A stretch of 64,000 nucleotides of DNA from Amycolatopsis pithecellobii (GTDB lineage: Bacteria > Actinomycetota > Actinomycetes > Mycobacteriales > Pseudonocardiaceae): NCBI RefSeq assembly GCF_009707865.1, contig NZ_WMBA01000011.1, positions 62,001-126,000 of the forward strand. The letters run 5' to 3'. A model generated the notes under the pieces. It was not told where the DNA came from and searched no databases. It saw nothing but the letters and a program-made list of their open reading frames with translations. Positions 1 through 64,000 of the stretch are shown in pieces. The stretch's first letter is position 1. Each line of letters begins with the position of its first letter. Made by a program: the position numbers and the translations under genes.

Positions 1-541
1 TACCCCGGCGTCCTGGCCGACTACGTGAGCTTCCCGGCGGAATGGTTCGTCCACGGGCCGGAAACACTCGACCACCCGGAAGCCAGTACGTTGCCGTGCG
101 CCGGGCTGACCGCGTGGTTCGCGCTCGCCGAACGTGGCCGGGCGCGTGCCGGCGACACGGTGCTGGTCGAGGGAACCGGCGGGGTGTCGTTGTTCGGCAT
201 CCAGATCGCGAAGGCACTCGGAGCCGAAGTCATCGTGTCCGGCAGCGCCCACAAGCTGCCATCCTCAAGATCACTGACGATTGCGGCGCGGACCGCATCC
301 TCGAGATGGTGGGTGGGCCCCATCTCGGCAAGGCCGTCCAGACGGCGGCCGTCGGCGGGACGATCTAGCAGATCGGTGCGCTGGAAGGCTTCGACGTGAC
401 GGCTCCCGTCATGCCCCTGATGCTCAAGGACGTCACCATCCAGGGCATCGGCACCGGCCACCGCCGCGCGCTCGAAGACCTCGTCCACTCGATCACCTCG
501 ACCGCGGCGCCTTCGGCAAGATCGTCGTCGAAGTGGCCTGA
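1..541 (+). pseudogene. Decayed zinc-type alcohol dehydrogenase (NADPH:quinone reductase-like), left end outside window
   Basis: The reading enters from the left edge in frame 1 with typical medium-chain dehydrogenase text, including the Rossmann stretch [20 protein letters not shown], and runs to about position 262 (SGSAHKLP). It then jumps to frame 3 at [19 protein letters not shown], with roughly 25 family residues missing in between. In frame 3 a TAG stop interrupts at 366-368, after which family-like text resumes ([19 protein letters not shown]). A last shift into frame 2 gives the usual C-terminus GAFGKIVVEVA and a stop at 539-541. One deletion, two frame changes and one in-frame stop make this a pseudogene unless the sequence is wrong. 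It is convergent with the PucR gene. Confidence 0.8.
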
Positions 542-571
542 CCCCGCGATCACCCGGCCCGGAATCCGCGT

Positions 572-1666
572 TCAGGCCAGGAGGTCGGTATCACGCAGGC
601 GCCGCAGCGCCAGCGCGAGCCCGAGGCGGGCGATCCCACTCGGCTCGGTGACGCGGTATCCCAGCCGTTCCTCCGCCCGGGCGACCCGGGCGGACACCGA
701 GTTGTGATGCAGGTGCAGCTTACGGGCGGCCTCCCGGAGCGATCCGGCCTCGACGACCACCTCGAGCGCCCGAAGCACGTCGAGCCCGCTCGAATCCTCC
801 GCGAGCTGATCCAGGACGTCGATATCGGCCACCCCGACGATGTCCGCGCTCCGGAGCCGCCCGGCCAGCAACTCGAAAGGCCCGAGGTCCGAGGCGAAGA
901 CCACCGGGTGCACGGCGGCGTCGGTGCGGGCGGTGCCCGCGGTGGCGTACCGCAGCGCGCGAAGGGCTTTCTCCCAAGAGGACGGTGCGTCGACCGCGTG
1001 CCCGCTCGTGCCGACGCCGACCGTCACCCCGGCGGGAGGCGTCAGATCGGCCGGCAGCGCCCCCGTGATGGCCATTGCGTGCGCGGAACCGATGATGGCG
1101 CGGCGTGGAGCAGCCCCGGACCGGTTCAGCCCCATGGCGAACGCGTCGACACACTCGACCGGTCCGAGCACCGCGAGCATGGTCAGCTGCGTACACGGCT
1201 TGAGGCCGAGCAGGTGCAGGGCCCGGGTTCGCTCGGGGGCGCCCGCGGACCGTCCGACGACCAGTTCCAGGAGGGCGGGATCACCAAGCAGCGGTGACGG
1301 CGCGTCGCTCCGGCCGAGCGTGGCGATACAGGCGATCGCGAGCCGTTCCAGCAGCATGTCGTCCATGGGCAGGGCACGGGCACCGCCGCGGCTGAGCCAC
1401 ACCTGATGTCCCGACGTCGCTTTGCGGACGGCGGCTCCAGTCCCGGCCCGTTCGGCGTCGAAGGTGCCGTCGGGCAGCGCACGGGCCGCGAACTGCCCGT
1501 CGACGTCCTGGAGCCCCACCGCGCACTCGGCCACGACGGCGGCGCTGCGCAGCAGCTCCTCGAGTTTGGCCTGCTGCTCGACGAGGGAGTCGAAGAAGCT
1601 GATCAGGCGGACCGCGTTCTCCGCATCGGCATCAAGCGCCGACAGCCTGAGTAAGAGCCCATGCAC
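572..1666 (-). CDS. PucR-family transcriptional regulator
   Basis: A 364-residue protein of the PucR/CdaR type. The C-terminus carries the PucR helix-turn-helix: ALEVVVEAGSLREAARKL followed by HHNSVSARVARAEERLGY. The middle resembles the GGDEF-like/diguanylate-cyclase-derived region of the family, and the N-terminus (LLLRLSALDADAENAVRLI) matches the usual beginning of the folded part. The open frame continues upstream to 2071, but that part overlaps the divergent esterase gene and has no family character. I chose the GTG at 1666 because GAGGTGG sits about five bases before it. PucR proteins usually activate neighbouring catabolic genes; the esterase that starts 195 bp away in the opposite direction is the natural candidate target. 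Start position is the main uncertainty. Confidence 0.75.
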   Translation of the reverse strand: MHGLLLRLSALDADAENAVRLISFFDSLVEQQAKLEELLRSAAVVAECAVGLQDVDGQFAARALPDGTFDAERAGTGAAVRKATSGHQVWLSRGGARALPMDDMLLERLAIACIATLGRSDAPSPLLGDPALLELVVGRSAGAPERTRALHLLGLKPCTQLTMLAVLGPVECVDAFAMGLNRSGAAPRRAIIGSAHAMAITGALPADLTPPAGVTVGVGTSGHAVDAPSSWEKALRALRYATAGTARTDAAVHPVVFASDLGPFELLAGRLRSADIVGVADIDVLDQLAEDSSGLDVLRALEVVVEAGSLREAARKLHLHHNSVSARVARAEERLGYRVTEPSGIARLGLALALRRLRDTDLLA

Positions 1667-1861
1667 GGATCCACCTCGACCCTCGGCCAAAACGACACTT
1701 GGCACGCCAGCGTAGCAGCTCGCACCGTGGGCAACGGCCGCTCGAAGCGCCGGTAGCCAACTGGCTGGATCGGGGTGGCAAGGCGACGCCGGGTGGATGA
1801 TGCCCCGGAGATCGGCACGGCGGGACACTGGTGCGGAGATACCTTCGAACGAGAGGCCACC

Positions 1862-2818
1862 GTGGGACACGCCTTCGACCCGGAGCTCCGGCCGTGGATT
1901 TCGCTGCTCCCGGTGCTGGATCTCCGGGATCTGCCGGCCGCGCGAACGTTGCTGGACTCGGTGAACAAGGCGGCGCCTTTCGTGCTGCCAGAAGGCATCT
2001 CGATGGAGGCGAGGTCCGTACCGGGGCCGCCGGGCGCACCCGATGTGCGGGTTCTCGTGTTCTCGCCCCACGGGGGCACGTCACGCCCGGCGCTGGTCTA
2101 CATGCACGGGGGCGGCTTCGTCCTCGGCGACGCGGACGGCGACCGGGAGCTGCCCGCACAGCTTGCCGCCGAGGTCGGTGCCGTGGTCGTATCGGTCGAC
2201 TACCGGCTGGCCCCCGAGCATCCTTTTCCCGCGGCGATCGAGGACTGTTACGCCGTCGTTCGATGGGTCGCGGGATATGCGGCCGAGCTGGACGTCGACC
2301 CGGCCCGGATCGGAATCGGCGGGGTCAGCGCGGGCGGCGGGCTCGCGGTCGGCACGGCACTGGTCGCTCGTGACCGCGGCGGGCCGGCGCTCTGCTTCCA
2401 GATGCTCGACATTCCCGAACTCGACGACCGCCTGCAGACCCCCTCCATGCGGCAGTTCGTGGACACTCCACTGTGGAATCTATCGAATGCGGAGGAAAGC
2501 TGGCGGCGCTATCTCGGGGCGCAGGCGGGCGGCGATGCGGTGTCCCCATATGCGGCGCCGGCACGCGCGCACGACCTGTCGGGGCTCCCTGCGGCTTACG
2601 TCTCCGTCTGCCAGTTCGATCCGTTGCGGGACGAGGGAATCGCCTATGCCCAGCGGCTGGTGCAGCACGGCGTCCCCACCGAGCTGCACCTGCACCCGCG
2701 TGCCTTTCACGGGTCGGGCGGACTGATCCCGACCGCGGCGATCTCATGCCGGATGCGCGCCGAGCTCGTCGACGCGACGCGGCGAGGACTGGCCACTGTT
2801 CACTCCAGTTGCCGATGA
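1862..2818 (+). CDS. Alpha/beta hydrolase, hormone-sensitive-lipase (HSL) family esterase
   Basis: A 318-residue cytoplasmic esterase or lipase. The oxyanion-hole motif HGGG is at residues 82-85, followed by the family block SVDYRLAPEHPFP. The nucleophile is Ser156 in GVSAGG, the acid is in CQFDPLRDEG and the catalytic His is in the C-terminal HPRAFHG, so the triad is complete. The GTG at 1862 is preferred over the longer open frame from 1775 because GAGAGG lies four bases upstream and the extra N-terminus looks non-coding. Divergent from the PucR gene, which probably regulates it. The natural ester substrate cannot be told from sequence; such enzymes act on short acyl esters. Confidence 0.85.
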   Translation: MGHAFDPELRPWISLLPVLDLRDLPAARTLLDSVNKAAPFVLPEGISMEARSVPGPPGAPDVRVLVFSPHGGTSRPALVYMHGGGFVLGDADGDRELPAQLAAEVGAVVVSVDYRLAPEHPFPAAIEDCYAVVRWVAGYAAELDVDPARIGIGGVSAGGGLAVGTALVARDRGGPALCFQMLDIPELDDRLQTPSMRQFVDTPLWNLSNAEESWRRYLGAQAGGDAVSPYAAPARAHDLSGLPAAYVSVCQFDPLRDEGIAYAQRLVQHGVPTELHLHPRAFHGSGGLIPTAAISCRMRAELVDATRRGLATVHSSCR

Positions 2819-2838
2819 TCCCGGAGGCGATCGTCGAT

Positions 2839-2875
2839 GAGGCGCCCCACTTCCGGTGAGGAAGTGAGGCCCCTC
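2839..2875. terminator. Bidirectional hairpin terminator between convergent genes
   Basis: GAGGCGCC-C-CACTTCC, loop GGTGA, then GGAAGTG-A-GGCCCCTC. The arms pair over about 16 positions with a single mismatch plus a facing bulge. It lies between the stop of the esterase (2818) and the stop of the LysR gene (2890), so it can serve both. Confidence 0.7.
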
Positions 2876-2889
2876 CTTCGTCGTCGAAC

Positions 2890-3813
2890 TCAGGCCGCAC
2901 TTACGCTGCTCTTCCCCACCTCCCGCGCCTCGGCGAGCAACGCGTCCCGCACCAGCCGGACCGCCTGCCGCGCGGCGCGATCCGGTCGCGACAACGCTTC
3001 CAGGCACCGGCCCGCACGCACTCCCGTCAACGGCAGCAACGCAAACCGGCCGGGCGCACGTTCCCCCGAACTGTGTCGCGGCAGCAACGCGACCCCGCGG
3101 CCCTGCGCCACCAGTTTCTCGATCAAGGGCAGGTGTGTCGACCGGACGAGCACGTTGGCCGGCCGTCCGGCCTGTGTGGCCATCGCTGTGAGAATCCGGC
3201 CCAGCGAGAACTTCTCCGGAAACGCGATCCACGGTTCGTCGATCACCTCGGCCGCACTGACGTGCTCCCGGGTCGCGAGCGGGTGGGAGAGCGGGACCGC
3301 CACGTCGACCGGTTCCCGGAGCAGGTGCAGCACATTCAGCCGTGACCGCTCCGGCTCGACACCGTCATCGGCGCAATGCGCGATCACGATGTCGAAATCC
3401 GCGGTCAACGGGGCGAACTCTTTTTCACCGGCCTCGTGTTCATCGGTGATCAGGTCGATTGCCGGATAGCCGGTCATCCGTGCCAGCAATCCCGGAATGA
3501 GTATCTCGCCCGCGGAATGGAACATCGCGAGCCGCACGGTTCCCGTCGCGGTCCGCCGGTAACGCTGCCATTCCGCCTCCGCCTCGGCGACCGCAACCGC
3601 TACTCGCGTGCCGGCACGAGCCAATGCGAGGCCCGCATCGGTCAGCCGGACCCCGCGGCCGGACCGTTCGACGAGCACGGCGCCGACGTCACGTTGCAGT
3701 AGCCGCAATTGTTGTGACACCGCCGAAGTCGTCTTTCCTGTGACGCGCGCGACTTCCGTGACACTACCTCGATCGGCAAGCTCGCGAAGAAGCTCGAGAT
3801 GAGCGATTTCCAT
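2890..3813 (-). CDS. LysR-family transcriptional regulator
   Basis: A 307-residue LysR protein. Residues 1-60 form the winged helix (MEIAHLELLRELADRGSVTE, then TSAVSQQLRLLQRDVGAVLV), with Ser/Ala/Val recognition-helix text typical of the family. The remainder is the periplasmic-binding-like effector domain. It starts 71 bp from an EamA-type exporter on the other strand, the classical arrangement in which a LysR protein senses a small metabolite and switches on its exporter. The 3' end is followed by a hairpin shared with the esterase gene. Confidence 0.85.
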   Translation of the reverse strand: MEIAHLELLRELADRGSVTEVARVTGKTTSAVSQQLRLLQRDVGAVLVERSGRGVRLTDAGLALARAGTRVAVAVAEAEAEWQRYRRTATGTVRLAMFHSAGEILIPGLLARMTGYPAIDLITDEHEAGEKEFAPLTADFDIVIAHCADDGVEPERSRLNVLHLLREPVDVAVPLSHPLATREHVSAAEVIDEPWIAFPEKFSLGRILTAMATQAGRPANVLVRSTHLPLIEKLVAQGRGVALLPRHSSGERAPGRFALLPLTGVRAGRCLEALSRPDRAARQAVRLVRDALLAEAREVGKSSVSAA

Positions 3814-3884
3814 TAAGTCAGGCTACACCATTCTGGACGGAAATCGTCCTTGTCCTTGATTACCGGCGGGCATTGACTGGTGGT

Positions 3885-4811
3885 ATGTCATTACGTGATC
3901 GCCTGCTCGCCCTTCTCGTCGCACTGCTGTGGGGGCTGAACTTTCCCGCCACCGAAATCGCACTGTGGCAGTTCCCCCCGATTCTGATGGTGTCTCTGCG
4001 CTGGGCATTGCTCGCCATCCCGGCGATTCTTTTCGTGCCACGGCCGCAGGTGAAGCTGCGGTGGCTGGTGGGTACCGGTCTCGGTATCGGGGTATTGCAG
4101 TTCGGATTCGTGTACGTGGGCATGGCCGCGGGAATGCCGAGCGGGCTGGCGGGACTGGCACTGCAGTCGTCCGCACCGTTCACCATGCTGCTCGCCGGAA
4201 TCTTCCTGCGAGAGAAGATCAGCGCGCGGCAGGTGACCGGGATCGGCGTCGCCGTACTCGGGCTGGCCGCCATCGTGGCCTACCGCGCCCAGGTGGCCGC
4301 CCTGCTGCCCGTCATCCTGACCCTGGCCGGCGGACTCGGCTGGGCGATCGGCAACATCTGCAGCCGGCAGGCCCGCGCCCCGAAACCACTGCACCTGACC
4401 ATGTGGATGTCCGTGATCCCGCCCGTTCCCATGGCACTGCTGTCTTTGGTGCTCGAAGGTCCCCGGCGAATCGGCAGCACGTTCACCACGCTGACCACCT
4501 GGCACGCGTGGACCGCGGTACTCGCCCTGCTCTACATCGTGATCTTCGCCGGGCTGATCGCGTACGGCATCTGGAACACCCTGCTGGCACGCAACCCGTC
4601 CTCACAGGTCGCGCCGTTCTCCATGCTCATGCCCGCCTTCGGCGTCGCATCAGCCTGGATCGCACTCGGCGAAGGTATGTCCACTGTGGAAATCGTCGCC
4701 GGCGTGGCGGTGATCTGTGGCGTGCTCTACGCCAGCCGGCCCGTGAAGAAAGCGCCCACCGTAACCCCCGTCGTCGACGAGGGGCGCGAAGTCAGCGTTC
4801 CCGGCGAATGA
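3885..4811 (+). CDS. EamA-family (DMT superfamily) transporter
   Basis: About 308 residues, with ten predicted membrane spans in two EamA repeats: the first repeat opens with LLALLVALLWGLNFPATEIA, the second with PVILTLAGGLGWAIGNICS. The tail after about residue 285 is polar and charged. I chose ATG at 3885 (MSLRD) over the TTG at 3873. Members of the family export amino acids or other small metabolites. The divergent LysR gene supports an inducible exporter; the substrate is unknown. Confidence 0.85.
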   Translation: MSLRDRLLALLVALLWGLNFPATEIALWQFPPILMVSLRWALLAIPAILFVPRPQVKLRWLVGTGLGIGVLQFGFVYVGMAAGMPSGLAGLALQSSAPFTMLLAGIFLREKISARQVTGIGVAVLGLAAIVAYRAQVAALLPVILTLAGGLGWAIGNICSRQARAPKPLHLTMWMSVIPPVPMALLSLVLEGPRRIGSTFTTLTTWHAWTAVLALLYIVIFAGLIAYGIWNTLLARNPSSQVAPFSMLMPAFGVASAWIALGEGMSTVEIVAGVAVICGVLYASRPVKKAPTVTPVVDEGREVSVPGE

Positions 4812-4841
4812 CCGCCCCCAGCCCGCCGGGCCGGCGACACG

Positions 4842-4871
4842 TTCGGCCTCCCCGTCCCCGGGGAGGCCGAA
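4842..4871. terminator. Strong hairpin terminator
   Basis: TTCGGCCTCCCC, loop GTCCCC, then GGGGAGGCCGAA: a perfect 12-bp stem 30 bp after the EamA stop codon. It lies between convergent units (EamA exporter and the thiolase-end of the large catabolic operon). There is no U-tract, which is common in high-GC actinomycetes. Confidence 0.75.
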
Positions 4872-5012
4872 GTCGGCGAGGATCTGGCGGGTCCGGGTGA
4901 AATGCGCGGAAAACCGGGAACCCGGAACGCGTGCCGTCGTACCGCGTGGTCCACGCACCCCCGCTGCTGCGCCACTTGAACCTGAAGCTGGCACAGATCC
5001 CGGCCTGACGCT

Positions 5013-5078
5013 CAACTCGCGGGTCCGCAACCTTCAACTCGCGCGCCCGCAACGCACAACTCGCGGGGTCGCGGCGGC
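5013..5078. repeat. Three tandem copies of a 22-bp unit (CAACTCGCG...)
   Basis: Units begin at 5013, 5035 and 5057. Each starts with CAACTCGCG and continues with a G/C-rich half containing CGCAAC in the first two copies; the third is more diverged (CGCGGC). The array ends six bases before the thiolase stop codon, that is, just downstream of the operon in its transcribed direction. Exact 22-bp spacing of the CAACTCGCG core argues against chance. Confidence 0.65.
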
Positions 5079-5083
5079 ATCTT

Positions 5084-6286
5084 TTACCGTGCGGCCTCGA
5101 AGATCGCGGCCATTCCCTGCCCGCCGCCGATGCACATCGTCTCGAGGCCGTAGCGACCGTCGCGGCGGCGGAGTTCGTGCAGCATCGTGGTCATCATCCG
5201 CACGCCGGTGGCCGCGATCGGATGCCCCAGCGAGATGCCGGAGCCGTTGACGTTCAGGCGGCCGGTGTCGCGCCATCCCCAGGCCTCGGTCACACCGAGT
5301 ACCTGGCACGCAAAGGCTTCGTTCAACTCGACCAGGTCCATGTCGTCGAAACCGAGGCCCGTGCGGGCGAAAAGCTTCGCGACGGCGGGCACCGGACCCA
5401 GTCCCATCGTCGCCGGGTCGCAGCCCACCGCGGTCCAGCCGGTGAGGAATCCCGCCGGCACCAGTCCCAGCTCGTCCAGGCAGTCTTCGGCGACGACCAG
5501 GCAGGCGGCGGCCGCATCGTTCTGCTGGCTCGCGTTCCCGGCGGTCACCGTGCCGCCGGGAAGCACGGGGCGCAGCTTGGCGAGCGTCTCGAGATCGGTC
5601 CCGGGACGGACACCCTCGTCCCGCGCGAACACCTGTGGTTCGGCGCCCCGCCGTCCGGGCACGATCACCGGAACGATCTCGTCGTCGAACCGCCCGGCGG
5701 ACCAGGCCTTCGCCGCCTTCGCATGGCTCTCGGCCGCGTAGGCGTCGGCGTCCTCGCGGGTGATATCGTATTTCCGCGCGACGTTCTCGGCCGTCTCGAC
5801 CATGCCGCTGATGGCTCCGAATCGCCACTCGGGCTGCGCGCGCTCACGACCCCGATCCAGCCGGTCGTACAGCCGGACCCCGCCGGAACGGCTCCCCCAC
5901 CGCACCCCGGTCGTGTAGTGCTCGACATTGCTCATGCTCTCGACACCGCCCGAGAGGACGACATCGGCGGCGCCGGTCTGCACCATCATCGCCGCCGTCA
6001 CGATCGCCTGCAGGCCACCGCCACAGCGCCGGTCGATCTGCAACCCCGCGACCTGCTCGGGCAACCCGGCGTGCAGGGCAACCCACCTGCCGACGCACGG
6101 CGTCTCGGAATTCGCATACGACTGCGCGAAACTCACATCGTCGATCCGGCCCGGATCGATCCCCGACTTCTCCACCACCGCACGCACGACCGTGGCCGCC
6201 AGGTCCTCCACCGGCACGGTCCGCAGCGCCTTGCCGAAGACGCCGACGGGTGTCCTCAAAGGACACACGATGGCCGCTCGCCTCAT
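5084..6286 (-). CDS. Thiolase (acetyl-CoA C-acetyltransferase family)
   Basis: A 400-residue thiolase of the degradative type. The acyl-accepting Cys88 lies in DRRCGGGLQA, His355 in ISLGHPIAATG, and the general-base Cys385 in CIGGGQGMA, so all catalytic residues are present. ATG at 6286 is preceded by AAAGGAG and is preferred to the longer frame from 6313. It is the last gene of the eleven-gene operon, four bases after the CoA-transferase stop, and should carry out the final thiolytic step releasing acetyl-CoA (or another acyl-CoA) from a 3-oxoacyl-CoA. With the upstream class I CoA-transferase subunits it parallels the 3-oxoadipate end-steps, but I cannot claim that substrate. Confidence 0.88.
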   Translation of the reverse strand: MRRAAIVCPLRTPVGVFGKALRTVPVEDLAATVVRAVVEKSGIDPGRIDDVSFAQSYANSETPCVGRWVALHAGLPEQVAGLQIDRRCGGGLQAIVTAAMMVQTGAADVVLSGGVESMSNVEHYTTGVRWGSRSGGVRLYDRLDRGRERAQPEWRFGAISGMVETAENVARKYDITREDADAYAAESHAKAAKAWSAGRFDDEIVPVIVPGRRGAEPQVFARDEGVRPGTDLETLAKLRPVLPGGTVTAGNASQQNDAAAACLVVAEDCLDELGLVPAGFLTGWTAVGCDPATMGLGPVPAVAKLFARTGLGFDDMDLVELNEAFACQVLGVTEAWGWRDTGRLNVNGSGISLGHPIAATGVRMMTTMLHELRRRDGRYGLETMCIGGGQGMAAIFEAAR

Positions 6287-6290
6287 CCGG

Positions 6291-7550
6291 TCACACTCCT
6301 TTCGCCGCCGCAAGGGCCGCTTCCGTTACCTCGTCGAGCTCGGCGCGTGCCTCCGGCGCCGCGATCGCGATCATGCGCTCGGCTCGTTGCCGGAGCGACA
6401 GCCCACGCAGGTCGGCGATCCCGTGCTCGGTCACCACCACGCCCGCGTCGCTGCGCGGGGTACTGACCGGGCCGGTCAGCTTCGCGACGACGCGGCTCAC
6501 CGGCCCGGCACGCGAGGGCAGCATGATCACCGGGACACCGCCACGGGACCGGGCCGCGCCGCGCAGGAAATCCACCGCACCGCCCACCGAACCGACATAC
6601 CGGCCGCGAGCGACCTCGGCGTTGACCGCACCGGTGAGGTCGACCTCGATGGCGGAGTTCAGCGCCACCAACTTCTCTTGCGCCGCAAGCACATCCGGAT
6701 CATGGGTGTAGGACGTCTCGCGAAGTAGGATGCGCTCGTTTCGATGGGCATAGCGGAAAAGCCGGTCGCCGCCGAGCAATATCCCGCCGACCGCGACCCC
6801 CCGGTCGACCGACTTACGTTCACCCGTAACGACTCCCTGCTCCATCAGATCCACCAGCGCCTCGGGCAACAGTCCGGAATGGACACCGAGTTGACGCCGG
6901 CCGGTGAGCCCGGCGAGCACCGCCTGTGCGAGCGACCCGATCCCCACCTGGAGCGTCGCCCCGTCTTCGATCAGCTCCGCGACGTTCGCGGCGATCGCCT
7001 TGTGCACCGCGGTCGGTTCGGTGACCGGATATTCGGCCGGCGCGTGCCGGGACGGGACCACCACGGTGAGATCGTCGGCCGTAAGTGCAGGGCCGCCGTA
7101 GGTCCACGGTACGGCCGGGTTGACCTCACCGATGATCACGCGCGCTTTCGGTAGCACGTCGGCGACGTAGTCCCGCGCGAGCCCCAGGCTGTAACGCCCG
7201 CCGGAGTCGGGTGGCGACAACTGGAGCAGCACCACATCGGCGCGAAGCAGGTCCGGAAGGGACGAATAGTGCGCGGGCAGCAGGTCGGCCGCATTCGCCT
7301 CGTGCAGCGCCGAGTTGGCACCGGCACCGGTATACGAGGTGAACCGCAGCAAAGCCGCATGCTCCGGGTGAATCAGCCCGGCCACCGGAATGCCGAGGAA
7401 GGCACTGAGGTCCTCGGCCCAGGGCCGCGAGATCAGCCGGTTCACCAGGGTCAGCGGTTCGGCGCAGGCCTGCGCCCACAGGACCCCGTCCCCCACCCGC
7501 AAGTAGCGGCGAAAGTCCAGTTCCTCAACGGAATTCAGCGTTGTCACCAC
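6291..7550 (-). CDS. Acetyl-CoA hydrolase/transferase family protein (Cat1/4-hydroxybutyrate CoA-transferase-like)
   Basis: A 419-residue member of the Cat1/AbfT family. Recognisable blocks are GIGSLAQA at 204-211 and LNSAIEVDLTG at 298-307, the family's C-terminal signature. In characterised transferases the catalytic Glu follows His-Thr/Ser (HTE); here the matching site reads His224-Ser225-Gly226, so the usual nucleophilic Glu appears to be missing. The protein may act by another mechanism, use another residue, or be a diverged hydrolase. GTG start at 7550, five bases after the stop of the MmgE/PrpD gene. Part of the eleven-gene operon. Confidence 0.8.
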   Translation of the reverse strand: MVTTLNSVEELDFRRYLRVGDGVLWAQACAEPLTLVNRLISRPWAEDLSAFLGIPVAGLIHPEHAALLRFTSYTGAGANSALHEANAADLLPAHYSSLPDLLRADVVLLQLSPPDSGGRYSLGLARDYVADVLPKARVIIGEVNPAVPWTYGGPALTADDLTVVVPSRHAPAEYPVTEPTAVHKAIAANVAELIEDGATLQVGIGSLAQAVLAGLTGRRQLGVHSGLLPEALVDLMEQGVVTGERKSVDRGVAVGGILLGGDRLFRYAHRNERILLRETSYTHDPDVLAAQEKLVALNSAIEVDLTGAVNAEVARGRYVGSVGGAVDFLRGAARSRGGVPVIMLPSRAGPVSRVVAKLTGPVSTPRSDAGVVVTEHGIADLRGLSLRQRAERMIAIAAPEARAELDEVTEAALAAAKGV

Positions 7551-7555
7551 GAGAA

Positions 7556-8893
7556 TCAGCCCACCGGCCGGAGTTGCCGGCTGAGTGCGGTCAGCGAGCC
7601 GTTCTCGGCGAGTCCGCCGACCGCGGAGATCACCCCATCGATCCGCTCCCCCGACAGTGCCGGGCTCGCGTACTTGCGGAACTTGGCGATGACGCCATCG
7701 GCGGTCAGATACGCGCCGCCCCGGACCTCCTCGCGCAGCACCTCTCCCCCTTCGGTGGTGACCCTGACACGGACAGTCGGAGTGGCGGGATATCGCGCTT
7801 CGAGATCCGCGTGCTCTTCGACGAAGATCCGCTTCGCGAGCTCACCGATCGGTGGGTGCAACGGGCCCAGATAGCGGTCGAGGCCGAGCTCACCGTCGAC
7901 GAGCATCGCGGCGACGCCGAACTGGTTGCTCATCTGACGCTCGAGCGTCGTGTCCAGCGAGCTGCCGTTGTCGCAGCCGGGATACCGCTTGCCCATGCCG
8001 TAGGTCTCGACCACGGCCTCGGCGACCTGCTCACCACGCAGCCCGCGACCCGTCAGCCGCCGGGTCGCCTCGATCGCTTCCTGGGTGAAGGCGCAGGACG
8101 GGAACGCCTTGAAATAGACGTCCGACACCGCCCACCTTCCGGTTTCCCCGACGGCGACAGGTGTTCCCGGCGAAACCCCGCAGAACGCCTGAAGCAGTCC
8201 CGATGGTCCTTCGAGGATCCCGGCCGTCCCGGCGACGCGCTGTGCCGCGAGCTGGGCCGCGAGCACCCCGGCCCGCGCGGCAGCGCCGTTCTGGAAGTAC
8301 ACGTCGGGTGTTCCCCCGTAGGCCCAGGCCGTCGTTCCCGAGGCCGAACTCCCGGCCAGACCGAGCGCATCGACCTTCTGCTCGCGGTCGAGGCCGAGCA
8401 AATGGGCCGCCGCCATCGCCGTGCCGAACGGCCCGAACATGCTGCTCGGCCGCAGCCCTCGCGCGATGAAATCGGGAGTCGTCATGACCGCGGCGACCCG
8501 CGCCAGCGCCTCGTAACCGGCGATGACCGCCTCCAGCACCTGGCGTCCGCTGGAGCCGAGTGACTCGCCCAGCGCGAGCACGGCCGGGACCACCATGGTG
8601 CCGGCGTGACTGCGACTCGCCGGGTGCATGTCCTCCTGCACGATGGAATGAGCGTGCACGCTGTTGACATAGATCGCGTCCAGCACGCGATGCGTGGTGC
8701 CGCGCGACCACACCGTGCTGGGGCCGGCCACGTCGTCGATCAGCGCGTTCGCGGCCACGCTCCACGCGAAATCGCGGCCACCGAACGAGCAGGCAAGCGC
8801 GTCGAGCACGCACAGCGCCGCCTTGTCCAGCACGTCACGGCCGACGTCCGGCAGGCGCTCTTCGATGTCGCTGACGATCGCACGGGTCAGCAT
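7556..8893 (-). CDS. MmgE/PrpD family protein (2-methylcitrate-dehydratase-like)
   Basis: 445 residues, full family length. Recognised from the N-terminal pattern (ALCVLDALACSFGGRDF), the internal NSVHAHSIVQEDMHP, SRSHAGTMVVPAVLALGE and FKAFPSCAFTQEAIEA. Family members include 2-methylcitrate dehydratase, cis-aconitate decarboxylase and iminodisuccinate epimerase, so the likely chemistry is dehydration, decarboxylation or epimerisation of a small di- or tricarboxylate. Its 5' end overlaps the 3' end of the racemase-like gene before it by seven bases. It is a central enzyme of the operon but its substrate is open; iminodisuccinate-type chemistry would fit the amidohydrolase and racemase neighbours. 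Confidence 0.8.
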   Translation of the reverse strand: MLTRAIVSDIEERLPDVGRDVLDKAALCVLDALACSFGGRDFAWSVAANALIDDVAGPSTVWSRGTTHRVLDAIYVNSVHAHSIVQEDMHPASRSHAGTMVVPAVLALGESLGSSGRQVLEAVIAGYEALARVAAVMTTPDFIARGLRPSSMFGPFGTAMAAAHLLGLDREQKVDALGLAGSSASGTTAWAYGGTPDVYFQNGAAARAGVLAAQLAAQRVAGTAGILEGPSGLLQAFCGVSPGTPVAVGETGRWAVSDVYFKAFPSCAFTQEAIEATRRLTGRGLRGEQVAEAVVETYGMGKRYPGCDNGSSLDTTLERQMSNQFGVAAMLVDGELGLDRYLGPLHPPIGELAKRIFVEEHADLEARYPATPTVRVRVTTEGGEVLREEVRGGAYLTADGVIAKFRKYASPALSGERIDGVISAVGGLAENGSLTALSRQLRPVG

Positions 8894-9591
8894 TCCGGAA
8901 CCTCCCGCGGCCGGATATCGGAGCGCAGCGTGCGCACGATCGCGTCGATCACCGCCGAATTCGCGGTCACCACCGGCTTTCCGCTCCTGGCTTCGATGTC
9001 CCGCATGGCCTCGTAGCCACGCAGGTTGCCGCAGGCGATCAGGATCGAGTCCGCCTCCGCGCGCGGGCGGGCGAGGGTGAACTCGACGATTTCCTCCGGC
9101 AGAACCCGCCCCACGTCCGCGTTGCGTCCGATGGCCATGTTGGCCTCGGCGACGACGTCGAACCCGGCGGCCTCCAGCCGGCCTCGCACGGCGTCGTGCA
9201 GCGGCTGCTCATACGGGGAAACGAGCATGATCCGGTGCGCCCCGACGCCGTGCAGGGCATCGATCAGGCACGGGTTCACACCCAGCACCGGGCTGCCCGC
9301 GAGTTCCGATATCTCGCCGATGAACGTCGCGGCCCGCTCGACCCCGAGCAGCGAAACCGCCGACGAGCAGCCGAAAACCGTCAGATCGGGCCGGTGGTGC
9401 GCCAGCTTCCGGGCCGCCTCGGGGGCGTGCGTCCGCACCATCGCCAGCTCGCCGTCCGGTGTCACCGGCTCGGGCAGGTGCATCGTCTCGACATGCAGGC
9501 GGGCGAAATCCCGCAGTCCGGTGCGGATATCCGGCGCGGTCACGGTGTTGGAGTCCGGGATCATCAGCCCCACCTCGAACGGTGCGCTCAT
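8887..9591 (-). CDS. Aspartate/glutamate racemase superfamily protein, maleate-isomerase/arylmalonate-decarboxylase type (copy 1)
   Basis: 234 residues. Two cysteines sit where maleate isomerases and Asp/Glu racemases carry their catalytic pair: Cys75 in TVFGCSSAVS and Cys187 in LIACGNLRG. Arylmalonate decarboxylases keep only the second, so a racemase or cis-trans isomerase is more likely. The N-terminal VGLMIPDSNT and VTPDGELAMV are typical of the maleate-isomerase group. ATG at 9591 overlaps the amidohydrolase stop as ATGA; the upstream part of the frame (to 9639) is inside that gene. A related copy is encoded at 10972-11658 on the other side of the amidohydrolase. Confidence 0.82.
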   Translation of the reverse strand: MSAPFEVGLMIPDSNTVTAPDIRTGLRDFARLHVETMHLPEPVTPDGELAMVRTHAPEAARKLAHHRPDLTVFGCSSAVSLLGVERAATFIGEISELAGSPVLGVNPCLIDALHGVGAHRIMLVSPYEQPLHDAVRGRLEAAGFDVVAEANMAIGRNADVGRVLPEEIVEFTLARPRAEADSILIACGNLRGYEAMRDIEARSGKPVVTANSAVIDAIVRTLRSDIRPREVPEC

Positions 9592-10979
9592 GACGGATTG
9601 ACCTTGCTGTCGCTGAAGTCCTCGGTGGACGGTCGCCACGTCCCGTCGAGCCGAATGCGGTCGGCGGCAGGCCGGGCGGCGTTGACGGCGTCGACGACGG
9701 CGTCGCGGGAGGCAGCCGCCCGTTCCCGCAGCCGCGGGAGGTCGATCCCGGCCAGGGTGCCGTTCTCCTTCACGATCTCGCCGCGTACCAGGACCGTGTC
9801 GACGAGCCCGGGATGGGCCTGCAGGACGACGGTGCCGGCCAGGTTGTTGACCGGGAAGACAGACAGGTCGTCACCCCGCAGCAGCACCAGGTCCGCCTCC
9901 TTGCCGACCCGGATGCTGCCGATCCGGTCCGCCAAACCGCAGGCACGGGCGCCCTCGATGGTGGCGAACTCGACGACGTCACGGCAGGTGATCCGGTCGC
10001 GCCCCGGGGATGGTTCCGGCGTGTCCAGCCCACGTTGGGTGACGAACGTCGTCCGCATCGTGCCGAACATGTCGCCACCGACGGCCGCGCAGTCGTCGAT
10101 CGACAGGCTCGGCCGGATACCGGCGTCCAGCAGCCGTCCCGTGGCCGGCCAGCCGAAGCCCATCAGCAGCTCGACGTCCGGGCTGACCGACGCGGTGGCG
10201 CCGACATCGGCCATCAAGCGGAGTTCGTCGTCGGCCAGGGTGGTGCAGTGCACCACGGTGGTCCGGTCGTCGAGCAGGCCGTGTTCGTGCATACGCCCCA
10301 CCGGCCGCCGCCGGCCCCACTCGGCCGAACCCCCGTGCACCGTCACGCGCAGCCCGAGCTCGCGGGCCAGCGCCACGTCGTCCTTGACCACCCCCATCCG
10401 GCTGTACTGCGGACCCCGCAACGCCAGCGCAAGGGTCACCAGGTCATCGTCGTGGAAGCCGTCCCGGATCCGCCGGAGATCGGCCTCGATGGGATCGTTG
10501 CCCGGCAGCCCGAACCCGCCGCTGTAGCCGAAAACCGATCGGCCGGGACAGTCCCGCAGCCCCGCGGCGGCCGCATCCGTGTGATCCGGCGTGCTGAGGC
10601 AGTGTGACCAGTCGAGCATCGTGGTGATACCCGAGTTGAGCGCCTCGGCCCGGCCGAGCAGGTTTCCGAGGTAGACGTCCTCGGGGCGGAAATGCGGCTT
10701 CAGCGTGCCGTGCAGGCCGGCCCCGTACTCCTGCAGCGACCAGTCCGCGGCCAGCCCGCGAAAGGCCGCCTGCCAGGTGTGCCGGTGGGTGTCGACGAAC
10801 CCGGGCAGAACGAGGTGGCCGCTCGCATCGATCACGTGCGCGTCACCGGCCGTCAGCCCGGTCCCGATGGCCGCGATCCGGCCGTCTTCGATCAGGATGT
10901 CCGCCCGCGCCTGGTCGCCGGTCCCGGAATCGAGGGACAGCACCGCGGCCGAACTGATCAGGATTCGCTGCTCAGACAC
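9588..10979 (-). CDS. Amidohydrolase (cytosine/atrazine/SAH deaminase-like TIM barrel)
   Basis: 463 residues, a metal-dependent hydrolase of the AtzA/TrzN/SAH-deaminase branch. The metal-binding pair His65-x-His67 is in GFVDTHRHTW, further ligands are in RVTVHGGS and TTVVHCTTL, and the conserved acidic motif is LSIDDCAA. The N- and C-terminal beta-sandwich strands (ILIEDGRIAAIG and DLVLLRGDDLSVFPVNN) are present. GTG at 10979 is chosen because GGAGG is five bases upstream; the GTG at 10985 lies inside that ribosome site. It overlaps the preceding gene by eight bases. Expected to deaminate or hydrolyse a C-N bond in a ring or amidine, supplying substrate to the racemase-like neighbours. Confidence 0.85.
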   Translation of the reverse strand: MSEQRILISSAAVLSLDSGTGDQARADILIEDGRIAAIGTGLTAGDAHVIDASGHLVLPGFVDTHRHTWQAAFRGLAADWSLQEYGAGLHGTLKPHFRPEDVYLGNLLGRAEALNSGITTMLDWSHCLSTPDHTDAAAAGLRDCPGRSVFGYSGGFGLPGNDPIEADLRRIRDGFHDDDLVTLALALRGPQYSRMGVVKDDVALARELGLRVTVHGGSAEWGRRRPVGRMHEHGLLDDRTTVVHCTTLADDELRLMADVGATASVSPDVELLMGFGWPATGRLLDAGIRPSLSIDDCAAVGGDMFGTMRTTFVTQRGLDTPEPSPGRDRITCRDVVEFATIEGARACGLADRIGSIRVGKEADLVLLRGDDLSVFPVNNLAGTVVLQAHPGLVDTVLVRGEIVKENGTLAGIDLPRLRERAAASRDAVVDAVNAARPAADRIRLDGTWRPSTEDFSDSKVNPS

Positions 10980-11658
10980 GATCACCTCCGTGCTTCGCGA
11001 GCCACAGCTCGATCTTCTCGATGAGTGCCGAGTTCACCGATACGGCCGGCACGCCCGCCTCCCGGCTGATGTCCGCCAGTGCCTCCCGCGAGCGAAGCGC
11101 GCAACCGGCCAGCATTACGCCGTCGCCGCTGGGATCGACGTGCGCGAGGGCGAACTCGGTGATCTGTGCCGGTGATATCGCGGTGATCTCGGCGGTACCG
11201 GCGATCTCGAGGCACGCGGTCAGGACGACCTCGACGTGCTGCTTGAGCAGTTCGCCGCGCAGGGTCAGGGTCAGCGGCCATTCGTACGGCGTCAGCAGCA
11301 CCGGCCGTTTGATCGCGTTGCGGCGCAAGCTCGCCAGAAACGCCTGGTTCGCACCGATCACCGGGACCCCGGTCGTGCCGCGAAGGTCGTCGCACAGGTC
11401 CTGTTCGCCGTCATGGCCCAGCAATGCGGCCGCCGACGAGCAACCGACGATCACCACGTCCGGGCGCCGGGCGGCCAGTGCCACCGCCGCGCGCGGCAGG
11501 TCGTCGCCGACCATCTTCAGTTCGCCCTCGGGTGTCACCGGTTCGTGCCGGGCGAGTGGCTCGACGTCGACGGTCGCACGCGTGCCCAGCGCGGACCGCA
11601 GATCGGCGGCGAGGGTCGGATTGCTGCTGGGCACCAGAAGCCCGATCCGGGGTGTCAC
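10972..11658 (-). CDS. Aspartate/glutamate racemase superfamily protein, maleate-isomerase type (copy 2)
   Basis: 228 residues, paralogous to the protein at 8887-9591. It again has both cysteines: Cys73 in VIVGCSSAAAL and Cys186 in LAGCALRS, plus VTPEGELKMV near the N-terminus. GTG at 11658 overlaps the MFS stop as GTGA; the same frame runs open upstream to 12543 but that is read-through of another frame of the MFS gene. Having two dual-Cys copies on either side of one amidohydrolase suggests two different stereochemical or isomerisation steps in one route rather than simple redundancy. Confidence 0.82.
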   Translation of the reverse strand: MTPRIGLLVPSSNPTLAADLRSALGTRATVDVEPLARHEPVTPEGELKMVGDDLPRAAVALAARRPDVVIVGCSSAAALLGHDGEQDLCDDLRGTTGVPVIGANQAFLASLRRNAIKRPVLLTPYEWPLTLTLRGELLKQHVEVVLTACLEIAGTAEITAISPAQITEFALAHVDPSGDGVMLAGCALRSREALADISREAGVPAVSVNSALIEKIELWLAKHGGDRV

Positions 11659-13145
11659 GAGGCGTCCTCCCCGCTGGTCACGCGCCGGTCCCGGGGTGCC
11701 GCGGTGCCCGGAACCTCGTCGACGGGCAGGGACACCACGGTGCCCAGTTCCTCCGCCTCGATCTCCTCGAGGGTCTTGTTCCTGGTCGCCACACCGAACA
11801 CGAGCACCCCCAGCCCCCCGATCACGAGCATGCCCATGAACAGCGCGAACACTCCGCCGAAGCCGAGCGCGGAGTAGCTCGTGCCGACGACGATGGGTGC
11901 CGCGATGGCACCGACCCGGCCGACCGCGGAGCACAGCCCCGAGCCGGAGGAGCGGATCGCGGTCGGGAACACCTGGGGCGTATAGGCATAAGTACAGCCG
12001 GAGACACCGCTCATGAAGAACGACAGCAGGCAGCTCGCGGCCAGGATCGTCGCGGTCGTGCTCACCTGGGACAGGATGAACGCGGAAATCGCACCACCTA
12101 CGAAGTAGCCCACGATCACCGTCTTCTGGTCGAACCGGGCGAACAAGCGGGCCGCGGAGTAGTAGCCGGGTGCCTGCGCGACGTAAATCAGGATGGTGAA
12201 CGTGAAGCTGCTGGTGATCGTGTAGCCACGGGCGATGAGCAGGCTCGGGATCCAGGTGTTGAACCCGTAGAAGCAGAAGAACACCACCAGCCACAGGAAA
12301 CAGGTCGAGAGCGTGACCCGGCGCAGTCCGGGCTGGAGCAGATCGGCGAAGCCGCGCAGTGACCGCAGTCCGCCCCGGATCTGCAGCCGTGGCCGCGGCA
12401 CGGACATGTCGTCCACTCCTGGCGCCGGGCCGGGTTCGAGCCCGCTTCCGCGTTCGAAGCGGGCGACGACCTCGTGGGCTTCCCGCCGCCTGCCGCGCAG
12501 CAGGAGCCACCGGGGCGACTCGGGCAGGTACCGCCGCCACCACAGCAGCAGCAACACCGGTGTCGCGCCGAGGACCTGCAGCCAGCGCCAGCCTCCGTCG
12601 AGCGGAATCACGAAACGGCCGGCCAGTGCGGCGATGATCCAGCCCAGCGCGAAGAACGCCACCAGCGAGCCGACGAACCGGCCGCGATGCCGGGCCGCCA
12701 CGAATTCGCTGGCATAGACGGAGATCACGGCCGCCTCGGCGCCACAGCCGAGCCCGGTGACCACCCGCGCCGCGAACAGCAGCTCCCAGTTCGGGGCCAG
12801 CGCACCGAGCAGGCTGCCCAGGCAGAACAGCAGCAGGGCGTAGGTCATCACCCGGCGCCGGCCGAAGGCGTCGCCGATCGCACCGGAGGCGAGCGCCCCG
12901 AACATGAACCCGATCAGCACGCTGCTGCCCAGTACGCCCGTCTGTCCCTTGTTCAGATGCCAGACGACGGAGACCGCGGGCAGGATGAGGGCGAGCGTCG
13001 CGGTGTCCGCGGCGTCGAACGCGTAGCCGAGACCGGCCTGAAATCTCAGGCGCCGCAACGGTTTGGTGATGTCCAGCCGCTCGAGCCGGGCGAGGATCGC
13101 GGTGTCGCGGCCGGGCGGGGACAGTGGTTCTCCGTGCACGTCCAT
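11655..13145 (-). CDS. MFS transporter, sugar-porter/aromatic-acid symporter type
   Basis: 496 residues with twelve predicted membrane spans. Loop 2-3 signature GDAFGRRRVMTYALLL, loop 4-5 AARVVTGLGCGAEAAVISVY and the family block RYLPESPRWLLLRGRR after span 6 identify the SP/AAHS group. ATG at 13145 follows AAAGGAGCTCAA; the frame to 13205 is not used. It sits in the middle of the catabolic operon, which makes it the probable importer of the operon's substrate, likely an organic acid or heterocyclic acid. The C-terminal tail is long, charged and cytoplasmic. Confidence 0.87.
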   Translation of the reverse strand: MDVHGEPLSPPGRDTAILARLERLDITKPLRRLRFQAGLGYAFDAADTATLALILPAVSVVWHLNKGQTGVLGSSVLIGFMFGALASGAIGDAFGRRRVMTYALLLFCLGSLLGALAPNWELLFAARVVTGLGCGAEAAVISVYASEFVAARHRGRFVGSLVAFFALGWIIAALAGRFVIPLDGGWRWLQVLGATPVLLLLWWRRYLPESPRWLLLRGRRREAHEVVARFERGSGLEPGPAPGVDDMSVPRPRLQIRGGLRSLRGFADLLQPGLRRVTLSTCFLWLVVFFCFYGFNTWIPSLLIARGYTITSSFTFTILIYVAQAPGYYSAARLFARFDQKTVIVGYFVGGAISAFILSQVSTTATILAASCLLSFFMSGVSGCTYAYTPQVFPTAIRSSGSGLCSAVGRVGAIAAPIVVGTSYSALGFGGVFALFMGMLVIGGLGVLVFGVATRNKTLEEIEAEELGTVVSLPVDEVPGTAAPRDRRVTSGEDAS

Positions 13146-13173
13146 TTGAGCTCCTTTGCTGAATGGAGTGAGG

Positions 13174-14379
13174 TCAGGAGTGGTCGGGCGATTCCTCCAG
13201 GCCACCGGACTCGGCGAGCCGGGCGATCAGTTCGCCGGGCAGGCCCAGTTGCCGGAGGCGCTCGGCGGTGGGCCTTCGCAACGACGGTGGGGCGAGGGTG
13301 TCCGTCCGCTCGTCGCTGAGCCGGATCGGGCTGCGGACGAGGCGGCCGGAGGCGTCCGCACCGAGCGGATGAGTCGCGACCGTCCCCAGCGCCTGCACCT
13401 GCGGGTGCTCAAGGGCCTCCGGTACGGACATCACCGGCCCCTGGGGAATGTCGTGTTCGGCCAGCAGGGCGGACAGCCGGGCGGTGCTCGAGCGCGAGGT
13501 CCACGACGCGACGAGCTTGTCGACCTCATCCCGGCGTGACATGCGGACCGCCGACGTGTCCAGCCCCTCGGCGTCGGCCGTGACGTCGAGGGCACGGACC
13601 AGCCTCGCCCACTGCCCGTCGTTGCCGACCGCCAGCACGATGTGCCCGTCGGACGTCGGGAAGACGCCGTAGGGCGTCACGTTCGGATGCGCGTTGCCCA
13701 GTCGCTGCGGCACCATGCCCGCAATCAGATATCCCGCCGTGAGGTTCGGCTGGATGGCCAGCACCGACTCCAGCAGGGACAGGTCCACCCGCTGGCCGCG
13801 CCCGGTCGTGGTGCGCCCGTTCAGGGCGGCGACGATGCCGACCGCGGCGTAGAGCCCGGTGCAGATGTCGACGATCGCGACCCCGGACCGCATCGGCGCG
13901 CCATCGCGCTCCCCCGTCACGCTCATCAGCCCGCCCATGGCCTGCATCAGTACGTCGTATCCGGGCTGCTGGGCCAGCGGACCGGTGCGCCCGAAACCGG
14001 ACACCGAGCAGTAGACCAGCCCCGGGTTCGCCGCCGACAGGTCCTCGTAGCCGAGCCCGAGTTCCTCCGCCATGCCGACGCGGAAGTTCTCCACCACCAC
14101 ATCGGAAGTACGGGCGAGTTCCCGGACGAGCTCGAGCCCGCTCGGTGACTTGAGGTCGACGGCCATCCCGGTCTTGTTGCGATTGACCGTCTGGAAATAC
14201 GTGCTGTCACCGCCCGGACCGTAGGGCGGCCCCCAGGCCCGCAGGTCGTCCCCGGCGCCCGGCCGTTCGATCTTGACCACGTCGGCGCCGAGATCGGCCA
14301 GCACCATGGTGCAGTACGGACCGGCCAGCACCCGGCTCAGGTCCAGCACCCTGATTCCCGCCAGTGGTCCGCCTGTCAT
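13174..14379 (-). CDS. CaiB/BaiF-family (class III) CoA-transferase
   Basis: 401 residues, full family length. N-terminal LAGIRVLDLSRVLAGPYCT and VVKIERPGAGDD are diagnostic; the catalytic Asp of formyl-CoA transferase (Asp169) corresponds to Asp171 in GVAIVDICTGLYA. ATG at 14379 overlaps the preceding stop as ATGA. The gene is in the same operon as a class I (A/B subunit) transferase and a Cat1-type protein, so the route encodes three mechanistically distinct CoA-transfer families. Its job is probably to activate a carboxylic acid intermediate as a CoA thioester. Confidence 0.87.
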   Translation of the reverse strand: MTGGPLAGIRVLDLSRVLAGPYCTMVLADLGADVVKIERPGAGDDLRAWGPPYGPGGDSTYFQTVNRNKTGMAVDLKSPSGLELVRELARTSDVVVENFRVGMAEELGLGYEDLSAANPGLVYCSVSGFGRTGPLAQQPGYDVLMQAMGGLMSVTGERDGAPMRSGVAIVDICTGLYAAVGIVAALNGRTTTGRGQRVDLSLLESVLAIQPNLTAGYLIAGMVPQRLGNAHPNVTPYGVFPTSDGHIVLAVGNDGQWARLVRALDVTADAEGLDTSAVRMSRRDEVDKLVASWTSRSSTARLSALLAEHDIPQGPVMSVPEALEHPQVQALGTVATHPLGADASGRLVRSPIRLSDERTDTLAPPSLRRPTAERLRQLGLPGELIARLAESGGLEESPDHS

Positions 14380-15176
14380 GCGGCTCTCCCTTCGCCCGGA
14401 AGCAGGTAGTGGCTGGCACGTGCCTCGTCCAGGACAGCATGCGCGGCCGCGAGCTCCTGTTCGCTGGGATCCGGCAGAACGCGCAGCGATGCGGGCGGTT
14501 CGGCCGGGAACCACGTGAAGCACTCGCGTGCCTGCGCCCACGTGACACCGGTATGCAGGGCGTCGGCGGTGATGCCGTCGGCGTCGTTCACGGCGAACCG
14601 GCCGAGCGGCGTGATCAGCACCTTCGGACCCGTTCCGTCCGGATAGCCGTGGGCTCGCCGTTCGCCGGGCTCGCGCAGATATCCGGGGCTGGTGATGTAG
14701 TCGACGATCCTGCGGGGGAAACCGCGGGCGCTCGTGCTGGTCGAAAGCAGCGTCAGACCCCGGCCCAGCGCGGCCAGCTCCGTTCCCCCGCCCGAGCCGG
14801 GCAGCCGGACACGCGGCGCGTCGTAGTCACCGACGACGGTGGTGTTGACGTTGCCCCGCCGGTCGACGATCGGCGCCCCGAGCACGGTGCGTGTCACGCG
14901 GCCACGCGCGAGCCAGCCGCACAGCGCGTCGAAACACGTTCCCCAGTAAGGGGATCCGACCGCCGCACGCAGATCGGACGGCGACGTCGACAGGGTCGGC
15001 GTCGCGGCGTCCTCGACGACGCCGCTTTCGTAGACCGCGACGAGGTTCGGTGCGTGCGTGCGGCGGGCGATCCGGGCCGCGAGCATCGGCCAGTGGAAAC
15101 CGACGAACGCCACGTCCTCGTCGGCGTATTCGCGTGCCGCGGTCACCAGGAACCGTTCGAAGAGTGTTGTGGTCAC
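14376..15176 (-). CDS. Class I CoA-transferase subunit B (glutaconate CoA-transferase beta-like)
   Basis: 266 residues. Partner of the adjacent A subunit. Glu50 in NLVAVYESGVVED occupies about the position of the catalytic Glu54 of glutaconate CoA-transferase beta, so this appears to be a true transferase rather than the steroid-ring hydrolase IpdB, which is related but does not rely on that residue. SPYWGTCFDALCGWLARGRV and VTRTVLGAPIVDRRGNVN are further family blocks. GTG start at 15176 overlaps the A-subunit stop (GTGA). IpdAB-like hydrolase remains an alternative. Confidence 0.82.
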   Translation of the reverse strand: MTTTLFERFLVTAAREYADEDVAFVGFHWPMLAARIARRTHAPNLVAVYESGVVEDAATPTLSTSPSDLRAAVGSPYWGTCFDALCGWLARGRVTRTVLGAPIVDRRGNVNTTVVGDYDAPRVRLPGSGGGTELAALGRGLTLLSTSTSARGFPRRIVDYITSPGYLREPGERRAHGYPDGTGPKVLITPLGRFAVNDADGITADALHTGVTWAQARECFTWFPAEPPASLRVLPDPSEQELAAAHAVLDEARASHYLLPGEGRAA

Positions 15177-16081
15177 CAGGCACCTCGCAGAGTCAGGGCC
15201 GCGCGGGTCTCCTCACCGAGGCGGTCACGGTAACCCTTGTGGCTGCCCGTGCCGTACACCCATTCCCGCAGATAAGCGTCGAAGCCCTCAGGCGTGCGGG
15301 TGGCCGCGCCGTACAGATCGTGATGGTCGAGATCGCGCACGTAGTACCCCGAACAGTCGGTGGGATGGGCGCTCCACGGTTCGACGACGGCCGCCTCGAC
15401 GAGGAACCCCGGTGCGACCGTCAGCTCGGGACGCGACCGGATCACCTCCGGCTCGACGATTTCCTCGGCGATCACGAAAACCCGGTCACAGGCGGCGATC
15501 GCCATCCGAATCTCCGCGGTCGGCCCGAACATCTGCGCGTTGCCGTAGCGGTCGATCCGCTGGACGTGGAAGATCCCGAGCCGCGGCCGGATCGCCTTGA
15601 CCACCGTGACCGGCTCGCCCCCGAACGGCGAAGGGACGGTGCCGAGCTTGTCCGGCCACGTCCGCCGCACCTCGAAGTGCCCGGCACCGCTCATCGGCGT
15701 GGTCGGCAGGAACGGCAGCCCCCACGCACCGGCGGCGAGTCCCATCGCGAACGAACCGTAGCTGAGCTCGTCGACCTCGACCGGATGCGGCACCCCCTCC
15801 TCGACCGCGCGCCGAAAGGCGTGTGCCGGTTGCGGCCCGACCGAATTCCACACGTGGCAGAACAGCAGCCGCCGGACACACCCGGCCCCCACCAGCATGT
15901 CGACGAGAAGTCCACCGCTGGTCTTGAGAATCTCCAGATCCCGGCGCTCCTGGCGGACGATCTCGTGGGCCAGCGCAATCGGATCACTGAACGCGAAACC
16001 GCCGACGAACAGTTGTTGTCCGTCCTGGACGTGTTCGGCGACCAGTTCGTCGAGGCCGAGCAGGGCGACCGGCTCAGGCAT
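15173..16081 (-). CDS. Class I CoA-transferase subunit A (glutaconate CoA-transferase alpha-like)
   Basis: 302 residues. The start of the domain, VQDGQQLFVGGFAFSDPIAL, is the usual glycine-rich opening of class I CoA-transferase alpha chains, and VKAIRPRLGIFHVQRIDRYG is the typical later block. ATG at 16081 overlaps the end of the first operon gene by eight bases (ATGCCTGA), and its stop overlaps the B subunit, so A and B are translationally coupled as expected for a heteromer. Substrate pair unknown; the A/B pair moves CoA between an acyl-CoA donor and a dicarboxylate-type acceptor in the characterised relatives. Confidence 0.84.
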   Translation of the reverse strand: MPEPVALLGLDELVAEHVQDGQQLFVGGFAFSDPIALAHEIVRQERRDLEILKTSGGLLVDMLVGAGCVRRLLFCHVWNSVGPQPAHAFRRAVEEGVPHPVEVDELSYGSFAMGLAAGAWGLPFLPTTPMSGAGHFEVRRTWPDKLGTVPSPFGGEPVTVVKAIRPRLGIFHVQRIDRYGNAQMFGPTAEIRMAIAACDRVFVIAEEIVEPEVIRSRPELTVAPGFLVEAAVVEPWSAHPTDCSGYYVRDLDHHDLYGAATRTPEGFDAYLREWVYGTGSHKGYRDRLGEETRAALTLRGAW

Positions 16082-17057
16082 CGGTGACTTCGAACATCTC
16101 GAACTTCGCCGCATCGACGAGTTCCGGGCGGAACTTCCGCAGGTTCAGGGCATCGATCGCGTTCAGCCGGAAGAAGCGCTCCAGGTTCTCCTCGCGGAAG
16201 TACTTGGTCTTGCCGCCCCACTGGAAGCCGTTTTCGATGTACTGCGCGAACTGGTCGATCCAGATCTTCGGGCTGATCGCCGGGTAGTCACTGCCGTAGA
16301 CGAACTTCTCCGGCAGCGTCGAGTTCATGTACTGGAAAACGATCGGCTGTGTGTCGTAGATGTGCTTGGGCAGCCACCCCGAAAGGTCGCAGTACACATG
16401 CTCGTGCCGCCACATCACGGCCAGCGCCTCTTCCGTCCACGGCCAGCCGAAGTGGCTCATGATGATGCGCAGATCCGGGAAGTCGGTCGCGACCTCGTCG
16501 ATGTATTCCGGCTTGCAGCTGCGAATGTGGCACTGCGTCATCCGGGTCGATCCGGTGTGGAAGAGGATCGGCAGGTCGTACTCGACGCAGCGTTCGTAGA
16601 TCGGGTACAGCTTTTCCTTGTCGTTGGGCCAGAAATCCTGGTATGCGGGGTGGAACTTCAGGCCGGAGACCTTGAGGTCGTTGACGCAGCGGTCCAGTTC
16701 GCGAAGCGAGTTCTTCACGGGCATGTTCGGATCGATGCCGGCGTAACCGATGTAGAGATCGGGCACCTTTTCGCAGTACTGCGCGATGTACTCGTTGGGA
16801 AGCGACGAGCCCCAGGTGCAGCAGGCGTTCATGTTGAGCACGACCGCGGCCTGCACGTACCCGCCGATCCGGATCTGTTCGGCACTCGTCTCGATCGACA
16901 TTGTCCGCTTGTTCTTGTACCAGCTCTCGTGATGCGGAGCTTCCGGACGGCTCCCGAAGAAATCGTGCGCCTCCTGGAACGACACCCCCTGTCCCTTCAC
17001 CACCTCTTCGGTGAAGGGATGCGTGTGGATGTCGATGATCCCCTTGAATCCGAGCAT
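16074..17057 (-). CDS. TIM-barrel amidohydrolase (amidohydrolase_2; ACMSD/gamma-resorcylate-decarboxylase-like)
   Basis: 327 residues, first gene of the operon. His11-x-His13 in GIIDIHTHPF, a Lys/His pair in VSGLKFHPAYQDF, His in PILFHTGSTR, His in IIMSHFGWPW and Asp in FVYGSDYPA give the full metal and acid set of the amidohydrolase_2 group, whose members decarboxylate aromatic acids or hydrolyse cyclic and CoA-activated compounds. ATG at 17057 was chosen because the barrel begins immediately after; GAGAGGA lies about eleven bases upstream. The 71 extra residues of the longer frame have no family character. The many Tyr/Trp/His residues and somewhat lower GC3 set it a little apart from its neighbours. 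Confidence 0.82.
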   Translation of the reverse strand: MLGFKGIIDIHTHPFTEEVVKGQGVSFQEAHDFFGSRPEAPHHESWYKNKRTMSIETSAEQIRIGGYVQAAVVLNMNACCTWGSSLPNEYIAQYCEKVPDLYIGYAGIDPNMPVKNSLRELDRCVNDLKVSGLKFHPAYQDFWPNDKEKLYPIYERCVEYDLPILFHTGSTRMTQCHIRSCKPEYIDEVATDFPDLRIIMSHFGWPWTEEALAVMWRHEHVYCDLSGWLPKHIYDTQPIVFQYMNSTLPEKFVYGSDYPAISPKIWIDQFAQYIENGFQWGGKTKYFREENLERFFRLNAIDALNLRKFRPELVDAAKFEMFEVTDA

Positions 17058-17594
17058 GCGTGCGCTGTCCTCTCTGGCGCTGATGATGGCGTCGTTGCCC
17101 TCGGTGCTGACCGAGAAGCTCACCCGAAAGATGATAAAGTATTCCGGAGTCTGGTTGCAAGACTGAGTCGAAACCTGGCGCTTCAGCCAGGGACACACAG
17201 CCGGCGGCTCGTGAGCCTTTCCGCTAATTTCCTTTTGATACAAGGCTTTTCGTCGGCAAACGTCGGCCAATGACCGCTGGATGACGCCTCGGAGGCCACC
17301 TCAGGTCGACGGCTTAGTCGCGGACTTTGTGATACTTTATCGGCCGCAGTGAGGCTGTGGAGTCGTTCGACCGAGGAAGCGGCTTCCTCGGTGACGCGCC
17401 CCGTCGACGCCGCGACGTCCGCCCACCAAACGGAGCTGCGATGCCGGAGGAGTCCGGCCGGATCGTCAACGGGTTCGGGTCGTACCGGCTAGGGGTTTTT
17501 CGCCACCAGGAGCCGTCCCCGACCTCAACCTGCACTGGCTTCATCCGATGTGATAACATATCCGCTGCGGAATCATTGTGACGAGGGGACGAGC
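17058..17594. promoter_or_regulatory. Divergent regulatory region between the 11-gene operon and the GntR gene
   Basis: 537 bp without a convincing gene. It contains GATAAAGTAT at 17133-17142 and its exact reverse complement ATACTTTATC at 17332-17341, both in otherwise GC-rich sequence, and a near-perfect palindrome ATGTGATAACAT at 17548-17559. The first site lies about 76 bp upstream of the operon start codon, the last 36 bp upstream of the GntR start. I read these as candidate binding sites for the divergent GntR/FCD regulator; no experimental support. Confidence 0.5.
17548..17559. promoter_or_regulatory. Candidate GntR operator (ATGTGATAACAT)
   Basis: A 12-bp palindrome with one mismatched base pair (G/A at the inner positions), AT-rich in a high-GC context, 36 bp before the GntR start codon. 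Position suggests autoregulation. Confidence 0.4.
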
Positions 17595-18287
17595 GTGGCG
17601 ACCGCCTTAGGACCGTTGACCGTCGGCGATACCTCCAGTCGCCAGAACCTCCGCGACGAGATCGCGTCGCACATCCGTGGGCTCATCTTCTCCGCCCACT
17701 TGCTGCGGGGCCAGCGTATCGATCCCACTGAGCTCGCCGCCGTGTTCGGCGTGAGCAAGCTGCCGGTGCGCGAGGCGCTGATCCAGCTGGAGTCAGAAGG
17801 CCTGGTCGACAATATCGCGCGCCGCGGGGCTTTTGTCGCGATGCTCGACCCTGATGACTTCTACGATCACTTCCAGGCCTTCGGCAAGATCGTCGCCGTC
17901 GCCGCGGAGCGGGCCGCCACCAGGATCTCCGAGGAAGACCTCGATCAGCTCGAACGGCTGGTCCGCCGCATGGAAGCATGGGACGAAAACGACCGTGAGC
18001 GTGACGTGGAACGGCTCAACCACCAGTTCCACCGGATCATCAACCGCTCCGGTGGTTCCCGGCGGCTGAAAGGCATCATCCGCTCGCTCGCCGCCAGCAT
18101 TCCGGAGGATCTCTACCATCGCAGCCGGGGCTGGACCCCCGAGGCGCAGGCGGAACACCGCCTCATCCTGACCGCGCTGAGGGCACGAGACGGGTCCGTC
18201 GCCGCGGTGGCCTCGGCCCGCCACGCCGAAGCCGGCGGGCGTGACCTGGTGGAGTCGCTCCGCGCTTCGGGCTTCTGGGCCAAATAG
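17595..18287 (+). CDS. GntR-family regulator, FadR/FCD subfamily
   Basis: 230 residues. N-terminal winged helix: QNLRDEIASHIRGLIFS, PTELAAVFGVSKLPVREALI and LESEGLVDN are textbook GntR. The C-terminal all-helical FCD domain carries Asp/His metal-ligand text such as RLNHQFHRIINRSG and EHRLILTALRARDG. GTG at 17595 follows GAGGGG and is preferred over 17550. FCD regulators bind carboxylic acids and usually repress adjacent catabolic operons, so it is the best candidate controller of the divergent eleven-gene operon and perhaps of the acyl-CoA ligase that follows convergently. Confidence 0.88.
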   Translation: MATALGPLTVGDTSSRQNLRDEIASHIRGLIFSAHLLRGQRIDPTELAAVFGVSKLPVREALIQLESEGLVDNIARRGAFVAMLDPDDFYDHFQAFGKIVAVAAERAATRISEEDLDQLERLVRRMEAWDENDRERDVERLNHQFHRIINRSGGSRRLKGIIRSLAASIPEDLYHRSRGWTPEAQAEHRLILTALRARDGSVAAVASARHAEAGGRDLVESLRASGFWAK

Positions 18288-18324
18288 CGGCTCGGCCGCC
18301 TTCGCACGAGACCGGCAAGCTGTC

Positions 18325-18336
18325 CCGTCCGGACGG
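18325..18336. terminator. Short palindrome between convergent genes, possible weak terminator
   Basis: CCGTCCGGACGG is a perfect 12-bp palindrome, flanked by CCGGC and GCCGG arms that can extend the fold with internal loops. It lies between the stops of the GntR gene and the acyl-CoA ligase. Confidence 0.3.
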
Positions 18337-18347
18337 ATGTCGCCGGC

Positions 18348-19874
18348 CTAGCTGGCGATGCGAAACCGGCGGATTTTTCCGACGCTCGTGCGTGGGAGCT
18401 CGTCGATGAAATGCCACGCCCGGGGCCGGGCGGCGGGGGCGAGATGCCGCACCGCCCACTCCTGGAGGTCCGCCACTGCCGGCGGGGCCGACTTGTCCTT
18501 GGGCACGACGTAGGCCACCGGAACGTGGTCGCGCACCGGATCGGGCTGGGCCACCAGCGCGACTTCCAGCACCCCCGGGGCCTGGGCCACCGCCGCCTCG
18601 ACCTCGGTGAGGCTGACGTTCTCGCCGGCCACCTTGATCACGTCGTCGACCCGGCCGACGAAGCGCAACGCGCCGTCCTCACCGCGGACGGCCAGGTCGC
18701 CGGTGTGGAACCACGACCGATCCCCGTCCGGCGTGAACGCTCTCGCGTTGATCTCCGGGGCGTCGAGATAGCCGGCGAACAGGTCCTTGCCCCGCACGCC
18801 GCGCACCCAGATCTCACCCGGCACCCCGTCCGCAACGTCCTGGCCGTCGACGACAAGCCGGACCTCGCGGCCACCGAACGGCGGGCCGATGATGTCGGGC
18901 ACCGGGGGTTCGCGGGTGTCCGCGGTGACGATCGCGATGGTCTCGGTCATGCCGTACAGCTGGCGTGGCAGCGTGCCGGCGAGCTCGCCGAACGCCTTGT
19001 GATGCTCGGTGCCGAGGCTCTGCGCGAACCAGACGTGGTCAAGGGCGAGCGGAGGCTCGCTGTCCGGGCAGCGTGCCAGGATCATCCGGATCGGCGCCGC
19101 GAACAGGCTGGCGTGCGTGACGTCGAGTTCGCGTGCGGCGGGGACCCAGCCCGACGCGGAGAACGACGCGGTCAGCGCCACGCTCGCACCCACGCCGATC
19201 GCGGACGCAAAGCAGTAGTACTGCGCGTTGGCGTGAAAGAGCGGCAGCGTGACGAACCACCGGTGCCGCGCCGCCAGCTTCGCCGCCGCGGCCATCGCGG
19301 TGGCGGCCGAGACATAGTTGGCGTGGGTGACCTCCACGCCTTTCGGCTCGGACGTGGTGCCGGACGTGAACATCACGGCGAGCCGGTCTTCCGGGGTGAC
19401 CGGCTCGCCCCGTAACAGGGGCGCGCCCTGTAACAACGGCGCCCCGGGTTCTAGGTCGGAGGCGTCTTCGGCGAGCTCGATGACGGCGGCGCCACCGGCA
19501 CCGTCCTGGAAGGCGGCGAGCCGGGTGGTGGCCACCATCGAGATTGCCGGCGCCACGCGGCGGAGCTGGCTCCGGATATCGCGCGACGCCGACGCCGGGT
19601 CCACCGGGACCATCCAGGCGCCGAGCCGCGCGACCGCCAGCCAGAGCGCCACGAACGCGGGGCAGTTGCGGAGCACGAGGTGGACCGCGGCACCCGGCCG
19701 CACCCCCGACTCGGCGAGTGTCCCGGCCACCCGGGAAACCACGTCGTCGAACTCGGCGTAGGTCCAGCTGGTGGTCTCGCCGGAGTCCGCACGGAACAGG
19801 AGAAACGGCGACTCGCCGTACTCGTCGACGGCTCGCCGCCACAGGTCGCTGAAGGTGCCGGTGCTCACGCTCAC
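18348..19874 (-). CDS. Class I adenylate-forming acyl/aryl-CoA ligase
   Basis: 508 residues. All ANL motifs are visible: FTSGTTSEPKGVEVTH (A3 phosphate-binding), YGMTET (A5), WFHTGDLAV (A7), GRVDDVIKVAGENVS (A8 hinge) and the catalytic Lys500 in TSVGKIRR. GTG at 19874 has GTGAGG eight bases upstream; earlier starts would add residues without family character. It would activate a carboxylate as its CoA thioester with ATP. The gene is divergent from an MDR/hydratase pair and convergent with the GntR gene; a 14-bp palindrome lies in the divergent promoter. Acyl specificity is not readable. Confidence 0.88.
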   Translation of the reverse strand: MSVSTGTFSDLWRRAVDEYGESPFLLFRADSGETTSWTYAEFDDVVSRVAGTLAESGVRPGAAVHLVLRNCPAFVALWLAVARLGAWMVPVDPASASRDIRSQLRRVAPAISMVATTRLAAFQDGAGGAAVIELAEDASDLEPGAPLLQGAPLLRGEPVTPEDRLAVMFTSGTTSEPKGVEVTHANYVSAATAMAAAAKLAARHRWFVTLPLFHANAQYYCFASAIGVGASVALTASFSASGWVPAARELDVTHASLFAAPIRMILARCPDSEPPLALDHVWFAQSLGTEHHKAFGELAGTLPRQLYGMTETIAIVTADTREPPVPDIIGPPFGGREVRLVVDGQDVADGVPGEIWVRGVRGKDLFAGYLDAPEINARAFTPDGDRSWFHTGDLAVRGEDGALRFVGRVDDVIKVAGENVSLTEVEAAVAQAPGVLEVALVAQPDPVRDHVPVAYVVPKDKSAPPAVADLQEWAVRHLAPAARPRAWHFIDELPRTSVGKIRRFRIAS

Positions 19875-19931
19875 CGACGTAGCCTCACCTCCCGAATGCG
19901 CACACGCAATGCCGTTCTTCGCACGTTCCGC

Positions 19932-19945
19932 GTGCATCGATGCAC
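19932..19945. promoter_or_regulatory. Perfect 14-bp palindrome in a divergent promoter (GTGCATCGATGCAC)
   Basis: Perfect dyad, preceded immediately by a second inverted repeat GCACG-TTCCG-CGTGC (19921-19935). It lies 58 bp upstream of the acyl-CoA ligase start and about 118 bp upstream of the MDR start, so a regulator bound there could control both directions. The nearby GntR (17595) and LysR (21836) products are candidates. Confidence 0.5.
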
Positions 19946-20062
19946 AGCCGGCCGGGGCCGATGGGCGTGCGTTCCCGCACATGCGGGGTGCGGGATCCGC
20001 TATTGCCCCCGCCGCTGACCGGCACCGACGATGGGCTCGCAGCGTGGAAGGGAACCAGGAAC

Positions 20063-21064
20063 GTGAACTCGATCAAGGCCATGGTGGTCGCCGGCACCGC
20101 GTCGGGTGCGACGATCCAGCAGCGCGAGCTCGGCGCACCGGTCCGGAACGCCGGTCAGGTGCTCATCGGCGTGCGGGCGGCGTCGGTCAACCGGGCGGAT
20201 CTCGCCGTCCGCGCCGGTACCCACGTCAGTGCGGACGCCACCGCGGGGCCGACGGTGGTGGGCCTGGACTGCGCGGGGGTCGTCCTCGATGCCGATGCGG
20301 ACTCCGGTCTCGCCACCGGTGACCGGGTGATGACGATGGCCGGTGGCGGACTCGCGGAGCAGGTCGTGGTCGACGCCCGGATGCCGATCCGGTTGCCGGA
20401 CTCGTGGTCGTTCGAGATGGGGGCCGCGGCGGTACTCGCCCTGATGACCGGGCACAACGCGCTGCGCACCGCGGGCCGGCTCGTGCCGGGGGAATCCGTT
20501 CTGGTCAACGCGGCTCGCTCAGGTGTCGGGCAGGCGACCATCCGGATCGCGAACGAGCTGGGGGCCGGCCGGGTCATCGCTGCGGTGCGGTCCCTTCGTG
20601 ACGAGGATTTCCTGACGGAACTGGGCGCCGACATCGTCGTGGACACCGGCTCCGGTGGCTTCGCCGAGGCCGTGCTGGCGGCCACGGACGGGCGCGGCGT
20701 GGACGTCATCGTCGACCACGTCGGCGGGCCGTATCTGGCCGACCACGTCAAGGCGGCCGCGCTCAAAGGCCGGATCGTCGGGGTCGGCAGGCTCGGCGGC
20801 GCCGAGGGCACGCTCGACATGGAAACCCTTGCGGTCAAACGACTTGAGCTGGTGGGCGTCACCTTCCGCACCCGGGACGCCGACGAGAAGGCGGCCATCG
20901 CCGCCGGGGTCCGCGCGGACCTCATCGAGGCGCTCAGTGAGGGCAGGCTGGACCCGCGGATCGACCGGGTGCTGCCCTGGACCGAGGTGCTCGGCGCGCA
21001 GGACGTCGTGGCGTCGGACGCGCACCTGGGCAAGATCGTGCTGCGAGTCTCGGCGGACGCGTGA
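20063..21064 (+). CDS. Quinone-oxidoreductase-like zinc-independent MDR alcohol dehydrogenase
   Basis: 333 residues, medium-chain dehydrogenase/reductase fold. N-terminal GroES-like part (ASVNRADLAVRAGTH) and NAD(P) Rossmann part (ESVLVNAARSGVGQATI, GRGVDVIVDHVGGPYL) are clear. No zinc-ligand cysteine pattern is visible, so it belongs with quinone-reductase/enoyl-reductase MDRs. GTG at 20063 lies behind CAGGAAC; the frame to 19940 crosses the palindromic promoter and is not used. Its stop overlaps the next gene by four bases, so the two work together, perhaps reducing an enoyl intermediate before or after hydration. Confidence 0.82.
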   Translation: MNSIKAMVVAGTASGATIQQRELGAPVRNAGQVLIGVRAASVNRADLAVRAGTHVSADATAGPTVVGLDCAGVVLDADADSGLATGDRVMTMAGGGLAEQVVVDARMPIRLPDSWSFEMGAAAVLALMTGHNALRTAGRLVPGESVLVNAARSGVGQATIRIANELGAGRVIAAVRSLRDEDFLTELGADIVVDTGSGGFAEAVLAATDGRGVDVIVDHVGGPYLADHVKAAALKGRIVGVGRLGGAEGTLDMETLAVKRLELVGVTFRTRDADEKAAIAAGVRADLIEALSEGRLDPRIDRVLPWTEVLGAQDVVASDAHLGKIVLRVSADA

Positions 21065-21843
21065 CGGCGACCGGGCAGACCGACGCCTGGCGCGCCGCGG
21101 AAATGCTGTGGCAGCGCTGGCAGAACCGGACCCCCGGCGGTGCACTGCCGGCGGAGATCCGTCCGGTCACGGTCGCCGGCGCGTGGGCCGTTCAGCAAGC
21201 GTTCACCGAGCTGGCCGGGCCGCGGATCGGGTGGAAGATCGCGGCCAGCAGCCCGGCGGGGCAAGCGCATATCGGTGTCCCAGGCCCGATCGCGGGGCCG
21301 CTGCTCGCCGGCGGGCTCCGCGCCTCCGGCGCCGGCGTGCCGCTCACTTCGATGGCCTCGGCCGAGCCGGAAATCGCCTTCCGGCTCGGCACCGATCTGC
21401 CCGCGCGCGAGCGCCCGTATGACCGGGAAACGGTATTGGCGGCGGTGGCCGACGTCCTGCCGGCGATCGATATCCCGGACTCCCGATACGCCGACGTCCC
21501 GGCCGCCGGCGAGGCCCAGCTGGTGGCCGATCTGGCCTGCACCGCCTACGTCGTTCTCGGCGAGCCGATACGGCAGTGGTCGCCCGGCGAGCTGAAGGAC
21601 CGGCGGGTCGTCCTGCGTATCAACGGGGAGATCGTGTCCGAAGGCAGCGGCGCCGATGCCCTCGGCGATCCCTGCGCGGCACTGGTGTGGCTCGTCGACG
21701 CGGTCACCCGTCACGGCTGCGGGCTGCGGGCGGGCGAGGTCGTGATCACGGGTGCGGCGGCGCCGCCGAGGCCCGTCAAGGCGGGCGATGTGGTGACCGG
21801 CGAGGTTGCCGGCGCCGCTCCGGTGACGGCGACGATCAGCTGA
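21061..21843 (+). CDS. 2-keto-4-pentenoate hydratase/MhpD-like protein
   Basis: 260 residues of the MhpD/TesE/catechol-lower-pathway hydratase-decarboxylase group. Recognised from IGWKIAASSPAGQAHIGVPG, MASAEPEIAFRLG (metal-binding Glu region), ADVLPAIDIPDSRYAD and the terminal TGAAAPPRPVKAGDVV. Such enzymes add water to 2-hydroxypenta-2,4-dienoates produced by meta-cleavage. GTG at 21061 overlaps the MDR stop (GTGA). Its last eight bases overlap the convergent LysR gene. No matching extradiol dioxygenase or aldolase is present next to it, so the pathway partner is elsewhere or the substrate is different. Confidence 0.82.
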   Translation: MTATGQTDAWRAAEMLWQRWQNRTPGGALPAEIRPVTVAGAWAVQQAFTELAGPRIGWKIAASSPAGQAHIGVPGPIAGPLLAGGLRASGAGVPLTSMASAEPEIAFRLGTDLPARERPYDRETVLAAVADVLPAIDIPDSRYADVPAAGEAQLVADLACTAYVVLGEPIRQWSPGELKDRRVVLRINGEIVSEGSGADALGDPCAALVWLVDAVTRHGCGLRAGEVVITGAAAPPRPVKAGDVVTGEVAGAAPVTATIS

Positions 21844-22750
21844 CCGGGTTCCCCGCGGTGCCGGACGAGAGGGCGGCCGCGCTGTCTTTGAGCTGCGCCA
21901 CGGTGGCGGCCACGGCGGGCCGGCGTAACGCTTCGGTCCGGGTGACCAGCCAGTAGTCCACCGTTCCCGTGATCTCTTCGGGCAGCACCCGGACGAGATC
22001 GTCATGGCGTTCGGCGAGGAAGGTGGGCAGCAATCCCAGGCCGGCGCCCGCCCGCGTCGCGGCGACATGGGCGAACACGTGGGTCGATGTCACCGCGTCG
22101 CGCATCTCCGGCACGACCCGGCGCCCGACGTCGAGGTCGTCGATCTGCAACATCGACGGGATGAAATAGACCAGCCCATGCGCGGTGAGTTCCCGGACCG
22201 ATTCCGGCGCGCCGTGGGTGGCGAGATAGTCGCGCGATCCGAACAGCCCGAGTGTGTAGGACGCGAGTTTGAAGGCGTCGGCGCGCAGCACGCGGGGTTC
22301 GCCGACCACCACCTCGATGTCCAGCCCGGAGCGGTGCGTGCCCGCCGGACGGGTCGCGGAGACGATCTCGATTTGCAGCCGTGGATGCCGGGTCCGCAGC
22401 CGGGCCGCGGCCGGTGCGGCGACCAGGACGCTGAACGCGTCCGGCGTCGAAAGCCGCACGACGTCGTCGAGCAGCGCGTCGTCGTCTCCGGTGCGCAACT
22501 CGTGCAACGCCTGGTCGAGCTGCTCCGCGGTCCGCAGCGCCCGCCGGCCGAGCGGGGTCAGGTCCCAGCCGGTCGTGGTCCGGACCAGTACCTTGCTGCC
22601 GAGTACCCGCTCCAGCGACTCGATGCGGCGTGCGACCGTCGTGTGACTGAGCCCGAGCACCTCGGCCGCCCTGGTGAGACGTCCGGAGCGGGCGACCTCG
22701 AGCAGGATGAGCAGGTCATCGGCACTGACCCGTCGCGTGTCCATGCGCAT
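21836..22750 (-). CDS. LysR-family transcriptional regulator
   Basis: 304 residues. The DNA-binding part DDLLILLEVARSGRLTRAAE, LGLSHTTVARRIESLERVL is of the short-helix LysR subgroup that ends in a TxxG linker (TTTGWDLTPLGRRAL). The effector domain follows. Two ATG codons (22750 and 22744) are possible starts. It is convergent with the hydratase gene and transcribed towards it; the divergent side holds only decayed sequence, so the target is not obvious. Confidence 0.83.
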   Translation of the reverse strand: MRMDTRRVSADDLLILLEVARSGRLTRAAEVLGLSHTTVARRIESLERVLGSKVLVRTTTGWDLTPLGRRALRTAEQLDQALHELRTGDDDALLDDVVRLSTPDAFSVLVAAPAAARLRTRHPRLQIEIVSATRPAGTHRSGLDIEVVVGEPRVLRADAFKLASYTLGLFGSRDYLATHGAPESVRELTAHGLVYFIPSMLQIDDLDVGRRVVPEMRDAVTSTHVFAHVAATRAGAGLGLLPTFLAERHDDLVRVLPEEITGTVDYWLVTRTEALRRPAVAATVAQLKDSAAALSSGTAGNPVS

Positions 22751-22801
22751 ACCGGAGACTAACGCGGCCCCGTTGGCATCGATCGCAGGGCGAGGCGTGG
22801 G

Positions 22802-23250
22802 TCAACGCAGCTGCCGGCATGTTCCGGCGGCGGTGAAGGCGTCGTTGACCGGCGCGATGAGCTCCGCGAGGCGACGGGCGCCCGTGCCCCCGATCGGCTC
22901 CCACAGCGCGGCGCACCGCTCATCGGTTTCCACCTCGATCCGCTCGCGCGCCGCGATTCCGGCGTCGGTCACGGTCCCGTCCGCGTCGAGCCAGCCCCGT
23001 GCGGCACGTGCCGTCGCCCCGGCCCACTCCTCGTCGTCCCATCCGCGGGTCGCCCGGATCACCCCCACCGGAAGGCGGCCGGTCGCGGCGTTGGATGACG
23101 TTGCCGTGGCACGGCCCGAGGTCGTTGGCGGCCAGCACGACGAGATGCGCGTCGCCACGCCATTCGCGCAGCACGGTGAATCTGCTGCCACAGCGCAACG
23201 AGCGGATCGGCCGGAAGCGGAACCGACGCATTGGAGGGCTGCGGTAATCC
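22802..23250 (-). pseudogene. Remnant of an SCO6745-family (helical) protein
   Basis: Three frames read successive pieces of one protein: VPLPADPLVALWQQ at about 23205, then VLREWRGDAHLVVLAANDLG in a second frame, then ATGRLPVGVIRATRGWDDEE and GWLDADGTVTDAGIAARERI to a stop at 22802 in a third. That order is the C-terminal half of the actinobacterial SCO6745 family. The N-terminal half (about 150 residues) is gone and two frameshifts are present, so it is not functional. Confidence 0.6.
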
Positions 23251-23280
23251 GATTCTGCTGGAGATCTTCGACCGTAGGTG

Positions 23281-23406
23281 GTCGGCCAGCGAACTGGCGC
23301 GCCGCTGGCCCGCGATGCCGCCACCGCGACCGCGGTCCTGGTCCGGCACCTGACCATGACCGCGGACGGCCTGACCGGCGGTTACCGCACCCCGCCGGCC
23401 TCCTGA
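23281..23406 (+). pseudogene. Possible C-terminal scrap of a GntR/FCD regulator
   Basis: An open stretch of about 41 codons reading LARDAATATAVLVRHL and TMTADGL before a stop at 23404-23406, resembling the last FCD helix of GntR regulators (ALxARDxxxAxxxLxxHL). No N-terminal part is present. It abuts the 3' end of the LLM gene on the other strand and the SCO6745 remnant. Weak call, based on a short stretch. Confidence 0.3.
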
Positions 23407-24461
23407 AACCCGGTGACGGCGGGAAAAGCCGCCCAGGCCGTGCCTTCGGGCGGCTGCGGCATTTCCCGCCGCAACACCGGCAGGACCTCGCTGCCGAACA
23501 GGTCGAGTTGCTCGTGCAGCGAGGATTCCGGCACCCCGCCGAAGTCGAGCCCGAACAACTGCCGGTGATACGGCCCGAATTGCGCGGGGAAGGACATGAT
23601 CTTGTCGATCACCTGCTGCGGGCTGCCGACGGTCAGCCCGGTGGTGCGCACCGCGTCGTCCAGGCGCGCGCCCCGGTTCGCCCTGTTGGCCCGGAAGTAC
23701 GGTTCGTATCCCCGGTAGGCGTCCTGGGAGTTGCGGTGCACGTACGCGCCGCCGCCGACCCCGACGATCGCCTCCGCTTCGCTGCCGTGGCCGTGCCACG
23801 CGAAGCGCTGACGGTAGAACGCGACGGTCCTGGCGAAGTGCCCGACCGGCATGAACAGGTTGTTGACGAAGAACCCGTCGCCGTAACGCGCGGCTTGCTC
23901 GGCGATCTGCGGCGTGCTCACCGAGCCGTGCCAGACGCCCGGTGGCTTGCCGTGCAACGGCCTCGGGGTCGCGGTGAACCCGACCAGCGGCGTGCGGAAC
24001 CGTCCCGACCAGCTGACCGTGTCCTCATCCCACAGCCGCCGCAACAGTTCGTAGTTCTCCACGGCGAGCGCGATGCTGGCTTCGATGTCCTTGCCGAACC
24101 ACGGGTAGACCGCCGGCGTGTTTCCCCTGCCGAGCATGAGATCGACCCGGTCACCGGCGAGGTTCTGCAGGGTGGCGAAGTTTTCGGCGATCGTGACGGG
24201 GTCGTTCGTGGTGATCAGGGTGGTCGAGGTGGACAGCACGAGCCTGCTGGTGCGGGCGGCGAGGTAGGCCAGGATGGTGGCGGTCGAGCTGGACAGGAAC
24301 GGCGGGTTGTGGTGCTCGCCGAGGGCGTAGACGTCGAACCCCGCCTCCTCGGCGTGGGTCGCGACACGCGCCATGGCCTGCAGCCGTTCCGCCGCGGTGA
24401 GCGTGGTGCCGGTGACGGGATCGGTGGAGATGTCCCCGACACTGAAAAGCCCGAACTGCAT
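23382..24461 (-). CDS. LLM-class flavin-dependent oxidoreductase
   Basis: 359 residues, bacterial luciferase-like fold. Recognised from AGFDVYALGEHHNPPFLSSS, LAARTSRLVLSTSTTLITT, NDPVTIAENFATLQNLAGDR and VDLMLGRGNTPAVYPWFG, the usual strand-by-strand LLM order. Uses reduced FMN or F420; which one cannot be told here. ATG at 24461 is ten bases downstream of the preceding LLM gene, forming a two-gene unit that is divergent from MarR. The final residues overlap a decayed patch on the other strand. Confidence 0.85.
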   Translation of the reverse strand: MQFGLFSVGDISTDPVTGTTLTAAERLQAMARVATHAEEAGFDVYALGEHHNPPFLSSSTATILAYLAARTSRLVLSTSTTLITTNDPVTIAENFATLQNLAGDRVDLMLGRGNTPAVYPWFGKDIEASIALAVENYELLRRLWDEDTVSWSGRFRTPLVGFTATPRPLHGKPPGVWHGSVSTPQIAEQAARYGDGFFVNNLFMPVGHFARTVAFYRQRFAWHGHGSEAEAIVGVGGGAYVHRNSQDAYRGYEPYFRANRANRGARLDDAVRTTGLTVGSPQQVIDKIMSFPAQFGPYHRQLFGLDFGGVPESSLHEQLDLFGSEVLPVLRREMPQPPEGTAWAAFPAVTGFQEAGGVR

Positions 24462-24471
24462 ATTGTGTCAC

Positions 24472-25533
24472 CTATCTCGTGGGATTCGGGACGGCTTGGC
24501 CGATGGCGGCTCTGACCCGGGGCGCGACCTCGCTGCCGAACAGGGTGATCGCCCGCAGCGCGCTGGCGTGCGGAAGGCCGACGATGCCGTATTTCAGGTC
24601 GAATCGGTGCGCGCCGAGCGCCGTCATGGTGCGCACGATCTTCTTGCTGACCGTGTCCGGCGAGCCGACGAACAGGGCTCCGGTGGGGCCGATCTCATGC
24701 CGGAACGATTCCGGCGTCGGCTGCGGAATCCCCCGCGCGGCCCGCTTTTCCGGCAGGAAATCCCGGTAGAACGGCCAGTATTCTTCGGCGGCCTCCTCGT
24801 CGGTGGCGGCGACATGCCCGGGGGCGTGCACCCCGAGGAGGCCGGGAGAACCGCCCAACCGGTCGAAAGCCGAGCGGTAGAGATCCGCCAATCGTGCGAA
24901 GCGCACCGGGTCACCACCAATGACGGCGAACATCACGTGCAGGCCATGCCGGGCGGCCCGGACGACCGACGGCGGGCTCCCGCCGACCCCGACCCAGACC
25001 GGCAGGCCGGCTTCGGTACGCGGGACGACCTCCTGGCCGGTGAGCGGGGCCCGGGTCCGCCCTTGCCAGGTGATCGGTTGTTCGTCACGCAGTTTGGCGA
25101 AAAGGTCGAGCTTTTCCTCGAACAGCAGCTCGTAGTCGGCCAGGTCGAACCCGTACAACGGAAACGAGTCGATGCTGGAACCGCGACCGAGCATGACATC
25201 GGCCCGTCCGCCCGACACCGCGTCCACCGTGGCGAAACGCTGGTAGACCCGGACGGGATCGTCGGAGCTGAGCACCGTCACCGCCGAGCTGAGCCGGATA
25301 CGGCTTGTCCGCGCGGCGATCGCGGCCAGTACCACCTCCGGGGCCGATATCGGCATCTCGTCGATGTGGTGCTCGCCGACCCCGAAATAGTCGAGCCCCA
25401 GTGCGTCCGCGGCGACCGCCTCGGCGACGACGTCGCGGATGGCCTGCGGGTGGCTCACCAGCTGCCCGCCGGGGCCGTTTCCCGGTTCGCCGAACGTATC
25501 CAGCCCCAGACTGATCAGTCTGTCCACGGTCAC
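24472..25533 (-). CDS. LLM-class flavin-dependent oxidoreductase
   Basis: 353 residues. Family blocks: LGLDYFGVGEHHIDEMPISA, IAARTSRIRLSSAVTVLSS, DDPVRVYQRFATVDAVSGGR and ADVMLGRGSSIDSFPLYG; the later LPVWVGVGGSPPSVVRAAR is the usual substrate-side block. GTG at 25533 has GGAGAGGA eight bases upstream; the frame open to 25809 overlaps the MarR gene and is not used. First gene of a two-gene unit under probable MarR control. The pair is only distantly similar to the gene downstream. Confidence 0.85.
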   Translation of the reverse strand: MTVDRLISLGLDTFGEPGNGPGGQLVSHPQAIRDVVAEAVAADALGLDYFGVGEHHIDEMPISAPEVVLAAIAARTSRIRLSSAVTVLSSDDPVRVYQRFATVDAVSGGRADVMLGRGSSIDSFPLYGFDLADYELLFEEKLDLFAKLRDEQPITWQGRTRAPLTGQEVVPRTEAGLPVWVGVGGSPPSVVRAARHGLHVMFAVIGGDPVRFARLADLYRSAFDRLGGSPGLLGVHAPGHVAATDEEAAEEYWPFYRDFLPEKRAARGIPQPTPESFRHEIGPTGALFVGSPDTVSKKIVRTMTALGAHRFDLKYGIVGLPHASALRAITLFGSEVAPRVRAAIGQAVPNPTR

Positions 25534-25570
25534 CGTGTCCTCTCCCCGATCACTTGATCGTCGGGTAATT

Positions 25571-25586
25571 ACATGAACGTTCACGT
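25571..25586. promoter_or_regulatory. Candidate MarR operator (ACATGAACGTTCACGT)
   Basis: A 16-bp dyad with one mismatched pair around the perfect core TGAACGTTCA, midway between the divergent LLM start (25533) and the MarR start (25603). Position and symmetry fit a MarR box repressing both directions. Confidence 0.55.
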
Positions 25587-25602
25587 ATCGTACCCTGAGA
25601 TC

Positions 25603-26067
25603 GTGGGAAATGACGAGCAGTGGCTGGACGCGGACGAAGCGGCGGCGTGGTTGAGCCTCAGCACCTTGCTCGTCGTGCTGCCACCGGTGCTGGACTCCCG
25701 GATGCAGGCCGTGGCCGAACTCACCCATTTCGAATATCTGGTGCTGTCCCGGCTTTCGGAGGTGCCGGGGCGGTCGATGCGGATCAGTGAGCTCGCGGCC
25801 TTCTCCCACGGGTCGCTCTCCCGGATGTCACACCTGGTGAAACGCCTGGAGGGGCGCGGGTGGGTGCGGCGGGAAACCTGCGCCGACGACGCCCGTTCCA
25901 CCGAAGCGGTGCTCACCGACGAGGGCTACGCGAAGGTGGTGGAAACGGCGCCGCATCACCTGGCGGCGGTCCGCGACCTGGTCATCAGCCGGCTCACCCG
26001 CACCCAGTTGCATCAGCTGCACACGGTCGCCGGCCGGCTCACCGAAGGCGTGACCCCACACCGGTAA
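25603..26067 (+). CDS. MarR-family transcriptional regulator
   Basis: 154 residues. DEQWLDADEAAAWLSLSTLL is the common N-terminus of actinobacterial MarR proteins; the winged helix is MRISELAAFSHGSLSRMSHL and VKRLEGRGWVRRETCADDAR with the usual charged wing. An ATG ten codons upstream (25573) keeps the frame open, but it lies inside a palindromic operator-like sequence and would add residues the family lacks, so I take the GTG at 25603. Divergent from the two LLM oxidoreductases, which it probably represses in response to a phenolic or similar ligand. Confidence 0.83.
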   Translation: MGNDEQWLDADEAAAWLSLSTLLVVLPPVLDSRMQAVAELTHFEYLVLSRLSEVPGRSMRISELAAFSHGSLSRMSHLVKRLEGRGWVRRETCADDARSTEAVLTDEGYAKVVETAPHHLAAVRDLVISRLTRTQLHQLHTVAGRLTEGVTPHR

Positions 26068-26186
26068 ACGCTCATGCGCTGATCATCTGCAGGACCTCAA
26101 GTCTATGCAAACTTTCTGGCATCGCGGTTCTGCCGGCCGTACGGTGAGGCGGTGATCGCGAGCGGGAATCGGATTGTCGCCGGGCC

Positions 26187-27416
26187 ATGATCGGTCTGTT
26201 GCGCGAATTCCGGGGTTTCGATTACCGGGTCCGTATTCTGCTGGTGAACCAACTGGGGATCTACCTCGGTTTCTTCATGCTCCTGCCGTACCTTTCCCTT
26301 TACCTGTCGGAACAACTGGGCCTGGCGGGCTGGGCGGTGGGGCTGGTCCTGGGCGTCCGCAATTTCTTCCAGCAGGGAATGTTTCTGCTCGGCGGGACGA
26401 TCACGGATCGATTCGGATACCGGCTTCCGGTGATTCTCGGCTGTCTGTTGCGCACCGCGGGATTTGCTTTGCTGGGCGTCGTCACCACTTTGCCCACGTT
26501 GATTCCGGCCGCGATGATCACCGGCCTGGCCGGCGCATTGTTCACCCCGGCCGTGCGGGTCGGCTTGGCGATGGAGGCGGGCGAGCGGCGTATCGAGGCG
26601 TTCGCGATCTCCAATGTCGTCTTCCGGATCGGGGGGCTGGCCGGTCCACTTCTCGGTGTGGCACTGCTTTCGGTGAGTTTCCGTGTCGCGTGCCTGAGCG
26701 CCGCGGCGGTGTTCGCCGCGCTGTCCCTCCTGCAGATCCGGGCGCTGCCCAAGCGGGAGGTCCCGCCGCGCGAAGGCCGGATACGGGAGGACATTCGCAC
26801 CGCGGCCGGGAACCGGCGGCTGCTCGCCTTCGCCGCGGCGATGACCGGGGCCTACCTGCTGTCGTTCCAGATCTATCTGGCGCTTCCCGACCAGGCGCGC
26901 ACCGTTGCGGGGGCGGACAGCGATGTGCTGGTCACGGTCTTGTTCCTCATCGAGAGCGCGCTGGCGCTCACGTGCCAGTTGCGCGTGACCGCCTGGTGCC
27001 GCCGGGTTCTCGGGCCCACCCGGACCCTGCCGGCCGGGATGGCACTGCTGGCCGTGGCGTTGCTGCCGCCGGCACTGCCTACGGGACTGCTCGGCCACGC
27101 CCTGGCCTGGGTGCCGCTGCTGCTGTCGAGCGCCTTGCTCTCGCTCGGCACGTTGATGGTGTTCCCGTTCGAGATGGACACCATCGCCACGATGGCTCAA
27201 GACCGTCTCGTCGCCACCCACTACGGGCTCTACAACACCATCGTCGGCATCGGCATCCTGGCCGGGAACCTGTTCACCGGCAGTGTGCTCAGCTGGGCAC
27301 AGGGAGCCGGCGTACCCGCACTCCCCTGGCTCGGCCTGTCCACAATCGGCGGGATTTGTGCGATCGCCCTGTACCGGCAACGACCGCGAACGGCGCGGGA
27401 CGTCGAACCCGTTTGA
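26187..27416 (+). CDS. MFS transporter (multidrug/YdeE-like efflux type)
   Basis: 409 residues with about twelve hydrophobic spans. The loop 2-3 motif is GTITDRFGYRLPVILG; LYLSEQLGLAGWAVGLVLGV and PAAMITGLAGALFTPAVRVG support the drug-efflux branch (YdeE/MdtH-like). Short cytoplasmic tail. It lies in the same direction as MarR and the following Lrp gene with a 119-bp gap before it. Export of a toxic intermediate is plausible but not shown. Confidence 0.83.
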   Translation: MIGLLREFRGFDYRVRILLVNQLGIYLGFFMLLPYLSLYLSEQLGLAGWAVGLVLGVRNFFQQGMFLLGGTITDRFGYRLPVILGCLLRTAGFALLGVVTTLPTLIPAAMITGLAGALFTPAVRVGLAMEAGERRIEAFAISNVVFRIGGLAGPLLGVALLSVSFRVACLSAAAVFAALSLLQIRALPKREVPPREGRIREDIRTAAGNRRLLAFAAAMTGAYLLSFQIYLALPDQARTVAGADSDVLVTVLFLIESALALTCQLRVTAWCRRVLGPTRTLPAGMALLAVALLPPALPTGLLGHALAWVPLLLSSALLSLGTLMVFPFEMDTIATMAQDRLVATHYGLYNTIVGIGILAGNLFTGSVLSWAQGAGVPALPWLGLSTIGGICAIALYRQRPRTARDVEPV

Positions 27417-27521
27417 GGCCGGTGCGCACCATGCCCGGCCAGCGCACCACCAGTAAGCTCACTGCACAAGCGATGCGTTCAGGGAAGGCATCCTGCACAG
27501 GGCCTCGGGAGGGCAGGCACG

Positions 27522-28019
27522 ATGCACAGTGACCCGGACAAGAAGCCGGCCCCGATCGACGCCATCGACGCGAGGTTGCTGCTGGCACTCACCCGGAACC
27601 CGCGCGGGACGGCGCTGGCACTGGCCGAGCACGCCGGCCTGTCCCGTAACACAGTGCAGGCCCGGCTGACCCGGCTGGAGGAAAACGGGGTGCTGGGCAG
27701 CCTCGAACGGCGGATCGATCCCGCGGCGCTCGGCTACCCGCTCACCGCATATCTGAGCGTCACCGTCGAGCAACGCAAACTGGACCGGGTCGGCGACGCA
27801 CTGGCCGGCGTGCCGGAAGTCATCGAGGTCCTGGGCCTCAGCGGCGAGGGCGACCTGCTGGTCCAGGCGGTCGCCCGCGACGCCGACGACCTCTACCGCA
27901 TCGCCGGCCGGGTCCTCGCCATCGACGGCGTGGAACGCACCACAACCTCCCTCGTCATGCGCCGCATGGTGGGCCATCGGGTCACCGCATTGGTGGAACG
28001 CATCGCCACCCAGCGGTGA
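27522..28019 (+). CDS. Lrp/AsnC-family transcriptional regulator
   Basis: 165 residues. Helix-turn-helix: IDAIDARLLLALTRNPRGTA and LAEHAGLSRNTVQARLTRLE; RAM ligand domain: GYPLTAYLSVTVEQ and LSGEGDLLVQAVARDADD. ATG at 27522 has GGGAGGGCAGG upstream. The promoter holds a dyad, GATGC-N11-GCATC (27472-27492), between two TGCACA copies, which could be an autoregulatory site. The MFS gene just upstream is the nearest possible target. It marks the last intact gene before the decayed block. Confidence 0.87.
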   Translation: MHSDPDKKPAPIDAIDARLLLALTRNPRGTALALAEHAGLSRNTVQARLTRLEENGVLGSLERRIDPAALGYPLTAYLSVTVEQRKLDRVGDALAGVPEVIEVLGLSGEGDLLVQAVARDADDLYRIAGRVLAIDGVERTTTSLVMRRMVGHRVTALVERIATQR

Positions 28020-28191
28020 GGCTCCGTCGGTCACGCTCGCGCGCGGTCGAGATGTGAGAAGTCGGCTCGCGCCGACAGCTCGGTGAACCGGTATCCGAGC
28101 CGAATGTCGGCGATCTCAGCGAATCGGTCGAGTTCGGGGGTGGATCGTCGGCGAATACCCGTCGCACCTCACATTTTCCGGACTTGATCGG

Positions 28192-28503
28192 TCACGCGCG
28201 AGGGTGCGAGACAACCGAGGACAACGACGTCCATGCCGACTTCGAGAATGGTGGCGTCGGCAACACAGGTAGCTCCGATTCCTCGGAGGTGCGAACAAGT
28301 CCGTGGACGTAGTCATCAAGTTCGGCTGCGGGGTCGAGGAGCTGACTTACCTCACCTTGGAACAGAACCTGTCGGCGCCGCAGAACGAGAACGTCGTCGG
28401 CGAGAACCCTCGCGACCGCCAGGTCATGGGTGACGAGGATACCGGCGAAATGGTGCTTCTTCTGCAGTGTCATCAACAGATTGAGAACCTGCCCTTGGAC
28501 GGA
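28192..28503 (-). pseudogene. C-terminal fragment of an oligopeptide-type ABC ATPase
   Basis: One frame reads VQGQVLNLLMTLQKKHHFAG, ILVTHDLAVARVLADDVLVL, the part of a DppD/DppF-type ATPase that follows the Walker B motif, including the switch His in THD. The Walker A, signature and Walker B segments are absent. Upstream, on the same strand, the sequence passes within 30 bp into a substrate-binding-protein remnant, so the intervening permease genes and most of the ATPase have been deleted. Confidence 0.7.
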
Positions 28504-28530
28504 CCCAACTGTCACCAACCGCTCCCCCGA

Positions 28531-29543
28531 CTCCGCCCAGCACTGCCTTGACGAGCGCTTGACGATCGATCGCATGGGTGAGTGCCTGCCTCACCTTGGG
28601 GTTGTCCAACGGCGCGGTCTGGGTGGCAAGCGACAGCCGGCCCACGGCCCACGAGCTGTTCTGAACAACCTCGATGTCCGTGTTGCGCCGCAGCGATGCG
28701 GCGTTCTGCGGGGCCAGACGTAAGACCACGTCAAATGCTGCCTGACCGCAGTGCGGCTACCCGGGCATCGGCGTCAATGATGATAGGAAATTCCAGCCGC
28801 TGCAAGTACGGACCTGTCCCACGATAGCCAGGGTTGGCCTCCAGAATGACGTTTCGCGCGGTCGTGTAGCTGACGAACTTGAAGGGAACGGTTCCAGTCG
28901 GTGTCTTCGCCACCGCAGCGGCCCCAGCGCGAATCAGCTTCGGGGAAATGACGCGCAGAACCGACAGGTTGCAGCGAGATCAGAGAATGGCGCCGGCAGC
29001 ACGACCCGCACTGCGTGTGGATCAGAGTCGTCGTAGACAGCTTTCGAAGGCAGGAAATCTCCGAACGCGCCGGCGCTGTTCTTCGCATACTCGAACGAGG
29101 CTCTCGCCGCCGATGCCGTAAAGGGTTCACCGTCATGGAAGACGACACCGTCGGGGAGATGGAAAACCCACTCGCGAGCATCCGGGGAAGATTCGAAACT
29201 CGTTGCGAGAACTCCCTCGAGGTCACTGCTGTCGTCCTTGTACCGCACCAGGCTTTCGTCCACATTGTGTGCGGTGTCCCCCTGTCAGCGATGCTGGCGC
29301 CAATTGCCGGGTCGAAGCTGATCGGTTCGCCGTTATTTGCCACCCGCAGTACGCCCGTAGGTGTTGGCGACGGTGTTCCCACAGCACCCGGCTCCGTATT
29401 GCCGTTCTGGCATGCGGTAATGGCTGGAACGCCCAGTGCGAGACCAGCGCCGGTAATGCGCTGAGCCGCAGAAAGTCTCGGCGGTTGCGGCGTGCGGCTA
29501 ATTCCAGTCGTAGTGGGGCATGCCCGGGAGATGGTGCTTGCAT
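28531..29543 (-). pseudogene. Frameshifted remnant of a family-5 extracellular solute-binding protein
   Basis: Begins at ATG 29543 with a twin-arginine-like RRNRRDFLRLSA, then continues in a second frame with GLALGVPAITACQNG (lipobox-like Ala-Cys) and GEPISFDPAIGASI. A third stretch reads SSDLEGVLATSFESSPDARE and GVVFHDGEPFTASAARASFE. Others give TGTVPFKFVSYTTARNVILE and NPKVRQALTHAIDRQALVKA, each in a different frame or after a stop. The order is that of DppA/OppA proteins, but only about the first 60 percent remains before the sequence passes into ATPase text. Multiple frameshifts and stops. Confidence 0.8.
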
Positions 29544-29770
29544 GACGACTCCTCTGTCGTTCATTACACATGCAGTAATCGGTGTCGGAAATGATTACGA
29601 CGGTCTTCGTGGGCCACCCGCATGCTTGGCCGAGACGGCGTCAATGGGGTTCATGAATGAAGCCGTCGGTATACCCGGCGACCGTCTCGCGGTCTCAACC
29701 TCGGCGAGCCTCGCGAACAGACAATCGCCACAAACACCCATGATGAAGCACGGAAAACCGCCAGAGGATC

Positions 29771-30877
29771 CTACATCGGAAAACCAGTCATTCCTGCCAA
29801 TTCCCCAAATACAGTTACTCCCAGGCTTGCTTGACCAAATTGAAGCTCGAGAGGCCGAATCTCTTGCAAGCACGCATAGAATGCGTCCACGAGGCGCCCT
29901 CCCACAGCCGATTTCCACGAATGCCGACTCCGCACGAAACATGCACCGACCCCGCTCGCCGGGTCGGCGAGGGCAACCTGGCCCCCACCACCGTTGAAAC
30001 CAAAAGCCTCATCGTGCGGCCCCCAACTGTCCAGCGCGTCCGCATGTACCGGTTCACGCAGTTGGAACCCCTGGCCCCAGCGCTTCTCGATACCATCCGC
30101 GGCGTCGGTCGCTCGACCATGCTCAGCCGCGAACAACCGGATCGTCCGCTGATTAAGCAGGCGTGCAATCCCGTCGTGCGCGTCATCGTCAAGCGTCCCG
30201 TACAGATTGGCGACAGCGCGCGGCCCCCGTCGCGTTGAAGGACGGAAACTCCATGGCGACATATTTCGGACCATTCAACGTCACGTCGTAGTAGCTCATG
30301 AAACCGTATCCGTCGACCGCGAAAGACAAGCGCCTGAAGTACGGGGTCCGGTCGTACTTCGCCTCCTTCATCGGTTGATAAGGCAATATCGGCCCCACTC
30401 GAGCCTGCTGTCGCGCCGGTGTACCGAGGTCGATATCCAACTTCTGAGGTTTCGCGATACGCTCACGAAAAATGGCGCCCGCCGAGGTCCCGGCAGCGCG
30501 GCGGACAATTTCTCCGACCAGCCATCCATAGGTAAGGCCATGGTAACCGTGGGTGGTGCCGGGCGGCCATTCGGGTGACGCCGACGCCAGGCGACGCAGG
30601 ACCTCGGACGTTTACTCAAATCCTTGCCCATTCGTGCCGAAAACCTCTTCGTATCCCGGAACAGTCGGTAGTCCGACCGAATTCGACAAGACGTGCGCGA
30701 CCACGGACTTGTGCCAGCCTCGCCTGCCCACAGATCGACGACGGGCCGGCCTCGGACGGCGGCCGCGAAGGCCGCGCCTCCTTCACCGATATCACCGAGC
30801 TGCCCGGTGAACCCTTCGCGTACCGGCTCGAATCCATCGGCTACTTCGCCGCAAACCTGAGTATCGTTATGTGTCAT
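29771..30877 (-). pseudogene. Decayed serine hydrolase (beta-lactamase/EstB family)
   Basis: Starts at ATG 30877: GQLGDIGEGGAAFAAAVRGR then PVVDLWAGEAG, the usual opening of class-C-like esterases. Later frames give FRDTKRFSARMGKDL near the nucleophile region, PPGTTHGYHGLTYGWLVGEI, FPSFNATGAAR followed by AVANLYGTLDDDAHDGIARL, and the terminal GGQVALADPASGVGACFVR. These are consecutive parts of the family in different frames, with the segment around the SxxK nucleophile poorly preserved. Not functional as written. Confidence 0.7.
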
Positions 30878-30921
30878 AAGCCAACGTCTCTGTTCGCCAC
30901 CTTCGGTATCACGTTCGGCAC

Positions 30922-31836
30922 CTAGACCGCACCATTGTCGAGTGCCGCCGTCCGCCAGGATTCGTATCGACTTATCCGTTCTCTGGCCAAGCGGTAGATC
31001 GGGTAGTCAACAAAACGGCCGTCAACGCGAATTGATGCGACGCCATCCTTTTCGGCCGTCTCGAAGGCCTCGACGATCCGGCGGTTCAGTGCCTCCTCAT
31101 CTTCGTCGAGACTCGCATAGGACCGCAGGATCGTGTCCAGCTGTTTGGGGTGCAGTGCGACGCGGCCCTGAAATCCCAATTGGCGCGACCGCGCACTGTC
31201 CGCTTCGAGTCCCTGATCGTCGTCGAGACTGAACCACGCGCCATCGATGGGCGCTGGGAACCCGGCAGCTCTCGTGGCGATGACGATCCGCGACCTGGCG
31301 TAGAGGATCTCGGTCGCGTCGACCGTGAGATCGACTCCCAGTGCTGTGGAGAAGTCGCCGGAGCCGAACACCGCGGTGAAAGTGCGGTCCGGGGCTTTCG
31401 CCAGCAGCTCCTCGCACCGGGCGACTCCAATAGGCGTCTCGATCGAGACCAGCAGCCGGATTGCACCAACCGTCAACCCGGCAGCGCGTTCGGCAGCCGC
31501 GATGACAGCGTCAGCGTGCCGCAGAGTCTGCACGGTCTCGACCTTGGGGAGGACGATGACATCGAGCCCAGACAGGACAACGGCCGAGACGTCGCCCTCG
31601 AACCAATCGCTTTCCACGGGGTTTACCCGCGCCGCGGCAACCGACTCCCGGCCGTATGCCGAAATGGCCGCGGACGCGCGGTCACGAGCGACCAGTTTCT
31701 GCCCGACGGCCACGGCGTCCTCGAGGTCGACGACAGTCATGTCGGATCCGTACGACCACACTTTGGCGAGTTTATGTTCGTCGCTTCCCGGAACGAACAT
31801 CAGCGCACGTATGGCATGGGCGTCCCAATGAGTCAT
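30922..31836 (-). CDS. HpcH/HpaI aldolase/citrate-lyase beta-like (CitE) protein
   Basis: 304 residues, the only apparently intact gene in the decayed block. IRALMFVPGSDEHKLAK, VVDLEDAV, VLPKVET, LVSIETPIG (Mg-binding Glu), FGSGDFSTALG (Mg-binding Asp) and GRVALHPKQLD are all in their family positions. ATG at 31836 has GAGGAG upstream. Members cleave or form C-C bonds of CoA esters (citryl-, malyl-, citramalyl-CoA). The CaiB remnant upstream on the same strand would have supplied the CoA ester, so this gene may have lost its partner. Confidence 0.83.
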   Translation of the reverse strand: MTHWDAHAIRALMFVPGSDEHKLAKVWSYGSDMTVVDLEDAVAVGQKLVARDRASAAISAYGRESVAAARVNPVESDWFEGDVSAVVLSGLDVIVLPKVETVQTLRHADAVIAAAERAAGLTVGAIRLLVSIETPIGVARCEELLAKAPDRTFTAVFGSGDFSTALGVDLTVDATEILYARSRIVIATRAAGFPAPIDGAWFSLDDDQGLEADSARSRQLGFQGRVALHPKQLDTILRSYASLDEDEEALNRRIVEAFETAEKDGVASIRVDGRFVDYPIYRLARERISRYESWRTAALDNGAV

Positions 31837-32225
31837 CCGGAAATCTCCTCGTCGTTCCACACGGTTTGGGTCCATAAGGAATTCCTGAGTTCATTTTTCA
31901 CAGAAAAGTCAAGAAATCACGAAGCACAGACAAGCGGAGCGCCGGCATCACCACAGTCAAAACGTCACCCTTGCGAAGGCCTGCTTTTTGCAGCACAACA
32001 GCCGGTTGAGCCGCCGAGCAGGGTATCGATACCGACCAGTATGCGAATCCGTATGTGACGCCACGCACGGGAACAAAGGTAGTCGTGCGACGACGCGCGG
32101 GTCCCAGTCGGCGAGCGGCACTGTCCGGTTATCGGGAGACGGAAACGTCTCCAGCAAGCTGAGGTTTCACGGCGACTCTATTGTCACCCATCGACAACCG
32201 TCAATGGAACGTAGCTTCTTCGGTA
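31837..32225. other. 389-bp gap upstream of the CitE-like gene
   Basis: No supported gene. GC is lower than average, with an A/T-rich stretch at about 31885-31925 upstream of the CitE-like gene that could carry its promoter. No repeat or mobile-element end was recognised. Confidence 0.4.
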
Positions 32226-33384
32226 TCAGATGATCTGACTGTCACGTAGCTGTGCGAGTTGTTCAACCGTCGTCCCGAGCGTCTTGGCATAGATCTCCTC
32301 GTTGTCCTCCCCGAGGTCGCGTCCTGTGAACCGTACCTGACCAGGGTTTTGTTTGAGGCGCGCGATCAGGTTCTGCATGAGTAGCGGTCCCAGCCGTGGA
32401 CGGGGAGCTTTCACGATCGCTTCCCGGGCGATGAACTGTGGATCTTGGACAAGCTCATCGACCGTGTACAATGGGCGCGATCACTGCTCCCGCCTCTTCG
32501 AAAGCCACGATCGCTTCGTCAGCAGTACGTACACCGATCCAGTCCTAAGCGGCGTCCATCTCGGGGGCGTGCTCGACGCGACCGCTGTTGTCCCGAAACC
32601 ACGGCTGCTGGACCAGATCGTCCCTGCCGATCAGACGCATGACCCGTTCTGCGATCGACTGAGCGCTGGCAGACAGGCCCAGCCAAGAGCCATCTTTGGC
32701 CTGATAGGCGTTCCGTGGGGCAACAAACGGCGCCGCATTACCCGAGCGGCCCTGGACGATGCCCAACTGATCATAAACCAGGGTCTGGGGACCGAGAATC
32801 CAGAACAACGTCTCGTAGATCGACAGATCGATCACTTGACCACGGCCCGACTCACTCGTGTCCCGCCACCAGAGCGCCAGCGTGGTCGCGAAGGCACCGA
32901 CAAGCGCAGCCACCCTGTCACCGGGGGCGAAGGGGGCAGCACCGGCGGCTTGTCCGGCCACCCATTGATGGCCGCGAAACCGGACATCGATTCGGCCAGC
33001 GTTCCGAACCCGGGACGCTGGGCATAGGCCCGTCCTGCCCAAACGCGGTGGTACGTACGATTACCAGCCGACTGTTGATCGTATGCAACTCGTCAGGCCC
33101 CAGCCCCCATCGCTCCAAGGTCCCGGGACGGAAGTTCTCGATCAGAACGTCAGCATTCCCCACCAGCTCGCGGAGAATTTCCTGCCCTTCGGGTTTCGAC
33201 AGGTCAAGCGCCACACATTCTTGTTCCGTGCGGCCAAGGCGCACCAAAGCGGCACCCCGTCCTTGCTCCACCCCAAGCTGCGCAGTGAGTCATCTCGAGT
33301 GCGCTCGACTTTGAGAACATCGGCACCGTAGTCAGCAAGAAGTGAAGCCACCACCGGCCCGGCGAACAGAGCTCCACGTTTCAA
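32226..33384 (-). pseudogene. Frameshifted, 5'-truncated CaiB/BaiF CoA-transferase
   Basis: Family text begins abruptly at 33384 with ALFAGPVVASLLADYGADVL and KVERTRDDSLR, lacking the first 20 or so residues. It shifts frame to CVALDLSKPEGQEILRELVG and NADVLIENFRPGTLERWGLG, shifts again to GRGQVIDLSIYETLFWILGP, and ends in a further frame with LTGRDLGEDNEEIYAKTLGT-like C-terminal text (stop at 32226). At least three frame changes. The 5' edge coincides with an AT-rich run at about 33380-33400, next to the iolD fragment, which marks a rearrangement junction. Confidence 0.8.
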
Positions 33385-33406
33385 TATACTATATTTTCTC
33401 TTAGGT

Positions 33407-33961
33407 ATGTGTCAGCGGTATAGCGGTCCTTGCGGGATGTTCAGCGGAAGCCCGGCAAAGGCAGTCGCTACGCGCCCCGTCGTGATGAATTCCGAACTCG
33501 CCACAGCTGTTCGGGAACGTATCAAGATCACCCTGGTGCTCATCGACAACCACGGCTATTCCAGTGTCGGCAACGTGTCCGAGCAGGTCGGCTGCGAAGG
33601 ATTCGGCTGCCACTACCATTTCCGTGGCCCGGACGGGAAATATTCGGGCGACGTGCAGCACCACGACCTCGGCAAGATCTGCGAAGGTCTCGGCGCGCGC
33701 GTGCTCACCGTGTCCAGCCTCGATGAATTCGAGAAGGCGCTCATCGACGCGCGCGGGTCGGCGGAGACGACCGCCATCGTCGTGGAAACCGACTGGCACG
33801 AGCGTGTTCCCGGCTACTCCACCTGCTGGTGGGACATGGCCACCGCGGAGGTGTCCGAGATGCCCGCCGTGCGGGAAGCCCGCGAAGACTATGTCCGGAA
33901 CAAGGTGCAACAGCGCTGGCTGAGCACCCTCGGCACCGACGAAGCCGCCGGAACGCGATGA
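33407..33961 (+). pseudogene. iolD: 5'-truncated iolD (trihydroxycyclohexane-1,2-dione acylhydrolase)
   Basis: The frame carries about 165 C-terminal residues of the thiamine-diphosphate enzyme IolD: VMNSELATAVRERIKITLVL, IDNHGYSSVGNVSEQVG, EGLGARVLTVSSLDEFEKAL and WWDMATAEVSEMPAVRE. The N-terminal 450 or so residues, including most of the PYR and central domains and the GDG motif, are missing; homology starts about 40 bases after the CaiB remnant's cut end. It still overlaps iolC as ATGA, so it is the relic of an iolD-iolC-iolB operon. Confidence 0.82.
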
Positions 33962-34959
33962 GCCCCGGCAGTGGCGCGCCCCTGGATCGGGAGCCGCCCC
34001 GGCTGCTCACCGTCGGCCGGATGAATCTCGACCTCTATGCCAAGGAACTCGGCGTGAGAATGGCGGATGCGACGTCGTTCCGGGCGTCGATCGGCGGCAG
34101 CCCGACCAATATCGCCATCGTGGCGCAACGGCTGGGGTTGCCCTCGGCGGTGTTGTCCGCGGTCGGTGCGGACTTCACCGGCCAGTTGCTGCGCAACCAG
34201 CTGGCGGCGACCGGAGTTCGTACCGACTGGGTGTTCACCCGTGCCGGCGCCACGTCACTGGCGCTGCTGGCGACGGTGGCCGCGGACCAGGGCGAGCGGC
34301 AGTTCTACCGGCACGACCCTGCCGACTCGCATGTCGAGCCATCGGTCGTGCCGCAACTGCCCTGGGGTTCACTCGAGGCGATCGCCGTCTCCGCCGACGC
34401 GATCGCCCGCGGCGAAATGGCCGAGACCGTCCGGGCGGTCTGTGCGGAGGCGGACCGGCTCGCGATCGGAGTCTGGTGGGATCTCGATCTGCGACCGAGC
34501 ACCTGGCCCGACCTGTCCGAGTACGCCAGGGCGAACCGGGCATTGGTCTACGGTGCGTCGGTGCTCATCGGGACCGAGGCCGAATTCGCCGCGCTTTTCG
34601 GTCTCGCTGCCGATGACATCACCGGGGTGGAAAAAACCCTTGGCACCGCGCCATTCCCGTTGGTCGTGCTCAAGCGGGGCGCGCAGGGCGCCTCCTTGCT
34701 GGTGGACGGCAAGGAGGAGATCTCGGTGCCCGCTCACGCCGTCAGTCCGGTCTGCACCGTCGGCGGCGGCGACGCGACCGCGGGCTCGCTGATCGCCGCC
34801 CGGCTCGCGGGTTTCGGCTGGGGGGACTCGCTACGGTTGGCCATGCGGGTGGCGGGTTGGACCGTCGAACAGCCCTTCTGCTCGACCGGATTCCCGGCGC
34901 TGAGCGATATCGGCATGTCCGCGCTCGACCCCGGTCAACTGGGCGAGGTGGTGTCGTGA
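33958..34959 (+). CDS. iolC: 5-dehydro-2-deoxygluconokinase (IolC), PfkB family
   Basis: 333 residues. Ribokinase-type signature 1 (FRASIGGSPTNIAIVAQRLG) and signature 2 with the catalytic base Asp272 in VGGGDATAG. The N-terminal TVGRMNLDLYAKELG and the internal WWDLDLRPSTWPD match IolC rather than other sugar kinases. It phosphorylates 5-dehydro-2-deoxy-D-gluconate in myo-inositol catabolism. ATG at 33958 overlaps the iolD stop and its own stop overlaps iolB (GTGA). Promoter supply is uncertain because the upstream gene is truncated. Confidence 0.88.
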   Translation: MSPGSGAPLDREPPRLLTVGRMNLDLYAKELGVRMADATSFRASIGGSPTNIAIVAQRLGLPSAVLSAVGADFTGQLLRNQLAATGVRTDWVFTRAGATSLALLATVAADQGERQFYRHDPADSHVEPSVVPQLPWGSLEAIAVSADAIARGEMAETVRAVCAEADRLAIGVWWDLDLRPSTWPDLSEYARANRALVYGASVLIGTEAEFAALFGLAADDITGVEKTLGTAPFPLVVLKRGAQGASLLVDGKEEISVPAHAVSPVCTVGGGDATAGSLIAARLAGFGWGDSLRLAMRVAGWTVEQPFCSTGFPALSDIGMSALDPGQLGEVVS

Positions 34960-35759
34960 GCACGAAGATCGTCCAGCTCACCACCAAGGACACGGGCTGG
35001 AAGTACCTTGGCGTCGAGGTTGTGTCCCTTGCGGCCGGTGACCGGCTCGACCTCGACAGCCCGACCCACGAGACGGCGGTCGTGCTCGTCGAGGGGGCTG
35101 TCGAGGTCCACGGCGCCGGGTTGGACGCCCGTATCCACCGCGGCAGCGTCTTCGCCGAAATGGCCGAGATCGCTTACGTCCCACCGAAACAGCGGGTGAC
35201 CGTCGCCGCGGTGGCTGATTCCGAGATCGCCCTCGGGACCGCCCCGGCGGCCGGGCTTCACCCCGCCAGGCTCGTGCGCCGGCACGAAATGGCCAGTGTC
35301 GTACGTGGCGGCGGCCCCGCCGTCCGGCAGGTCACCTCGCCACTGGCCGACCCGATCCCGGCCGAGAGCCTGATCGTCTACGAAGCATGGGTCCCGCGCG
35401 GCGGGTACGCGGGCTGGCCGCCGCATCGGCACGACGGCGCCGACGGTTCGCCCTATCTCGAAGAGACCTACTATTTCCGGTTCGATCGCGACGTCGGTTT
35501 CGGGTGGCATCGCAACTTCGCCGCCGACCTGGACCTTGACGACTCCTTCTCCATCAGGAACCGCTCGCTGGTCGCGGTACCCGCCGGCTATCACCTGTGC
35601 ACCGCGGGCCCGGCGGCGAACATGTGGATCCTGAACTTCCTCGCCGGCGCGCCCGAGGACCGGGCACAGCCGCCGTGCTTCGATCCCGCCGAAACCTGGA
35701 TCAACGAAGACTGGACCAGAGGGCAACTCCCGATCCCGGCCGTCGATCCGCGCAAGTAG
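34956..35759 (+). CDS. iolB: 5-deoxy-glucuronate isomerase (IolB)
   Basis: 267 residues, two-cupin fold. Metal-ligand text GWPPHRHDGADGSPYLEETY (His/His/Glu) and the second-cupin CTAGPAANMWILNFLAG are the IolB hallmarks. It isomerises 5-deoxy-D-glucuronate to 5-dehydro-2-deoxygluconate, the substrate of IolC. GTG at 34956 overlaps iolC. With iolD truncated next door, the enzyme that makes its substrate must be encoded elsewhere or the pathway is broken. Convergent with the E2 gene, five bases apart. Confidence 0.9.
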   Translation: MSTKIVQLTTKDTGWKYLGVEVVSLAAGDRLDLDSPTHETAVVLVEGAVEVHGAGLDARIHRGSVFAEMAEIAYVPPKQRVTVAAVADSEIALGTAPAAGLHPARLVRRHEMASVVRGGGPAVRQVTSPLADPIPAESLIVYEAWVPRGGYAGWPPHRHDGADGSPYLEETYYFRFDRDVGFGWHRNFAADLDLDDSFSIRNRSLVAVPAGYHLCTAGPAANMWILNFLAGAPEDRAQPPCFDPAETWINEDWTRGQLPIPAVDPRK

Positions 35760-35764
35760 TTCAC

Positions 35765-36988
35765 CTACAGCTCGCCGAGGGCGGAGAGTGGGGATTCGGT
35801 GCAGTCGGCGACGAAGCGGAGAAAGCCGCCGGCGGTGGCGCCGTCGCAGACTCGGTGGTCGAACGTCAGGGTTAGCTGGCAGATGGTGCGGGGCACCACC
35901 TCGCCGGCGACCACCCACGGGCGTTCGATGATCCGGCCGATGCCGAGGATCGCCGCCTCCGGGTGGTTGATGATCGCCGCCGAACCGTCCACGCCGAAGA
36001 CCCCGTAGTTGTTCACCGTGAAGGTGCCGCCGGTCAGTTCGGCCGGCGGCAGGCTCCCGTCCCGCGCCGCGGCGGTGCGGGCGGCGATCCCTTCGGCGAG
36101 CGCCCGGGTGCTGAGCCGGCCGGCGTCCCGCACCACCGGCACCACGAGCCCACGATCGGTCTGCGCCGCGAACCCCAGATGCACCGCACCGAGCACCACG
36201 ATCTCGTCGCCTTCGACCCGTGCGTTCAGCTCCGGATAACGACGCAGCCCGGCCACCGCGAACCGCGCGAACAGGGACAGCAGGCTCACCGGATGGTCCG
36301 GATCCCGCTCGTTGATCGCGGCCCGCGCCGCGAGCAGCCCGGTCGCGTCGGCATCCACCCACACCGTGGCCTCCGGGATCTCCCTGCGCGACGTGGTGAG
36401 CTTGTCGGCGATGGCCTTTCTCAAGCCCCGCAAGGGAATCCGCCGGTCCTGCGCGCCGTCGCGGGGAGCGGGAACGACCGCGGCCCGCTCGGTCATCGCC
36501 AGTTCGACGTCCGCTCGGCGGATGATCCCTTGTGGACCGGTCCCGGTGAGGTGCGTCAAGTCGATTCCGTTGTCCCGCGCGATCTTCCGCACCAGCGGTG
36601 AGATCACCACCGGGGCGGCGGGCGCGTCCACGACCGCCGTCGTGGCACCGGAACGCCGGCGCCGGCTGCTCCGGCGTTCCGGAGTGCCGTAACCGATCAA
36701 GACGTTGCCGCTGCCCTCGCCGGCGGTCACCACACCGGGTTCGGTGAAACCTCCGGCCGCCGCCACGGTGATCAACGGCGCGCCCACGGCCAGCGTCTGC
36801 CCTGGTTCGCCGTGCCGCGCGGTGATCACCCCGGCGAACGGCGACGGCACCTCGACCGACGCCTTCGCCGTCTCCACCTCCACGACCGGCTGGTCCACCA
36901 CGATCTCGTCACCCACCTCGACCAGCCAGCGGACGACTTCCGCCTCCGTCAGCCCCTCACCGAGATCAGGCAGCAGAAATTCAGGCAT
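35765..36988 (-). CDS. bkdC: 2-oxo acid dehydrogenase E2 (lipoyl acyltransferase), probably branched-chain
   Basis: 407 residues: one lipoyl domain (MPEFLLPDLGEGLTEAEVV; lipoyl-Lys42 in VETAKASVEVP), a linker, the E1/E3-binding domain (ISPLVRKIARDNGIDL, GTGPQGIIRRADVE) and the catalytic domain with His378-xxx-Asp382 in FDHRVCDGATAGGF. ATG at 36988 is preceded by GGGGAG and overlaps E1beta by eight bases. Assigned to the branched-chain complex because of the separate E1alpha/E1beta genes and the divergent Lrp-type regulator; pyruvate or another 2-oxo acid is possible. No E3 gene is adjacent. Confidence 0.85.
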   Translation of the reverse strand: MPEFLLPDLGEGLTEAEVVRWLVEVGDEIVVDQPVVEVETAKASVEVPSPFAGVITARHGEPGQTLAVGAPLITVAAAGGFTEPGVVTAGEGSGNVLIGYGTPERRSSRRRRSGATTAVVDAPAAPVVISPLVRKIARDNGIDLTHLTGTGPQGIIRRADVELAMTERAAVVPAPRDGAQDRRIPLRGLRKAIADKLTTSRREIPEATVWVDADATGLLAARAAINERDPDHPVSLLSLFARFAVAGLRRYPELNARVEGDEIVVLGAVHLGFAAQTDRGLVVPVVRDAGRLSTRALAEGIAARTAAARDGSLPPAELTGGTFTVNNYGVFGVDGSAAIINHPEAAILGIGRIIERPWVVAGEVVPRTICQLTLTFDHRVCDGATAGGFLRFVADCTESPLSALGEL

Positions 36989-37991
36989 CTCGCACACTCC
37001 CCGCGAGAACGACCTCGTCATCCCATTGGAGCCGGTCGATCGCGTCGAGGATGCGGTCGGCCGTCGGCAGGTGGTGTGCTTCGAGTTTCGGTGCGGGGTA
37101 AGGAACATCGAAACCGGTGACCCGCAGCACGGGCGCCTGCAGGTGATGGAAGCACTGCTCGCTGACGCGGGCGGCGATTTCCGCGCCGTACCCGCAGAAT
37201 CCGGCGGCCTCGTGCACGACGACGGCACGTCCGGTCCGGCGCACCGACTCGGTGATCGTCTCGTCGTCGACCGGGGACAGTGTGCGCAGATCGACAACCT
37301 CGACGTCACGCCCCTCGGTCGCGGCGACGTCGGCGGCCTCCAGCGCGGTGGCGATCATCGGCCCGTAGGCGAGCAGCGTGACATCGTTGCCCTGCCGCCG
37401 GATCCGGGCCCGGTCGAACGGCGTCCCGGTGCGGGTGAACGACACGGGTTCCTTGGCCCAGTACCGGGCTTTCGGTTCCAGGAACACCACCGGGTCCGGC
37501 GATTCGACGGCGTCGCGCAGCAGATCGTAGGCGTCCTGCGCACTGCCCGGGGTGACCACCCGCAGCCCCGCGGTGTGCGTGTAGTACACCTCGCTGGAAT
37601 CGCTGTGGTGTTCCACGCCGCCGATCCCGCCGGCGTACGGAATCCGGATCACCATCGGCAGCTCGATCCGCCCCTTGGTGCGGTTACGCAACTTCGCCAC
37701 GTGCGAGGTGATCTGCTCGAACGCCGGGTAGGCGAACGCGTCGAACTGCATCTCCACCACCGGCCGGAACCCGCCCATGGCGAGCCCGATCGCATGCCCG
37801 ATGATGCCGGCTTCCGCGAGTGGCGTGTCGAAACACCGGTCCTCACCGAAGTCGCGGCTCAGCCCGTCGGTCACCCGGAAAACCCCGCCGAGCGTCCCGA
37901 CGTCTTCGCCGAACACCAGGACTCGCTCGTCCTCCTTGAGTGCGTCGCGCAGGGCGGCGTTGAGCGCCTGCGCCATCGTGATCGGCTCCAC
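36981..37991 (-). CDS. bkdB: 2-oxo acid dehydrogenase E1 beta subunit
   Basis: 336 residues. TMAQALNAALRDALKEDERV, LVFGEDVGTLGGVFRVTDGL, CFDTPLAEAGIIGHAIGLAM and PYAGGIGGVEHHSDSSEVYY are typical of the thiamine-dependent E1beta chain; the C-terminal transketolase-like domain (AVVVHEAAGFCGYGAEIAAR) is present. GTG at 37991 lies one base after the E1alpha stop. Forms the alpha2beta2 E1 with the preceding gene product, decarboxylating the 2-oxo acid and acylating the E2 lipoyl group. Confidence 0.88.
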   Translation of the reverse strand: MEPITMAQALNAALRDALKEDERVLVFGEDVGTLGGVFRVTDGLSRDFGEDRCFDTPLAEAGIIGHAIGLAMGGFRPVVEMQFDAFAYPAFEQITSHVAKLRNRTKGRIELPMVIRIPYAGGIGGVEHHSDSSEVYYTHTAGLRVVTPGSAQDAYDLLRDAVESPDPVVFLEPKARYWAKEPVSFTRTGTPFDRARIRRQGNDVTLLAYGPMIATALEAADVAATEGRDVEVVDLRTLSPVDDETITESVRRTGRAVVVHEAAGFCGYGAEIAARVSEQCFHHLQAPVLRVTGFDVPYPAPKLEAHHLPTADRILDAIDRLQWDDEVVLAGSVRDA

Positions 37992-37992
37992 G

Positions 37993-39060
37993 TCACGCCT
38001 CCTGTGCGGCGAGTTCGGCTCGCAACGTCTCCCGCTGCGCGACGAGCTGGCGGGTCGGTTCGGCGTAGACGTGCGCGAACAGCTCCAGCGGGTCGACCTC
38101 GGGCTCGTCGTTCATGCCCGCGCGGAACCGCGCCGCGAACTCCTCCGCCGCTGCCTTGTCCGCTTCGATGTCCTGCCCGGTCAGGCCGAGATACTTTTCC
38201 AGGCGTGCCAAGGGATCCGCCGCGCGCCACCGCTCCACTTCGGCGGCGTCGCGGTACCGGGTCGCGTCGTCGGCGTTGGTGTGCGCGTCGATCCGGTAGG
38301 TGTGGGCCTCCACCAGGAACGGGCCGTGACCGCCGCGGGCATGCGCCACCGCGTGGTCGAGCACGGACAGCACCGCGACGAGATCGTTGCCGTCCGCCTG
38401 TTCCGACGGGATGCCGTAGCCGATTCCCTTGTACGCCAATGCTTCCGCCGCGGTCTGCTTCTCCAGCGGGACGGAGATGGCGAACCTGTTGTTCTGCACG
38501 AAGAACACCACCGGTGCGTGGAACACCGCGGCGAAGTTGAGTGCCTCGTGGAAATCGCCCTCACTGGTGCCGCCGTCGCCGATGAAGGCCATCACGACCC
38601 GGTCCTCGCCGCGGCGGCGGATCGCGTCGGCCAGCCCGACCGCGTGCAGGGTCTGCGTCGCCAGCGGCGTGCACTGCGGCGCGGTGTGCGTGCGGTGCGG
38701 GTCGTAGCCGGCATGCCAGGTGCCGCGCAGCAACGCCATCAGGTCCACCGGGTCCAGCCCGCGGGCCACCAGCGCCATCGAATCCCGGTAGGTCGGGAAC
38801 AACCAGTCGTCGTCGCGCAGCGCGAGGACCGCGCCGATCTGGCAGGCCTCCTGCCCCGCCGCCGACGGGTAGACCGCCAGCCGCCCCTGCCGGGTCAGCG
38901 CGGTCGCCTGGGTGTCGAACCGGCGGCCGAGCACCATCCGCCGGTAGGCCTCACGCAACCGGTCCGCGGGCGGCTCCGCGTACCCTTCGGGCCGCGCAGC
39001 GGGCGAACCGTCCTCGTTCACGAACCGCACCGGTTCGGTCCCTGGCAGCAAATCGCGCAC
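37993..39060 (-). CDS. bkdA: 2-oxo acid dehydrogenase E1 alpha subunit
   Basis: 355 residues. The thiamine-diphosphate motif GDGGTSEGDFHEALNFA is at 161-177, followed by VVFFVQNNRFAISVPL; YRDSMALVARGLDPVDLM and TYRIDAHTNADDATRYR (phosphorylation-loop region) confirm E1alpha. GTG at 39060 has AAGGAGG four bases upstream; the frame to 39669 is antisense to the Lrp gene and not used. First gene of the E1alpha-E1beta-E2 operon, divergent from an Lrp regulator with 102 bp between. Confidence 0.88.
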   Translation of the reverse strand: MRDLLPGTEPVRFVNEDGSPAARPEGYAEPPADRLREAYRRMVLGRRFDTQATALTRQGRLAVYPSAAGQEACQIGAVLALRDDDWLFPTYRDSMALVARGLDPVDLMALLRGTWHAGYDPHRTHTAPQCTPLATQTLHAVGLADAIRRRGEDRVVMAFIGDGGTSEGDFHEALNFAAVFHAPVVFFVQNNRFAISVPLEKQTAAEALAYKGIGYGIPSEQADGNDLVAVLSVLDHAVAHARGGHGPFLVEAHTYRIDAHTNADDATRYRDAAEVERWRAADPLARLEKYLGLTGQDIEADKAAAEEFAARFRAGMNDEPEVDPLELFAHVYAEPTRQLVAQRETLRAELAAQEA

Positions 39061-39079
39061 CTGACCTCCTTGCCGACTG

Positions 39080-39141
39080 TTGCGCAAATACTGCCCAGTG
39101 CGACAATAAGTGTTCAAGCAATCGCAGGAATCAGCGACAAT
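39080..39141. promoter_or_regulatory. Divergent promoter between the E1alpha operon and the Lrp gene
   Basis: Contains the palindrome TTGCGCAA at 39080-39087 and two copies of GCGACAAT at 39100-39107 and 39134-39141, spaced 34 bp, about three helical turns. Such phased repeats fit an Lrp octamer, which binds several turns. Candidate only. Confidence 0.35.
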
Positions 39142-39162
39142 CGGCCATAGAGAGGGGCTCGG

Positions 39163-39672
39163 ATGGGCAATCTGACTACACCTAGCCTGGAACACGGCAT
39201 CGCCGCTGGACAAACGGCCAGCCTGGACGACATCGACCAGGCGATGCTCACGGAGCTGTCCGCGGACGCGCGGATCTCGGTCCGCGCACTGGCCGACCGG
39301 CTGAACATCTCCCGCGCGAACGCCTACAACCGGCTGGAACGGCTCACCCGGGACCGCGTGATCACCGGGTTCAGCGCGGACATCGACCCGATGCGGGCCG
39401 GGCTGGGCACGAGCGCGTATGTGATGCTCACCGTCGAACAGACGTCGTGGCGCACCATCGAAGGCGGGCTGCGGAAGATCCCGTATGTCGAGCACATCGC
39501 GCTCGTCGGCGGCGACTTCGACGTGCTGGTGCTCGTCCGCACCCCGGACAACGCCGCCCTGCGCGAGATCGTGCTCGAACAGATCCAGGCGGTCGAAGGG
39601 ATCCGGTCCACGCGCACGTGGCTGATCTTCGAGGAGGCCACGGGGCAGGGTGCCCCGTGGGCTCGTCATTGA
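39163..39672 (+). CDS. Lrp/AsnC-family regulator (BkdR-like)
   Basis: 169 residues. HTH: LDDIDQAMLTELSADARISV and LADRLNISRANAYNRLERLT; RAM domain: GTSAYVMLTVEQTSWRTIE and ALVGGDFDVLVLVRTPDN. ATG at 39163 follows GAGAGGGG. It is divergent from the 2-oxo acid dehydrogenase operon, the same layout as BkdR/bkd in other bacteria, where branched-chain amino acids act as the signal. That context supports the branched-chain assignment of the dehydrogenase. Confidence 0.86.
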   Translation: MGNLTTPSLEHGIAAGQTASLDDIDQAMLTELSADARISVRALADRLNISRANAYNRLERLTRDRVITGFSADIDPMRAGLGTSAYVMLTVEQTSWRTIEGGLRKIPYVEHIALVGGDFDVLVLVRTPDNAALREIVLEQIQAVEGIRSTRTWLIFEEATGQGAPWARH

Positions 39673-39694
39673 CGGCCCGGCAGCCGCAAGGTTT

Positions 39695-40450
39695 TTACCA
39701 GGTGCTGGATTCCACGGTGAGGACCGGGACGAGGTTGTTGCCCAGGGTTTCGAGGAACGTCACGATCTCCGCGGCCACCGAGCGGTGCTGGCGGTCGTTG
39801 AGTACGTCGTGATGGGCGCCGTGCACCACCGAGAACCGGGCCGTCGGCGCCGTTTTCACCGCTCGCGCCAGTGCGTCGCGGTCGGCGAGCGGGTCGGCGT
39901 CCCCGGCCAGGATCAGCTGCGGGACGTCCACGCCCCCGGCATACACGGTGTCCAGCAGCTCGTCCGGGACCGCCACCGCAAGGGAGCCCCGCTGGACGGA
40001 CGGGTCGCCGCTGAGCACACCTCGGTGCACCACGCACGAGGTCCGGACCTCCAGCTCCTCCTCCCAGTTCTTGGTTTCCCCGCCGCCATATCCGGGCAGT
40101 CCGGCGAGCACCACGCCGTCGGGCCACCACGGCGCGCTCCTCTCGCGTCCGGCCAGAAGCGCCGCGATCGCGGCGGCGCCGGAGTCGGCACCGGCCAGCA
40201 CGAGCGGGCGGGGCAGTTCCGCATCGGCGACCGCCGCGGCGAGTTTGCCCGCCAGCCGGGACAGCGAGCCGGCGATATCCGTCTCCTCGACGGCGGGCGG
40301 GTCGATGACCCGGACCTGGTAGGCGTCGGCCGCCAGGCGCCTGCCGAGCCGGCTGTAGGTGCCGTGGGTCTCGCCGCGGCCGGGCACCACGACCACGGTG
40401 CCACGGGTGTGAAGTCCTTGCGGTGCCTCGAATTCGGTGTAGTCGCTCAT
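39695..40450 (-). CDS. Alpha/beta hydrolase
   Basis: 251 residues. RGTVVVVPGRGETHGTYSRL gives the oxyanion-side turn, Ser in LVLAGADSGAAAIAAL is the probable nucleophile (atypical elbow GADSGA), the acid is in LILAGDADPLADRDAL and His in SVVHGAHHDVL. Last gene of the ten-gene operon, one base after the LLM stop. In this setting it may hydrolyse an ester or lactone formed by the monooxygenases, but no substrate can be assigned. Confidence 0.78.
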   Translation of the reverse strand: MSDYTEFEAPQGLHTRGTVVVVPGRGETHGTYSRLGRRLAADAYQVRVIDPPAVEETDIAGSLSRLAGKLAAAVADAELPRPLVLAGADSGAAAIAALLAGRERSAPWWPDGVVLAGLPGYGGGETKNWEEELEVRTSCVVHRGVLSGDPSVQRGSLAVAVPDELLDTVYAGGVDVPQLILAGDADPLADRDALARAVKTAPTARFSVVHGAHHDVLNDRQHRSVAAEIVTFLETLGNNLVPVLTVESSTW

Positions 40451-40451
40451 G

Positions 40452-41462
40452 TCATGCTCCTTGCAGCTCGGCGGCCCGCCAGCCCAGCGCCGGGGCGATC
40501 TCGGTCGCGATGAGCTCGAGCGCCCGGATGGCCGCGTCCTGCTCGGGAACGGCGGGATTGAACTGGGTGATCAGATCGGTCGCGACGGGCAGCACCCGCT
40601 CCCGCCGCAGTTCTTCGATGATCTCGTCGGGATGTCCGTAGAAGGAATGGAAGCGCCGTAACGCTTCATCGATGTCCACATTGGACGGAAAGGCACCACG
40701 CTCGCCGAAGCGGAGCGCCGCACGGTGCACGTCGTCGGCGATCTGGGCCAGCGCGGTACGGCGGTCGGCGGCGGGGAAAATGAAGCGGGACAAGCCAATT
40801 CTGGGTGCGTGCGGCCGGTTCCACGCCGAGGAGTACGCGTCGGCCCATGGCCGCTGCACCTCGTCGGTGGGTTCCTCGTAGCCATAGGCGGCGCGGTTCA
40901 GCAACAGGTTCGACCCGGCTTCGGCGGCGTGTCCGGCGCCCGGTTTGCTGAACACGCCCTGCCAGATCCGGCCGGTGAAATCCGCCGCCGGTGGCTGGAT
41001 GGTGAAGCCCGCCGTACCGACTTCCTCGTTCGCCAGCGCCTTGCGCAGCACGTCGAGACCGGTGGTGGTGAGCTCCCGTTTGCGGGCGACATCCCGGCCG
41101 AACGCGGCGTATTCGACCTCGCTGCCGCCGCTGCCGACCCCGATTTCGACCCGCCCTCCGCTGAGCGTGTCCACCACGGAAACGTCCTCCGCCAGCCGGA
41201 TCGGGTCCTCCAGCGGCAGCACGGTGATGGCCGTGGCGAGCCGGATCCGTCGGGTGCGCGCGGCGGCATGCGCCAGGAACGTCCAGGGCGAGGGCAGTCC
41301 ACCACCGCCGAGGGCGACGTGATGCTGGGCGACCCAGCCGACGTCGAACCCGAGCTCGTCGGCGACGACGAACAACTCCTGCGCGTTGCGGTAGATCTGC
41401 CTCAGGTCCTTGCCGCGGCCCTGGACGTGGGTCAGGAAACCGAGCCGGAAACGTGGCGTCAC
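40452..41462 (-). CDS. LLM-class flavin-dependent oxidoreductase
   Basis: 336 residues. LGFDVGWVAQHHVALGGGGL, RIRLATAITVLPLEDPIRLA, VVDTLSGGRVEIGVGSGGSE and HSFYGHPDEIIEELRRERV are typical LLM blocks; it belongs to a different branch from the NtaA-type genes in the same operon. GTG at 41462 overlaps the stop of the FAD hydroxylase gene (CTGTGA); the open frame to 41849 is antisense-like read-through. Probably a flavin-dependent monooxygenase acting after the hydroxylase. Confidence 0.83.
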   Translation of the reverse strand: MTPRFRLGFLTHVQGRGKDLRQIYRNAQELFVVADELGFDVGWVAQHHVALGGGGLPSPWTFLAHAAARTRRIRLATAITVLPLEDPIRLAEDVSVVDTLSGGRVEIGVGSGGSEVEYAAFGRDVARKRELTTTGLDVLRKALANEEVGTAGFTIQPPAADFTGRIWQGVFSKPGAGHAAEAGSNLLLNRAAYGYEEPTDEVQRPWADAYSSAWNRPHAPRIGLSRFIFPAADRRTALAQIADDVHRAALRFGERGAFPSNVDIDEALRRFHSFYGHPDEIIEELRRERVLPVATDLITQFNPAVPEQDAAIRALELIATEIAPALGWRAAELQGA

Positions 41463-43153
41463 AGTGTCACCTCGTCGCGTCGCCGGAGCGGTCCGATCGG
41501 CCCGGCCACCGCGGCGACACCCAGCACGTGGTCGAACACCGCCGCCGCACCGCCCGCGGGAAGATCCGTGCCACGCCAGGCGACGTGCTGGTCGGGCCGC
41601 ACGAGCACCTGGCCGGCACCGTAGAGCTCCCGCGCCGCCGGATCGGTCAGGTGGATGACGGTGAACGGCAGCCCTCGCGTGGCGGCTTCGGCGGCGAAGG
41701 CCTGCTCCACCGCACGGCCGGGCGAGAGCACGAGCAATGCGAAGTCGTTGCCGATCCGGTCGTACAGCGTGGTGCCGTGCGGATCCACCACGCCGTTCGG
41801 CGCGCGGTGTCCCGGCCGTGGGTCGTCCTCGTAGACGTCGGCCTGCCACGGGGTTTCCCGGTCGAGCTGGCCGTCTTCGTACCAGATGACCGGCGAATCG
41901 TCGTACCGCTCGTCGAAGGTGACGCCGTCCGCGCCCAGCTTGTTCTTTCCGAGCAAGGCGCCGATGGCGAGGCGGGTGCGCTCCGCGTCGGGGCTGCTAT
42001 CCGCGTCGTCGGGCACCCCGATGCGGCGGATGTCGGCGATCGTCGCCTGCATGCGCCGCGACCGGCTCAGCGCGAAATCCGCGATCCGCCAGTTGTGCCT
42101 GCGGCGCTCGCGGTCATACGAGTCGAGCACCTCCTCCGGCGCCCAGCCCTGCACCACGGCGGCGAGTTTCCAGCCCAGGTTGACCACGTCGCCGAAGCCC
42201 TCCCCCAGGTTGCCGCCGGGTGTCCGCACATGCGCGGCGTCCCCGGCCAGCAGCACCCGGCCCGATCGGAAGGTCCCGGCGATCCGCGTGGCGTGGTAGA
42301 AGGTCGTCGCCGACGCCAGTTCGAGGTCCACATCGAACCCGAACGCGGCCTTCGCGGTGTCCAGAAGCTCCACTTCGGACGGTTCGTGGTCGAGCGGGAA
42401 CGGTCCCGCATAAACCCGCCATTCGCGGCTGCTGATCGCCGCCAGGAACCCATCCGCACGCTGGTTGACCACGATGTTCGTGCCGCTGGGCGCGACGCCG
42501 GCGCGGGCCGAGATATCGCCGGTGCGCACGACGAGCCGCACCCGTTTCTCGGTGGCGTGCTCCCCTTGGCGCTCGATGCCGGCCAGTTTCCGCACGGTGC
42601 TGCGTCCGCCGTCCGCGCCGAGCACATACCGGGCCCGGACGGCGCGGTCGCCGACGACGGCTTCGATTCCCCCGGCGTCCTGTCGCAGCCCGGTCAGCGG
42701 CCACCCGCCCGCGACCGTCACCCCGCGCAGCGCCAGGTGACGCAGGAAAACCTGCTGGAGCGCGCTTTGCGGACGGCGAAGGGCTTCCTCCGCCACGGGG
42801 CGGGTACCGGTGAACGACGGCCGCCGGTTCGGCACCAGCTCGTGGCCCACCAGGGAGGTGACCAGCCGGATGCCCTGGTTCCACTCGGGAGGAAAGGTCC
42901 ACTCGGCCCGGATTCCTTGCAGCACACCCCATCGGCGGAAATGTTCCACCACCCGCGGCGTGTGCCCCATCGCGCCGGCGCGGACCAGCGTGGCGCGCCG
43001 CGCCTGATCGACGACCGCCACATGCACACCGCGGGCTTCGAGTTCGATCGCCGCCGACAGCCCGACCGGGCCCGCCCCGACGATCAGCACGTCCACCTCG
43101 TCCGGCGGAACCGCCTCCGGGAACGGAACTTCGTGCACCGCGCGCCCGGACAT
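41459..43153 (-). CDS. Class A FAD-dependent aromatic hydroxylase (PheA/TfdB-like)
   Basis: 564 residues. FAD-binding GxGxxG in VDVLIVGAGPVGLSAAIELE near residue 25, the DG motif in VLGADGGRSTVRKLAG, and the second FAD motif in RVLLAGDAAHVRTPGG then EGFGDVVNLGWKLAAVV. The C-terminal thioredoxin-like domain (HGTTLYDRIGNDFALLVLSP) places it with phenol 2-monooxygenase/2,4-dichlorophenol hydroxylase. The usual GDAAHxxPPxGGxGxN loop is altered to RTPGGNLGEG. It hydroxylates a phenolic ring with NAD(P)H and O2. One-base overlap (TGATG) with the NtaA-type gene before it. Confidence 0.87.
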   Translation of the reverse strand: MSGRAVHEVPFPEAVPPDEVDVLIVGAGPVGLSAAIELEARGVHVAVVDQARRATLVRAGAMGHTPRVVEHFRRWGVLQGIRAEWTFPPEWNQGIRLVTSLVGHELVPNRRPSFTGTRPVAEEALRRPQSALQQVFLRHLALRGVTVAGGWPLTGLRQDAGGIEAVVGDRAVRARYVLGADGGRSTVRKLAGIERQGEHATEKRVRLVVRTGDISARAGVAPSGTNIVVNQRADGFLAAISSREWRVYAGPFPLDHEPSEVELLDTAKAAFGFDVDLELASATTFYHATRIAGTFRSGRVLLAGDAAHVRTPGGNLGEGFGDVVNLGWKLAAVVQGWAPEEVLDSYDRERRRHNWRIADFALSRSRRMQATIADIRRIGVPDDADSSPDAERTRLAIGALLGKNKLGADGVTFDERYDDSPVIWYEDGQLDRETPWQADVYEDDPRPGHRAPNGVVDPHGTTLYDRIGNDFALLVLSPGRAVEQAFAAEAATRGLPFTVIHLTDPAARELYGAGQVLVRPDQHVAWRGTDLPAGGAAAVFDHVLGVAAVAGPIGPLRRRDEVTL

Positions 43154-44493
43154 CAGGCGTCCACCAGATTGCGTTCGGCGGTGTGGCGGTTGACGGGGAT
43201 CGGCAGTCCCAGGTTCTCCCGCAGGGTCGTGCCCTCGTACTCGGTGCGGAACAGGCCGCGCTTCTGCAGCAGCGGCACCACCGCGTCCACAAACCACGTC
43301 AGGTCCTCGTTGTTACGGAAGGCGAGATTGATGCCGTCGAAGGTGCCGGCCGTGAACCAGCGCTCGATCGTGTCGGCGACCGTGGCGGGTGCCCCGACGA
43401 ACGGCGACTGCTTGTGCTCGTTGAAGGTCTCGACCACTTGGCGCAACGTCAGCCCGCCGGCGCGGGCACGTTCGATGATCTTCGTGGCGCCGGTCCGCCC
43501 GCCGCGCTCCGCCAGGTGCGCCACGTCCGGGAACGGGGCGTCCAGGTCGTACTGGCTGAAATCGTGCGCACCGAAGGCCCGGCCGAGCAAGGCGACATTG
43601 CGGTCGAAATCGTTGTCCTCGTGGAAGATTTCGCGGGCGCGGCGCTGGGCGTCGAGATCGTTGCCCCGGACGACGGGACCACCGTGGATGAAGATCTTGA
43701 TGTGCTCGGGGTCCCGGCCCGCGGCGGCGGTGCGCTGCTTGATGTCGGCGTAGTAGGCGCGGGCATCGTCGAACGAAGCCCCCGGGGCGTAGATGCCTTC
43801 CGCCACCTGGGCGGCGAGGTTCCGGCCCTCCTCCGAGACGCCCGCCTGGAAGATCACGGGTTGTCCTTGCGGGGACCGGGAAAGGTTGAGCGGGCCGTCG
43901 ACGCGGAAGTGCTCACCGGCGTGGTTGAGCGCGTGCAGCTTCTCCGGGTCGAGGAAGACCCCGCGTTCGACGTCGGCGGGGAAGGCATCGTCCTCATAGG
44001 AATCCCACAGGCCGCGGATGACCTGCACCGCCTCGAGCGCGCGGCCGTAGCGTGTCGCGTAGTCGAGGTGGTCCTCCAGGCCGTAGTTGCGGCTGGTGCC
44101 GGTGTCGAAGCTGGTCACCACGTTCCAGCCGGCCCGCCCGCCGCTGATGTGGTCCAGCGAGCCGAACCGCCGCGCCAGGTTGAACGGCGAGTTGTAGGTC
44201 GAACTCGCGGTGCCGACGAGCCCGATGTGCCGGGTGTGGGTGGCCACGGCCGAGAGCAGGGTCAGCGGTTCGAGTCGGTTGAGGTAGTGCGCCGGATAGG
44301 TGGCGTTGATGAACTGACTGTCCACAATGAACAGGGCGTCGAACAGCGCGTGCTCTGCCGCCTGCGCCTGCTGGATGTAGTAGTTGATGTCGATGCTGGC
44401 GTTCTTGGCGATGCTGGGGTCCTTCCACAGGCCGTGCTGGCCGGGACCGCCGACACCGTAGGGATGCAGGGCGAGGTGGATCTTGCGGGTCAT
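43153..44493 (-). CDS. NtaA/SnaA/DszA-type flavin-dependent monooxygenase (copy 1)
   Basis: 446 residues. GVGGPGQHGLWKDPSIAKNA, DALFIVDSQFINATYPAHYL, HISGGRAGWNVVTSFDTGTS, NYGLEDHLDYATRYGRALEA and SRSPQGQPVIFQAGVSEEGR are the hallmarks of the nitrilotriacetate/dibenzothiophene-sulfone monooxygenase group, which needs a separate NAD(P)H:FMN reductase. None is encoded nearby. It is clearly paralogous to the gene at 49764-51113; the two flank the ABC transporter. Such enzymes cleave C-N or C-S bonds or insert oxygen into ketones. Confidence 0.87.
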   Translation of the reverse strand: MTRKIHLALHPYGVGGPGQHGLWKDPSIAKNASIDINYYIQQAQAAEHALFDALFIVDSQFINATYPAHYLNRLEPLTLLSAVATHTRHIGLVGTASSTYNSPFNLARRFGSLDHISGGRAGWNVVTSFDTGTSRNYGLEDHLDYATRYGRALEAVQVIRGLWDSYEDDAFPADVERGVFLDPEKLHALNHAGEHFRVDGPLNLSRSPQGQPVIFQAGVSEEGRNLAAQVAEGIYAPGASFDDARAYYADIKQRTAAAGRDPEHIKIFIHGGPVVRGNDLDAQRRAREIFHEDNDFDRNVALLGRAFGAHDFSQYDLDAPFPDVAHLAERGGRTGATKIIERARAGGLTLRQVVETFNEHKQSPFVGAPATVADTIERWFTAGTFDGINLAFRNNEDLTWFVDAVVPLLQKRGLFRTEYEGTTLRENLGLPIPVNRHTAERNLVDA

Positions 44494-44505
44494 CTGGAAA
44501 TCCTT

Positions 44506-45321
44506 TCAGGCGTCGAGAAGCGCGCGCAGGGCTTCCCGTTCGGCGCGTCCGGCCGAGGCGGTGCGCAGGGTCGGGGCGGAGCTGACGAGCAACCGCGTGT
44601 AGGGATGCCGGGGCTCGGCCACGACATCGCGGGCCGGGCCGGTCTCGACGAGTTTTCCTTGGTACAGCACGGCGATGCGGTCCGCGATCCCGGCCACCGA
44701 ACCCAGATCGTGGGAGATGAACACCATCGCCACGCCGGTGCCGCGCAGTTCCTTGAGAATCTCCAGGATCTGCACCCGGTTCGCGGAGTCCAGCGCGCTG
44801 ACCGGCTCGTCGAGGATCACCAGCTTCGGCTCGGTGACCAGCGCCCTGGCCACCGCCACCCGCTGCCGCTGCCCGCCGGAAAGCTCGCCGGGCAACCGGT
44901 CCAGCAGCTCCTCGCCGAGCCGGACCCGGGACAGGTACGTGCGGGCCCGCCGCGTCGCCTCCGCCTGGGAAACCCCGCTCACCAGCAGCGGTTCGATCAG
45001 TGAGTCCGCAATGGACAGATCGGGATCGAGGCTGCGCAAGGGATCCTGGAACACGTACTGCAGCACGCCCCGGCGCCGCAGTGCCATCCACTGGCGGCCG
45101 GAGTAGCCGGTGACGTCCTCGCCGTCGATGACGATGCGGCCCGCCGAGGCGCGCACCAGGCCGAGCACGGCACGGGCCAGCGTGGACTTGCCGGAACCCG
45201 TCTCACCGATGAGCCCGACCACTTCCCCGCGCTCGACCGTCAGTGACGCACCGGCCAGCGCCCGCCGGCGCCGGCGGCGCTGTCCATAGTGGACATCCAG
45301 CTCGCTGACCTCGAGGATCAT
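44506..45321 (-). CDS. Dipeptide/oligopeptide-type ABC importer ATPase (DppF/OppF)
   Basis: 271 residues. Walker A GETGSGKST, Q-loop QYVFQDPLRSLDP, signature [15 protein letters not shown], Walker B LVILDEPVSALD, switch His in FISHDLGSVA; the C-terminal HPYTRLLVSSAPTLR is the OppF-type tail. ATG at 45321 overlaps the preceding ATPase stop (ATGA). Energises uptake with the partner ATPase and the two permeases of this operon. Confidence 0.9.
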   Translation of the reverse strand: MILEVSELDVHYGQRRRRRRALAGASLTVERGEVVGLIGETGSGKSTLARAVLGLVRASAGRIVIDGEDVTGYSGRQWMALRRRGVLQYVFQDPLRSLDPDLSIADSLIEPLLVSGVSQAEATRRARTYLSRVRLGEELLDRLPGELSGGQRQRVAVARALVTEPKLVILDEPVSALDSANRVQILEILKELRGTGVAMVFISHDLGSVAGIADRIAVLYQGKLVETGPARDVVAEPRHPYTRLLVSSAPTLRTASAGRAEREALRALLDA

Positions 45322-46175
45322 GGCCGGGCCTCCGTCCGGTCGAGGAACTTCTCCAGGCCGTACTGCTCGTGCTCGCTGATCAGCAAGCGGGTGTAGGCAT
45401 GCCGCGGGTGGTACAGAACCTCTGTCGTGGCACCATGTTCGACCACCTCGCCGTCCCGCATGACCAGCACCTCGTCGCACAGCTGCGCGACCACGGCCAG
45501 GTCATGCGACACGACGACCAGCGCGAGCCCGGTGCGCTCCCGCAGATCCGCGAGGAGGTCGAGAATCTCCGCCTGCACCGTCACGTCGAGCGCGGTCGTG
45601 GCCTCGTCGGCGATGAGCACCCGCGGGCCGGCCGCGATGGCGGTCGCGATCAGGATCCGTTGCAGCATCCCGCCGGACAGCTCGAACGCGTACTGCGTGT
45701 ACACCAGCTCCGGGTCACGCAGCTGGACCGCGTCGAGCAGCTCGAGCGCACCGCGGCGGGCCGCACGGCGTCCGAGCTTTTTCTTCACCCGCAACACTTC
45801 GGCGAGCTGTGCGCCGACCGGGATCGACGGGTTCAGATAGGACGCCGGGTCCTGGAACACCGCGCTGATCGTCGAGCCGCGCAGCGCCGTCCACTGCGCC
45901 TGGCTCAGCGCCGACACGTCCTGGCCCGCCAGCTGCACGGAACCGCCGGAGATCTCGAAATGCTCCGGCAGGATGCCCAGAACCGCCCGGCAGGTCAGGG
46001 TTTTCCCGCTGCCCGACTCGCCGACGATGCCCACCACCTTGCCTGGCGTGAGCTCGAAACTCACTCCGTGCACGATTTCCCGGCCGTCCACCCGGCTCGA
46101 GACCCGGACGTCGCGGACGGCGAGCACCGGATCAGCCACAGTGGACACTGCAGCGCTGTCAACGAGACTGGTCAT
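45318..46175 (-). CDS. Dipeptide/oligopeptide-type ABC importer ATPase (DppD/OppD)
   Basis: 285 residues. Walker A GESGSGKTLT, Q-loop AVFQDPASYLNPS, signature LSGGMLQRILIATAI, Walker B VLIADEATTALD, switch His in VVSHDLAVVA. The Walker B segment reads DEATT instead of the usual DEPTT and the signature has ML for QR, both tolerated variations. ATG at 46175 after GAGGGGGTGTC. Lacks the Cys-rich iron-sulphur tail seen in DppD-type proteins. Confidence 0.88.
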   Translation of the reverse strand: MTSLVDSAAVSTVADPVLAVRDVRVSSRVDGREIVHGVSFELTPGKVVGIVGESGSGKTLTCRAVLGILPEHFEISGGSVQLAGQDVSALSQAQWTALRGSTISAVFQDPASYLNPSIPVGAQLAEVLRVKKKLGRRAARRGALELLDAVQLRDPELVYTQYAFELSGGMLQRILIATAIAAGPRVLIADEATTALDVTVQAEILDLLADLRERTGLALVVVSHDLAVVAQLCDEVLVMRDGEVVEHGATTEVLYHPRHAYTRLLISEHEQYGLEKFLDRTEARP

Positions 46176-46332
46176 GACACCCCCTCTGTCGACTCCGAGG
46201 TTGAAGTCAAGCCCTGGGCTTCGCAGCCGCACCTCAGGGGAACGTGACGCAAACCAGCCACAAGCACGTGACCAGGCAGAACCATCCGTCCGCCACGCAA
46301 CCGACCCAGTGAATTTCGGGGAGGCGGAACTG

Positions 46333-47205
46333 TCATGACGCTCCTCCGGCGGCGATCTGGTTGGCCCGGACCTTCCGGTTGTTCAGCAGCGCCCGCCCGG
46401 CCTCACCCGATACGTCACGGATGGCGTCGGCGAGGACGTTGCACGCCCACACCGTGATCATGATCAGCAGCGCGGGCACGAACGGCGCCCACGGCTGGTA
46501 GCCGAGGAAGCCGAGATCCGAGGCGAGCAGGCCGCCCCAGGTCGGTGCCGGTGGCTGCACGCCGATCCCGAGGAAGGACAAGCTGGACACGACGATGAAA
46601 CCGACGCCGACGGTCTGGGCGAACGCGACCGCGATGGGCGGGAGCACCTTGACCCACACGTGCCGCCGGACGATCCAGCCGAGCGAGGCGCCGGAAATGA
46701 GCGCCGCTTCGACGTATTGCGAACGCGCGACCGAGAGCGTGGCCGCCCGCGCCACCCGGTAGAACAGCGGCGAGACGAGCACGCCGGTCACCAGCATGGC
46801 CTGGGTGATCCCGTTGCCCAGCAACGCCGTCACCGCCACCGCGAACAGCAGGAACGGCAGCGCCACCAGGGTGTCGGCGAGCCGGAGGGTGAGCCATTCG
46901 AACACCCGGCCCAGATACACCGACAGGATGCCGGGAATCGCGCCGACCACGAGCGCCGTCAGCGCGACCTCCAGCGAACCGAGCACGCTGATCCGCGAAC
47001 CGGACAGCAGGCGGCTGAACACGTCGCGGCCGAGATTGTCGGTGCCGAGCCAATGGTCGCCGGACGGCGGCGCGAGAGTGCCGGCGCTGGTGGCCAGCGG
47101 ATCGTGCGGCGCGAGCAGCGGCCCGAAGATCGCAAGCAACGCGATCACCACGAGTACCGCGAAGGCGAAGCGGCCCGAGGCGAGGGAGAAAATCCGGCGC
47201 AGCAT
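46333..47205 (-). CDS. ABC importer permease (DppC/OppC)
   Basis: 290 residues with about six spans. N-terminal LLAIFGPLLAPHDPLATS, GDHWLGTDNLGRDVFSRLL and the EAA-loop text ALISGASLGWIVRRHVWVKV, SSLSFLGIGVQPPAPTWGGL identify DppC. ATG at 47205 is chosen because GGGGAG is at the right distance; the GTG at 47211 lies within it. 157 bp separate it from the next ATPase, the only sizeable gap in the operon. Confidence 0.87.
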   Translation of the reverse strand: MLRRIFSLASGRFAFAVLVVIALLAIFGPLLAPHDPLATSAGTLAPPSGDHWLGTDNLGRDVFSRLLSGSRISVLGSLEVALTALVVGAIPGILSVYLGRVFEWLTLRLADTLVALPFLLFAVAVTALLGNGITQAMLVTGVLVSPLFYRVARAATLSVARSQYVEAALISGASLGWIVRRHVWVKVLPPIAVAFAQTVGVGFIVVSSLSFLGIGVQPPAPTWGGLLASDLGFLGYQPWAPFVPALLIMITVWACNVLADAIRDVSGEAGRALLNNRKVRANQIAAGGAS

Positions 47206-47207
47206 CG

Positions 47208-48224
47208 TCACACTCCCCGTTGCGAGGCCGGGGCGATGCGGCCGAGGACGATGTTGACGATCAGGTTGAACGTCACCACCATCGCGACCGACACCACGAG
47301 CACCCCCTGGACCGCGGGCACGTCACCGGCCTGTGCGGAATCGTTGGCGAACCGGCCGAAACCCTGGAGTCCGAAGATCCACTCCGCGACGACGGACGCG
47401 CCGATCAGCTGCGGGAACTTGATCCCGAGCGTGGCCAGCGCGGGCCCGATGCCGTTGCGCAGCACGTGCCGGAAGAAGATCCGGCGCGGGCTCAGGCCGC
47501 GCACCATCGCGCCGAGCACGTAGTTCTCGCGGTAGGCCGACACCAGTCCGGTGCGCAGCTGCCGGGCGACGTCGGCCACGATGTCGAAACTCAGCGCGAG
47601 CGCGGGCAGGATCACGTGGGCGAGCCACGGACCGGCGCCGGCGGCCAGCGGCGAGTAGCCTGCCGACGGCAGCCAGCCCAGCGCCACCGCGAAGATCTCG
47701 ACGAGCACGATGCCGACCACGAACCCGGGCATCACCGAGACCACCGTGACGAAACCGGTGATCGCCCGGTCGATCCATGTCGTGCGGCGCAGCGCGGCGA
47801 CGGTGCCGAGCACCGAACCCAGCACCACGCCCAGCACCAGCGCCAGGATCGCCACCGACAGGCTGACCCCGAGGCCGAGCCCGATCAGCGTCGAGATGTC
47901 GGCGCCGTTGACCCAGCTCGTGCCCAGTTCCCCGTGCAGCAGGCCGGTGAACCAGCTCCAGTACTGAGCCAGGAACGGCCGGTCGAGACCCCACTGGCTT
48001 TCGATCTGGTGGATCGCCTCCGGGGTCGCGTCCTCACCGAGTTGCAGCCGCGCCGGGCTGAGCCCGCTCATCGACCGCAACGCGAAAGTCAGCAGCGTGC
48101 CCACGAAGAACACCGGGATGAAGATCGCGACCGACCTGGCGAGCGTCACGAGGATGCGGCCACCGGCGCGGCGCACACCCGTCAGGAAGACCGGGCCGGT
48201 GGGAACGAACGTGTCAGCGACCAC
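47208..48224 (-). CDS. ABC importer permease (DppB/OppB)
   Basis: 338 residues. LARSVAIFIPVFFVGTLLTF, WGLDRPFLAQYWSWFTGLLH and LGTSWVNGADISTLIGL are typical DppB text; the EAA loop is RENYVLGAMVRGLSPRRIFF, HVLRNGIGPALATLGIK. GTG at 48224 overlaps the binding-protein gene by eleven bases. Forms the translocation pore with the DppC-type product. Confidence 0.88.
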   Translation of the reverse strand: MVADTFVPTGPVFLTGVRRAGGRILVTLARSVAIFIPVFFVGTLLTFALRSMSGLSPARLQLGEDATPEAIHQIESQWGLDRPFLAQYWSWFTGLLHGELGTSWVNGADISTLIGLGLGVSLSVAILALVLGVVLGSVLGTVAALRRTTWIDRAITGFVTVVSVMPGFVVGIVLVEIFAVALGWLPSAGYSPLAAGAGPWLAHVILPALALSFDIVADVARQLRTGLVSAYRENYVLGAMVRGLSPRRIFFRHVLRNGIGPALATLGIKFPQLIGASVVAEWIFGLQGFGRFANDSAQAGDVPAVQGVLVVSVAMVVTFNLIVNIVLGRIAPASQRGV

Positions 48225-49737
48225 CGATCGTCACACCCGTCCAGTCGAGATGCGCGGGATTCTTCGGCAGGTCCGAAATGGACTTGTTCTTGGCGAACAG
48301 GTTCGGCGACGAGTAGGTGAACACGAGCGCCTTGCTGGTCAGTCCCACGCGCGTCGCGGCTTGCAACACCGACGCGTAGTCCGGCGAGTCGATCGGGGTC
48401 TGCCGCACCTTGGCCGCCGCCTCCTCGAAACCGGCCGGCTCGTACGGAGTCGACAGGTTCAGCGGGCCGTTCGGTCCGAAGTGGGCGGTCAGCGTCTGCA
48501 GCGCGGAGTCACGGCCGGTGGTGCCGTACAAGGAAAAGACCAGATCCTTGGCGAAGAACGGCGTCGCCCAGTTCTTGTTCACCTTGATGTTGACGGTGAT
48601 CCCGACGGCAGCCAGCTGCGACTGCACGATCTCGGCGGCCGGATCGGCGCTGGGGATCACCAGATCGAGCTTGAGGTCGCCAGGGTGGTAACCGGCCTCG
48701 GACAGCAGCTGCTTCGACTTCTCCGGATCGTAGGGATACCGGTTCTTCGACTGCGGATCGTAGGCGACATAACCCTCCGGGAACGGCTGGTCCGTCGCCG
48801 AGCCGTAGCCGAAGGTCAGCTTGTCGACGAATTCCTGGCGGTTCACCGCATACCGTACGGCGTCGACGACCTTGTCGTTGTCGAACGGCGCCTTGTTCAC
48901 GTTGAGGCTGATGTTGGACGCGTTGAAACCGGGCTGCACGAACAAGTCGAGCCCGGCTTGTTTCGCCGCGCCGGCCTGACTCGGGGTCAGATCGGCGAAG
49001 TTGTAGACCCCGGTCTGCAGACCGGAAACGACGGTCGAGGCGTCCGGCGCGGAGGTCAGCTCCACGCTTTCGATGTGAATGTTCTTGGCGTCCCAGTAAT
49101 CCGGGTTCTTCTTGAACACCGCCTTGGTGCCCGGGATCACCTGGGTGGCGATGAACGGGCCGGCACCGACGGGATTCTGGTCCAGCTTCGCCGGATCCGC
49201 CGCGGCCTTGGGGCTCGCGATCTGCAGCACCCGCTCCCCCAGCAGCTGCGGAATCTGGTGATCCACCTGGGTCAGCGACACCACCACGTCGAGCCCGTTG
49301 GCGGTGACCGCCTTGATGGACGTGAGGTCACCGAACAGTGCGGAGTTCTTCTGGTTCTTCGCCCGCTCGATCGCGGCCTTCACCGCGGCACCGTCGACGG
49401 GCGTGCCGTCGCTGAACTTCAGGCCGGGCCGCAGATGGAAGGTGACCTCGTCGCCGGTGTCGTTGTAGTCCCAGCTTTGCGCGAGATCGGGCACCGCACG
49501 GCCCTGGTCGTCGGTACGGGTCAGGGAAGCGTAGGAGAGCGCGAGTTCCCGGAACTGGGCGCCGCTGCCGGAAACCACAGGGTCCCAGTGGGCCGGGAAG
49601 TACGAGCTGGCCCATTTCAGGGTCCCGGTGCCGCCACCGGTGGCGGCACCGCCGCTGCCGCACGCGGCAAGGGTGGCGGCGACGGTGATTCCGATGGCGG
49701 CGGCGAAGAGGCGGCGGGCCGTGGTGCGTCTGGACAT
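48214..49737 (-). CDS. ABC importer solute-binding lipoprotein (family 5, DppA-like)
   Basis: 507 residues. Lipoprotein signal: RRTTARRLFAAAIGITVAAT followed by the lipobox LAAC with Cys26. Mature protein: LRPGLKFSDGTPVDGAAVKA, NPVGAGPFIATQVIPGTKAV, NPDYWDAKNIHIESVELTS and AVRYAVNRQEFVDKLTFGYG, the family-5 order. Extracytoplasmic, anchored to the membrane. The large pocket of the family accepts peptides, nickel chelates or other bulky ligands; here the monooxygenase neighbours suggest a bulky xenobiotic or chelate rather than peptides. ATG at 49737. Confidence 0.9.
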   Translation of the reverse strand: MSRRTTARRLFAAAIGITVAATLAACGSGGAATGGGTGTLKWASSYFPAHWDPVVSGSGAQFRELALSYASLTRTDDQGRAVPDLAQSWDYNDTGDEVTFHLRPGLKFSDGTPVDGAAVKAAIERAKNQKNSALFGDLTSIKAVTANGLDVVVSLTQVDHQIPQLLGERVLQIASPKAAADPAKLDQNPVGAGPFIATQVIPGTKAVFKKNPDYWDAKNIHIESVELTSAPDASTVVSGLQTGVYNFADLTPSQAGAAKQAGLDLFVQPGFNASNISLNVNKAPFDNDKVVDAVRYAVNRQEFVDKLTFGYGSATDQPFPEGYVAYDPQSKNRYPYDPEKSKQLLSEAGYHPGDLKLDLVIPSADPAAEIVQSQLAAVGITVNIKVNKNWATPFFAKDLVFSLYGTTGRDSALQTLTAHFGPNGPLNLSTPYEPAGFEEAAAKVRQTPIDSPDYASVLQAATRVGLTSKALVFTYSSPNLFAKNKSISDLPKNPAHLDWTGVTIGGR

Positions 49738-49763
49738 GTCCTGTTTTTCCTCGGGGGGATCGG

Positions 49764-51113
49764 TTACGGGGCGAGTGCGGGTGCGGGATGCCGCGCGTCG
49801 GTGTGGCGGTTGGCGGGCACGGGCAGGCCGAGATTCCCGCGCAGGGTGTCCGACTCGTACTCGCTGCGGACGACGCCGCGTTCGCGCAGGATCGGCAGCA
49901 CCCGGTCGGTGAACAGGGCGAACTCGCTCGGCGCGTTGACGGTGACGTTGATGCCGTCGAACCCGCCCTCGGAGAACCAGTGCTGGATGGTGTCGGCCAC
50001 CGTTTCCGGGGACCCGACGAACGGTGAGCGGGCCGCGTCGATGAGGTGCTGCACGACCTGGCGGAGCGTGAAACCGTTGTCCCGCGCCAATTTCTTGATG
50101 GAATTGGCTTGGGTGCGGAAGCTGCGCTCACCGGCGTCACCGATCTCGGGGAACGGCGCGTCGAGGTCGTACCGGGTGAAGTCGTGCCAGCCGAAGGGAC
50201 GGCCGAGTTCCTTGAGCGCCCGGTCGAAGCTCTTCGTGCCCAGGCGGGCGTCCTCTTTGGACCGGGCTTCCTCGTCGGTGTCGGCGATGACGAGCTGGAT
50301 CCCCGGCAGTGTCAGCAACCCCTCCGGATCCCGGCCCTTGGCCGCGGCCCGCTCCCGCAGTTCGGCGCGGAAAGCCTTGGCCTGCGCCAGGTTCGCGGCG
50401 TGGGTGAAGATCACCTCGCCGACGCTCGCCCCGAGATCGCGGCCTTCCTCGGAATCCCCGGCCTGGAAGATGACCGGCTGTCCCTGCGGGGAGCGTTCGA
50501 GGTTGAGCGGCCCGACGACGGAGAAGTACTCGCCCCGGTGGTTGAGCGCGTGCTGCTTCTCCGGGTCGAGGAAAACGCCGGATTCCTTGTCCCGTGGGAA
50601 GGCGTCGGCCTCGTAGGAGTCCCACAGTCCACGCACGACCTGAACGTGTTCCAGCGCACGGCCGTAGCGGGTCGGGTAGTCGAAGTGCTCGTCGCGGCTG
50701 TAGTTGCCGGCGGTGCCCGCGTCACCACTGGTGACCACGTTCCAGCCGGCGCGCCCGCCGCTGATGTGGTCGAGGGAGTAGAGGCGGCGCGCGACGTTGA
50801 ACGGCTCGTTGTAGGACGTCGTCAGCGTACCGACGAGACCGATGTTGCCGGTGTGCACGGCGATCGCGGACAGCAGCGTGAGCGGTTCGAGACGGCTCAG
50901 GTAGTGGTTCGGCGAATTCCGCGTGATGAACTGACTGTCCACAATGAACACCAGGTCGAACTTCGCCGCCTCGGCCTCCTTGGCGCGGGCGATGTACCAG
51001 TTGACGTCGACGCTGGCGTTGGCCGGGATTTCGGGGTCGAGCCAGGTGTTGTGCTGGCCGGGTCCACCGACGCCGAGGAGGACGGCGCCCAGCTTGAGGG
51101 TGCGACGGGACAT
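49764..51113 (-). CDS. NtaA/SnaA/DszA-type flavin-dependent monooxygenase (copy 2)
   Basis: 449 residues, paralogue of the 43153-44493 product. GVGGPGQHNTWLDPEIPANA, DLVFIVDSQFITRNSPNHYL, HISGGRAGWNVVTSGDAGTA, NYSRDEHFDYPTRYGRALEH and SPQGQPVIFQAGDSEEGRD are shared motifs. ATG at 51113 follows AAAGGAAACGG and is preferred to 51164. First gene of the ten-gene operon, so it and the importer are made first. Requires FMNH2 from a reductase encoded elsewhere. Confidence 0.87.
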   Translation of the reverse strand: MSRRTLKLGAVLLGVGGPGQHNTWLDPEIPANASVDVNWYIARAKEAEAAKFDLVFIVDSQFITRNSPNHYLSRLEPLTLLSAIAVHTGNIGLVGTLTTSYNEPFNVARRLYSLDHISGGRAGWNVVTSGDAGTAGNYSRDEHFDYPTRYGRALEHVQVVRGLWDSYEADAFPRDKESGVFLDPEKQHALNHRGEYFSVVGPLNLERSPQGQPVIFQAGDSEEGRDLGASVGEVIFTHAANLAQAKAFRAELRERAAAKGRDPEGLLTLPGIQLVIADTDEEARSKEDARLGTKSFDRALKELGRPFGWHDFTRYDLDAPFPEIGDAGERSFRTQANSIKKLARDNGFTLRQVVQHLIDAARSPFVGSPETVADTIQHWFSEGGFDGINVTVNAPSEFALFTDRVLPILRERGVVRSEYESDTLRGNLGLPVPANRHTDARHPAPALAP

Positions 51114-51429
51114 GAGGGACCCGTTTCCTTTCGTGGTTGACGGGCACAAGGCAGGCAGACGCACCCCGACGGGCGTCAGGAGATCACGCGGCGGCTGCCG
51201 GAACTACACGAACGCGGCCGCGTCAGCGGCGGCCGGCGGAAGCCGGACAGATCGCGGTGCCACAACGGGCATAGTCCAGCCACCGGCGGCTTGTCAGGAG
51301 CAAGCCCATGCGATCGGCAGACTGGTTCATGACCTTGAGCATGCAGGGTGAGTCACCGCGAAGTCCAACGATGTTTCACGATGCGGATTCATTACGGTTC
51401 ATGATGAATGCTCTAGTAGCTTGCGCGAC
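51114..51429. promoter_or_regulatory. Divergent promoter region between the NtaA-type operon and the LysR gene
   Basis: 316 bp with no gene. The half near the LysR start is AT-richer and contains the LysR-type box listed separately plus GATGTTTCACGATGC at about 51370-51384. The rest is plain GC-rich sequence. Confidence 0.5.
51387..51409. promoter_or_regulatory. LysR-type regulator box ATTCAT-N11-ATGAAT
   Basis: ATTCAT (51387-51392) and its exact reverse complement ATGAAT (51404-51409) are separated by 11 bp, matching the T-N11-A rule for LysR recognition sites. It lies 20 bp upstream of the LysR ATG, so binding would repress the lysR gene and could activate the divergent operon. Confidence 0.6.
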
Positions 51430-52299
51430 ATGGACCAGATACTGGATATCGTCCCGCTGCGCAGCTTCGTGGCAGTGGCCGACCGCGGCGGTTTCCAGCG
51501 CGCCGCCACGTATCTTCACCTGAGCCAGGCGGCGGTGAGCCAGCACGCCCGCCGGCTCGAAGCCGCGACCGGGCGGCAGCTGGTCGAACGCGACGGCCGC
51601 CGGTCCCGGTTCACCGCCGACGGTGAGCAGCTGCTGAGCTACGCCAGGCGGATCCTCGCGCTGCACGACGAGGCGTTGCGCAGTTTCGGGGTGGACAGCG
51701 AAGAAGCGATCGTGATCGGTTCCACCGAGCACGCCGCGGCGCAGCTGCTGCCGTATCTCACTGCCACCCTCGGGAAGTCACTGCCTGATCACCGGGTGCG
51801 ATACCGGCTGGATCGCGGCACCGCGCTGCGTGAGGCACTCGCCACAGGCAGGCTCGATCTCGCGCTGATCCCCGGCGCGTCCGACGATCCGCGCGCCACC
51901 CCGGTCGGGGAACTGGAACTGACCTGGTACTCCTCCCCCGGCTGGTCGAGGCCGAGCGGGCCGGTGCCGCTCGTCGCCTTCGACAGCCCGTGCGCGCTGC
52001 GGACCGCGGCACTGGAAACGCTGGCCGGGCACGGGATTCCCGCCGAGGTCGGCGCCGAGGCGAACCAGCTCGCCGGGGTGCACGCCGCCGCGGCGGCGGG
52101 TCTGGGGGTGGCGCTGCTGGCGACGTTCGGCCAGGCGCCCGAGGGCCTGGTTCCCCGCCCGGACCTGCCGCCGCCCGAGCCGCTCGCGCTGACCGTGTGG
52201 CGGCGCCAGGGCCTGGGGCCGGTGGTGTCCGGGCATGCGATCAAGGCGTTGCGGCAGCTGCTGTCGGCGAACCAGGCTCCCGGCGCCGTCGTGGCGTGA
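51430..52299 (+). CDS. LysR-family transcriptional regulator
   Basis: 289 residues. DNA-binding part: VPLRSFVAVADRGGFQRAAT, LHLSQAAVSQHARRLEAATG; effector domain follows, with LRSFGVDSEEAIVIGSTEHA at its beginning. ATG at 51430 chosen over the TTG three codons upstream. Divergent from the NtaA/ABC operon and next to a matching LysR box, so it is the probable regulator of that operon. Convergent with the YciI-like gene, eleven bases apart. Confidence 0.87.
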   Translation: MDQILDIVPLRSFVAVADRGGFQRAATYLHLSQAAVSQHARRLEAATGRQLVERDGRRSRFTADGEQLLSYARRILALHDEALRSFGVDSEEAIVIGSTEHAAAQLLPYLTATLGKSLPDHRVRYRLDRGTALREALATGRLDLALIPGASDDPRATPVGELELTWYSSPGWSRPSGPVPLVAFDSPCALRTAALETLAGHGIPAEVGAEANQLAGVHAAAAAGLGVALLATFGQAPEGLVPRPDLPPPEPLALTVWRRQGLGPVVSGHAIKALRQLLSANQAPGAVVA

Positions 52300-52309
52300 G
52301 ACCTTACGA

Positions 52310-52675
52310 TCACTCCCAGTGGAAGGTGCCGGTGCCCAGGGAGAGCCGGACGCCGATCGAGCCTTCGTTGACTCGCCAGCGACAGACCTCGAAGCTGCGC
52401 AGGCCCGCGACGACGAAAGGATCGCCGCCCGCGAGTCTGGCCGCGTGCTCGGCGTCGTCGGCCCGCAGCACCGTGATGCCGGAGCCCGGCCGCGCGCCCG
52501 GCCCGTCCAGCAACGGGCCCGACAGGACGACCAGCCCCTCCCGCTCCAGGCCCAGCAGCCACGACACGTGTTCGTCGACCAGCGGCGTAAGATCATCGGC
52601 CGTCGTGGTCTCGGCGGGAAGGCTGCGGATCAGCCAGTAGTCCTTGCCGAGCAGCTTGTCGGTGCTCCCGCTCAT
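52310..52675 (-). CDS. YciI-like protein
   Basis: 121 residues. LVDEHVSWLLGLEREGLVVL, SGPLLDGPG and VLRADDAEHAARLAGGDPFV match the ferredoxin-like YciI domain, in which a His/Asp pair (here His of DEH and Asp of ADDAEH) lines the pocket. Members include dehydrochlorinase-like and muconolactone-isomerase-like enzymes. ATG at 52675. The gene is divergent from the FAH/dioxygenase pair and shares a promoter that carries an AACTGTATTCAGTT palindrome, which ties it to the ring-cleavage block. Confidence 0.75.
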   Translation of the reverse strand: MSGSTDKLLGKDYWLIRSLPAETTTADDLTPLVDEHVSWLLGLEREGLVVLSGPLLDGPGARPGSGITVLRADDAEHAARLAGGDPFVVAGLRSFEVCRWRVNEGSIGVRLSLGTGTFHWE

Positions 52676-52716
52676 GGCGACTCCGAACTTCCTGAGGGCG
52701 GCTACAAACCGTAAAT

Positions 52717-52730
52717 AACTGTATTCAGTT
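52717..52730. promoter_or_regulatory. Palindromic operator, copy 1 (AACTGTATTCAGTT)
   Basis: Near-perfect 14-bp dyad 42 bp upstream of the YciI-like start and about 100 bp upstream of the FAH-family start. Same motif as at 56206 and 56278. A weaker relative, TTTGCATACATTAA, is at 52781-52794. Confidence 0.65.
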
Positions 52731-52832
52731 ATAGCACCCTGCACAACGGCGACTTGACCGCTGCCCCGCGCTGGCATATTTTTGCATACATTAATTGTGG
52801 TTCAGACTTCAACGCGAGGTAGGTTCATCGAG

Positions 52833-53783
52833 ATGTCAAGCGGCCTGGGTATCGCGACGATCGAGCTCGACGGCGCACCGGTTGCCGCCGTCGTGCTGCC
52901 GGGTGGCGTGGTGCCGTTGTCCGAACTCGTCGCGGAGGCACCGCGGGACGTCACCGTCCTCATCGAACAGTGGGCGACCTGGCGCGCGCCGGTGACCGAA
53001 GCCGCGACGGTGCACAAGGCGACGATCGACCTGGCGGAGGTCCGGTGGCTGCCGCCGCTGCAACCGCGGAAGATCCTGTGCGTCGGCTCGAACTACTACG
53101 ACCATGTCGCGGAGATGGCGGGCCCGGCCGGGCTGGAGAACCGCCCGGCGCCGTTCCCGTTCAGCTTCCTCAAGCCGGGCACCGCACTCGTCGGCAGCGG
53201 CCGGACGGTAACCTATCCCTCCTACGGCAAGCAACTGGACTGGGAAGCCGAGCTCGCGGTGGTCATCGGCGACCCGGCACTGGCGACCGGCCCGGATCCG
53301 CTGGCGGCCGTGTTCGGCTACACCGTCCTCAACGACCTGTCGTTGCGTGACTTCCTTCCCTTCCCGCACACCCTCGGCCTGGATGCCGTGGTGAGCAAGG
53401 GTTTCGACGGCGCCGCGCCGATCGGCCCGTGGATCACGACGGCGGACGCGGTGGGAGATCCGCAGCACCTGCCGATCAAGCTGCACATCAACGGCGAGCT
53501 GCAACAGGACGGCTCCACCGCGGACATGATCTTCGGCGTCGCCGATCTCGTCCGCCACTACGCGCGGGTCATGACGCTGCAGCCCGGTGACGTGATCGCC
53601 ACCGGCACCCCCGCCGGTGTCGGCGCCGGGCAACGGCCGCCACGGTTCCTCAACCCCGGCGACGTGGTCCGGGTGCGCATCGGCGAGCTCGGCAGCTTGG
53701 AGACGACCATCGGCGCGCCCCTCGCTCAGGAACAACTCGACCTGACCCCGCAGCCGATCCGCGCCGACGAGGTGGTGAAGTGA
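52833..53783 (+). CDS. Fumarylacetoacetate hydrolase (FAH) family protein
   Basis: 316 residues. The metal site is visible: Glu138 and Glu140 in LDWEAELAVVIGD and the Asp in VLNDLSLRDF; ILCVGSNYYDHVAEM and DVIATGTPAGVGAGQRPP are family signatures. ATG at 52833 (MSSGLGIATIELDG) preferred to 52782. Family members hydrolyse, decarboxylate or isomerise 1,3-diketo or enol acids such as acylpyruvates and meta-cleavage products. Its stop overlaps the dioxygenase start (GTGA), so the two steps are coupled, but in an order (FAH first) not typical of the known hydroxyquinol route. Confidence 0.87.
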   Translation: MSSGLGIATIELDGAPVAAVVLPGGVVPLSELVAEAPRDVTVLIEQWATWRAPVTEAATVHKATIDLAEVRWLPPLQPRKILCVGSNYYDHVAEMAGPAGLENRPAPFPFSFLKPGTALVGSGRTVTYPSYGKQLDWEAELAVVIGDPALATGPDPLAAVFGYTVLNDLSLRDFLPFPHTLGLDAVVSKGFDGAAPIGPWITTADAVGDPQHLPIKLHINGELQQDGSTADMIFGVADLVRHYARVMTLQPGDVIATGTPAGVGAGQRPPRFLNPGDVVRVRIGELGSLETTIGAPLAQEQLDLTPQPIRADEVVK

Positions 53784-54688
53784 CCGTGAATCCCCGTGCC
53801 ACCAAGGAAATCACGCAAGCGGTGCACGAGAGCTTCGAGCACACGCCCTCGCCGCGCCTGCGCCGGATCATGCAGAGCCTGGTCACCCACCTGCACGCGT
53901 TCGTCACCGACGTCGAGCTGACCGAGGACGAGTGGGCGAAGGCCATCGAAATCCTGACCGCGACCGGGCACATCACCGACGACAAACGCCAGGAGTTCAT
54001 TCTCTGGTCGGACACTCTCGGTGTCTCGATGCTGGTCGACGCGCTCGCGCATCCCGCGCCCGACGGCGCGACGGAATCGACCATCCTCGGCCCGTTCTAC
54101 GTGCCCGGTTCCCCGTTGCGCCCGCTCGGGTCCAGCATGGCCGAGCAGGAAGCCGGCACGCCCGCCCACATCTTCGGGCAGGTGCGCGGCCTGGACGGGA
54201 AACCGATCGCCGGCGCCGAACTCGACGTGTGGCAGAACGGCGACAACCGCCTGTACGCGGTCCAGGACCCGGATGCGCCCGAATTCCACCTGCGGGGCCG
54301 TTTCCGGACCGACGACGACGGCCGGTTCTCCTTCTGGGCCGTGCGGCCGGTGCCGTATGCGATCCCCGACGACGGTCCGGTCGGGAAGATGCTGAACGCC
54401 ACTGCGCGTCATCCGTGGCGGGCCGCGCATGTCCACCTGGTGGTCAAGGCGCCGGGCTACCGCTCGCTGACCACGCACATCTTCGACGCGGAGAGCGATT
54501 ATCTCGACAGCGACACGGTTTTCGCGGTGAAGGAGTCACTGTGCCTGTCGTTCACCGAGCACGGCGCCGACGATCCGGGCCGCCCGGAGCACGTGACCGG
54601 GCCGTGGGTGTCACTCGACCTGCCGCTGGTGCTCGCCCCCTCGGACGGTGAAGACGGCGTCGTCACCGACCGCGGCCGCACCCACTGA
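53780..54688 (+). CDS. Hydroxyquinol 1,2-dioxygenase-type intradiol ring-cleavage enzyme
   Basis: 302 residues. N-terminal catechol-dioxygenase helical domain (HESFEHTPSPRLRRIMQSLV) then the intradiol beta-sandwich. Non-heme iron ligands are Tyr159 (NRLYAVQDPD), Tyr193 (RPVPYAIPDDG) and His217/His219 (HPWRAAHVHLVV), spaced like those of hydroxyquinol dioxygenase. TESTILGPFYVPGSPL is the family signature. It cleaves a 1,2,4-trihydroxybenzene ring to a maleylacetate-type product. GTG start overlaps the FAH stop. No maleylacetate reductase is in the window. Confidence 0.88.
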   Translation: MTVNPRATKEITQAVHESFEHTPSPRLRRIMQSLVTHLHAFVTDVELTEDEWAKAIEILTATGHITDDKRQEFILWSDTLGVSMLVDALAHPAPDGATESTILGPFYVPGSPLRPLGSSMAEQEAGTPAHIFGQVRGLDGKPIAGAELDVWQNGDNRLYAVQDPDAPEFHLRGRFRTDDDGRFSFWAVRPVPYAIPDDGPVGKMLNATARHPWRAAHVHLVVKAPGYRSLTTHIFDAESDYLDSDTVFAVKESLCLSFTEHGADDPGRPEHVTGPWVSLDLPLVLAPSDGEDGVVTDRGRTH

Positions 54689-54705
54689 AAATACTGAAAA
54701 AGCGT

Positions 54706-54745
54706 CCGGCTCTGGTGCTCGGTTCCCACCGATCACCGGAGCCGG
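54706..54745. terminator. Bidirectional hairpin terminator
   Basis: CCGGCTCTGGTG, 16-base loop, CACCGGAGCCGG: a 12-bp stem with one T-G wobble, between the dioxygenase stop (54688) and the VOC stop (54764), with A-rich and T-rich flanks on the two sides. Confidence 0.7.
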
Positions 54746-54763
54746 TTTCCATTTGCCCGCGAC

Positions 54764-55282
54764 CTACCTGCGGATGGGATGCGTGCCGTCCCAGCCGATG
54801 CTGGCTTCGCGGATCTGCGCCCAGAACCCGAGCAGCCCGGCGCTTGCGGCATGCACCTCGATGCTGTGCCCCACCACGGAAATCCCGTCGTGCATGGTGA
54901 ATTCGATGTCGTCGACGCGCGCGTGGAGGAACTCCGGCATACCCATTTCGGTCAGCCGCGCCCGCACTCCGGCGGGGTCCGGGACGGCGTAGGCCACGTG
55001 GTTGAGGTTCGGTGTCCTCGGCGGCACCAGTCCTTCGGTAACGCGCTCCGGTGTGGTGCGCTTGATCTCCTGGAACTCCACCCCGACCTCGCCCCACTGA
55101 CCGAACGCGGCGCTGTGCCAGAACTCGGCGGGCTGCCCGTTCGACGTGCTCTCGAGCTTGACGTCGTCGAGCACGAAGAACGGTCCGGCGCCCAGCCTGC
55201 GGACCGCGTCGAGAATCGCCGTGTCGAGATCCGCGACGGCGTAACCGAGGTGATGAATGGGGAGGTCCAGCGGGGAGTTCAT
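54764..55282 (-). CDS. VOC-superfamily (glyoxalase/extradiol-like) protein
   Basis: 172 residues. IHHLGYAVADLDTAILDAVR and NLNHVAYAVPDPAGVRARLT are the beginnings of the two beta-alpha-beta-beta-beta modules of the VOC fold, with metal-type His in both. ATG at 55282 overlaps the preceding stop (ATGA); the frame to 55693 lies inside the dehydrogenase gene. Could be an isomerase, epimerase or lyase acting on a ring-cleavage product. Coupling to a 3-hydroxyisobutyrate-dehydrogenase-like gene suggests a shared intermediate. Confidence 0.8.
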   Translation of the reverse strand: MNSPLDLPIHHLGYAVADLDTAILDAVRRLGAGPFFVLDDVKLESTSNGQPAEFWHSAAFGQWGEVGVEFQEIKRTTPERVTEGLVPPRTPNLNHVAYAVPDPAGVRARLTEMGMPEFLHARVDDIEFTMHDGISVVGHSIEVHAASAGLLGFWAQIREASIGWDGTHPIRR

Positions 55283-56157
55283 GAATGAGGTCCAATCTTG
55301 CCGGTGAGCTGATCGCGCACGCTGGAGACGTCGAGGTGCCCACGGCCGTGGGCCATGGCGTCGTCGTAGAGCGCCTTGGCCACGTCGAACATCGGCGTGC
55401 GGGAGCCGACTTCCTGTTTGTAGGCGTCGATCTGCACGAGGATCTCGTGCAGGGTCTCGATCGGCCCGGGCGCCGGCAACCACTCGCGGGATCGGATCCG
55501 CGGGCCGAACCGCTTCCACACCATCGAGCCCGCGATCGACTCGTCCAGCGTGCGCTGCACCAGTTCCAGATCCAGGCCGGCCTTGTCCGCCAACGACATC
55601 GCTTCGGCGGCGGCGACGGTATGCACCGCCAGCAGGAGGTTGGCGATGTACTTGAAGTGTGCGCCGGAGCCGAACTCCCCCGCGCGTACCCACGGGCCGG
55701 AGATCGCGGCGAGCACATCGGCGACCGCGTCGATGCTCTCGCCCTTGCCGGAGGCGAACGTCGTGGCCAGCCGCGGCGGCACCATGCTGGGGCTGCCGCT
55801 GATCGGCGCGTCGAGAAGGTCACCGCTGGCCTGCTGGACGAGATCACGCACCTTCGCCTTCTCGGCGACGTCGATGGTGCTCATCTCGATGTGAACAGTG
55901 CCGGGGCGTAAGGACTTGAGGGTGCCCTCGGGGCCGGACACGACCGCTCGGACGGCGTCGATATCGGGCAGGATCGACAGCAGCACATCGGCACGCGCGG
56001 CCAGGTCGGCGGGCGAGTCCGCCTGCGTACCCCCCGCGGAGATCAGGTCGGGCGACGGCCGGCGCTGATAGCCGATCACCTCGAACCCCTTGTCCAGCAG
56101 ATTCCGTGCGATCGGCAGACCCATCCGGCCAAGGCCGAGCACGCCGACTCGGGTCAT
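55279..56157 (-). CDS. NAD(P)-dependent beta-hydroxyacid dehydrogenase (3-hydroxyisobutyrate-dehydrogenase family)
   Basis: 292 residues. N-terminal Rossmann motif GLGRMG at 8-13, LLDAPISGSPSMVPPRL substrate-binding block, and the catalytic Lys in GAHFKYIANLLLAVHTVAA. ATG at 56157 sits five bases after GGAGG; the GTG at 56163 is inside that site. It would interconvert a 3-hydroxy acid and its semialdehyde or ketone. The promoter carries the AACTGTATGCAGTT operator. Confidence 0.87.
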   Translation of the reverse strand: MTRVGVLGLGRMGLPIARNLLDKGFEVIGYQRRPSPDLISAGGTQADSPADLAARADVLLSILPDIDAVRAVVSGPEGTLKSLRPGTVHIEMSTIDVAEKAKVRDLVQQASGDLLDAPISGSPSMVPPRLATTFASGKGESIDAVADVLAAISGPWVRAGEFGSGAHFKYIANLLLAVHTVAAAEAMSLADKAGLDLELVQRTLDESIAGSMVWKRFGPRIRSREWLPAPGPIETLHEILVQIDAYKQEVGSRTPMFDVAKALYDDAMAHGRGHLDVSSVRDQLTGKIGPHS

Positions 56158-56205
56158 CGTCACCTCCGAGGTAAGAGCGCGCGCATCGTCGCGACGCTCG
56201 CCAGT

Positions 56206-56219
56206 AACTGTATGCAGTT
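56206..56219. promoter_or_regulatory. Palindromic operator, copy 2 (AACTGTATGCAGTT)
   Basis: Dyad AACTG-TATG-CAGTT, 49 bp upstream of the dehydrogenase start codon. Same motif as copies 1 and 3. Confidence 0.7.
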
Positions 56220-56277
56220 TTCCGGGGAGGTCAAGCAGTTGCGGTGAAATGTAGCCGATTTTCGCCCTGGTTCACTT

Positions 56278-56291
56278 TAGTGTATGCAGTT
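56278..56291. promoter_or_regulatory. Palindromic operator, copy 3 (TAGTGTATGCAGTT)
   Basis: One arm slightly diverged; 82 bp upstream of the permease operon and 59 bp from copy 2, so the divergent promoters share two sites. Confidence 0.6.
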
Positions 56292-56372
56292 AATGGTGGT
56301 GGGGCCGCGGAGAGAGGGAGAAAGAGGTGACCGCGTAACCGGCGCCCACTATCTGGGAAGCCCCGCATCAGG

Positions 56373-57374
56373 GTGGTGAATTTCCTTCGGGTTCTTTATG
56401 GTCGCGTGGTCCAGTCCTTTGAGCCGAGGAAACCGTTGTCCGACATCCTGTCGCCGGGCGCGCCGGTCCCCACCGCCCCGGTAGCTTCGCGCGGTTTGTG
56501 GCGCGCGTTGCGGCGCGACCGGTGGGCGCAGGCCAGTGCCGTCGTGATCATGCTGGTGATCGTGACGGCGCTCGCCGCGCCACTACTGGCGCTCGCCGAG
56601 GGGCACGACCCGTACACCTACCACACCGAGCTGCTCGACCCGGCCGACGGCACGGGTGCCGGCGAGCTCGGCGGGATCAGCGGCAGTCACTGGTTCGGCG
56701 TCGAGCCGCTGACCGGGCGCGACCTGTTCGCCGTCGTCGCCTACGGCGCGCGCACCTCGTTCCTCATCGGACTCGCGGCGACGGTGCTGTCGATCGTCAT
56801 CGGGGTGCTGCTCGGCGCTAGCGCGGGCTACACCGGCGGCTGGTGGGACACCGCGGTCAGCCGCGTCACCGATGTGCTGCTCGGGTTCCCGCAGCTCATC
56901 TTCATGATCGCGGTCGGCGCGGTCGCCCCGGCCGCCATCCCGCGGCCCCTGCTGCTGATCGCGGTGATCAGCCTGTTCGGCTGGCCCCGGATCGCGCGCG
57001 TGGTCCGTGCCCAGACGCTCAGCCTGCGCGGCCGCGATTTCGTGCGTGCCGCGCAAGCCCTGGGCGCCGGCGGGGTGCACGTGTTCCGGCGTGAACTGCT
57101 GCCGAACCTGTGGGCGCCGATCATCGTGCTGACCACCGTCACCATCCCGGCCAACATCGGGCTGGAGGCGGCGCTTTCGTTCCTGGGCGTGGGAATTCCG
57201 CCGCCCACCCCGAGCTGGGGCCGGTCCATCAGCGACGCGATCAATTGGGTGCAGACCGATCCGATGTTCCTCATCTTCCCCGGCGCGGCGCTGTTCTTCG
57301 CCACGCTCGCGTTCAACCTGCTCGGTGACGGGCTGCGTGACGCGCTCGACCCGAAGACGGCGGTCCGCCGGTGA
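56373..57374 (+). CDS. ABC importer permease (DppC/OppC type)
   Basis: 333 residues from the GTG at 56373. GSHWFGVEPLTGRDLFAVVA, YGARTSFLIGLAATVLSIVI and EAA-loop text RAAQALGAGGVHVFRRELLP, LSFLGVGIPPPTPSWGRS are DppC features. No clear ribosome site precedes 56373 and the first 40 residues are not family-like, so the real start may be at a later GTG or TTG. First gene of the second ABC transporter; its stop overlaps the next gene (GTGA). Confidence 0.83.
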   Translation: MVNFLRVLYGRVVQSFEPRKPLSDILSPGAPVPTAPVASRGLWRALRRDRWAQASAVVIMLVIVTALAAPLLALAEGHDPYTYHTELLDPADGTGAGELGGISGSHWFGVEPLTGRDLFAVVAYGARTSFLIGLAATVLSIVIGVLLGASAGYTGGWWDTAVSRVTDVLLGFPQLIFMIAVGAVAPAAIPRPLLLIAVISLFGWPRIARVVRAQTLSLRGRDFVRAAQALGAGGVHVFRRELLPNLWAPIIVLTTVTIPANIGLEAALSFLGVGIPPPTPSWGRSISDAINWVQTDPMFLIFPGAALFFATLAFNLLGDGLRDALDPKTAVRR

Positions 57375-58369
57375 ACCGCATGCTGCGCTTCGCCGGCGTC
57401 CGGCTGGCGGGGATGATCGTCGTGCTGCTCGTGGTCAGCTTCGCCACCTTCGCCGTGTTCTACCTGCTGCCCACCGATCCCGCACTGATGTCGTGCGGAA
57501 AACCGTGCACCCCGGAGAATCTCGCCACCGCGCGCCAGTTCATGGGGTTCGACAAGCCGTGGGCGCAGCAGTACCTGGACTTCCTCGGCGGGATCTTCGG
57601 CGGCCGCACGTTCGGCACCGGCGCGACCGCGATCGTCTGTGCCGCACCGTGTTTCGGGTACTCGTTCCAGCAGAACGAACCGGTGCTGACCCTGATCGGC
57701 GACCGGCTACCGGTCACCGTGTCACTCGCGGTCGGCGCGTCGGTGCTGTGGCTGGTCGCCGGCGTCGCCACCGGGGTGCTCTCGGCGTTGCGGCGCGGCC
57801 GGTTCACCGATCGCGCGGCGATGACGGTGACGCTCGCCGGGGTGTCGGCGCCCGCGTATCTGGTGGGGCTGCTGGGAATCCTGCTGTTCGGCTTCACCCT
57901 CGACATGGTCCCGGTCAGCGGTTACGTGGCACTCGCGCGAAGTCCCGTCGACTGGGCGTGGCATCTGGTCCTGCCCTGGCTCGTGCTGGCGTTCCTCAAC
58001 GCCGCGGTGTACGCGCGCCTTTCCCGCGGGCAGATGCTCGAAATCCTGGGTGAGGATTTCATCCGCACCGCGCGGGCGGCCGGACTGGCAGAGCGCACGG
58101 TGATCGGCAAGTACGCGCTGCGCAACGTGCTGCTGCCGGTCGTCACGGTGTTCGCCATCGACCTCGGCACGTTGCTCGGCGGCGCGGTGATCACCGAGCG
58201 GGTGTTCGCCCTACCCGGTCTCGGCGGACTGCTGGTGGACGCCGTGCACCAAGTCGACCTGCCGCTGCTGATGGGCGTCAGCCTGTTCGCCGCCTTCTTC
58301 GTCGTCCTCGCGAACTTCGTCGTCGACGTGCTCTACGGGGCGCTCGACCCGCGCGTCCGGGTCGGTTAG
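57371..58369 (+). CDS. ABC importer permease (DppB/OppB type)
   Basis: 332 residues. ATFAVFYLLPTDPALMSCGK, FDKPWAQQYLDFLGGIFGG and the EAA loop GEDFIRTARAAGLAERTVIG identify a DppB-type pore subunit. A 30-residue insert with Cys residues between spans 1 and 2 (AIVCAAPCFGYSF) is unusual for the family and may be a disulphide loop on the outer face. GTG at 57371 overlaps the previous stop. Operon with binding protein and fused ATPase. Confidence 0.86.
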   Translation: MNRMLRFAGVRLAGMIVVLLVVSFATFAVFYLLPTDPALMSCGKPCTPENLATARQFMGFDKPWAQQYLDFLGGIFGGRTFGTGATAIVCAAPCFGYSFQQNEPVLTLIGDRLPVTVSLAVGASVLWLVAGVATGVLSALRRGRFTDRAAMTVTLAGVSAPAYLVGLLGILLFGFTLDMVPVSGYVALARSPVDWAWHLVLPWLVLAFLNAAVYARLSRGQMLEILGEDFIRTARAAGLAERTVIGKYALRNVLLPVVTVFAIDLGTLLGGAVITERVFALPGLGGLLVDAVHQVDLPLLMGVSLFAAFFVVLANFVVDVLYGALDPRVRVG

Positions 58370-58383
58370 GAAAGGGGAAACCA

Positions 58384-60072
58384 GTGGACCGCAGGGACTT
58401 CCTGAAAGGGCTGGGGCTGACTGTCACCGCGTCGGGGTTGGGTGCGCTGCTCGCCGCGTGCAATGCCAACGAGCAGCAGAGCGGGCAGGCCATCGCCGTC
58501 TCGTCCGGCGGCACGCTCTACGTGCTTTACGACCTCACCTCGCAACGCCTCGACCCGGCGAAAAGCAGCAGTCTCGCGATCACCATGTCCGGGCTGATCC
58601 ACCGGCGGCTGACCGCATGGCAGACGCCGGCCAACGGGCCCGCCACGGTGGTACCGGACCTCGCCACCGACATCGGCCGCGCGAGCGCCGACGGCCGGAC
58701 GTGGACGTACACGCTCAAGGACGGGCTCAAGCTGTCCGACGGCACGCCGATCACCAGCGCGGAGATCAAGTACGGCATCGAGCGTTCGTTCGACGCGGCG
58801 TTCTCCGGTGGCCTGGGTTACCACAAAACCTTGCTGGACGGCGGTTCGACGTACCGCGGCCCGTTCTCCGGCGGTGAGCTGGCCTCGATCGAGACGCCCG
58901 ATCCGAAGACGATCGTGTTCCACCTCGCCCGGTCCTATGGGGACTGGCCGTGGATCGTGAGCATGCCCGCGTTCGCCCCGGTGCCGAAGGGCAAAGGCAC
59001 CGACGCGAACTACGACAGCGGCCCGGTCACCTCGGGTCCGTACCAGGTGGCCTCCTACACCAAGGGCGTCGAGATCCGGCTGACCCGCAACCCGAACTGG
59101 GACCCCCACACCGATCTGGCGCGCACCGGGTTGCCCGACACCATCGTCGTCCAGCTGGGCCAGGACACCGGCGTCACCGCGCAACGGCTGCTCGCCAGTG
59201 CCGGCAACGACGCGTACGCCTTCGGCGCCGCGTTCGTCAATCCCGCGCAGCTGGCCCAGATCCGCACCAACCCGGCGGCGAAGAACCAGCTCGTCACATC
59301 GAAATCCGGGGCACTGGCCTATCTCGCGCTCAACACGCGCCGCGGCCCGCTCGCGAATGTCAAGGTGCGCCAGGCTTTCCAGTACGCGGTGGACAAGACG
59401 GCCTACCAGATCGCGACCGCGGGCAACGCCGAGCTGGCCGGCCCGGTCGCGACGACGCTGATCACCGAGGGCATCACCGGGCGCGAGGTGTTCGACCTGT
59501 ATCCCGCCCCGCCGGGCGGTGACGTGGCCAAGGCCAGGCAGCTGCTCGCGGAAGCCGGTTACCCCAACGGGATCGAGAACCTGGACTTCCCGGTATCCAC
59601 GGCCAACAACAAGGCCGACCTCGCGCAGGCGATCCAGGCGGCGTTGCAGCGCGCGGGTATCCAGGCGAAGCTGCGCCCGCTGGACGACGACGCGTGGACG
59701 GCCATCGCCACCGGCAACGACGACAACGCCTACGATCTCACGCTCAGCACGTGGCAGCCCGATTTCCCCAGTGCCAACGCCAATATCCAGCCGCTGTTCG
59801 GCACGTCGGAGATCGGCAACGGTGGCTACAACCTTTCGCGCTATTCGGTGTCCGAAGTGGACACTCTCATCGCGCAGGCGCAGGGCACCGTGGACCCGGC
59901 CGCCGCGGGCAAGCTGTGGGCGGCCGCGGACCGGCGGATTCTGCAGGACTCGCCGATCGTGCCGTTGATCTACACTCGCAACTCGTTCCTGCACGGCGCC
60001 AAGGTGGGCGACTTCGCGATCGGCGAATTCCCCGCCTACCCGAACTTCCTGCAGGTAGGGTTGGCGAAGTAG
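58384..60072 (+). CDS. ABC importer solute-binding protein, twin-arginine lipoprotein (family 5)
   Basis: 562 residues. The signal reads RRDFLKGLGLTVTASGLGAL with lipobox LAAC and Cys26; the RRDFLK pair points to Tat export of a folded protein. Mature part: LKDGLKLSDGTPITSAEIKY, ATDIGRASADGRTWTYT, KNQLVTSKSGALAYLALNTR and KVRQAFQYAVDKTAYQIATA, family-5 order. GTG at 58384 after AAAGGGGAAACCA. Longer than the other transporter's binding protein and not closely similar, so the two systems likely import different compounds. Confidence 0.88.
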   Translation: MDRRDFLKGLGLTVTASGLGALLAACNANEQQSGQAIAVSSGGTLYVLYDLTSQRLDPAKSSSLAITMSGLIHRRLTAWQTPANGPATVVPDLATDIGRASADGRTWTYTLKDGLKLSDGTPITSAEIKYGIERSFDAAFSGGLGYHKTLLDGGSTYRGPFSGGELASIETPDPKTIVFHLARSYGDWPWIVSMPAFAPVPKGKGTDANYDSGPVTSGPYQVASYTKGVEIRLTRNPNWDPHTDLARTGLPDTIVVQLGQDTGVTAQRLLASAGNDAYAFGAAFVNPAQLAQIRTNPAAKNQLVTSKSGALAYLALNTRRGPLANVKVRQAFQYAVDKTAYQIATAGNAELAGPVATTLITEGITGREVFDLYPAPPGGDVAKARQLLAEAGYPNGIENLDFPVSTANNKADLAQAIQAALQRAGIQAKLRPLDDDAWTAIATGNDDNAYDLTLSTWQPDFPSANANIQPLFGTSEIGNGGYNLSRYSVSEVDTLIAQAQGTVDPAAAGKLWAAADRRILQDSPIVPLIYTRNSFLHGAKVGDFAIGEFPAYPNFLQVGLAK

Positions 60073-60076
60073 CGCC

Positions 60077-61699
60077 GTGACCCCGCTGCTCGCCTTGCGC
60101 GAGGTCTCGATCCGCTTCGGTGACGCCGGGGCCGTCCATGACCTCGGTTTCGAGGTGCTCCCCGGCGAGGTGTTGGCCCTCGTCGGGGAATCCGGCTCCG
60201 GCAAGTCCGTCACCGCACTGTCGCTGCTCGGTCTGCTGCCGGACACCGCGACGGTGCGCGGGTCGGCGGTGCTGTCGGGTCGCGATCTGTACACAGTGGA
60301 CAGCCGCGAGTTGCGCACGGTCCGCGGCGGCGAGATCGGCATGGTGTTCCAGGAGCCGATGAGCGCGCTCAACCCGGTGTTCCGCATCGGCACCCAGCTC
60401 ACCGACGCCGTGCGGGCACACCGGAAAGTCTCGCGCGCCGAAGCGAAACGACGCGTGCGGGAACTGCTGGAGCTCGTCGAGCTGGACGCGGCACGCGTGC
60501 CGCGGTCATATCCGCACGAGCTGTCCGGTGGTCAGCTGCAGCGCGTGGTGATCGCGATGGCACTGGTGCACGAGCCGGCGCTGCTCATCGCGGACGAGCC
60601 GACCACCGCGCTCGATGTCACCGTGCAGGCCGGAATCCTGCGGCTGCTGCGCTCACTGCGTGACCGGCTGGGCACCGCGATCCTGCTCGTCACGCACGAC
60701 ATGGGCGTGGTGGCCGATATCGCCGACCGCGTGGTGGTCCTGCGCGACGGGCGGGTGGTCGAGCAGAACACCGTGTCCGGTCTTTTCCAGGCGCCCCAAG
60801 CGGAGTACACCCGGGAGCTGCTGGATTCGGTGCCGTCACTGGGTTCCGGGCCGCCCGTGCGGCGCGAGCCGGTGGCGGCCCCGCTGGTGCGGGTGACAGA
60901 CCTGGAAGTGACCTACCGTGCGGGCCGCGGTGCCACACCGGTGCGCCCGGTCGACGGGGTGTCCCTGACCATCGGCGCCGACGAGGTACTGGGCCTGGTC
61001 GGCGAATCCGGGTCGGGTAAGAGCACGATCTCGTCCGTCCTCACCGGACTGGTGTCGCCGTCGGCGGGCTCGGTCGAGATCGGGGGCGTCGACCTGCGGC
61101 GCGCGGATTCCCGGCAGCGGCGCGAAATCCGGCGGCAGATCGGGATCGTGTTCCAGAATCCGGCATCCGCGCTCAACCCGCGCGCCACGATCGGCGCGAG
61201 CATCGCGGAACCGCTGGTGGTGCACGGGGAACGCGATGATCACCGGGCGCGGGTCGCCGAGCTGCTCACCGCGGTGCGGCTCGACCCTGGCTGGCGGGGG
61301 CGGTATCCGCACGAACTGTCCGGCGGGCAACGGCAGCGGGTGGGCATCGCACGTGCGCTCGCGCTGCGGCCCCGGTTGCTGATCGCCGACGAGCCGACCA
61401 GCGCGCTCGACGTGTCGGTCCAGGCGTCGGTGCTGCACCTGCTCGCCGGGCTCCAGCGTGAGCTGGCGTTCGCGTGCCTGTTCATCAGCCACGACCTCGC
61501 CGTCGTCGAACAGGTGGCCGACCGGGTCGCCGTGCTGCACCAGGGCCGCGTCATCGAGGCGGGCCCGGTGGCCACGGTGCTCGGTTCACCGCGCGAGGAC
61601 TACACCCGCCGGCTGGTCGCCGCCGCGCCGGTCGCGGACCCCCGCCGGCAGCGCGAACGCCGGGCGGCGTGGCAGACCCTCGCGCGCACCGAGGGCTGA
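60077..61699 (+). CDS. Fused double ATPase of a Dpp/Opp-type ABC importer
   Basis: 540 residues joining DppD- and DppF-like halves. First half: Walker [16 protein letters not shown], signature [15 protein letters not shown], Walker [13 protein letters not shown]. Second half: Walker [12 protein letters not shown], signature [15 protein letters not shown], Walker [14 protein letters not shown] short linker at about residues 255-275 separates them. In the other transporter of this window the same two functions are separate genes. GTG at 60077, four bases after the binding-protein stop. Confidence 0.9.
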
Positions 61700-61791
61700 G
61701 AACGGCCGATTCACTATGTGAGACGAGTCGTGCTCCCGGGCACCCTGCACCACACTGACCGTCACGTACGTCACATCGAGGAGGGTTTTTC

Positions 61792-62352
61792 ATGACCGCG
61801 ACCGACCTGCCCGTGGACAACGGCGTCAACGTCGAGGCGCTGCTCGGCGCCCGCGAGGCACTAGGCGACTCCCCGGAGATCGCGAAGTTCACGTGGCGCT
61901 CGGTGAACTCGTGGGTGAAAGGCACCCACAGCCAGTCCACTGTGGAGACTTTCTACGGTCTCGGCGGCGAGCAGCAGCACAAGAAGACGTTCGCCTTCGA
62001 CGCGGACCACCCGGCGGTGTTCGCCGCCGAGGACAACGGGATCACCCCGGTCGAGTTCGTGCTCGTCGCGCTCGGCAGCTGCCTCACCGCCGGCATCGCC
62101 GCCGTCGCGCAGCAGCGGCAGATCCAGCTGAACTCGGTGCGCGCCACCGTCGAGGCGGACTTCGACCTGCACGGCATCCTCGGCGCCGACCCCGAGGTGC
62201 GCAACGGGTTCAGCGACGTGCGGGTGCACTACGACATCGACGCGGACGCGAGCCCCGAGGACGTCAAGGCCATCGTCGCGCAGTCGCAGAAGCGCTCGGC
62301 CGTCTACGACATCCTCACCAACCCGACCAACGTCACCGTGGAAGTGGCCTGA
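61792..62352 (+). CDS. OsmC-family protein
   Basis: 186 residues. TPVEFVLVALGSCLTAGIAA carries the first OsmC cysteine, Cys97. At the position of the second, where peroxidase members have Cys-Pro, the text is QSQKRSAVYDILTNPTNVTV with Ala170, so the two-cysteine hydroperoxidase pair is incomplete. It may still be a thiol-dependent enzyme of another kind. ATG at 61792 follows GAGGAGGG. The upstream gap holds GTCACGTACGTCAC, which contains the palindrome ACGTACGT. Confidence 0.85.
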   Translation: MTATDLPVDNGVNVEALLGAREALGDSPEIAKFTWRSVNSWVKGTHSQSTVETFYGLGGEQQHKKTFAFDADHPAVFAAEDNGITPVEFVLVALGSCLTAGIAAVAQQRQIQLNSVRATVEADFDLHGILGADPEVRNGFSDVRVHYDIDADASPEDVKAIVAQSQKRSAVYDILTNPTNVTVEVA

Positions 62353-62357
62353 GCACC

Positions 62358-63578
62358 GTGCCGGAGACGACGACGCTCGTCATCGGTGCCGGGCACTGCG
62401 GGCTCGCCGTCAGCCGCCACCTCGCCGGCCGTTCGATCGACCATGTGGTCCTCGAACGCGGCGAGGTGGCGAACTCGTGGCGGACACAGCGCTGGGACTC
62501 CTTCCGGCTGCTCACCCCGAACTGGATGACGCGGCTGCCGGGTTTCTCCTACGCCGGTGACGATCCGGACGGCTACCAGACCGCGCCCGAGGTGGCCCGG
62601 CTGATCGGCGACTACGCCAAGGCCAGTGGCGCGCCGGTGCGGGCGAACACCACGGTGGAATCGGTGTCGCCGGCCGGAAACGGGTTCGTGGTGCACACCG
62701 ATCCGGACGTGTGGCGGGCACGCACGGTCGTGCTCGCCTCGGGTTCGCACAACCTGCCACGCCTGCCGCCGGTCGCCGACGCGGTGCCACCGCACATCTT
62801 CACACTGTCCGCATTGGACTACAGGTCGCCGGCGCAGCTACCCGAGGGCGGGGTGCTCGTCGTCGGCGCCTCCTCCAGCGGTATCCAGATCGCGCACGAG
62901 CTGCACCGCTCCGGGCGCCCGGTGACCCTCGCGGTCGGTGAGCACGTCCGGATGCCACGGCTGTACCGCGGCCGGGACATCCTGTGGTGGATGGACGCCT
63001 CCGGGGTGTTCGACGAACGCTACGACGAGGTGCCGGATCTGACGCGGGCCCGGAACCTGCCGTCGATGCAACTCGTCGGCTCCCCCGAACGCTCCACTGT
63101 GGACCTGGGCACGTTGACCCGGCTCGGGGTGCGCCTGGCCGGCAAGTTCGCCGGAATCCGCGACGGGCGCGCACAGTTCTCCGGTTCGCTGCCGAATGTG
63201 TGCGCGCTGGCCGATCTGAAACTGGGGCGGCTGCTCGGCACGTTCGACACCTGGGCCACCGAAACCGGTTTCGACGAGTGCGAGGCGCCGGAGCGGTTCG
63301 CCCCGACCGAACTGCCCGGAAAACCGCCACTGACCCTTCAGCTCGGCGAATTCAGCAGCATTGTCTGGGCCACCGGGTTCCGCCCGGACCTTTCGTGGCT
63401 TGAGGTCCCGGTGACCGACCGCAAGGGCCGCGTCGTGCACGACGGCGGGGTCACCAGCTGGCCGGGGCTGTACCTGGTGGGCGCGCCGTTCCTGCGGCGC
63501 CGGCGATCGAGCCTGATCGACGGCGCGGCGGCCGATGCCCATGAGATCACCGAACACGTGGCGGCACATCTTTCCTGA
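62358..63578 (+). CDS. FAD-dependent oxidoreductase, flavin-containing monooxygenase-like
   Basis: 406 residues. FAD site TTLVIGAGHCGLAVSRHLAG near the N-terminus, RTQRWDSFRLLTPNWMTRLP, the second nucleotide-binding site GGVLVVGASSSGIQIAHELH, and the C-terminal SSIVWATGFRPDLSWLEVPV (ATG motif). This is the FMO/MSMEG_6569-like group that oxygenates N, S or carbonyl carbon (Baeyer-Villiger) using NADPH. GTG at 62358, five bases after the OsmC stop. Longer open frame upstream is antisense-like and not used. Confidence 0.85.
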   Translation: MPETTTLVIGAGHCGLAVSRHLAGRSIDHVVLERGEVANSWRTQRWDSFRLLTPNWMTRLPGFSYAGDDPDGYQTAPEVARLIGDYAKASGAPVRANTTVESVSPAGNGFVVHTDPDVWRARTVVLASGSHNLPRLPPVADAVPPHIFTLSALDYRSPAQLPEGGVLVVGASSSGIQIAHELHRSGRPVTLAVGEHVRMPRLYRGRDILWWMDASGVFDERYDEVPDLTRARNLPSMQLVGSPERSTVDLGTLTRLGVRLAGKFAGIRDGRAQFSGSLPNVCALADLKLGRLLGTFDTWATETGFDECEAPERFAPTELPGKPPLTLQLGEFSSIVWATGFRPDLSWLEVPVTDRKGRVVHDGGVTSWPGLYLVGAPFLRRRRSSLIDGAAADAHEITEHVAAHLS

Positions 63579-63618
63579 TGGCGACCGGCGTCCACAGTGG
63601 ACGCCGACGGCCATCAGG
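63574..63618. terminator. Large bidirectional hairpin terminator
   Basis: CCTGATGGC-gac-CGGCGTCCA, loop CAG, TGGACGCCG-acg-GCCATCAGG: two perfect 9-bp stems separated by a symmetric 3x3 internal loop. It starts at the FMO-like gene's stop codon (TGA at 63576-63578) and ends just before the MBL gene's stop. Confidence 0.8.
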
Positions 63619-63621
63619 CTG

Positions 63622-64000
63622 TCATCCATTGTGGACGTCGATCCGTTCCCCGGCGCGGACGATCCGGATCGGGCCGGGGAATTCCGAGGCTGCGTCATCG
63701 CGAAGATGGTGCAGCCAATGGCGTTCCGTGCAGGCGAAGTGGGTCAGCGCCAGTTCTCCCGCCCCGGCCCTGGCGGCGATCCGGCCGGCGTCACCGCCAC
63801 ACAGGTGTCCGTGCTCGGTGCGGTCGGGGTGGCTCAACGTCGCCTCGGCGAGCAGCAGGTCGGCGCCCGAGGCGAGTTTGACTGCCGCGTCGGTCATGCC
63901 GGTGTCGCCGGTGTAGGCCAGCGCCACTCCCCCGGCCTCGACCCGGATCCCGCAGTTCGGCTCGACATGACGCAGCTCGTGCAGGCCGATCGTGGCGTCG
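63622..64000 (-). CDS. MBL-fold metallohydrolase (ribonuclease-Z-like), C-terminal part; 5' end outside window
   Basis: At least 126 residues run from the right edge to a stop at 63622. VALAYTGDTGMTDAAVKLA carries the metal-bridging Asp motif (YTGD), LLLAEATLSHPDRTEHGHLC the His-x-His-type segment and ALTHFACTERHWLHHLRDDA the C-terminal metal His (LTHF). These match the metal-dependent hydrolases of the RNase Z/ElaC and lactonase branch. Convergent with the FMO-like gene. N-terminal HxHxDH motif is not in the window. Confidence 0.8.
   Translation of the reverse strand, partial: DATIGLHELRHVEPNCGIRVEAGGVALAYTGDTGMTDAAVKLASGADLLLAEATLSHPDRTEHGHLCGGDAGRIAARAGAGELALTHFACTERHWLHHLRDDAASEFPGPIRIVRAGERIDVHNG

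Follow-up and report, generated by a model that had tools for sequence, protein, structure and literature searches.

The 64,000-nucleotide stretch of Amycolatopsis pithecellobii DNA analyzed here (the window) carries eleven consecutive genes that the first-pass annotation described as a catabolic operon with no recognisable named pathway. This raises the question of what such an operon would degrade, and whether its enzymes act as their family names imply. No pathway matching it was found in the open-licence PMC literature searched, in agreement with that description. Our tentative reading, to which we give a probability of about 0.38, is that the operon, under GntR control, serves the breakdown of a carboxylic acid that is cyclic and may contain nitrogen, and that it was built from modules that recur separately elsewhere. 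Since active-site residues are missing from several of its enzymes, these may act otherwise than their names suggest.

All eleven genes are on the minus strand in one orientation, spanning 17057 to 5084 (Table 1). Gene positions agreed with the earlier description. Third-position GC was 0.82-0.89 in all eleven genes (0.84 in rac1), and every gene matched at least one expected Pfam family over Pfam's cut-off. The earlier statement that nearly every junction overlaps by 4-8 bases holds for seven of the ten (8, 4, 4, 4, 8, 4 and 7 bases) and not for the other three, which are gaps of 28, 5 and 4 bases, the largest lying between the CaiB and MFS genes. This spacing suggests that the eleven genes form one transcription unit. 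A terminator scan of positions 4500-18400 gave 4 sites versus 5.1 in shuffled sequences; one terminator-like site is on the operon strand, within the MFS gene. The promoter-like site at 17160-17131 was the one found, versus 0.9 in shuffles, and is given no weight here.

Table 1. Features of the operon and its upstream flank (window coordinates)
Feature	Position	Strand	Evidence
AH2, Amidohydrolase_2 family metal-dependent hydrolase or decarboxylase, first gene	16074..17057	-	PF04909, 153 bits
GctA-like alpha subunit, class I CoA-transferase	15173..16081	-	PF01144; 1poi_A E 1.7e-35
GctB-like beta subunit, Glu kept (YESG, E50)	14376..15176	-	alignment with 1poi_B
CaiB/Frc class III CoA-transferase, Asp171 kept	13174..14379	-	PF02515, 414 bits
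MFS importer	11655..13145	-	best NCBIfam TIGR00895, below cut-off
rac1, arylmalonate decarboxylase/maleate isomerase family	10972..11658	-	PF17645
AHcyc, second amidohydrolase, Amidohydro_1, PRK08204 subfamily	9588..10979	-	NF006056
rac2, of the rac1 family, with both Cys kept	8887..9591	-	PF17645
MmgE/PrpD-family protein, altered active site	7556..8893	-	PF03972 + PF19305
Cat1-like protein, Gly226 at CoA-transferase Glu site	6291..7550	-	PF13336
Thiolase, PRK06205 subfamily	5084..6286	-	NF004853
Divergent GntR/FCD regulator	17550..18287	+	PF00392 + PF07729
23-base palindrome, candidate operator, divergent intergenic region	17370..17392		11-base perfect arms
AMP-binding acyl-CoA ligase, beyond regulator	18348..19982	-	PF00501, 203 bits

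The start codon of the GntR/FCD gene is uncertain (candidates 17550, 17595 and 17616). The palindrome in front of it occurs once in the window when up to 3 mismatches are allowed and in none of 100 shuffles, and its 17-base core has a single occurrence in the 7.9 Mb genome. It is uncertain whether the AMP-binding ligase is part of the pathway.

GctB, CaiB, rac2 and the thiolase look intact at their catalytic residues. CaiB aligned with 10uh_A (E 1e-96) and shares with it the Asp that we take to be the class III catalytic residue (IVDI at 169-172); its best NCBIfam model, succinate-glutarate CoA-transferase, scored 387 bits, under the cut-off of 750. The thiolase exceeded the NF004853 cut-off (648 versus 551 bits) and carries the Cys, His and Cys motifs CGGGLQ, GHP and CIGGGQG. 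For the MFS protein the best NCBIfam model was the aromatic acid/H+ symport family (228 bits, under the cut-off of 418.55). In AH2 the HxH, FH, SH and GSD motifs were present by pattern match, and relatives of 39-42% identity were found in 3 of 395 other genomes of the phylum at E 1e-50. Family searches detected no oxygenase, acyl-CoA dehydrogenase, enoyl-CoA hydratase or 3-hydroxyacyl-CoA dehydrogenase among the eleven genes, so the thiolase substrate must arise another way. The GctAB proteins matched no NCBIfam model and resemble glutaconate CoA-transferase (1poi) in both subunits: the YESG of GctB aligned with VESG of 1poi_B, where the 5n02 family has VGS, and the beta-subunit Glu that excerpts of PMC5380842 describe as catalytic in glutaconate-type enzymes is thereby present. 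An IpdAB-type hydrolase was considered for this pair and ruled out because GctB retains that Glu.

Family names proved a poor guide to other members of the set. The Cat1-like protein aligned with 3eh7 (E 1e-68) ungapped over the HTE site, where it reads HSG, so that Gly226 stands at the position of the nucleophilic Glu of CoA-transferases; the QxGhG loop of Cat1-type enzymes, as described in excerpts of PMC11659651, is kept as QVGIG at 201. On the butyryl-CoA:acetate CoA-transferase model it scored 157 bits versus a cut-off of 675. The first-pass annotation had taken the role from the name, and name-based annotation would imply CoA transfer, yet a site lacking Glu could not use the usual glutamyl-anhydride route. 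Across 60 homologues (8 plasmid loci and all 52 matches outside the organism's own genome) the residue at this site was Gly in 42, Glu in 13, Thr in 2, Ala in 2 and Gln in 1. Gly occupied it in all 36 compared relatives of at least 40% identity and in 6 of the 24 below 40%, every exception thus falling under 40%; in a smaller sample the count was 35 of 37. A thiolase gene lay at most 1.5 kb from the Cat1-like relative in 17 of the 37 loci examined for adjacency, which in 29 related-genome loci was judged within about 1.5 kb only. Since Gly is found in all 36 closer relatives and many adjoin a thiolase, a subfamily-wide test is possible. Plasmid records label relatives of the protein 'acetyl-CoA hydrolase/transferase C-terminal domain-containing protein'.

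The two racemase-like proteins, rac1 and rac2, exceeded the PF17645 cut-off and fell slightly below that of Asp_Glu_race. Their likeness to maleate isomerase and arylmalonate decarboxylase lies in fold for rac1 (structure model pLDDT 93.8; closest fold maleate isomerase 4fq5, TM 0.91) and in both cysteines for rac2, which matched maleate isomerase 2xec at E 6.5e-13 and retains C75 and C187, presumably the catalytic pair of this family. They differ from these enzymes in that rac1 keeps the first Cys and has the second one residue later, with Gly in a column that is Cys in 99 of 106 rows, so that the role earlier taken from its family name is not supported, and in that both carry Ala at position 19, a Glu column in 91 of 106 rows. 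In a tree that left out matches having a stop in the matched stretch, rac1 and rac2 paired, and GctA-GctB-linked isomerases formed one fork of 17 rows apart from them. A long-branch artefact was rejected as the source of the pairing; each protein alone still grouped with L090, and the branches were still long. Relatives of rac2 were absent from 18 other genomes of the genus at E<=1e-24 and from 393 other genomes of the class at E 1e-24, and were present in 2 of 389 other genomes of the family at E 1e-30 (36-37% identity); these three sets overlap and each includes the window genome. A search of viral contigs gave no match to rac2.

AHcyc matched NF006056, a model named 'hypothetical protein', at 477.6 bits (cut-off 391). 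It shares with the ATZ/TRZ deaminases and chlorohydrolases the amidohydrolase fold family and the HxH, His, His, Asp set (H65, H67, H215, H244 and D295), which we assume to be the metal ligands of these enzymes and which is retained in 21 of 21 relatives. It differs at the HxxE site, the Glu of which we take to be functional in ATZ/TRZ amidohydrolases: atrazine chlorohydrolase, a solved relative, has HMAE, whereas AHcyc has Ser218 and none of the 21 relatives has Glu. This absence weakens a deaminase reading, and the 'cyclic-amidine' label proposed earlier was not borne out. PRK08204 amidohydrolases lacking this Glu are a subgroup whose name overstates what is known from it of function.

The MmgE/PrpD protein and its relatives linked to the hydantoinase gene HyuA form another such subgroup. 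The protein belongs to the family of IDS epimerase (2hp3, E 4e-32) and methylsuccinate isomerase, and of the six active-site residues named in excerpts of PMC12290011 (H85, D88, H99, H150, K198 and K266) it keeps H85, H99 and K266. It differs from those enzymes at D88, H150 and K198, replaced by V, R and V, as in the HyuA-linked relatives L170 and L171 (L, R and V); 4 of 9 other MmgE/PrpD rows retain all six, and the role assigned from the family name is again in doubt. Ile stands at the column of Y145 of 2hp3, probably its catalytic Tyr. Three relatives of 42-45% identity (L170 in the same genome, L171 and L172) all adjoin HyuA.

The first-pass annotation had suggested a search for co-conservation of amidohydrolase_2, GctAB, two isomerases and PrpD. 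Recurrence was found for pairs and not for the set: none of the other genomes examined contained all eleven genes together, and in the fetched loci, many of them shorter than the set, the count never exceeded 4 of the 11 families, so that co-function of the whole depends on one genome. In the ordered-set search a six-member isomerase alignment was reduced to one ten-residue pattern and run on genome contigs, passing over genomes without the exact pattern; it matched 134 stretches, of which 114 were relatives, and the best 80 (best identity 42%) were kept. A simple script supplied the gene calls for loci that lacked annotation, and the following counts include same-clade loci and are not independent. 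Among these best 80 of 114, GctA and GctB lay near the isomerase in 8 loci, 4 of them near-identical, HyuA in 33, an aminotransferase in 28 and the AHcyc family in none. The two rac2 relatives detected in the family but outside the genus at E<=1e-30 (G030 and G1166) each have GctA and GctB next to them, compared with none of 16 regions taken around relatives of AHcyc or PrpD; the closest AHcyc relatives had neighbourhoods unrelated to the operon. The operon is a mosaic of pairs that recur elsewhere: GctA-GctB with isomerase, isomerase or MmgE/PrpD with HyuA, and Cat1-like protein with thiolase.

That such pairs recur separately, that the full set does not and that the 28-base gap falls between CaiB and MFS are what would be expected if two or three small catabolic units had been joined by chance and their products did not form one pathway. 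We consider this unlikely: overlaps cross the module borders, terminator-like sites are no commoner than in shuffles, and a single regulator gene flanks the operon start. A branched C5 dicarboxylate would be the substrate if the operon were a variant of the pseudomonad itaconate/methylsuccinate cluster, in which, according to excerpts of PMC12290011, itaconate CoA-transferase is paired with an MmgE/PrpD methylsuccinate isomerase. The operon is like that cluster in having a CoA-transferase-family gene adjoining an MmgE/PrpD gene; it differs from it in that no itaconyl-CoA hydratase, citramalyl-CoA lyase or acyl-CoA dehydrogenase is found among the eleven genes, and the residue changes in both adjoining proteins also stand against the idea, which is very improbable.

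The nature of the bond cleaved by AHcyc separates two further explanations. C-N hydrolysis, as claimed earlier, is possible: the HyuA neighbourhoods of the isomerase relatives and of the PrpD relatives point to it, and nitrogen in the substrate is putative. The operon itself has no HyuAB, a family that includes carboxylases too. In a hydantoin- or ureide-type pathway AHcyc would replace HyuAB, and rac1 and rac2 would racemise the ring or the opened acid; the HyuA and aminotransferase genes near isomerase relatives and the HyuA beside PrpD relatives favour it, and allantoin and hydantoin racemases were among the lower matches in the rac1 fold search. This is improbable on balance, since AHcyc scored 56-57 bits on dihydropyrimidinase and D-hydantoinase models, far under the 478 reached with its own subfamily model. 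Moreover, none of the eleven genes was recognised as a carbamoylase or ureidase, and such a pathway would have little obvious use for three CoA-transferase-family systems. On the other hand, the bond attacked by AHcyc might be C-Cl, C-O or a C-C bond of the ring, in a nitrogen-free, halogenated or plain cyclic acid. The missing HxxE Glu, the chlorohydrolase among its solved relatives, and relatives on two plasmids that adjoin maleylacetate reductase and intradiol dioxygenase genes agree with such a substrate, which nevertheless seems rather unlikely: most named families among the 25 listed of its 63 NCBIfam matches are C-N hydrolases, and the HyuA-linked neighbourhoods indicate C-N chemistry.

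If the operon does serve a cyclic, possibly nitrogen-bearing acid, a route can be proposed in which each step and the order of steps are predictions. The MFS protein would import the acid and AHcyc would hydrolyse its ring or a C-N bond; rac2, which has both Cys, could isomerise the product, possibly helped by rac1 and by the MmgE/PrpD protein with its altered site. CoA would then be taken from an acyl-CoA donor and loaded by GctAB, CaiB or both, the Cat1-like protein might, by analogy, relocate CoA within a dicarboxylyl-CoA as ThnP does or cleave a C-C bond as IpdAB does, and the thiolase would remove an acyl-CoA unit. AH2 may hydrolyse or decarboxylate an intermediate. A bolder claim, which we regard as doubtful, is that the Cat1-like Glu-to-Gly subfamily, widespread and often thiolase-linked, relocates CoA inside a dicarboxylyl-CoA via an internal anhydride, or cleaves it, and that the operon encodes a new ring-acid pathway. 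If true, a Glu-less amidohydrolase would open the ring, a duplicated isomerase and an altered MmgE/PrpD protein would isomerise, GctAB or CaiB would load CoA, a Glu-less Cat1-like protein would relocate it, and thiolysis would come last.

Two known systems bear on this Gly. IpdAB, a steroid ring-opening hydrolase that cleaves a C-C bond, is a class I CoA-transferase relative in which IpdB has Gly at the Glu site and, according to excerpts of PMC5380842, IpdAB showed no CoA transfer between short acyl chains; it is like the Cat1-like protein in this replacement. It differs in being GctAB-like itself, whereas here the GctAB-like pair retains the Glu that is missing from the Cat1-like protein. 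ThnP of anaerobic naphthalene degradation is of the Cat1-like family and, as its published description has it (excerpts of PMC11659651, from which the likeness is drawn), has Gly (G238; G226 here) in place of the nucleophilic Glu, with intramolecular CoA transfer. It works in the anaerobic thn operon and has up to 46% identity with a canonical Cat1 enzyme; set against the 157 bits of the window protein on a model with a cut-off of 675, this suggests that Gly may have arisen separately in the two proteins. ThnP was reported there as one Glu-less enzyme, whereas here all 36 compared relatives of at least 40% identity have the Gly.

The first-pass annotation placed eleven catabolic genes on one strand, and this was confirmed: all lie on the minus strand, in the transcribed order AH2 (amidohydrolase_2), GctA, GctB, CaiB, MFS importer, rac1, AHcyc (a second amidohydrolase), rac2, MmgE/PrpD, Cat1-like protein and thiolase, rac1 and rac2 being AMDase/maleate isomerase-family proteins. 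Its statement that nearly every junction overlaps by 4-8 bases held for 7 of the 10 junctions but not for the other three, which are gaps of 28, 5 and 4 bases. Third-position GC was 0.82-0.89 in all eleven genes. The AH2 frame showed GC of 0.54 and 0.39 at codon positions 1 and 2, below neighbouring genes, perhaps reflecting a separate origin of this gene. With up to 3 mismatches allowed, the palindrome preceding AH2 had a single match in the whole window and none in 100 shuffles; its 17-base core appears just once across the 7.9 Mb genome. Elsewhere in the window, genes of the FAA-hydrolase and intradiol dioxygenase families, in that order, form a possible separate aromatic catabolic set.

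Features of the operon region and of other parts of the window
Feature	Position	Placement	Basis
Eleven-gene operon	17057 -> 5084	minus strand	
AH2 frame	16074-17057	first gene	
AHcyc (PRK08204-type)	9588-10979		
Palindrome, 23 bases, 11-base perfect arms	17370-17392	between GntR gene and AH2	
GntR/FCD regulator gene		upstream of operon, divergent	Pfam
Acyl-CoA ligase gene		far side of GntR/FCD regulator gene	Pfam
FMN luciferase-type monooxygenase genes, one of the CE1758 and one of the NtaA/DmoA family	23382-24461 and 49764-51164		
FAA-hydrolase-family gene, then intradiol dioxygenase-family gene	52782-54688		

The co-conserved set that the first-pass annotation suggested seeking was not encountered elsewhere: at most 4 operon families fell in any one of 209 comparison loci, own operon excluded (L155, L164 and L180), many of these loci being short and the isomerase-scan loci extending up to 20 kb around the isomerase. 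Relatives of rac2 were detected in 0/18 other genus genomes and 0/393 other class genomes at E<=1e-24, and in 2/389 other family genomes at E<=1e-30; these genome sets overlap, and very close relatives may be missing from the collections.

The earlier family list agreed with the Pfam matches. When ten operon proteins were scanned against NCBIfam, AHcyc alone scored above a curated cut-off among the families listed (the best 25 of 63 for AHcyc and of 39 for the MFS importer), with 477.6 bits against PRK08204, titled 'hypothetical protein' (cut-off 391); the thiolase reached 648 bits against PRK06205 (cut-off 551). Since only these two proteins passed among the families listed, the models give no usable substrate names. 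In the alignment GctB retained the anhydride-forming Glu of glutaconate CoA-transferase, whose role is described in excerpts of PMC5380842. CaiB retained its Asp, the Cys, His and Cys motifs of the thiolase were all present, and AH2 carried its motif patterns, its active site being checked by pattern alone.

The top solved match of the MmgE/PrpD protein was iminodisuccinate epimerase 2hp3 (E 4e-32). Six putative catalytic residues (H85, D88, H99, H150, K198 and K266) are named in excerpts of PMC12290011, which also describe a catalytic Tyr in two family members. The window protein retained H85, H99 and K266, with V, R and V replacing D88, H150 and K198, and Ile in the Y145 column, assumed here to be that of the catalytic Tyr. 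The altered pattern was shared by L170, from the window's own genome, and L171 (L, R and V, with V at 145); all six residues were kept in 4 of the 9 other rows (L123, L155, L159 and L166), and three Rhodobacterales rows retained D88, H99, H150 and K266. The relatives at L170, L171 and L172 (42-45%) each adjoin a hydantoinase gene (HyuA).

Both Cys were present in rac2; in rac1 the second-Cys column held Gly, the Cys being displaced one residue downstream. Across 106 alignment rows this column was Cys in 99, Asp in 5 and a gap in 1. The predicted structure of rac1 (pLDDT 93.8) had maleate isomerase 4fq5 as its closest fold (TM 0.91). In the tree rac1 and rac2 grouped together (99/91), adjoining L090, which either one alone still joined; given the long branches, this grouping is moderate evidence for duplication. 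Tandem AMDase-family pairs distinct from the window pair adjoin a GntR gene at L049, L053 and L055, in genomes of the family, the window's own among them.

AHcyc retained H65, H67, H215, H244 and D295, as did 21/21 distinct relatives among the fetched loci (L002-L027, L058). The Glu of the HxxE site is catalytic in deaminases. This site, three residues past H215, is Ser218 in AHcyc and Glu (HMAE) in atrazine chlorohydrolase, and Glu occurred in 0/21 relatives (V 8, D 4, S 2, C 2; L, N, W, R and gap 1 each), so that a deaminase role appears less sure than the family name implies. CaiB adjoins AHcyc relatives at L011, L012 and L027.

By family counts, HyuA was present in 33 of the 80 isomerase-scan loci, an aminotransferase in 28, CaiB in 12, PrpD in 11 and GctA in 9; when these loci were queried with the operon proteins, GctA and GctB co-occurred in 8, while PrpD and AHcyc were present in 9 and 0 of the 80. 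GctA-GctB lay beside the rac2 relative in both extra-genus family relatives (G030 and G1166; E<=1e-30), and was present in 0/16 regions built around relatives of AHcyc or PrpD. Because four of the eight linked loci are near-identical (L127, L134, L136 and L138) and the linked isomerase rows are confined to one fork of 17 rows, this linkage may represent a single ancestral event plus the window. Nine loci (L048, L116, L126, L127, L134, L136, L138, L141 and L142) combine GctA-GctB and an AMDase-family isomerase with luciferase-like monooxygenase, molybdenum hydroxylase and DUF6282, partners varying by locus and families being Pfam-checked in L048, L116 and L126 only; this set is possibly a ring-acid pathway. 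Of 11 fetched non-own GctB loci, 9 have thiolase adjoining GctAB, and CoA ligase adjoins AH2 relatives in 7/7 fetched loci.

The operon appears to be assembled from modules, and its substrate is most likely a cyclic acid, which may contain nitrogen. Nitrogen is favoured by the families around AHcyc and by the HyuA-linked relatives, but disfavoured by the missing HxxE Glu, the lack of HyuAB in the operon and the absence of AHcyc from the 80 isomerase loci. The substrate would be imported, hydrolysed, isomerised and loaded with CoA, followed by CoA relocation or C-C cleavage and by thiolysis. The first-pass interpretation, a nitrogen-containing cyclic acid taken up, hydrolysed, isomerised, activated and thiolysed, stands in part, but the name-based roles of the Cat1-like protein, MmgE/PrpD, rac1 and AHcyc are now doubtful.

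The Cat1-like protein aligned with 4-hydroxybutyrate CoA-transferases (3eh7, E 1e-68) ungapped across the HTE motif, which reads HSG in the window (G226). Among 60 other homologues (8 plasmid loci from 76 records and all 52 non-own matches) the Glu site carried Gly in 42, Glu in 13, Thr in 2, Ala in 2 and Gln in 1. At identities of at least 40% it was G in 36/36; below 40% it was E in 13/24 and G in 6/24, and in four of these six the surrounding alignment was weak or contained gaps or insertions. By this identity split, the Glu to Gly change marks the subfamily closest to the window protein, canonical relatives lying further out. Thiolase lay within 1.5 kb of the Cat1-like gene in 17 of the 37 loci examined for it. 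The Gly-bearing subfamily, often beside thiolase, occurs at L186-L212 and L218-L220 and at plasmid loci L058, L062 and L179-L184.

Gly at the Glu site is common to the window protein, ThnP (G238), the intramolecular CoA-transferase of anaerobic naphthalene degradation, and IpdB (Gly57) of the steroid ring-opening hydrolase IpdAB. According to excerpts of PMC11659651, ThnP moves CoA from one carboxyl group of its substrate to another, and the authors discuss E269 as a possible substitute; window Ile257 stands opposite E269 by a gapless count from G226. IpdAB, in excerpts of PMC5380842, gave no transfer of CoA between short acyl chains.
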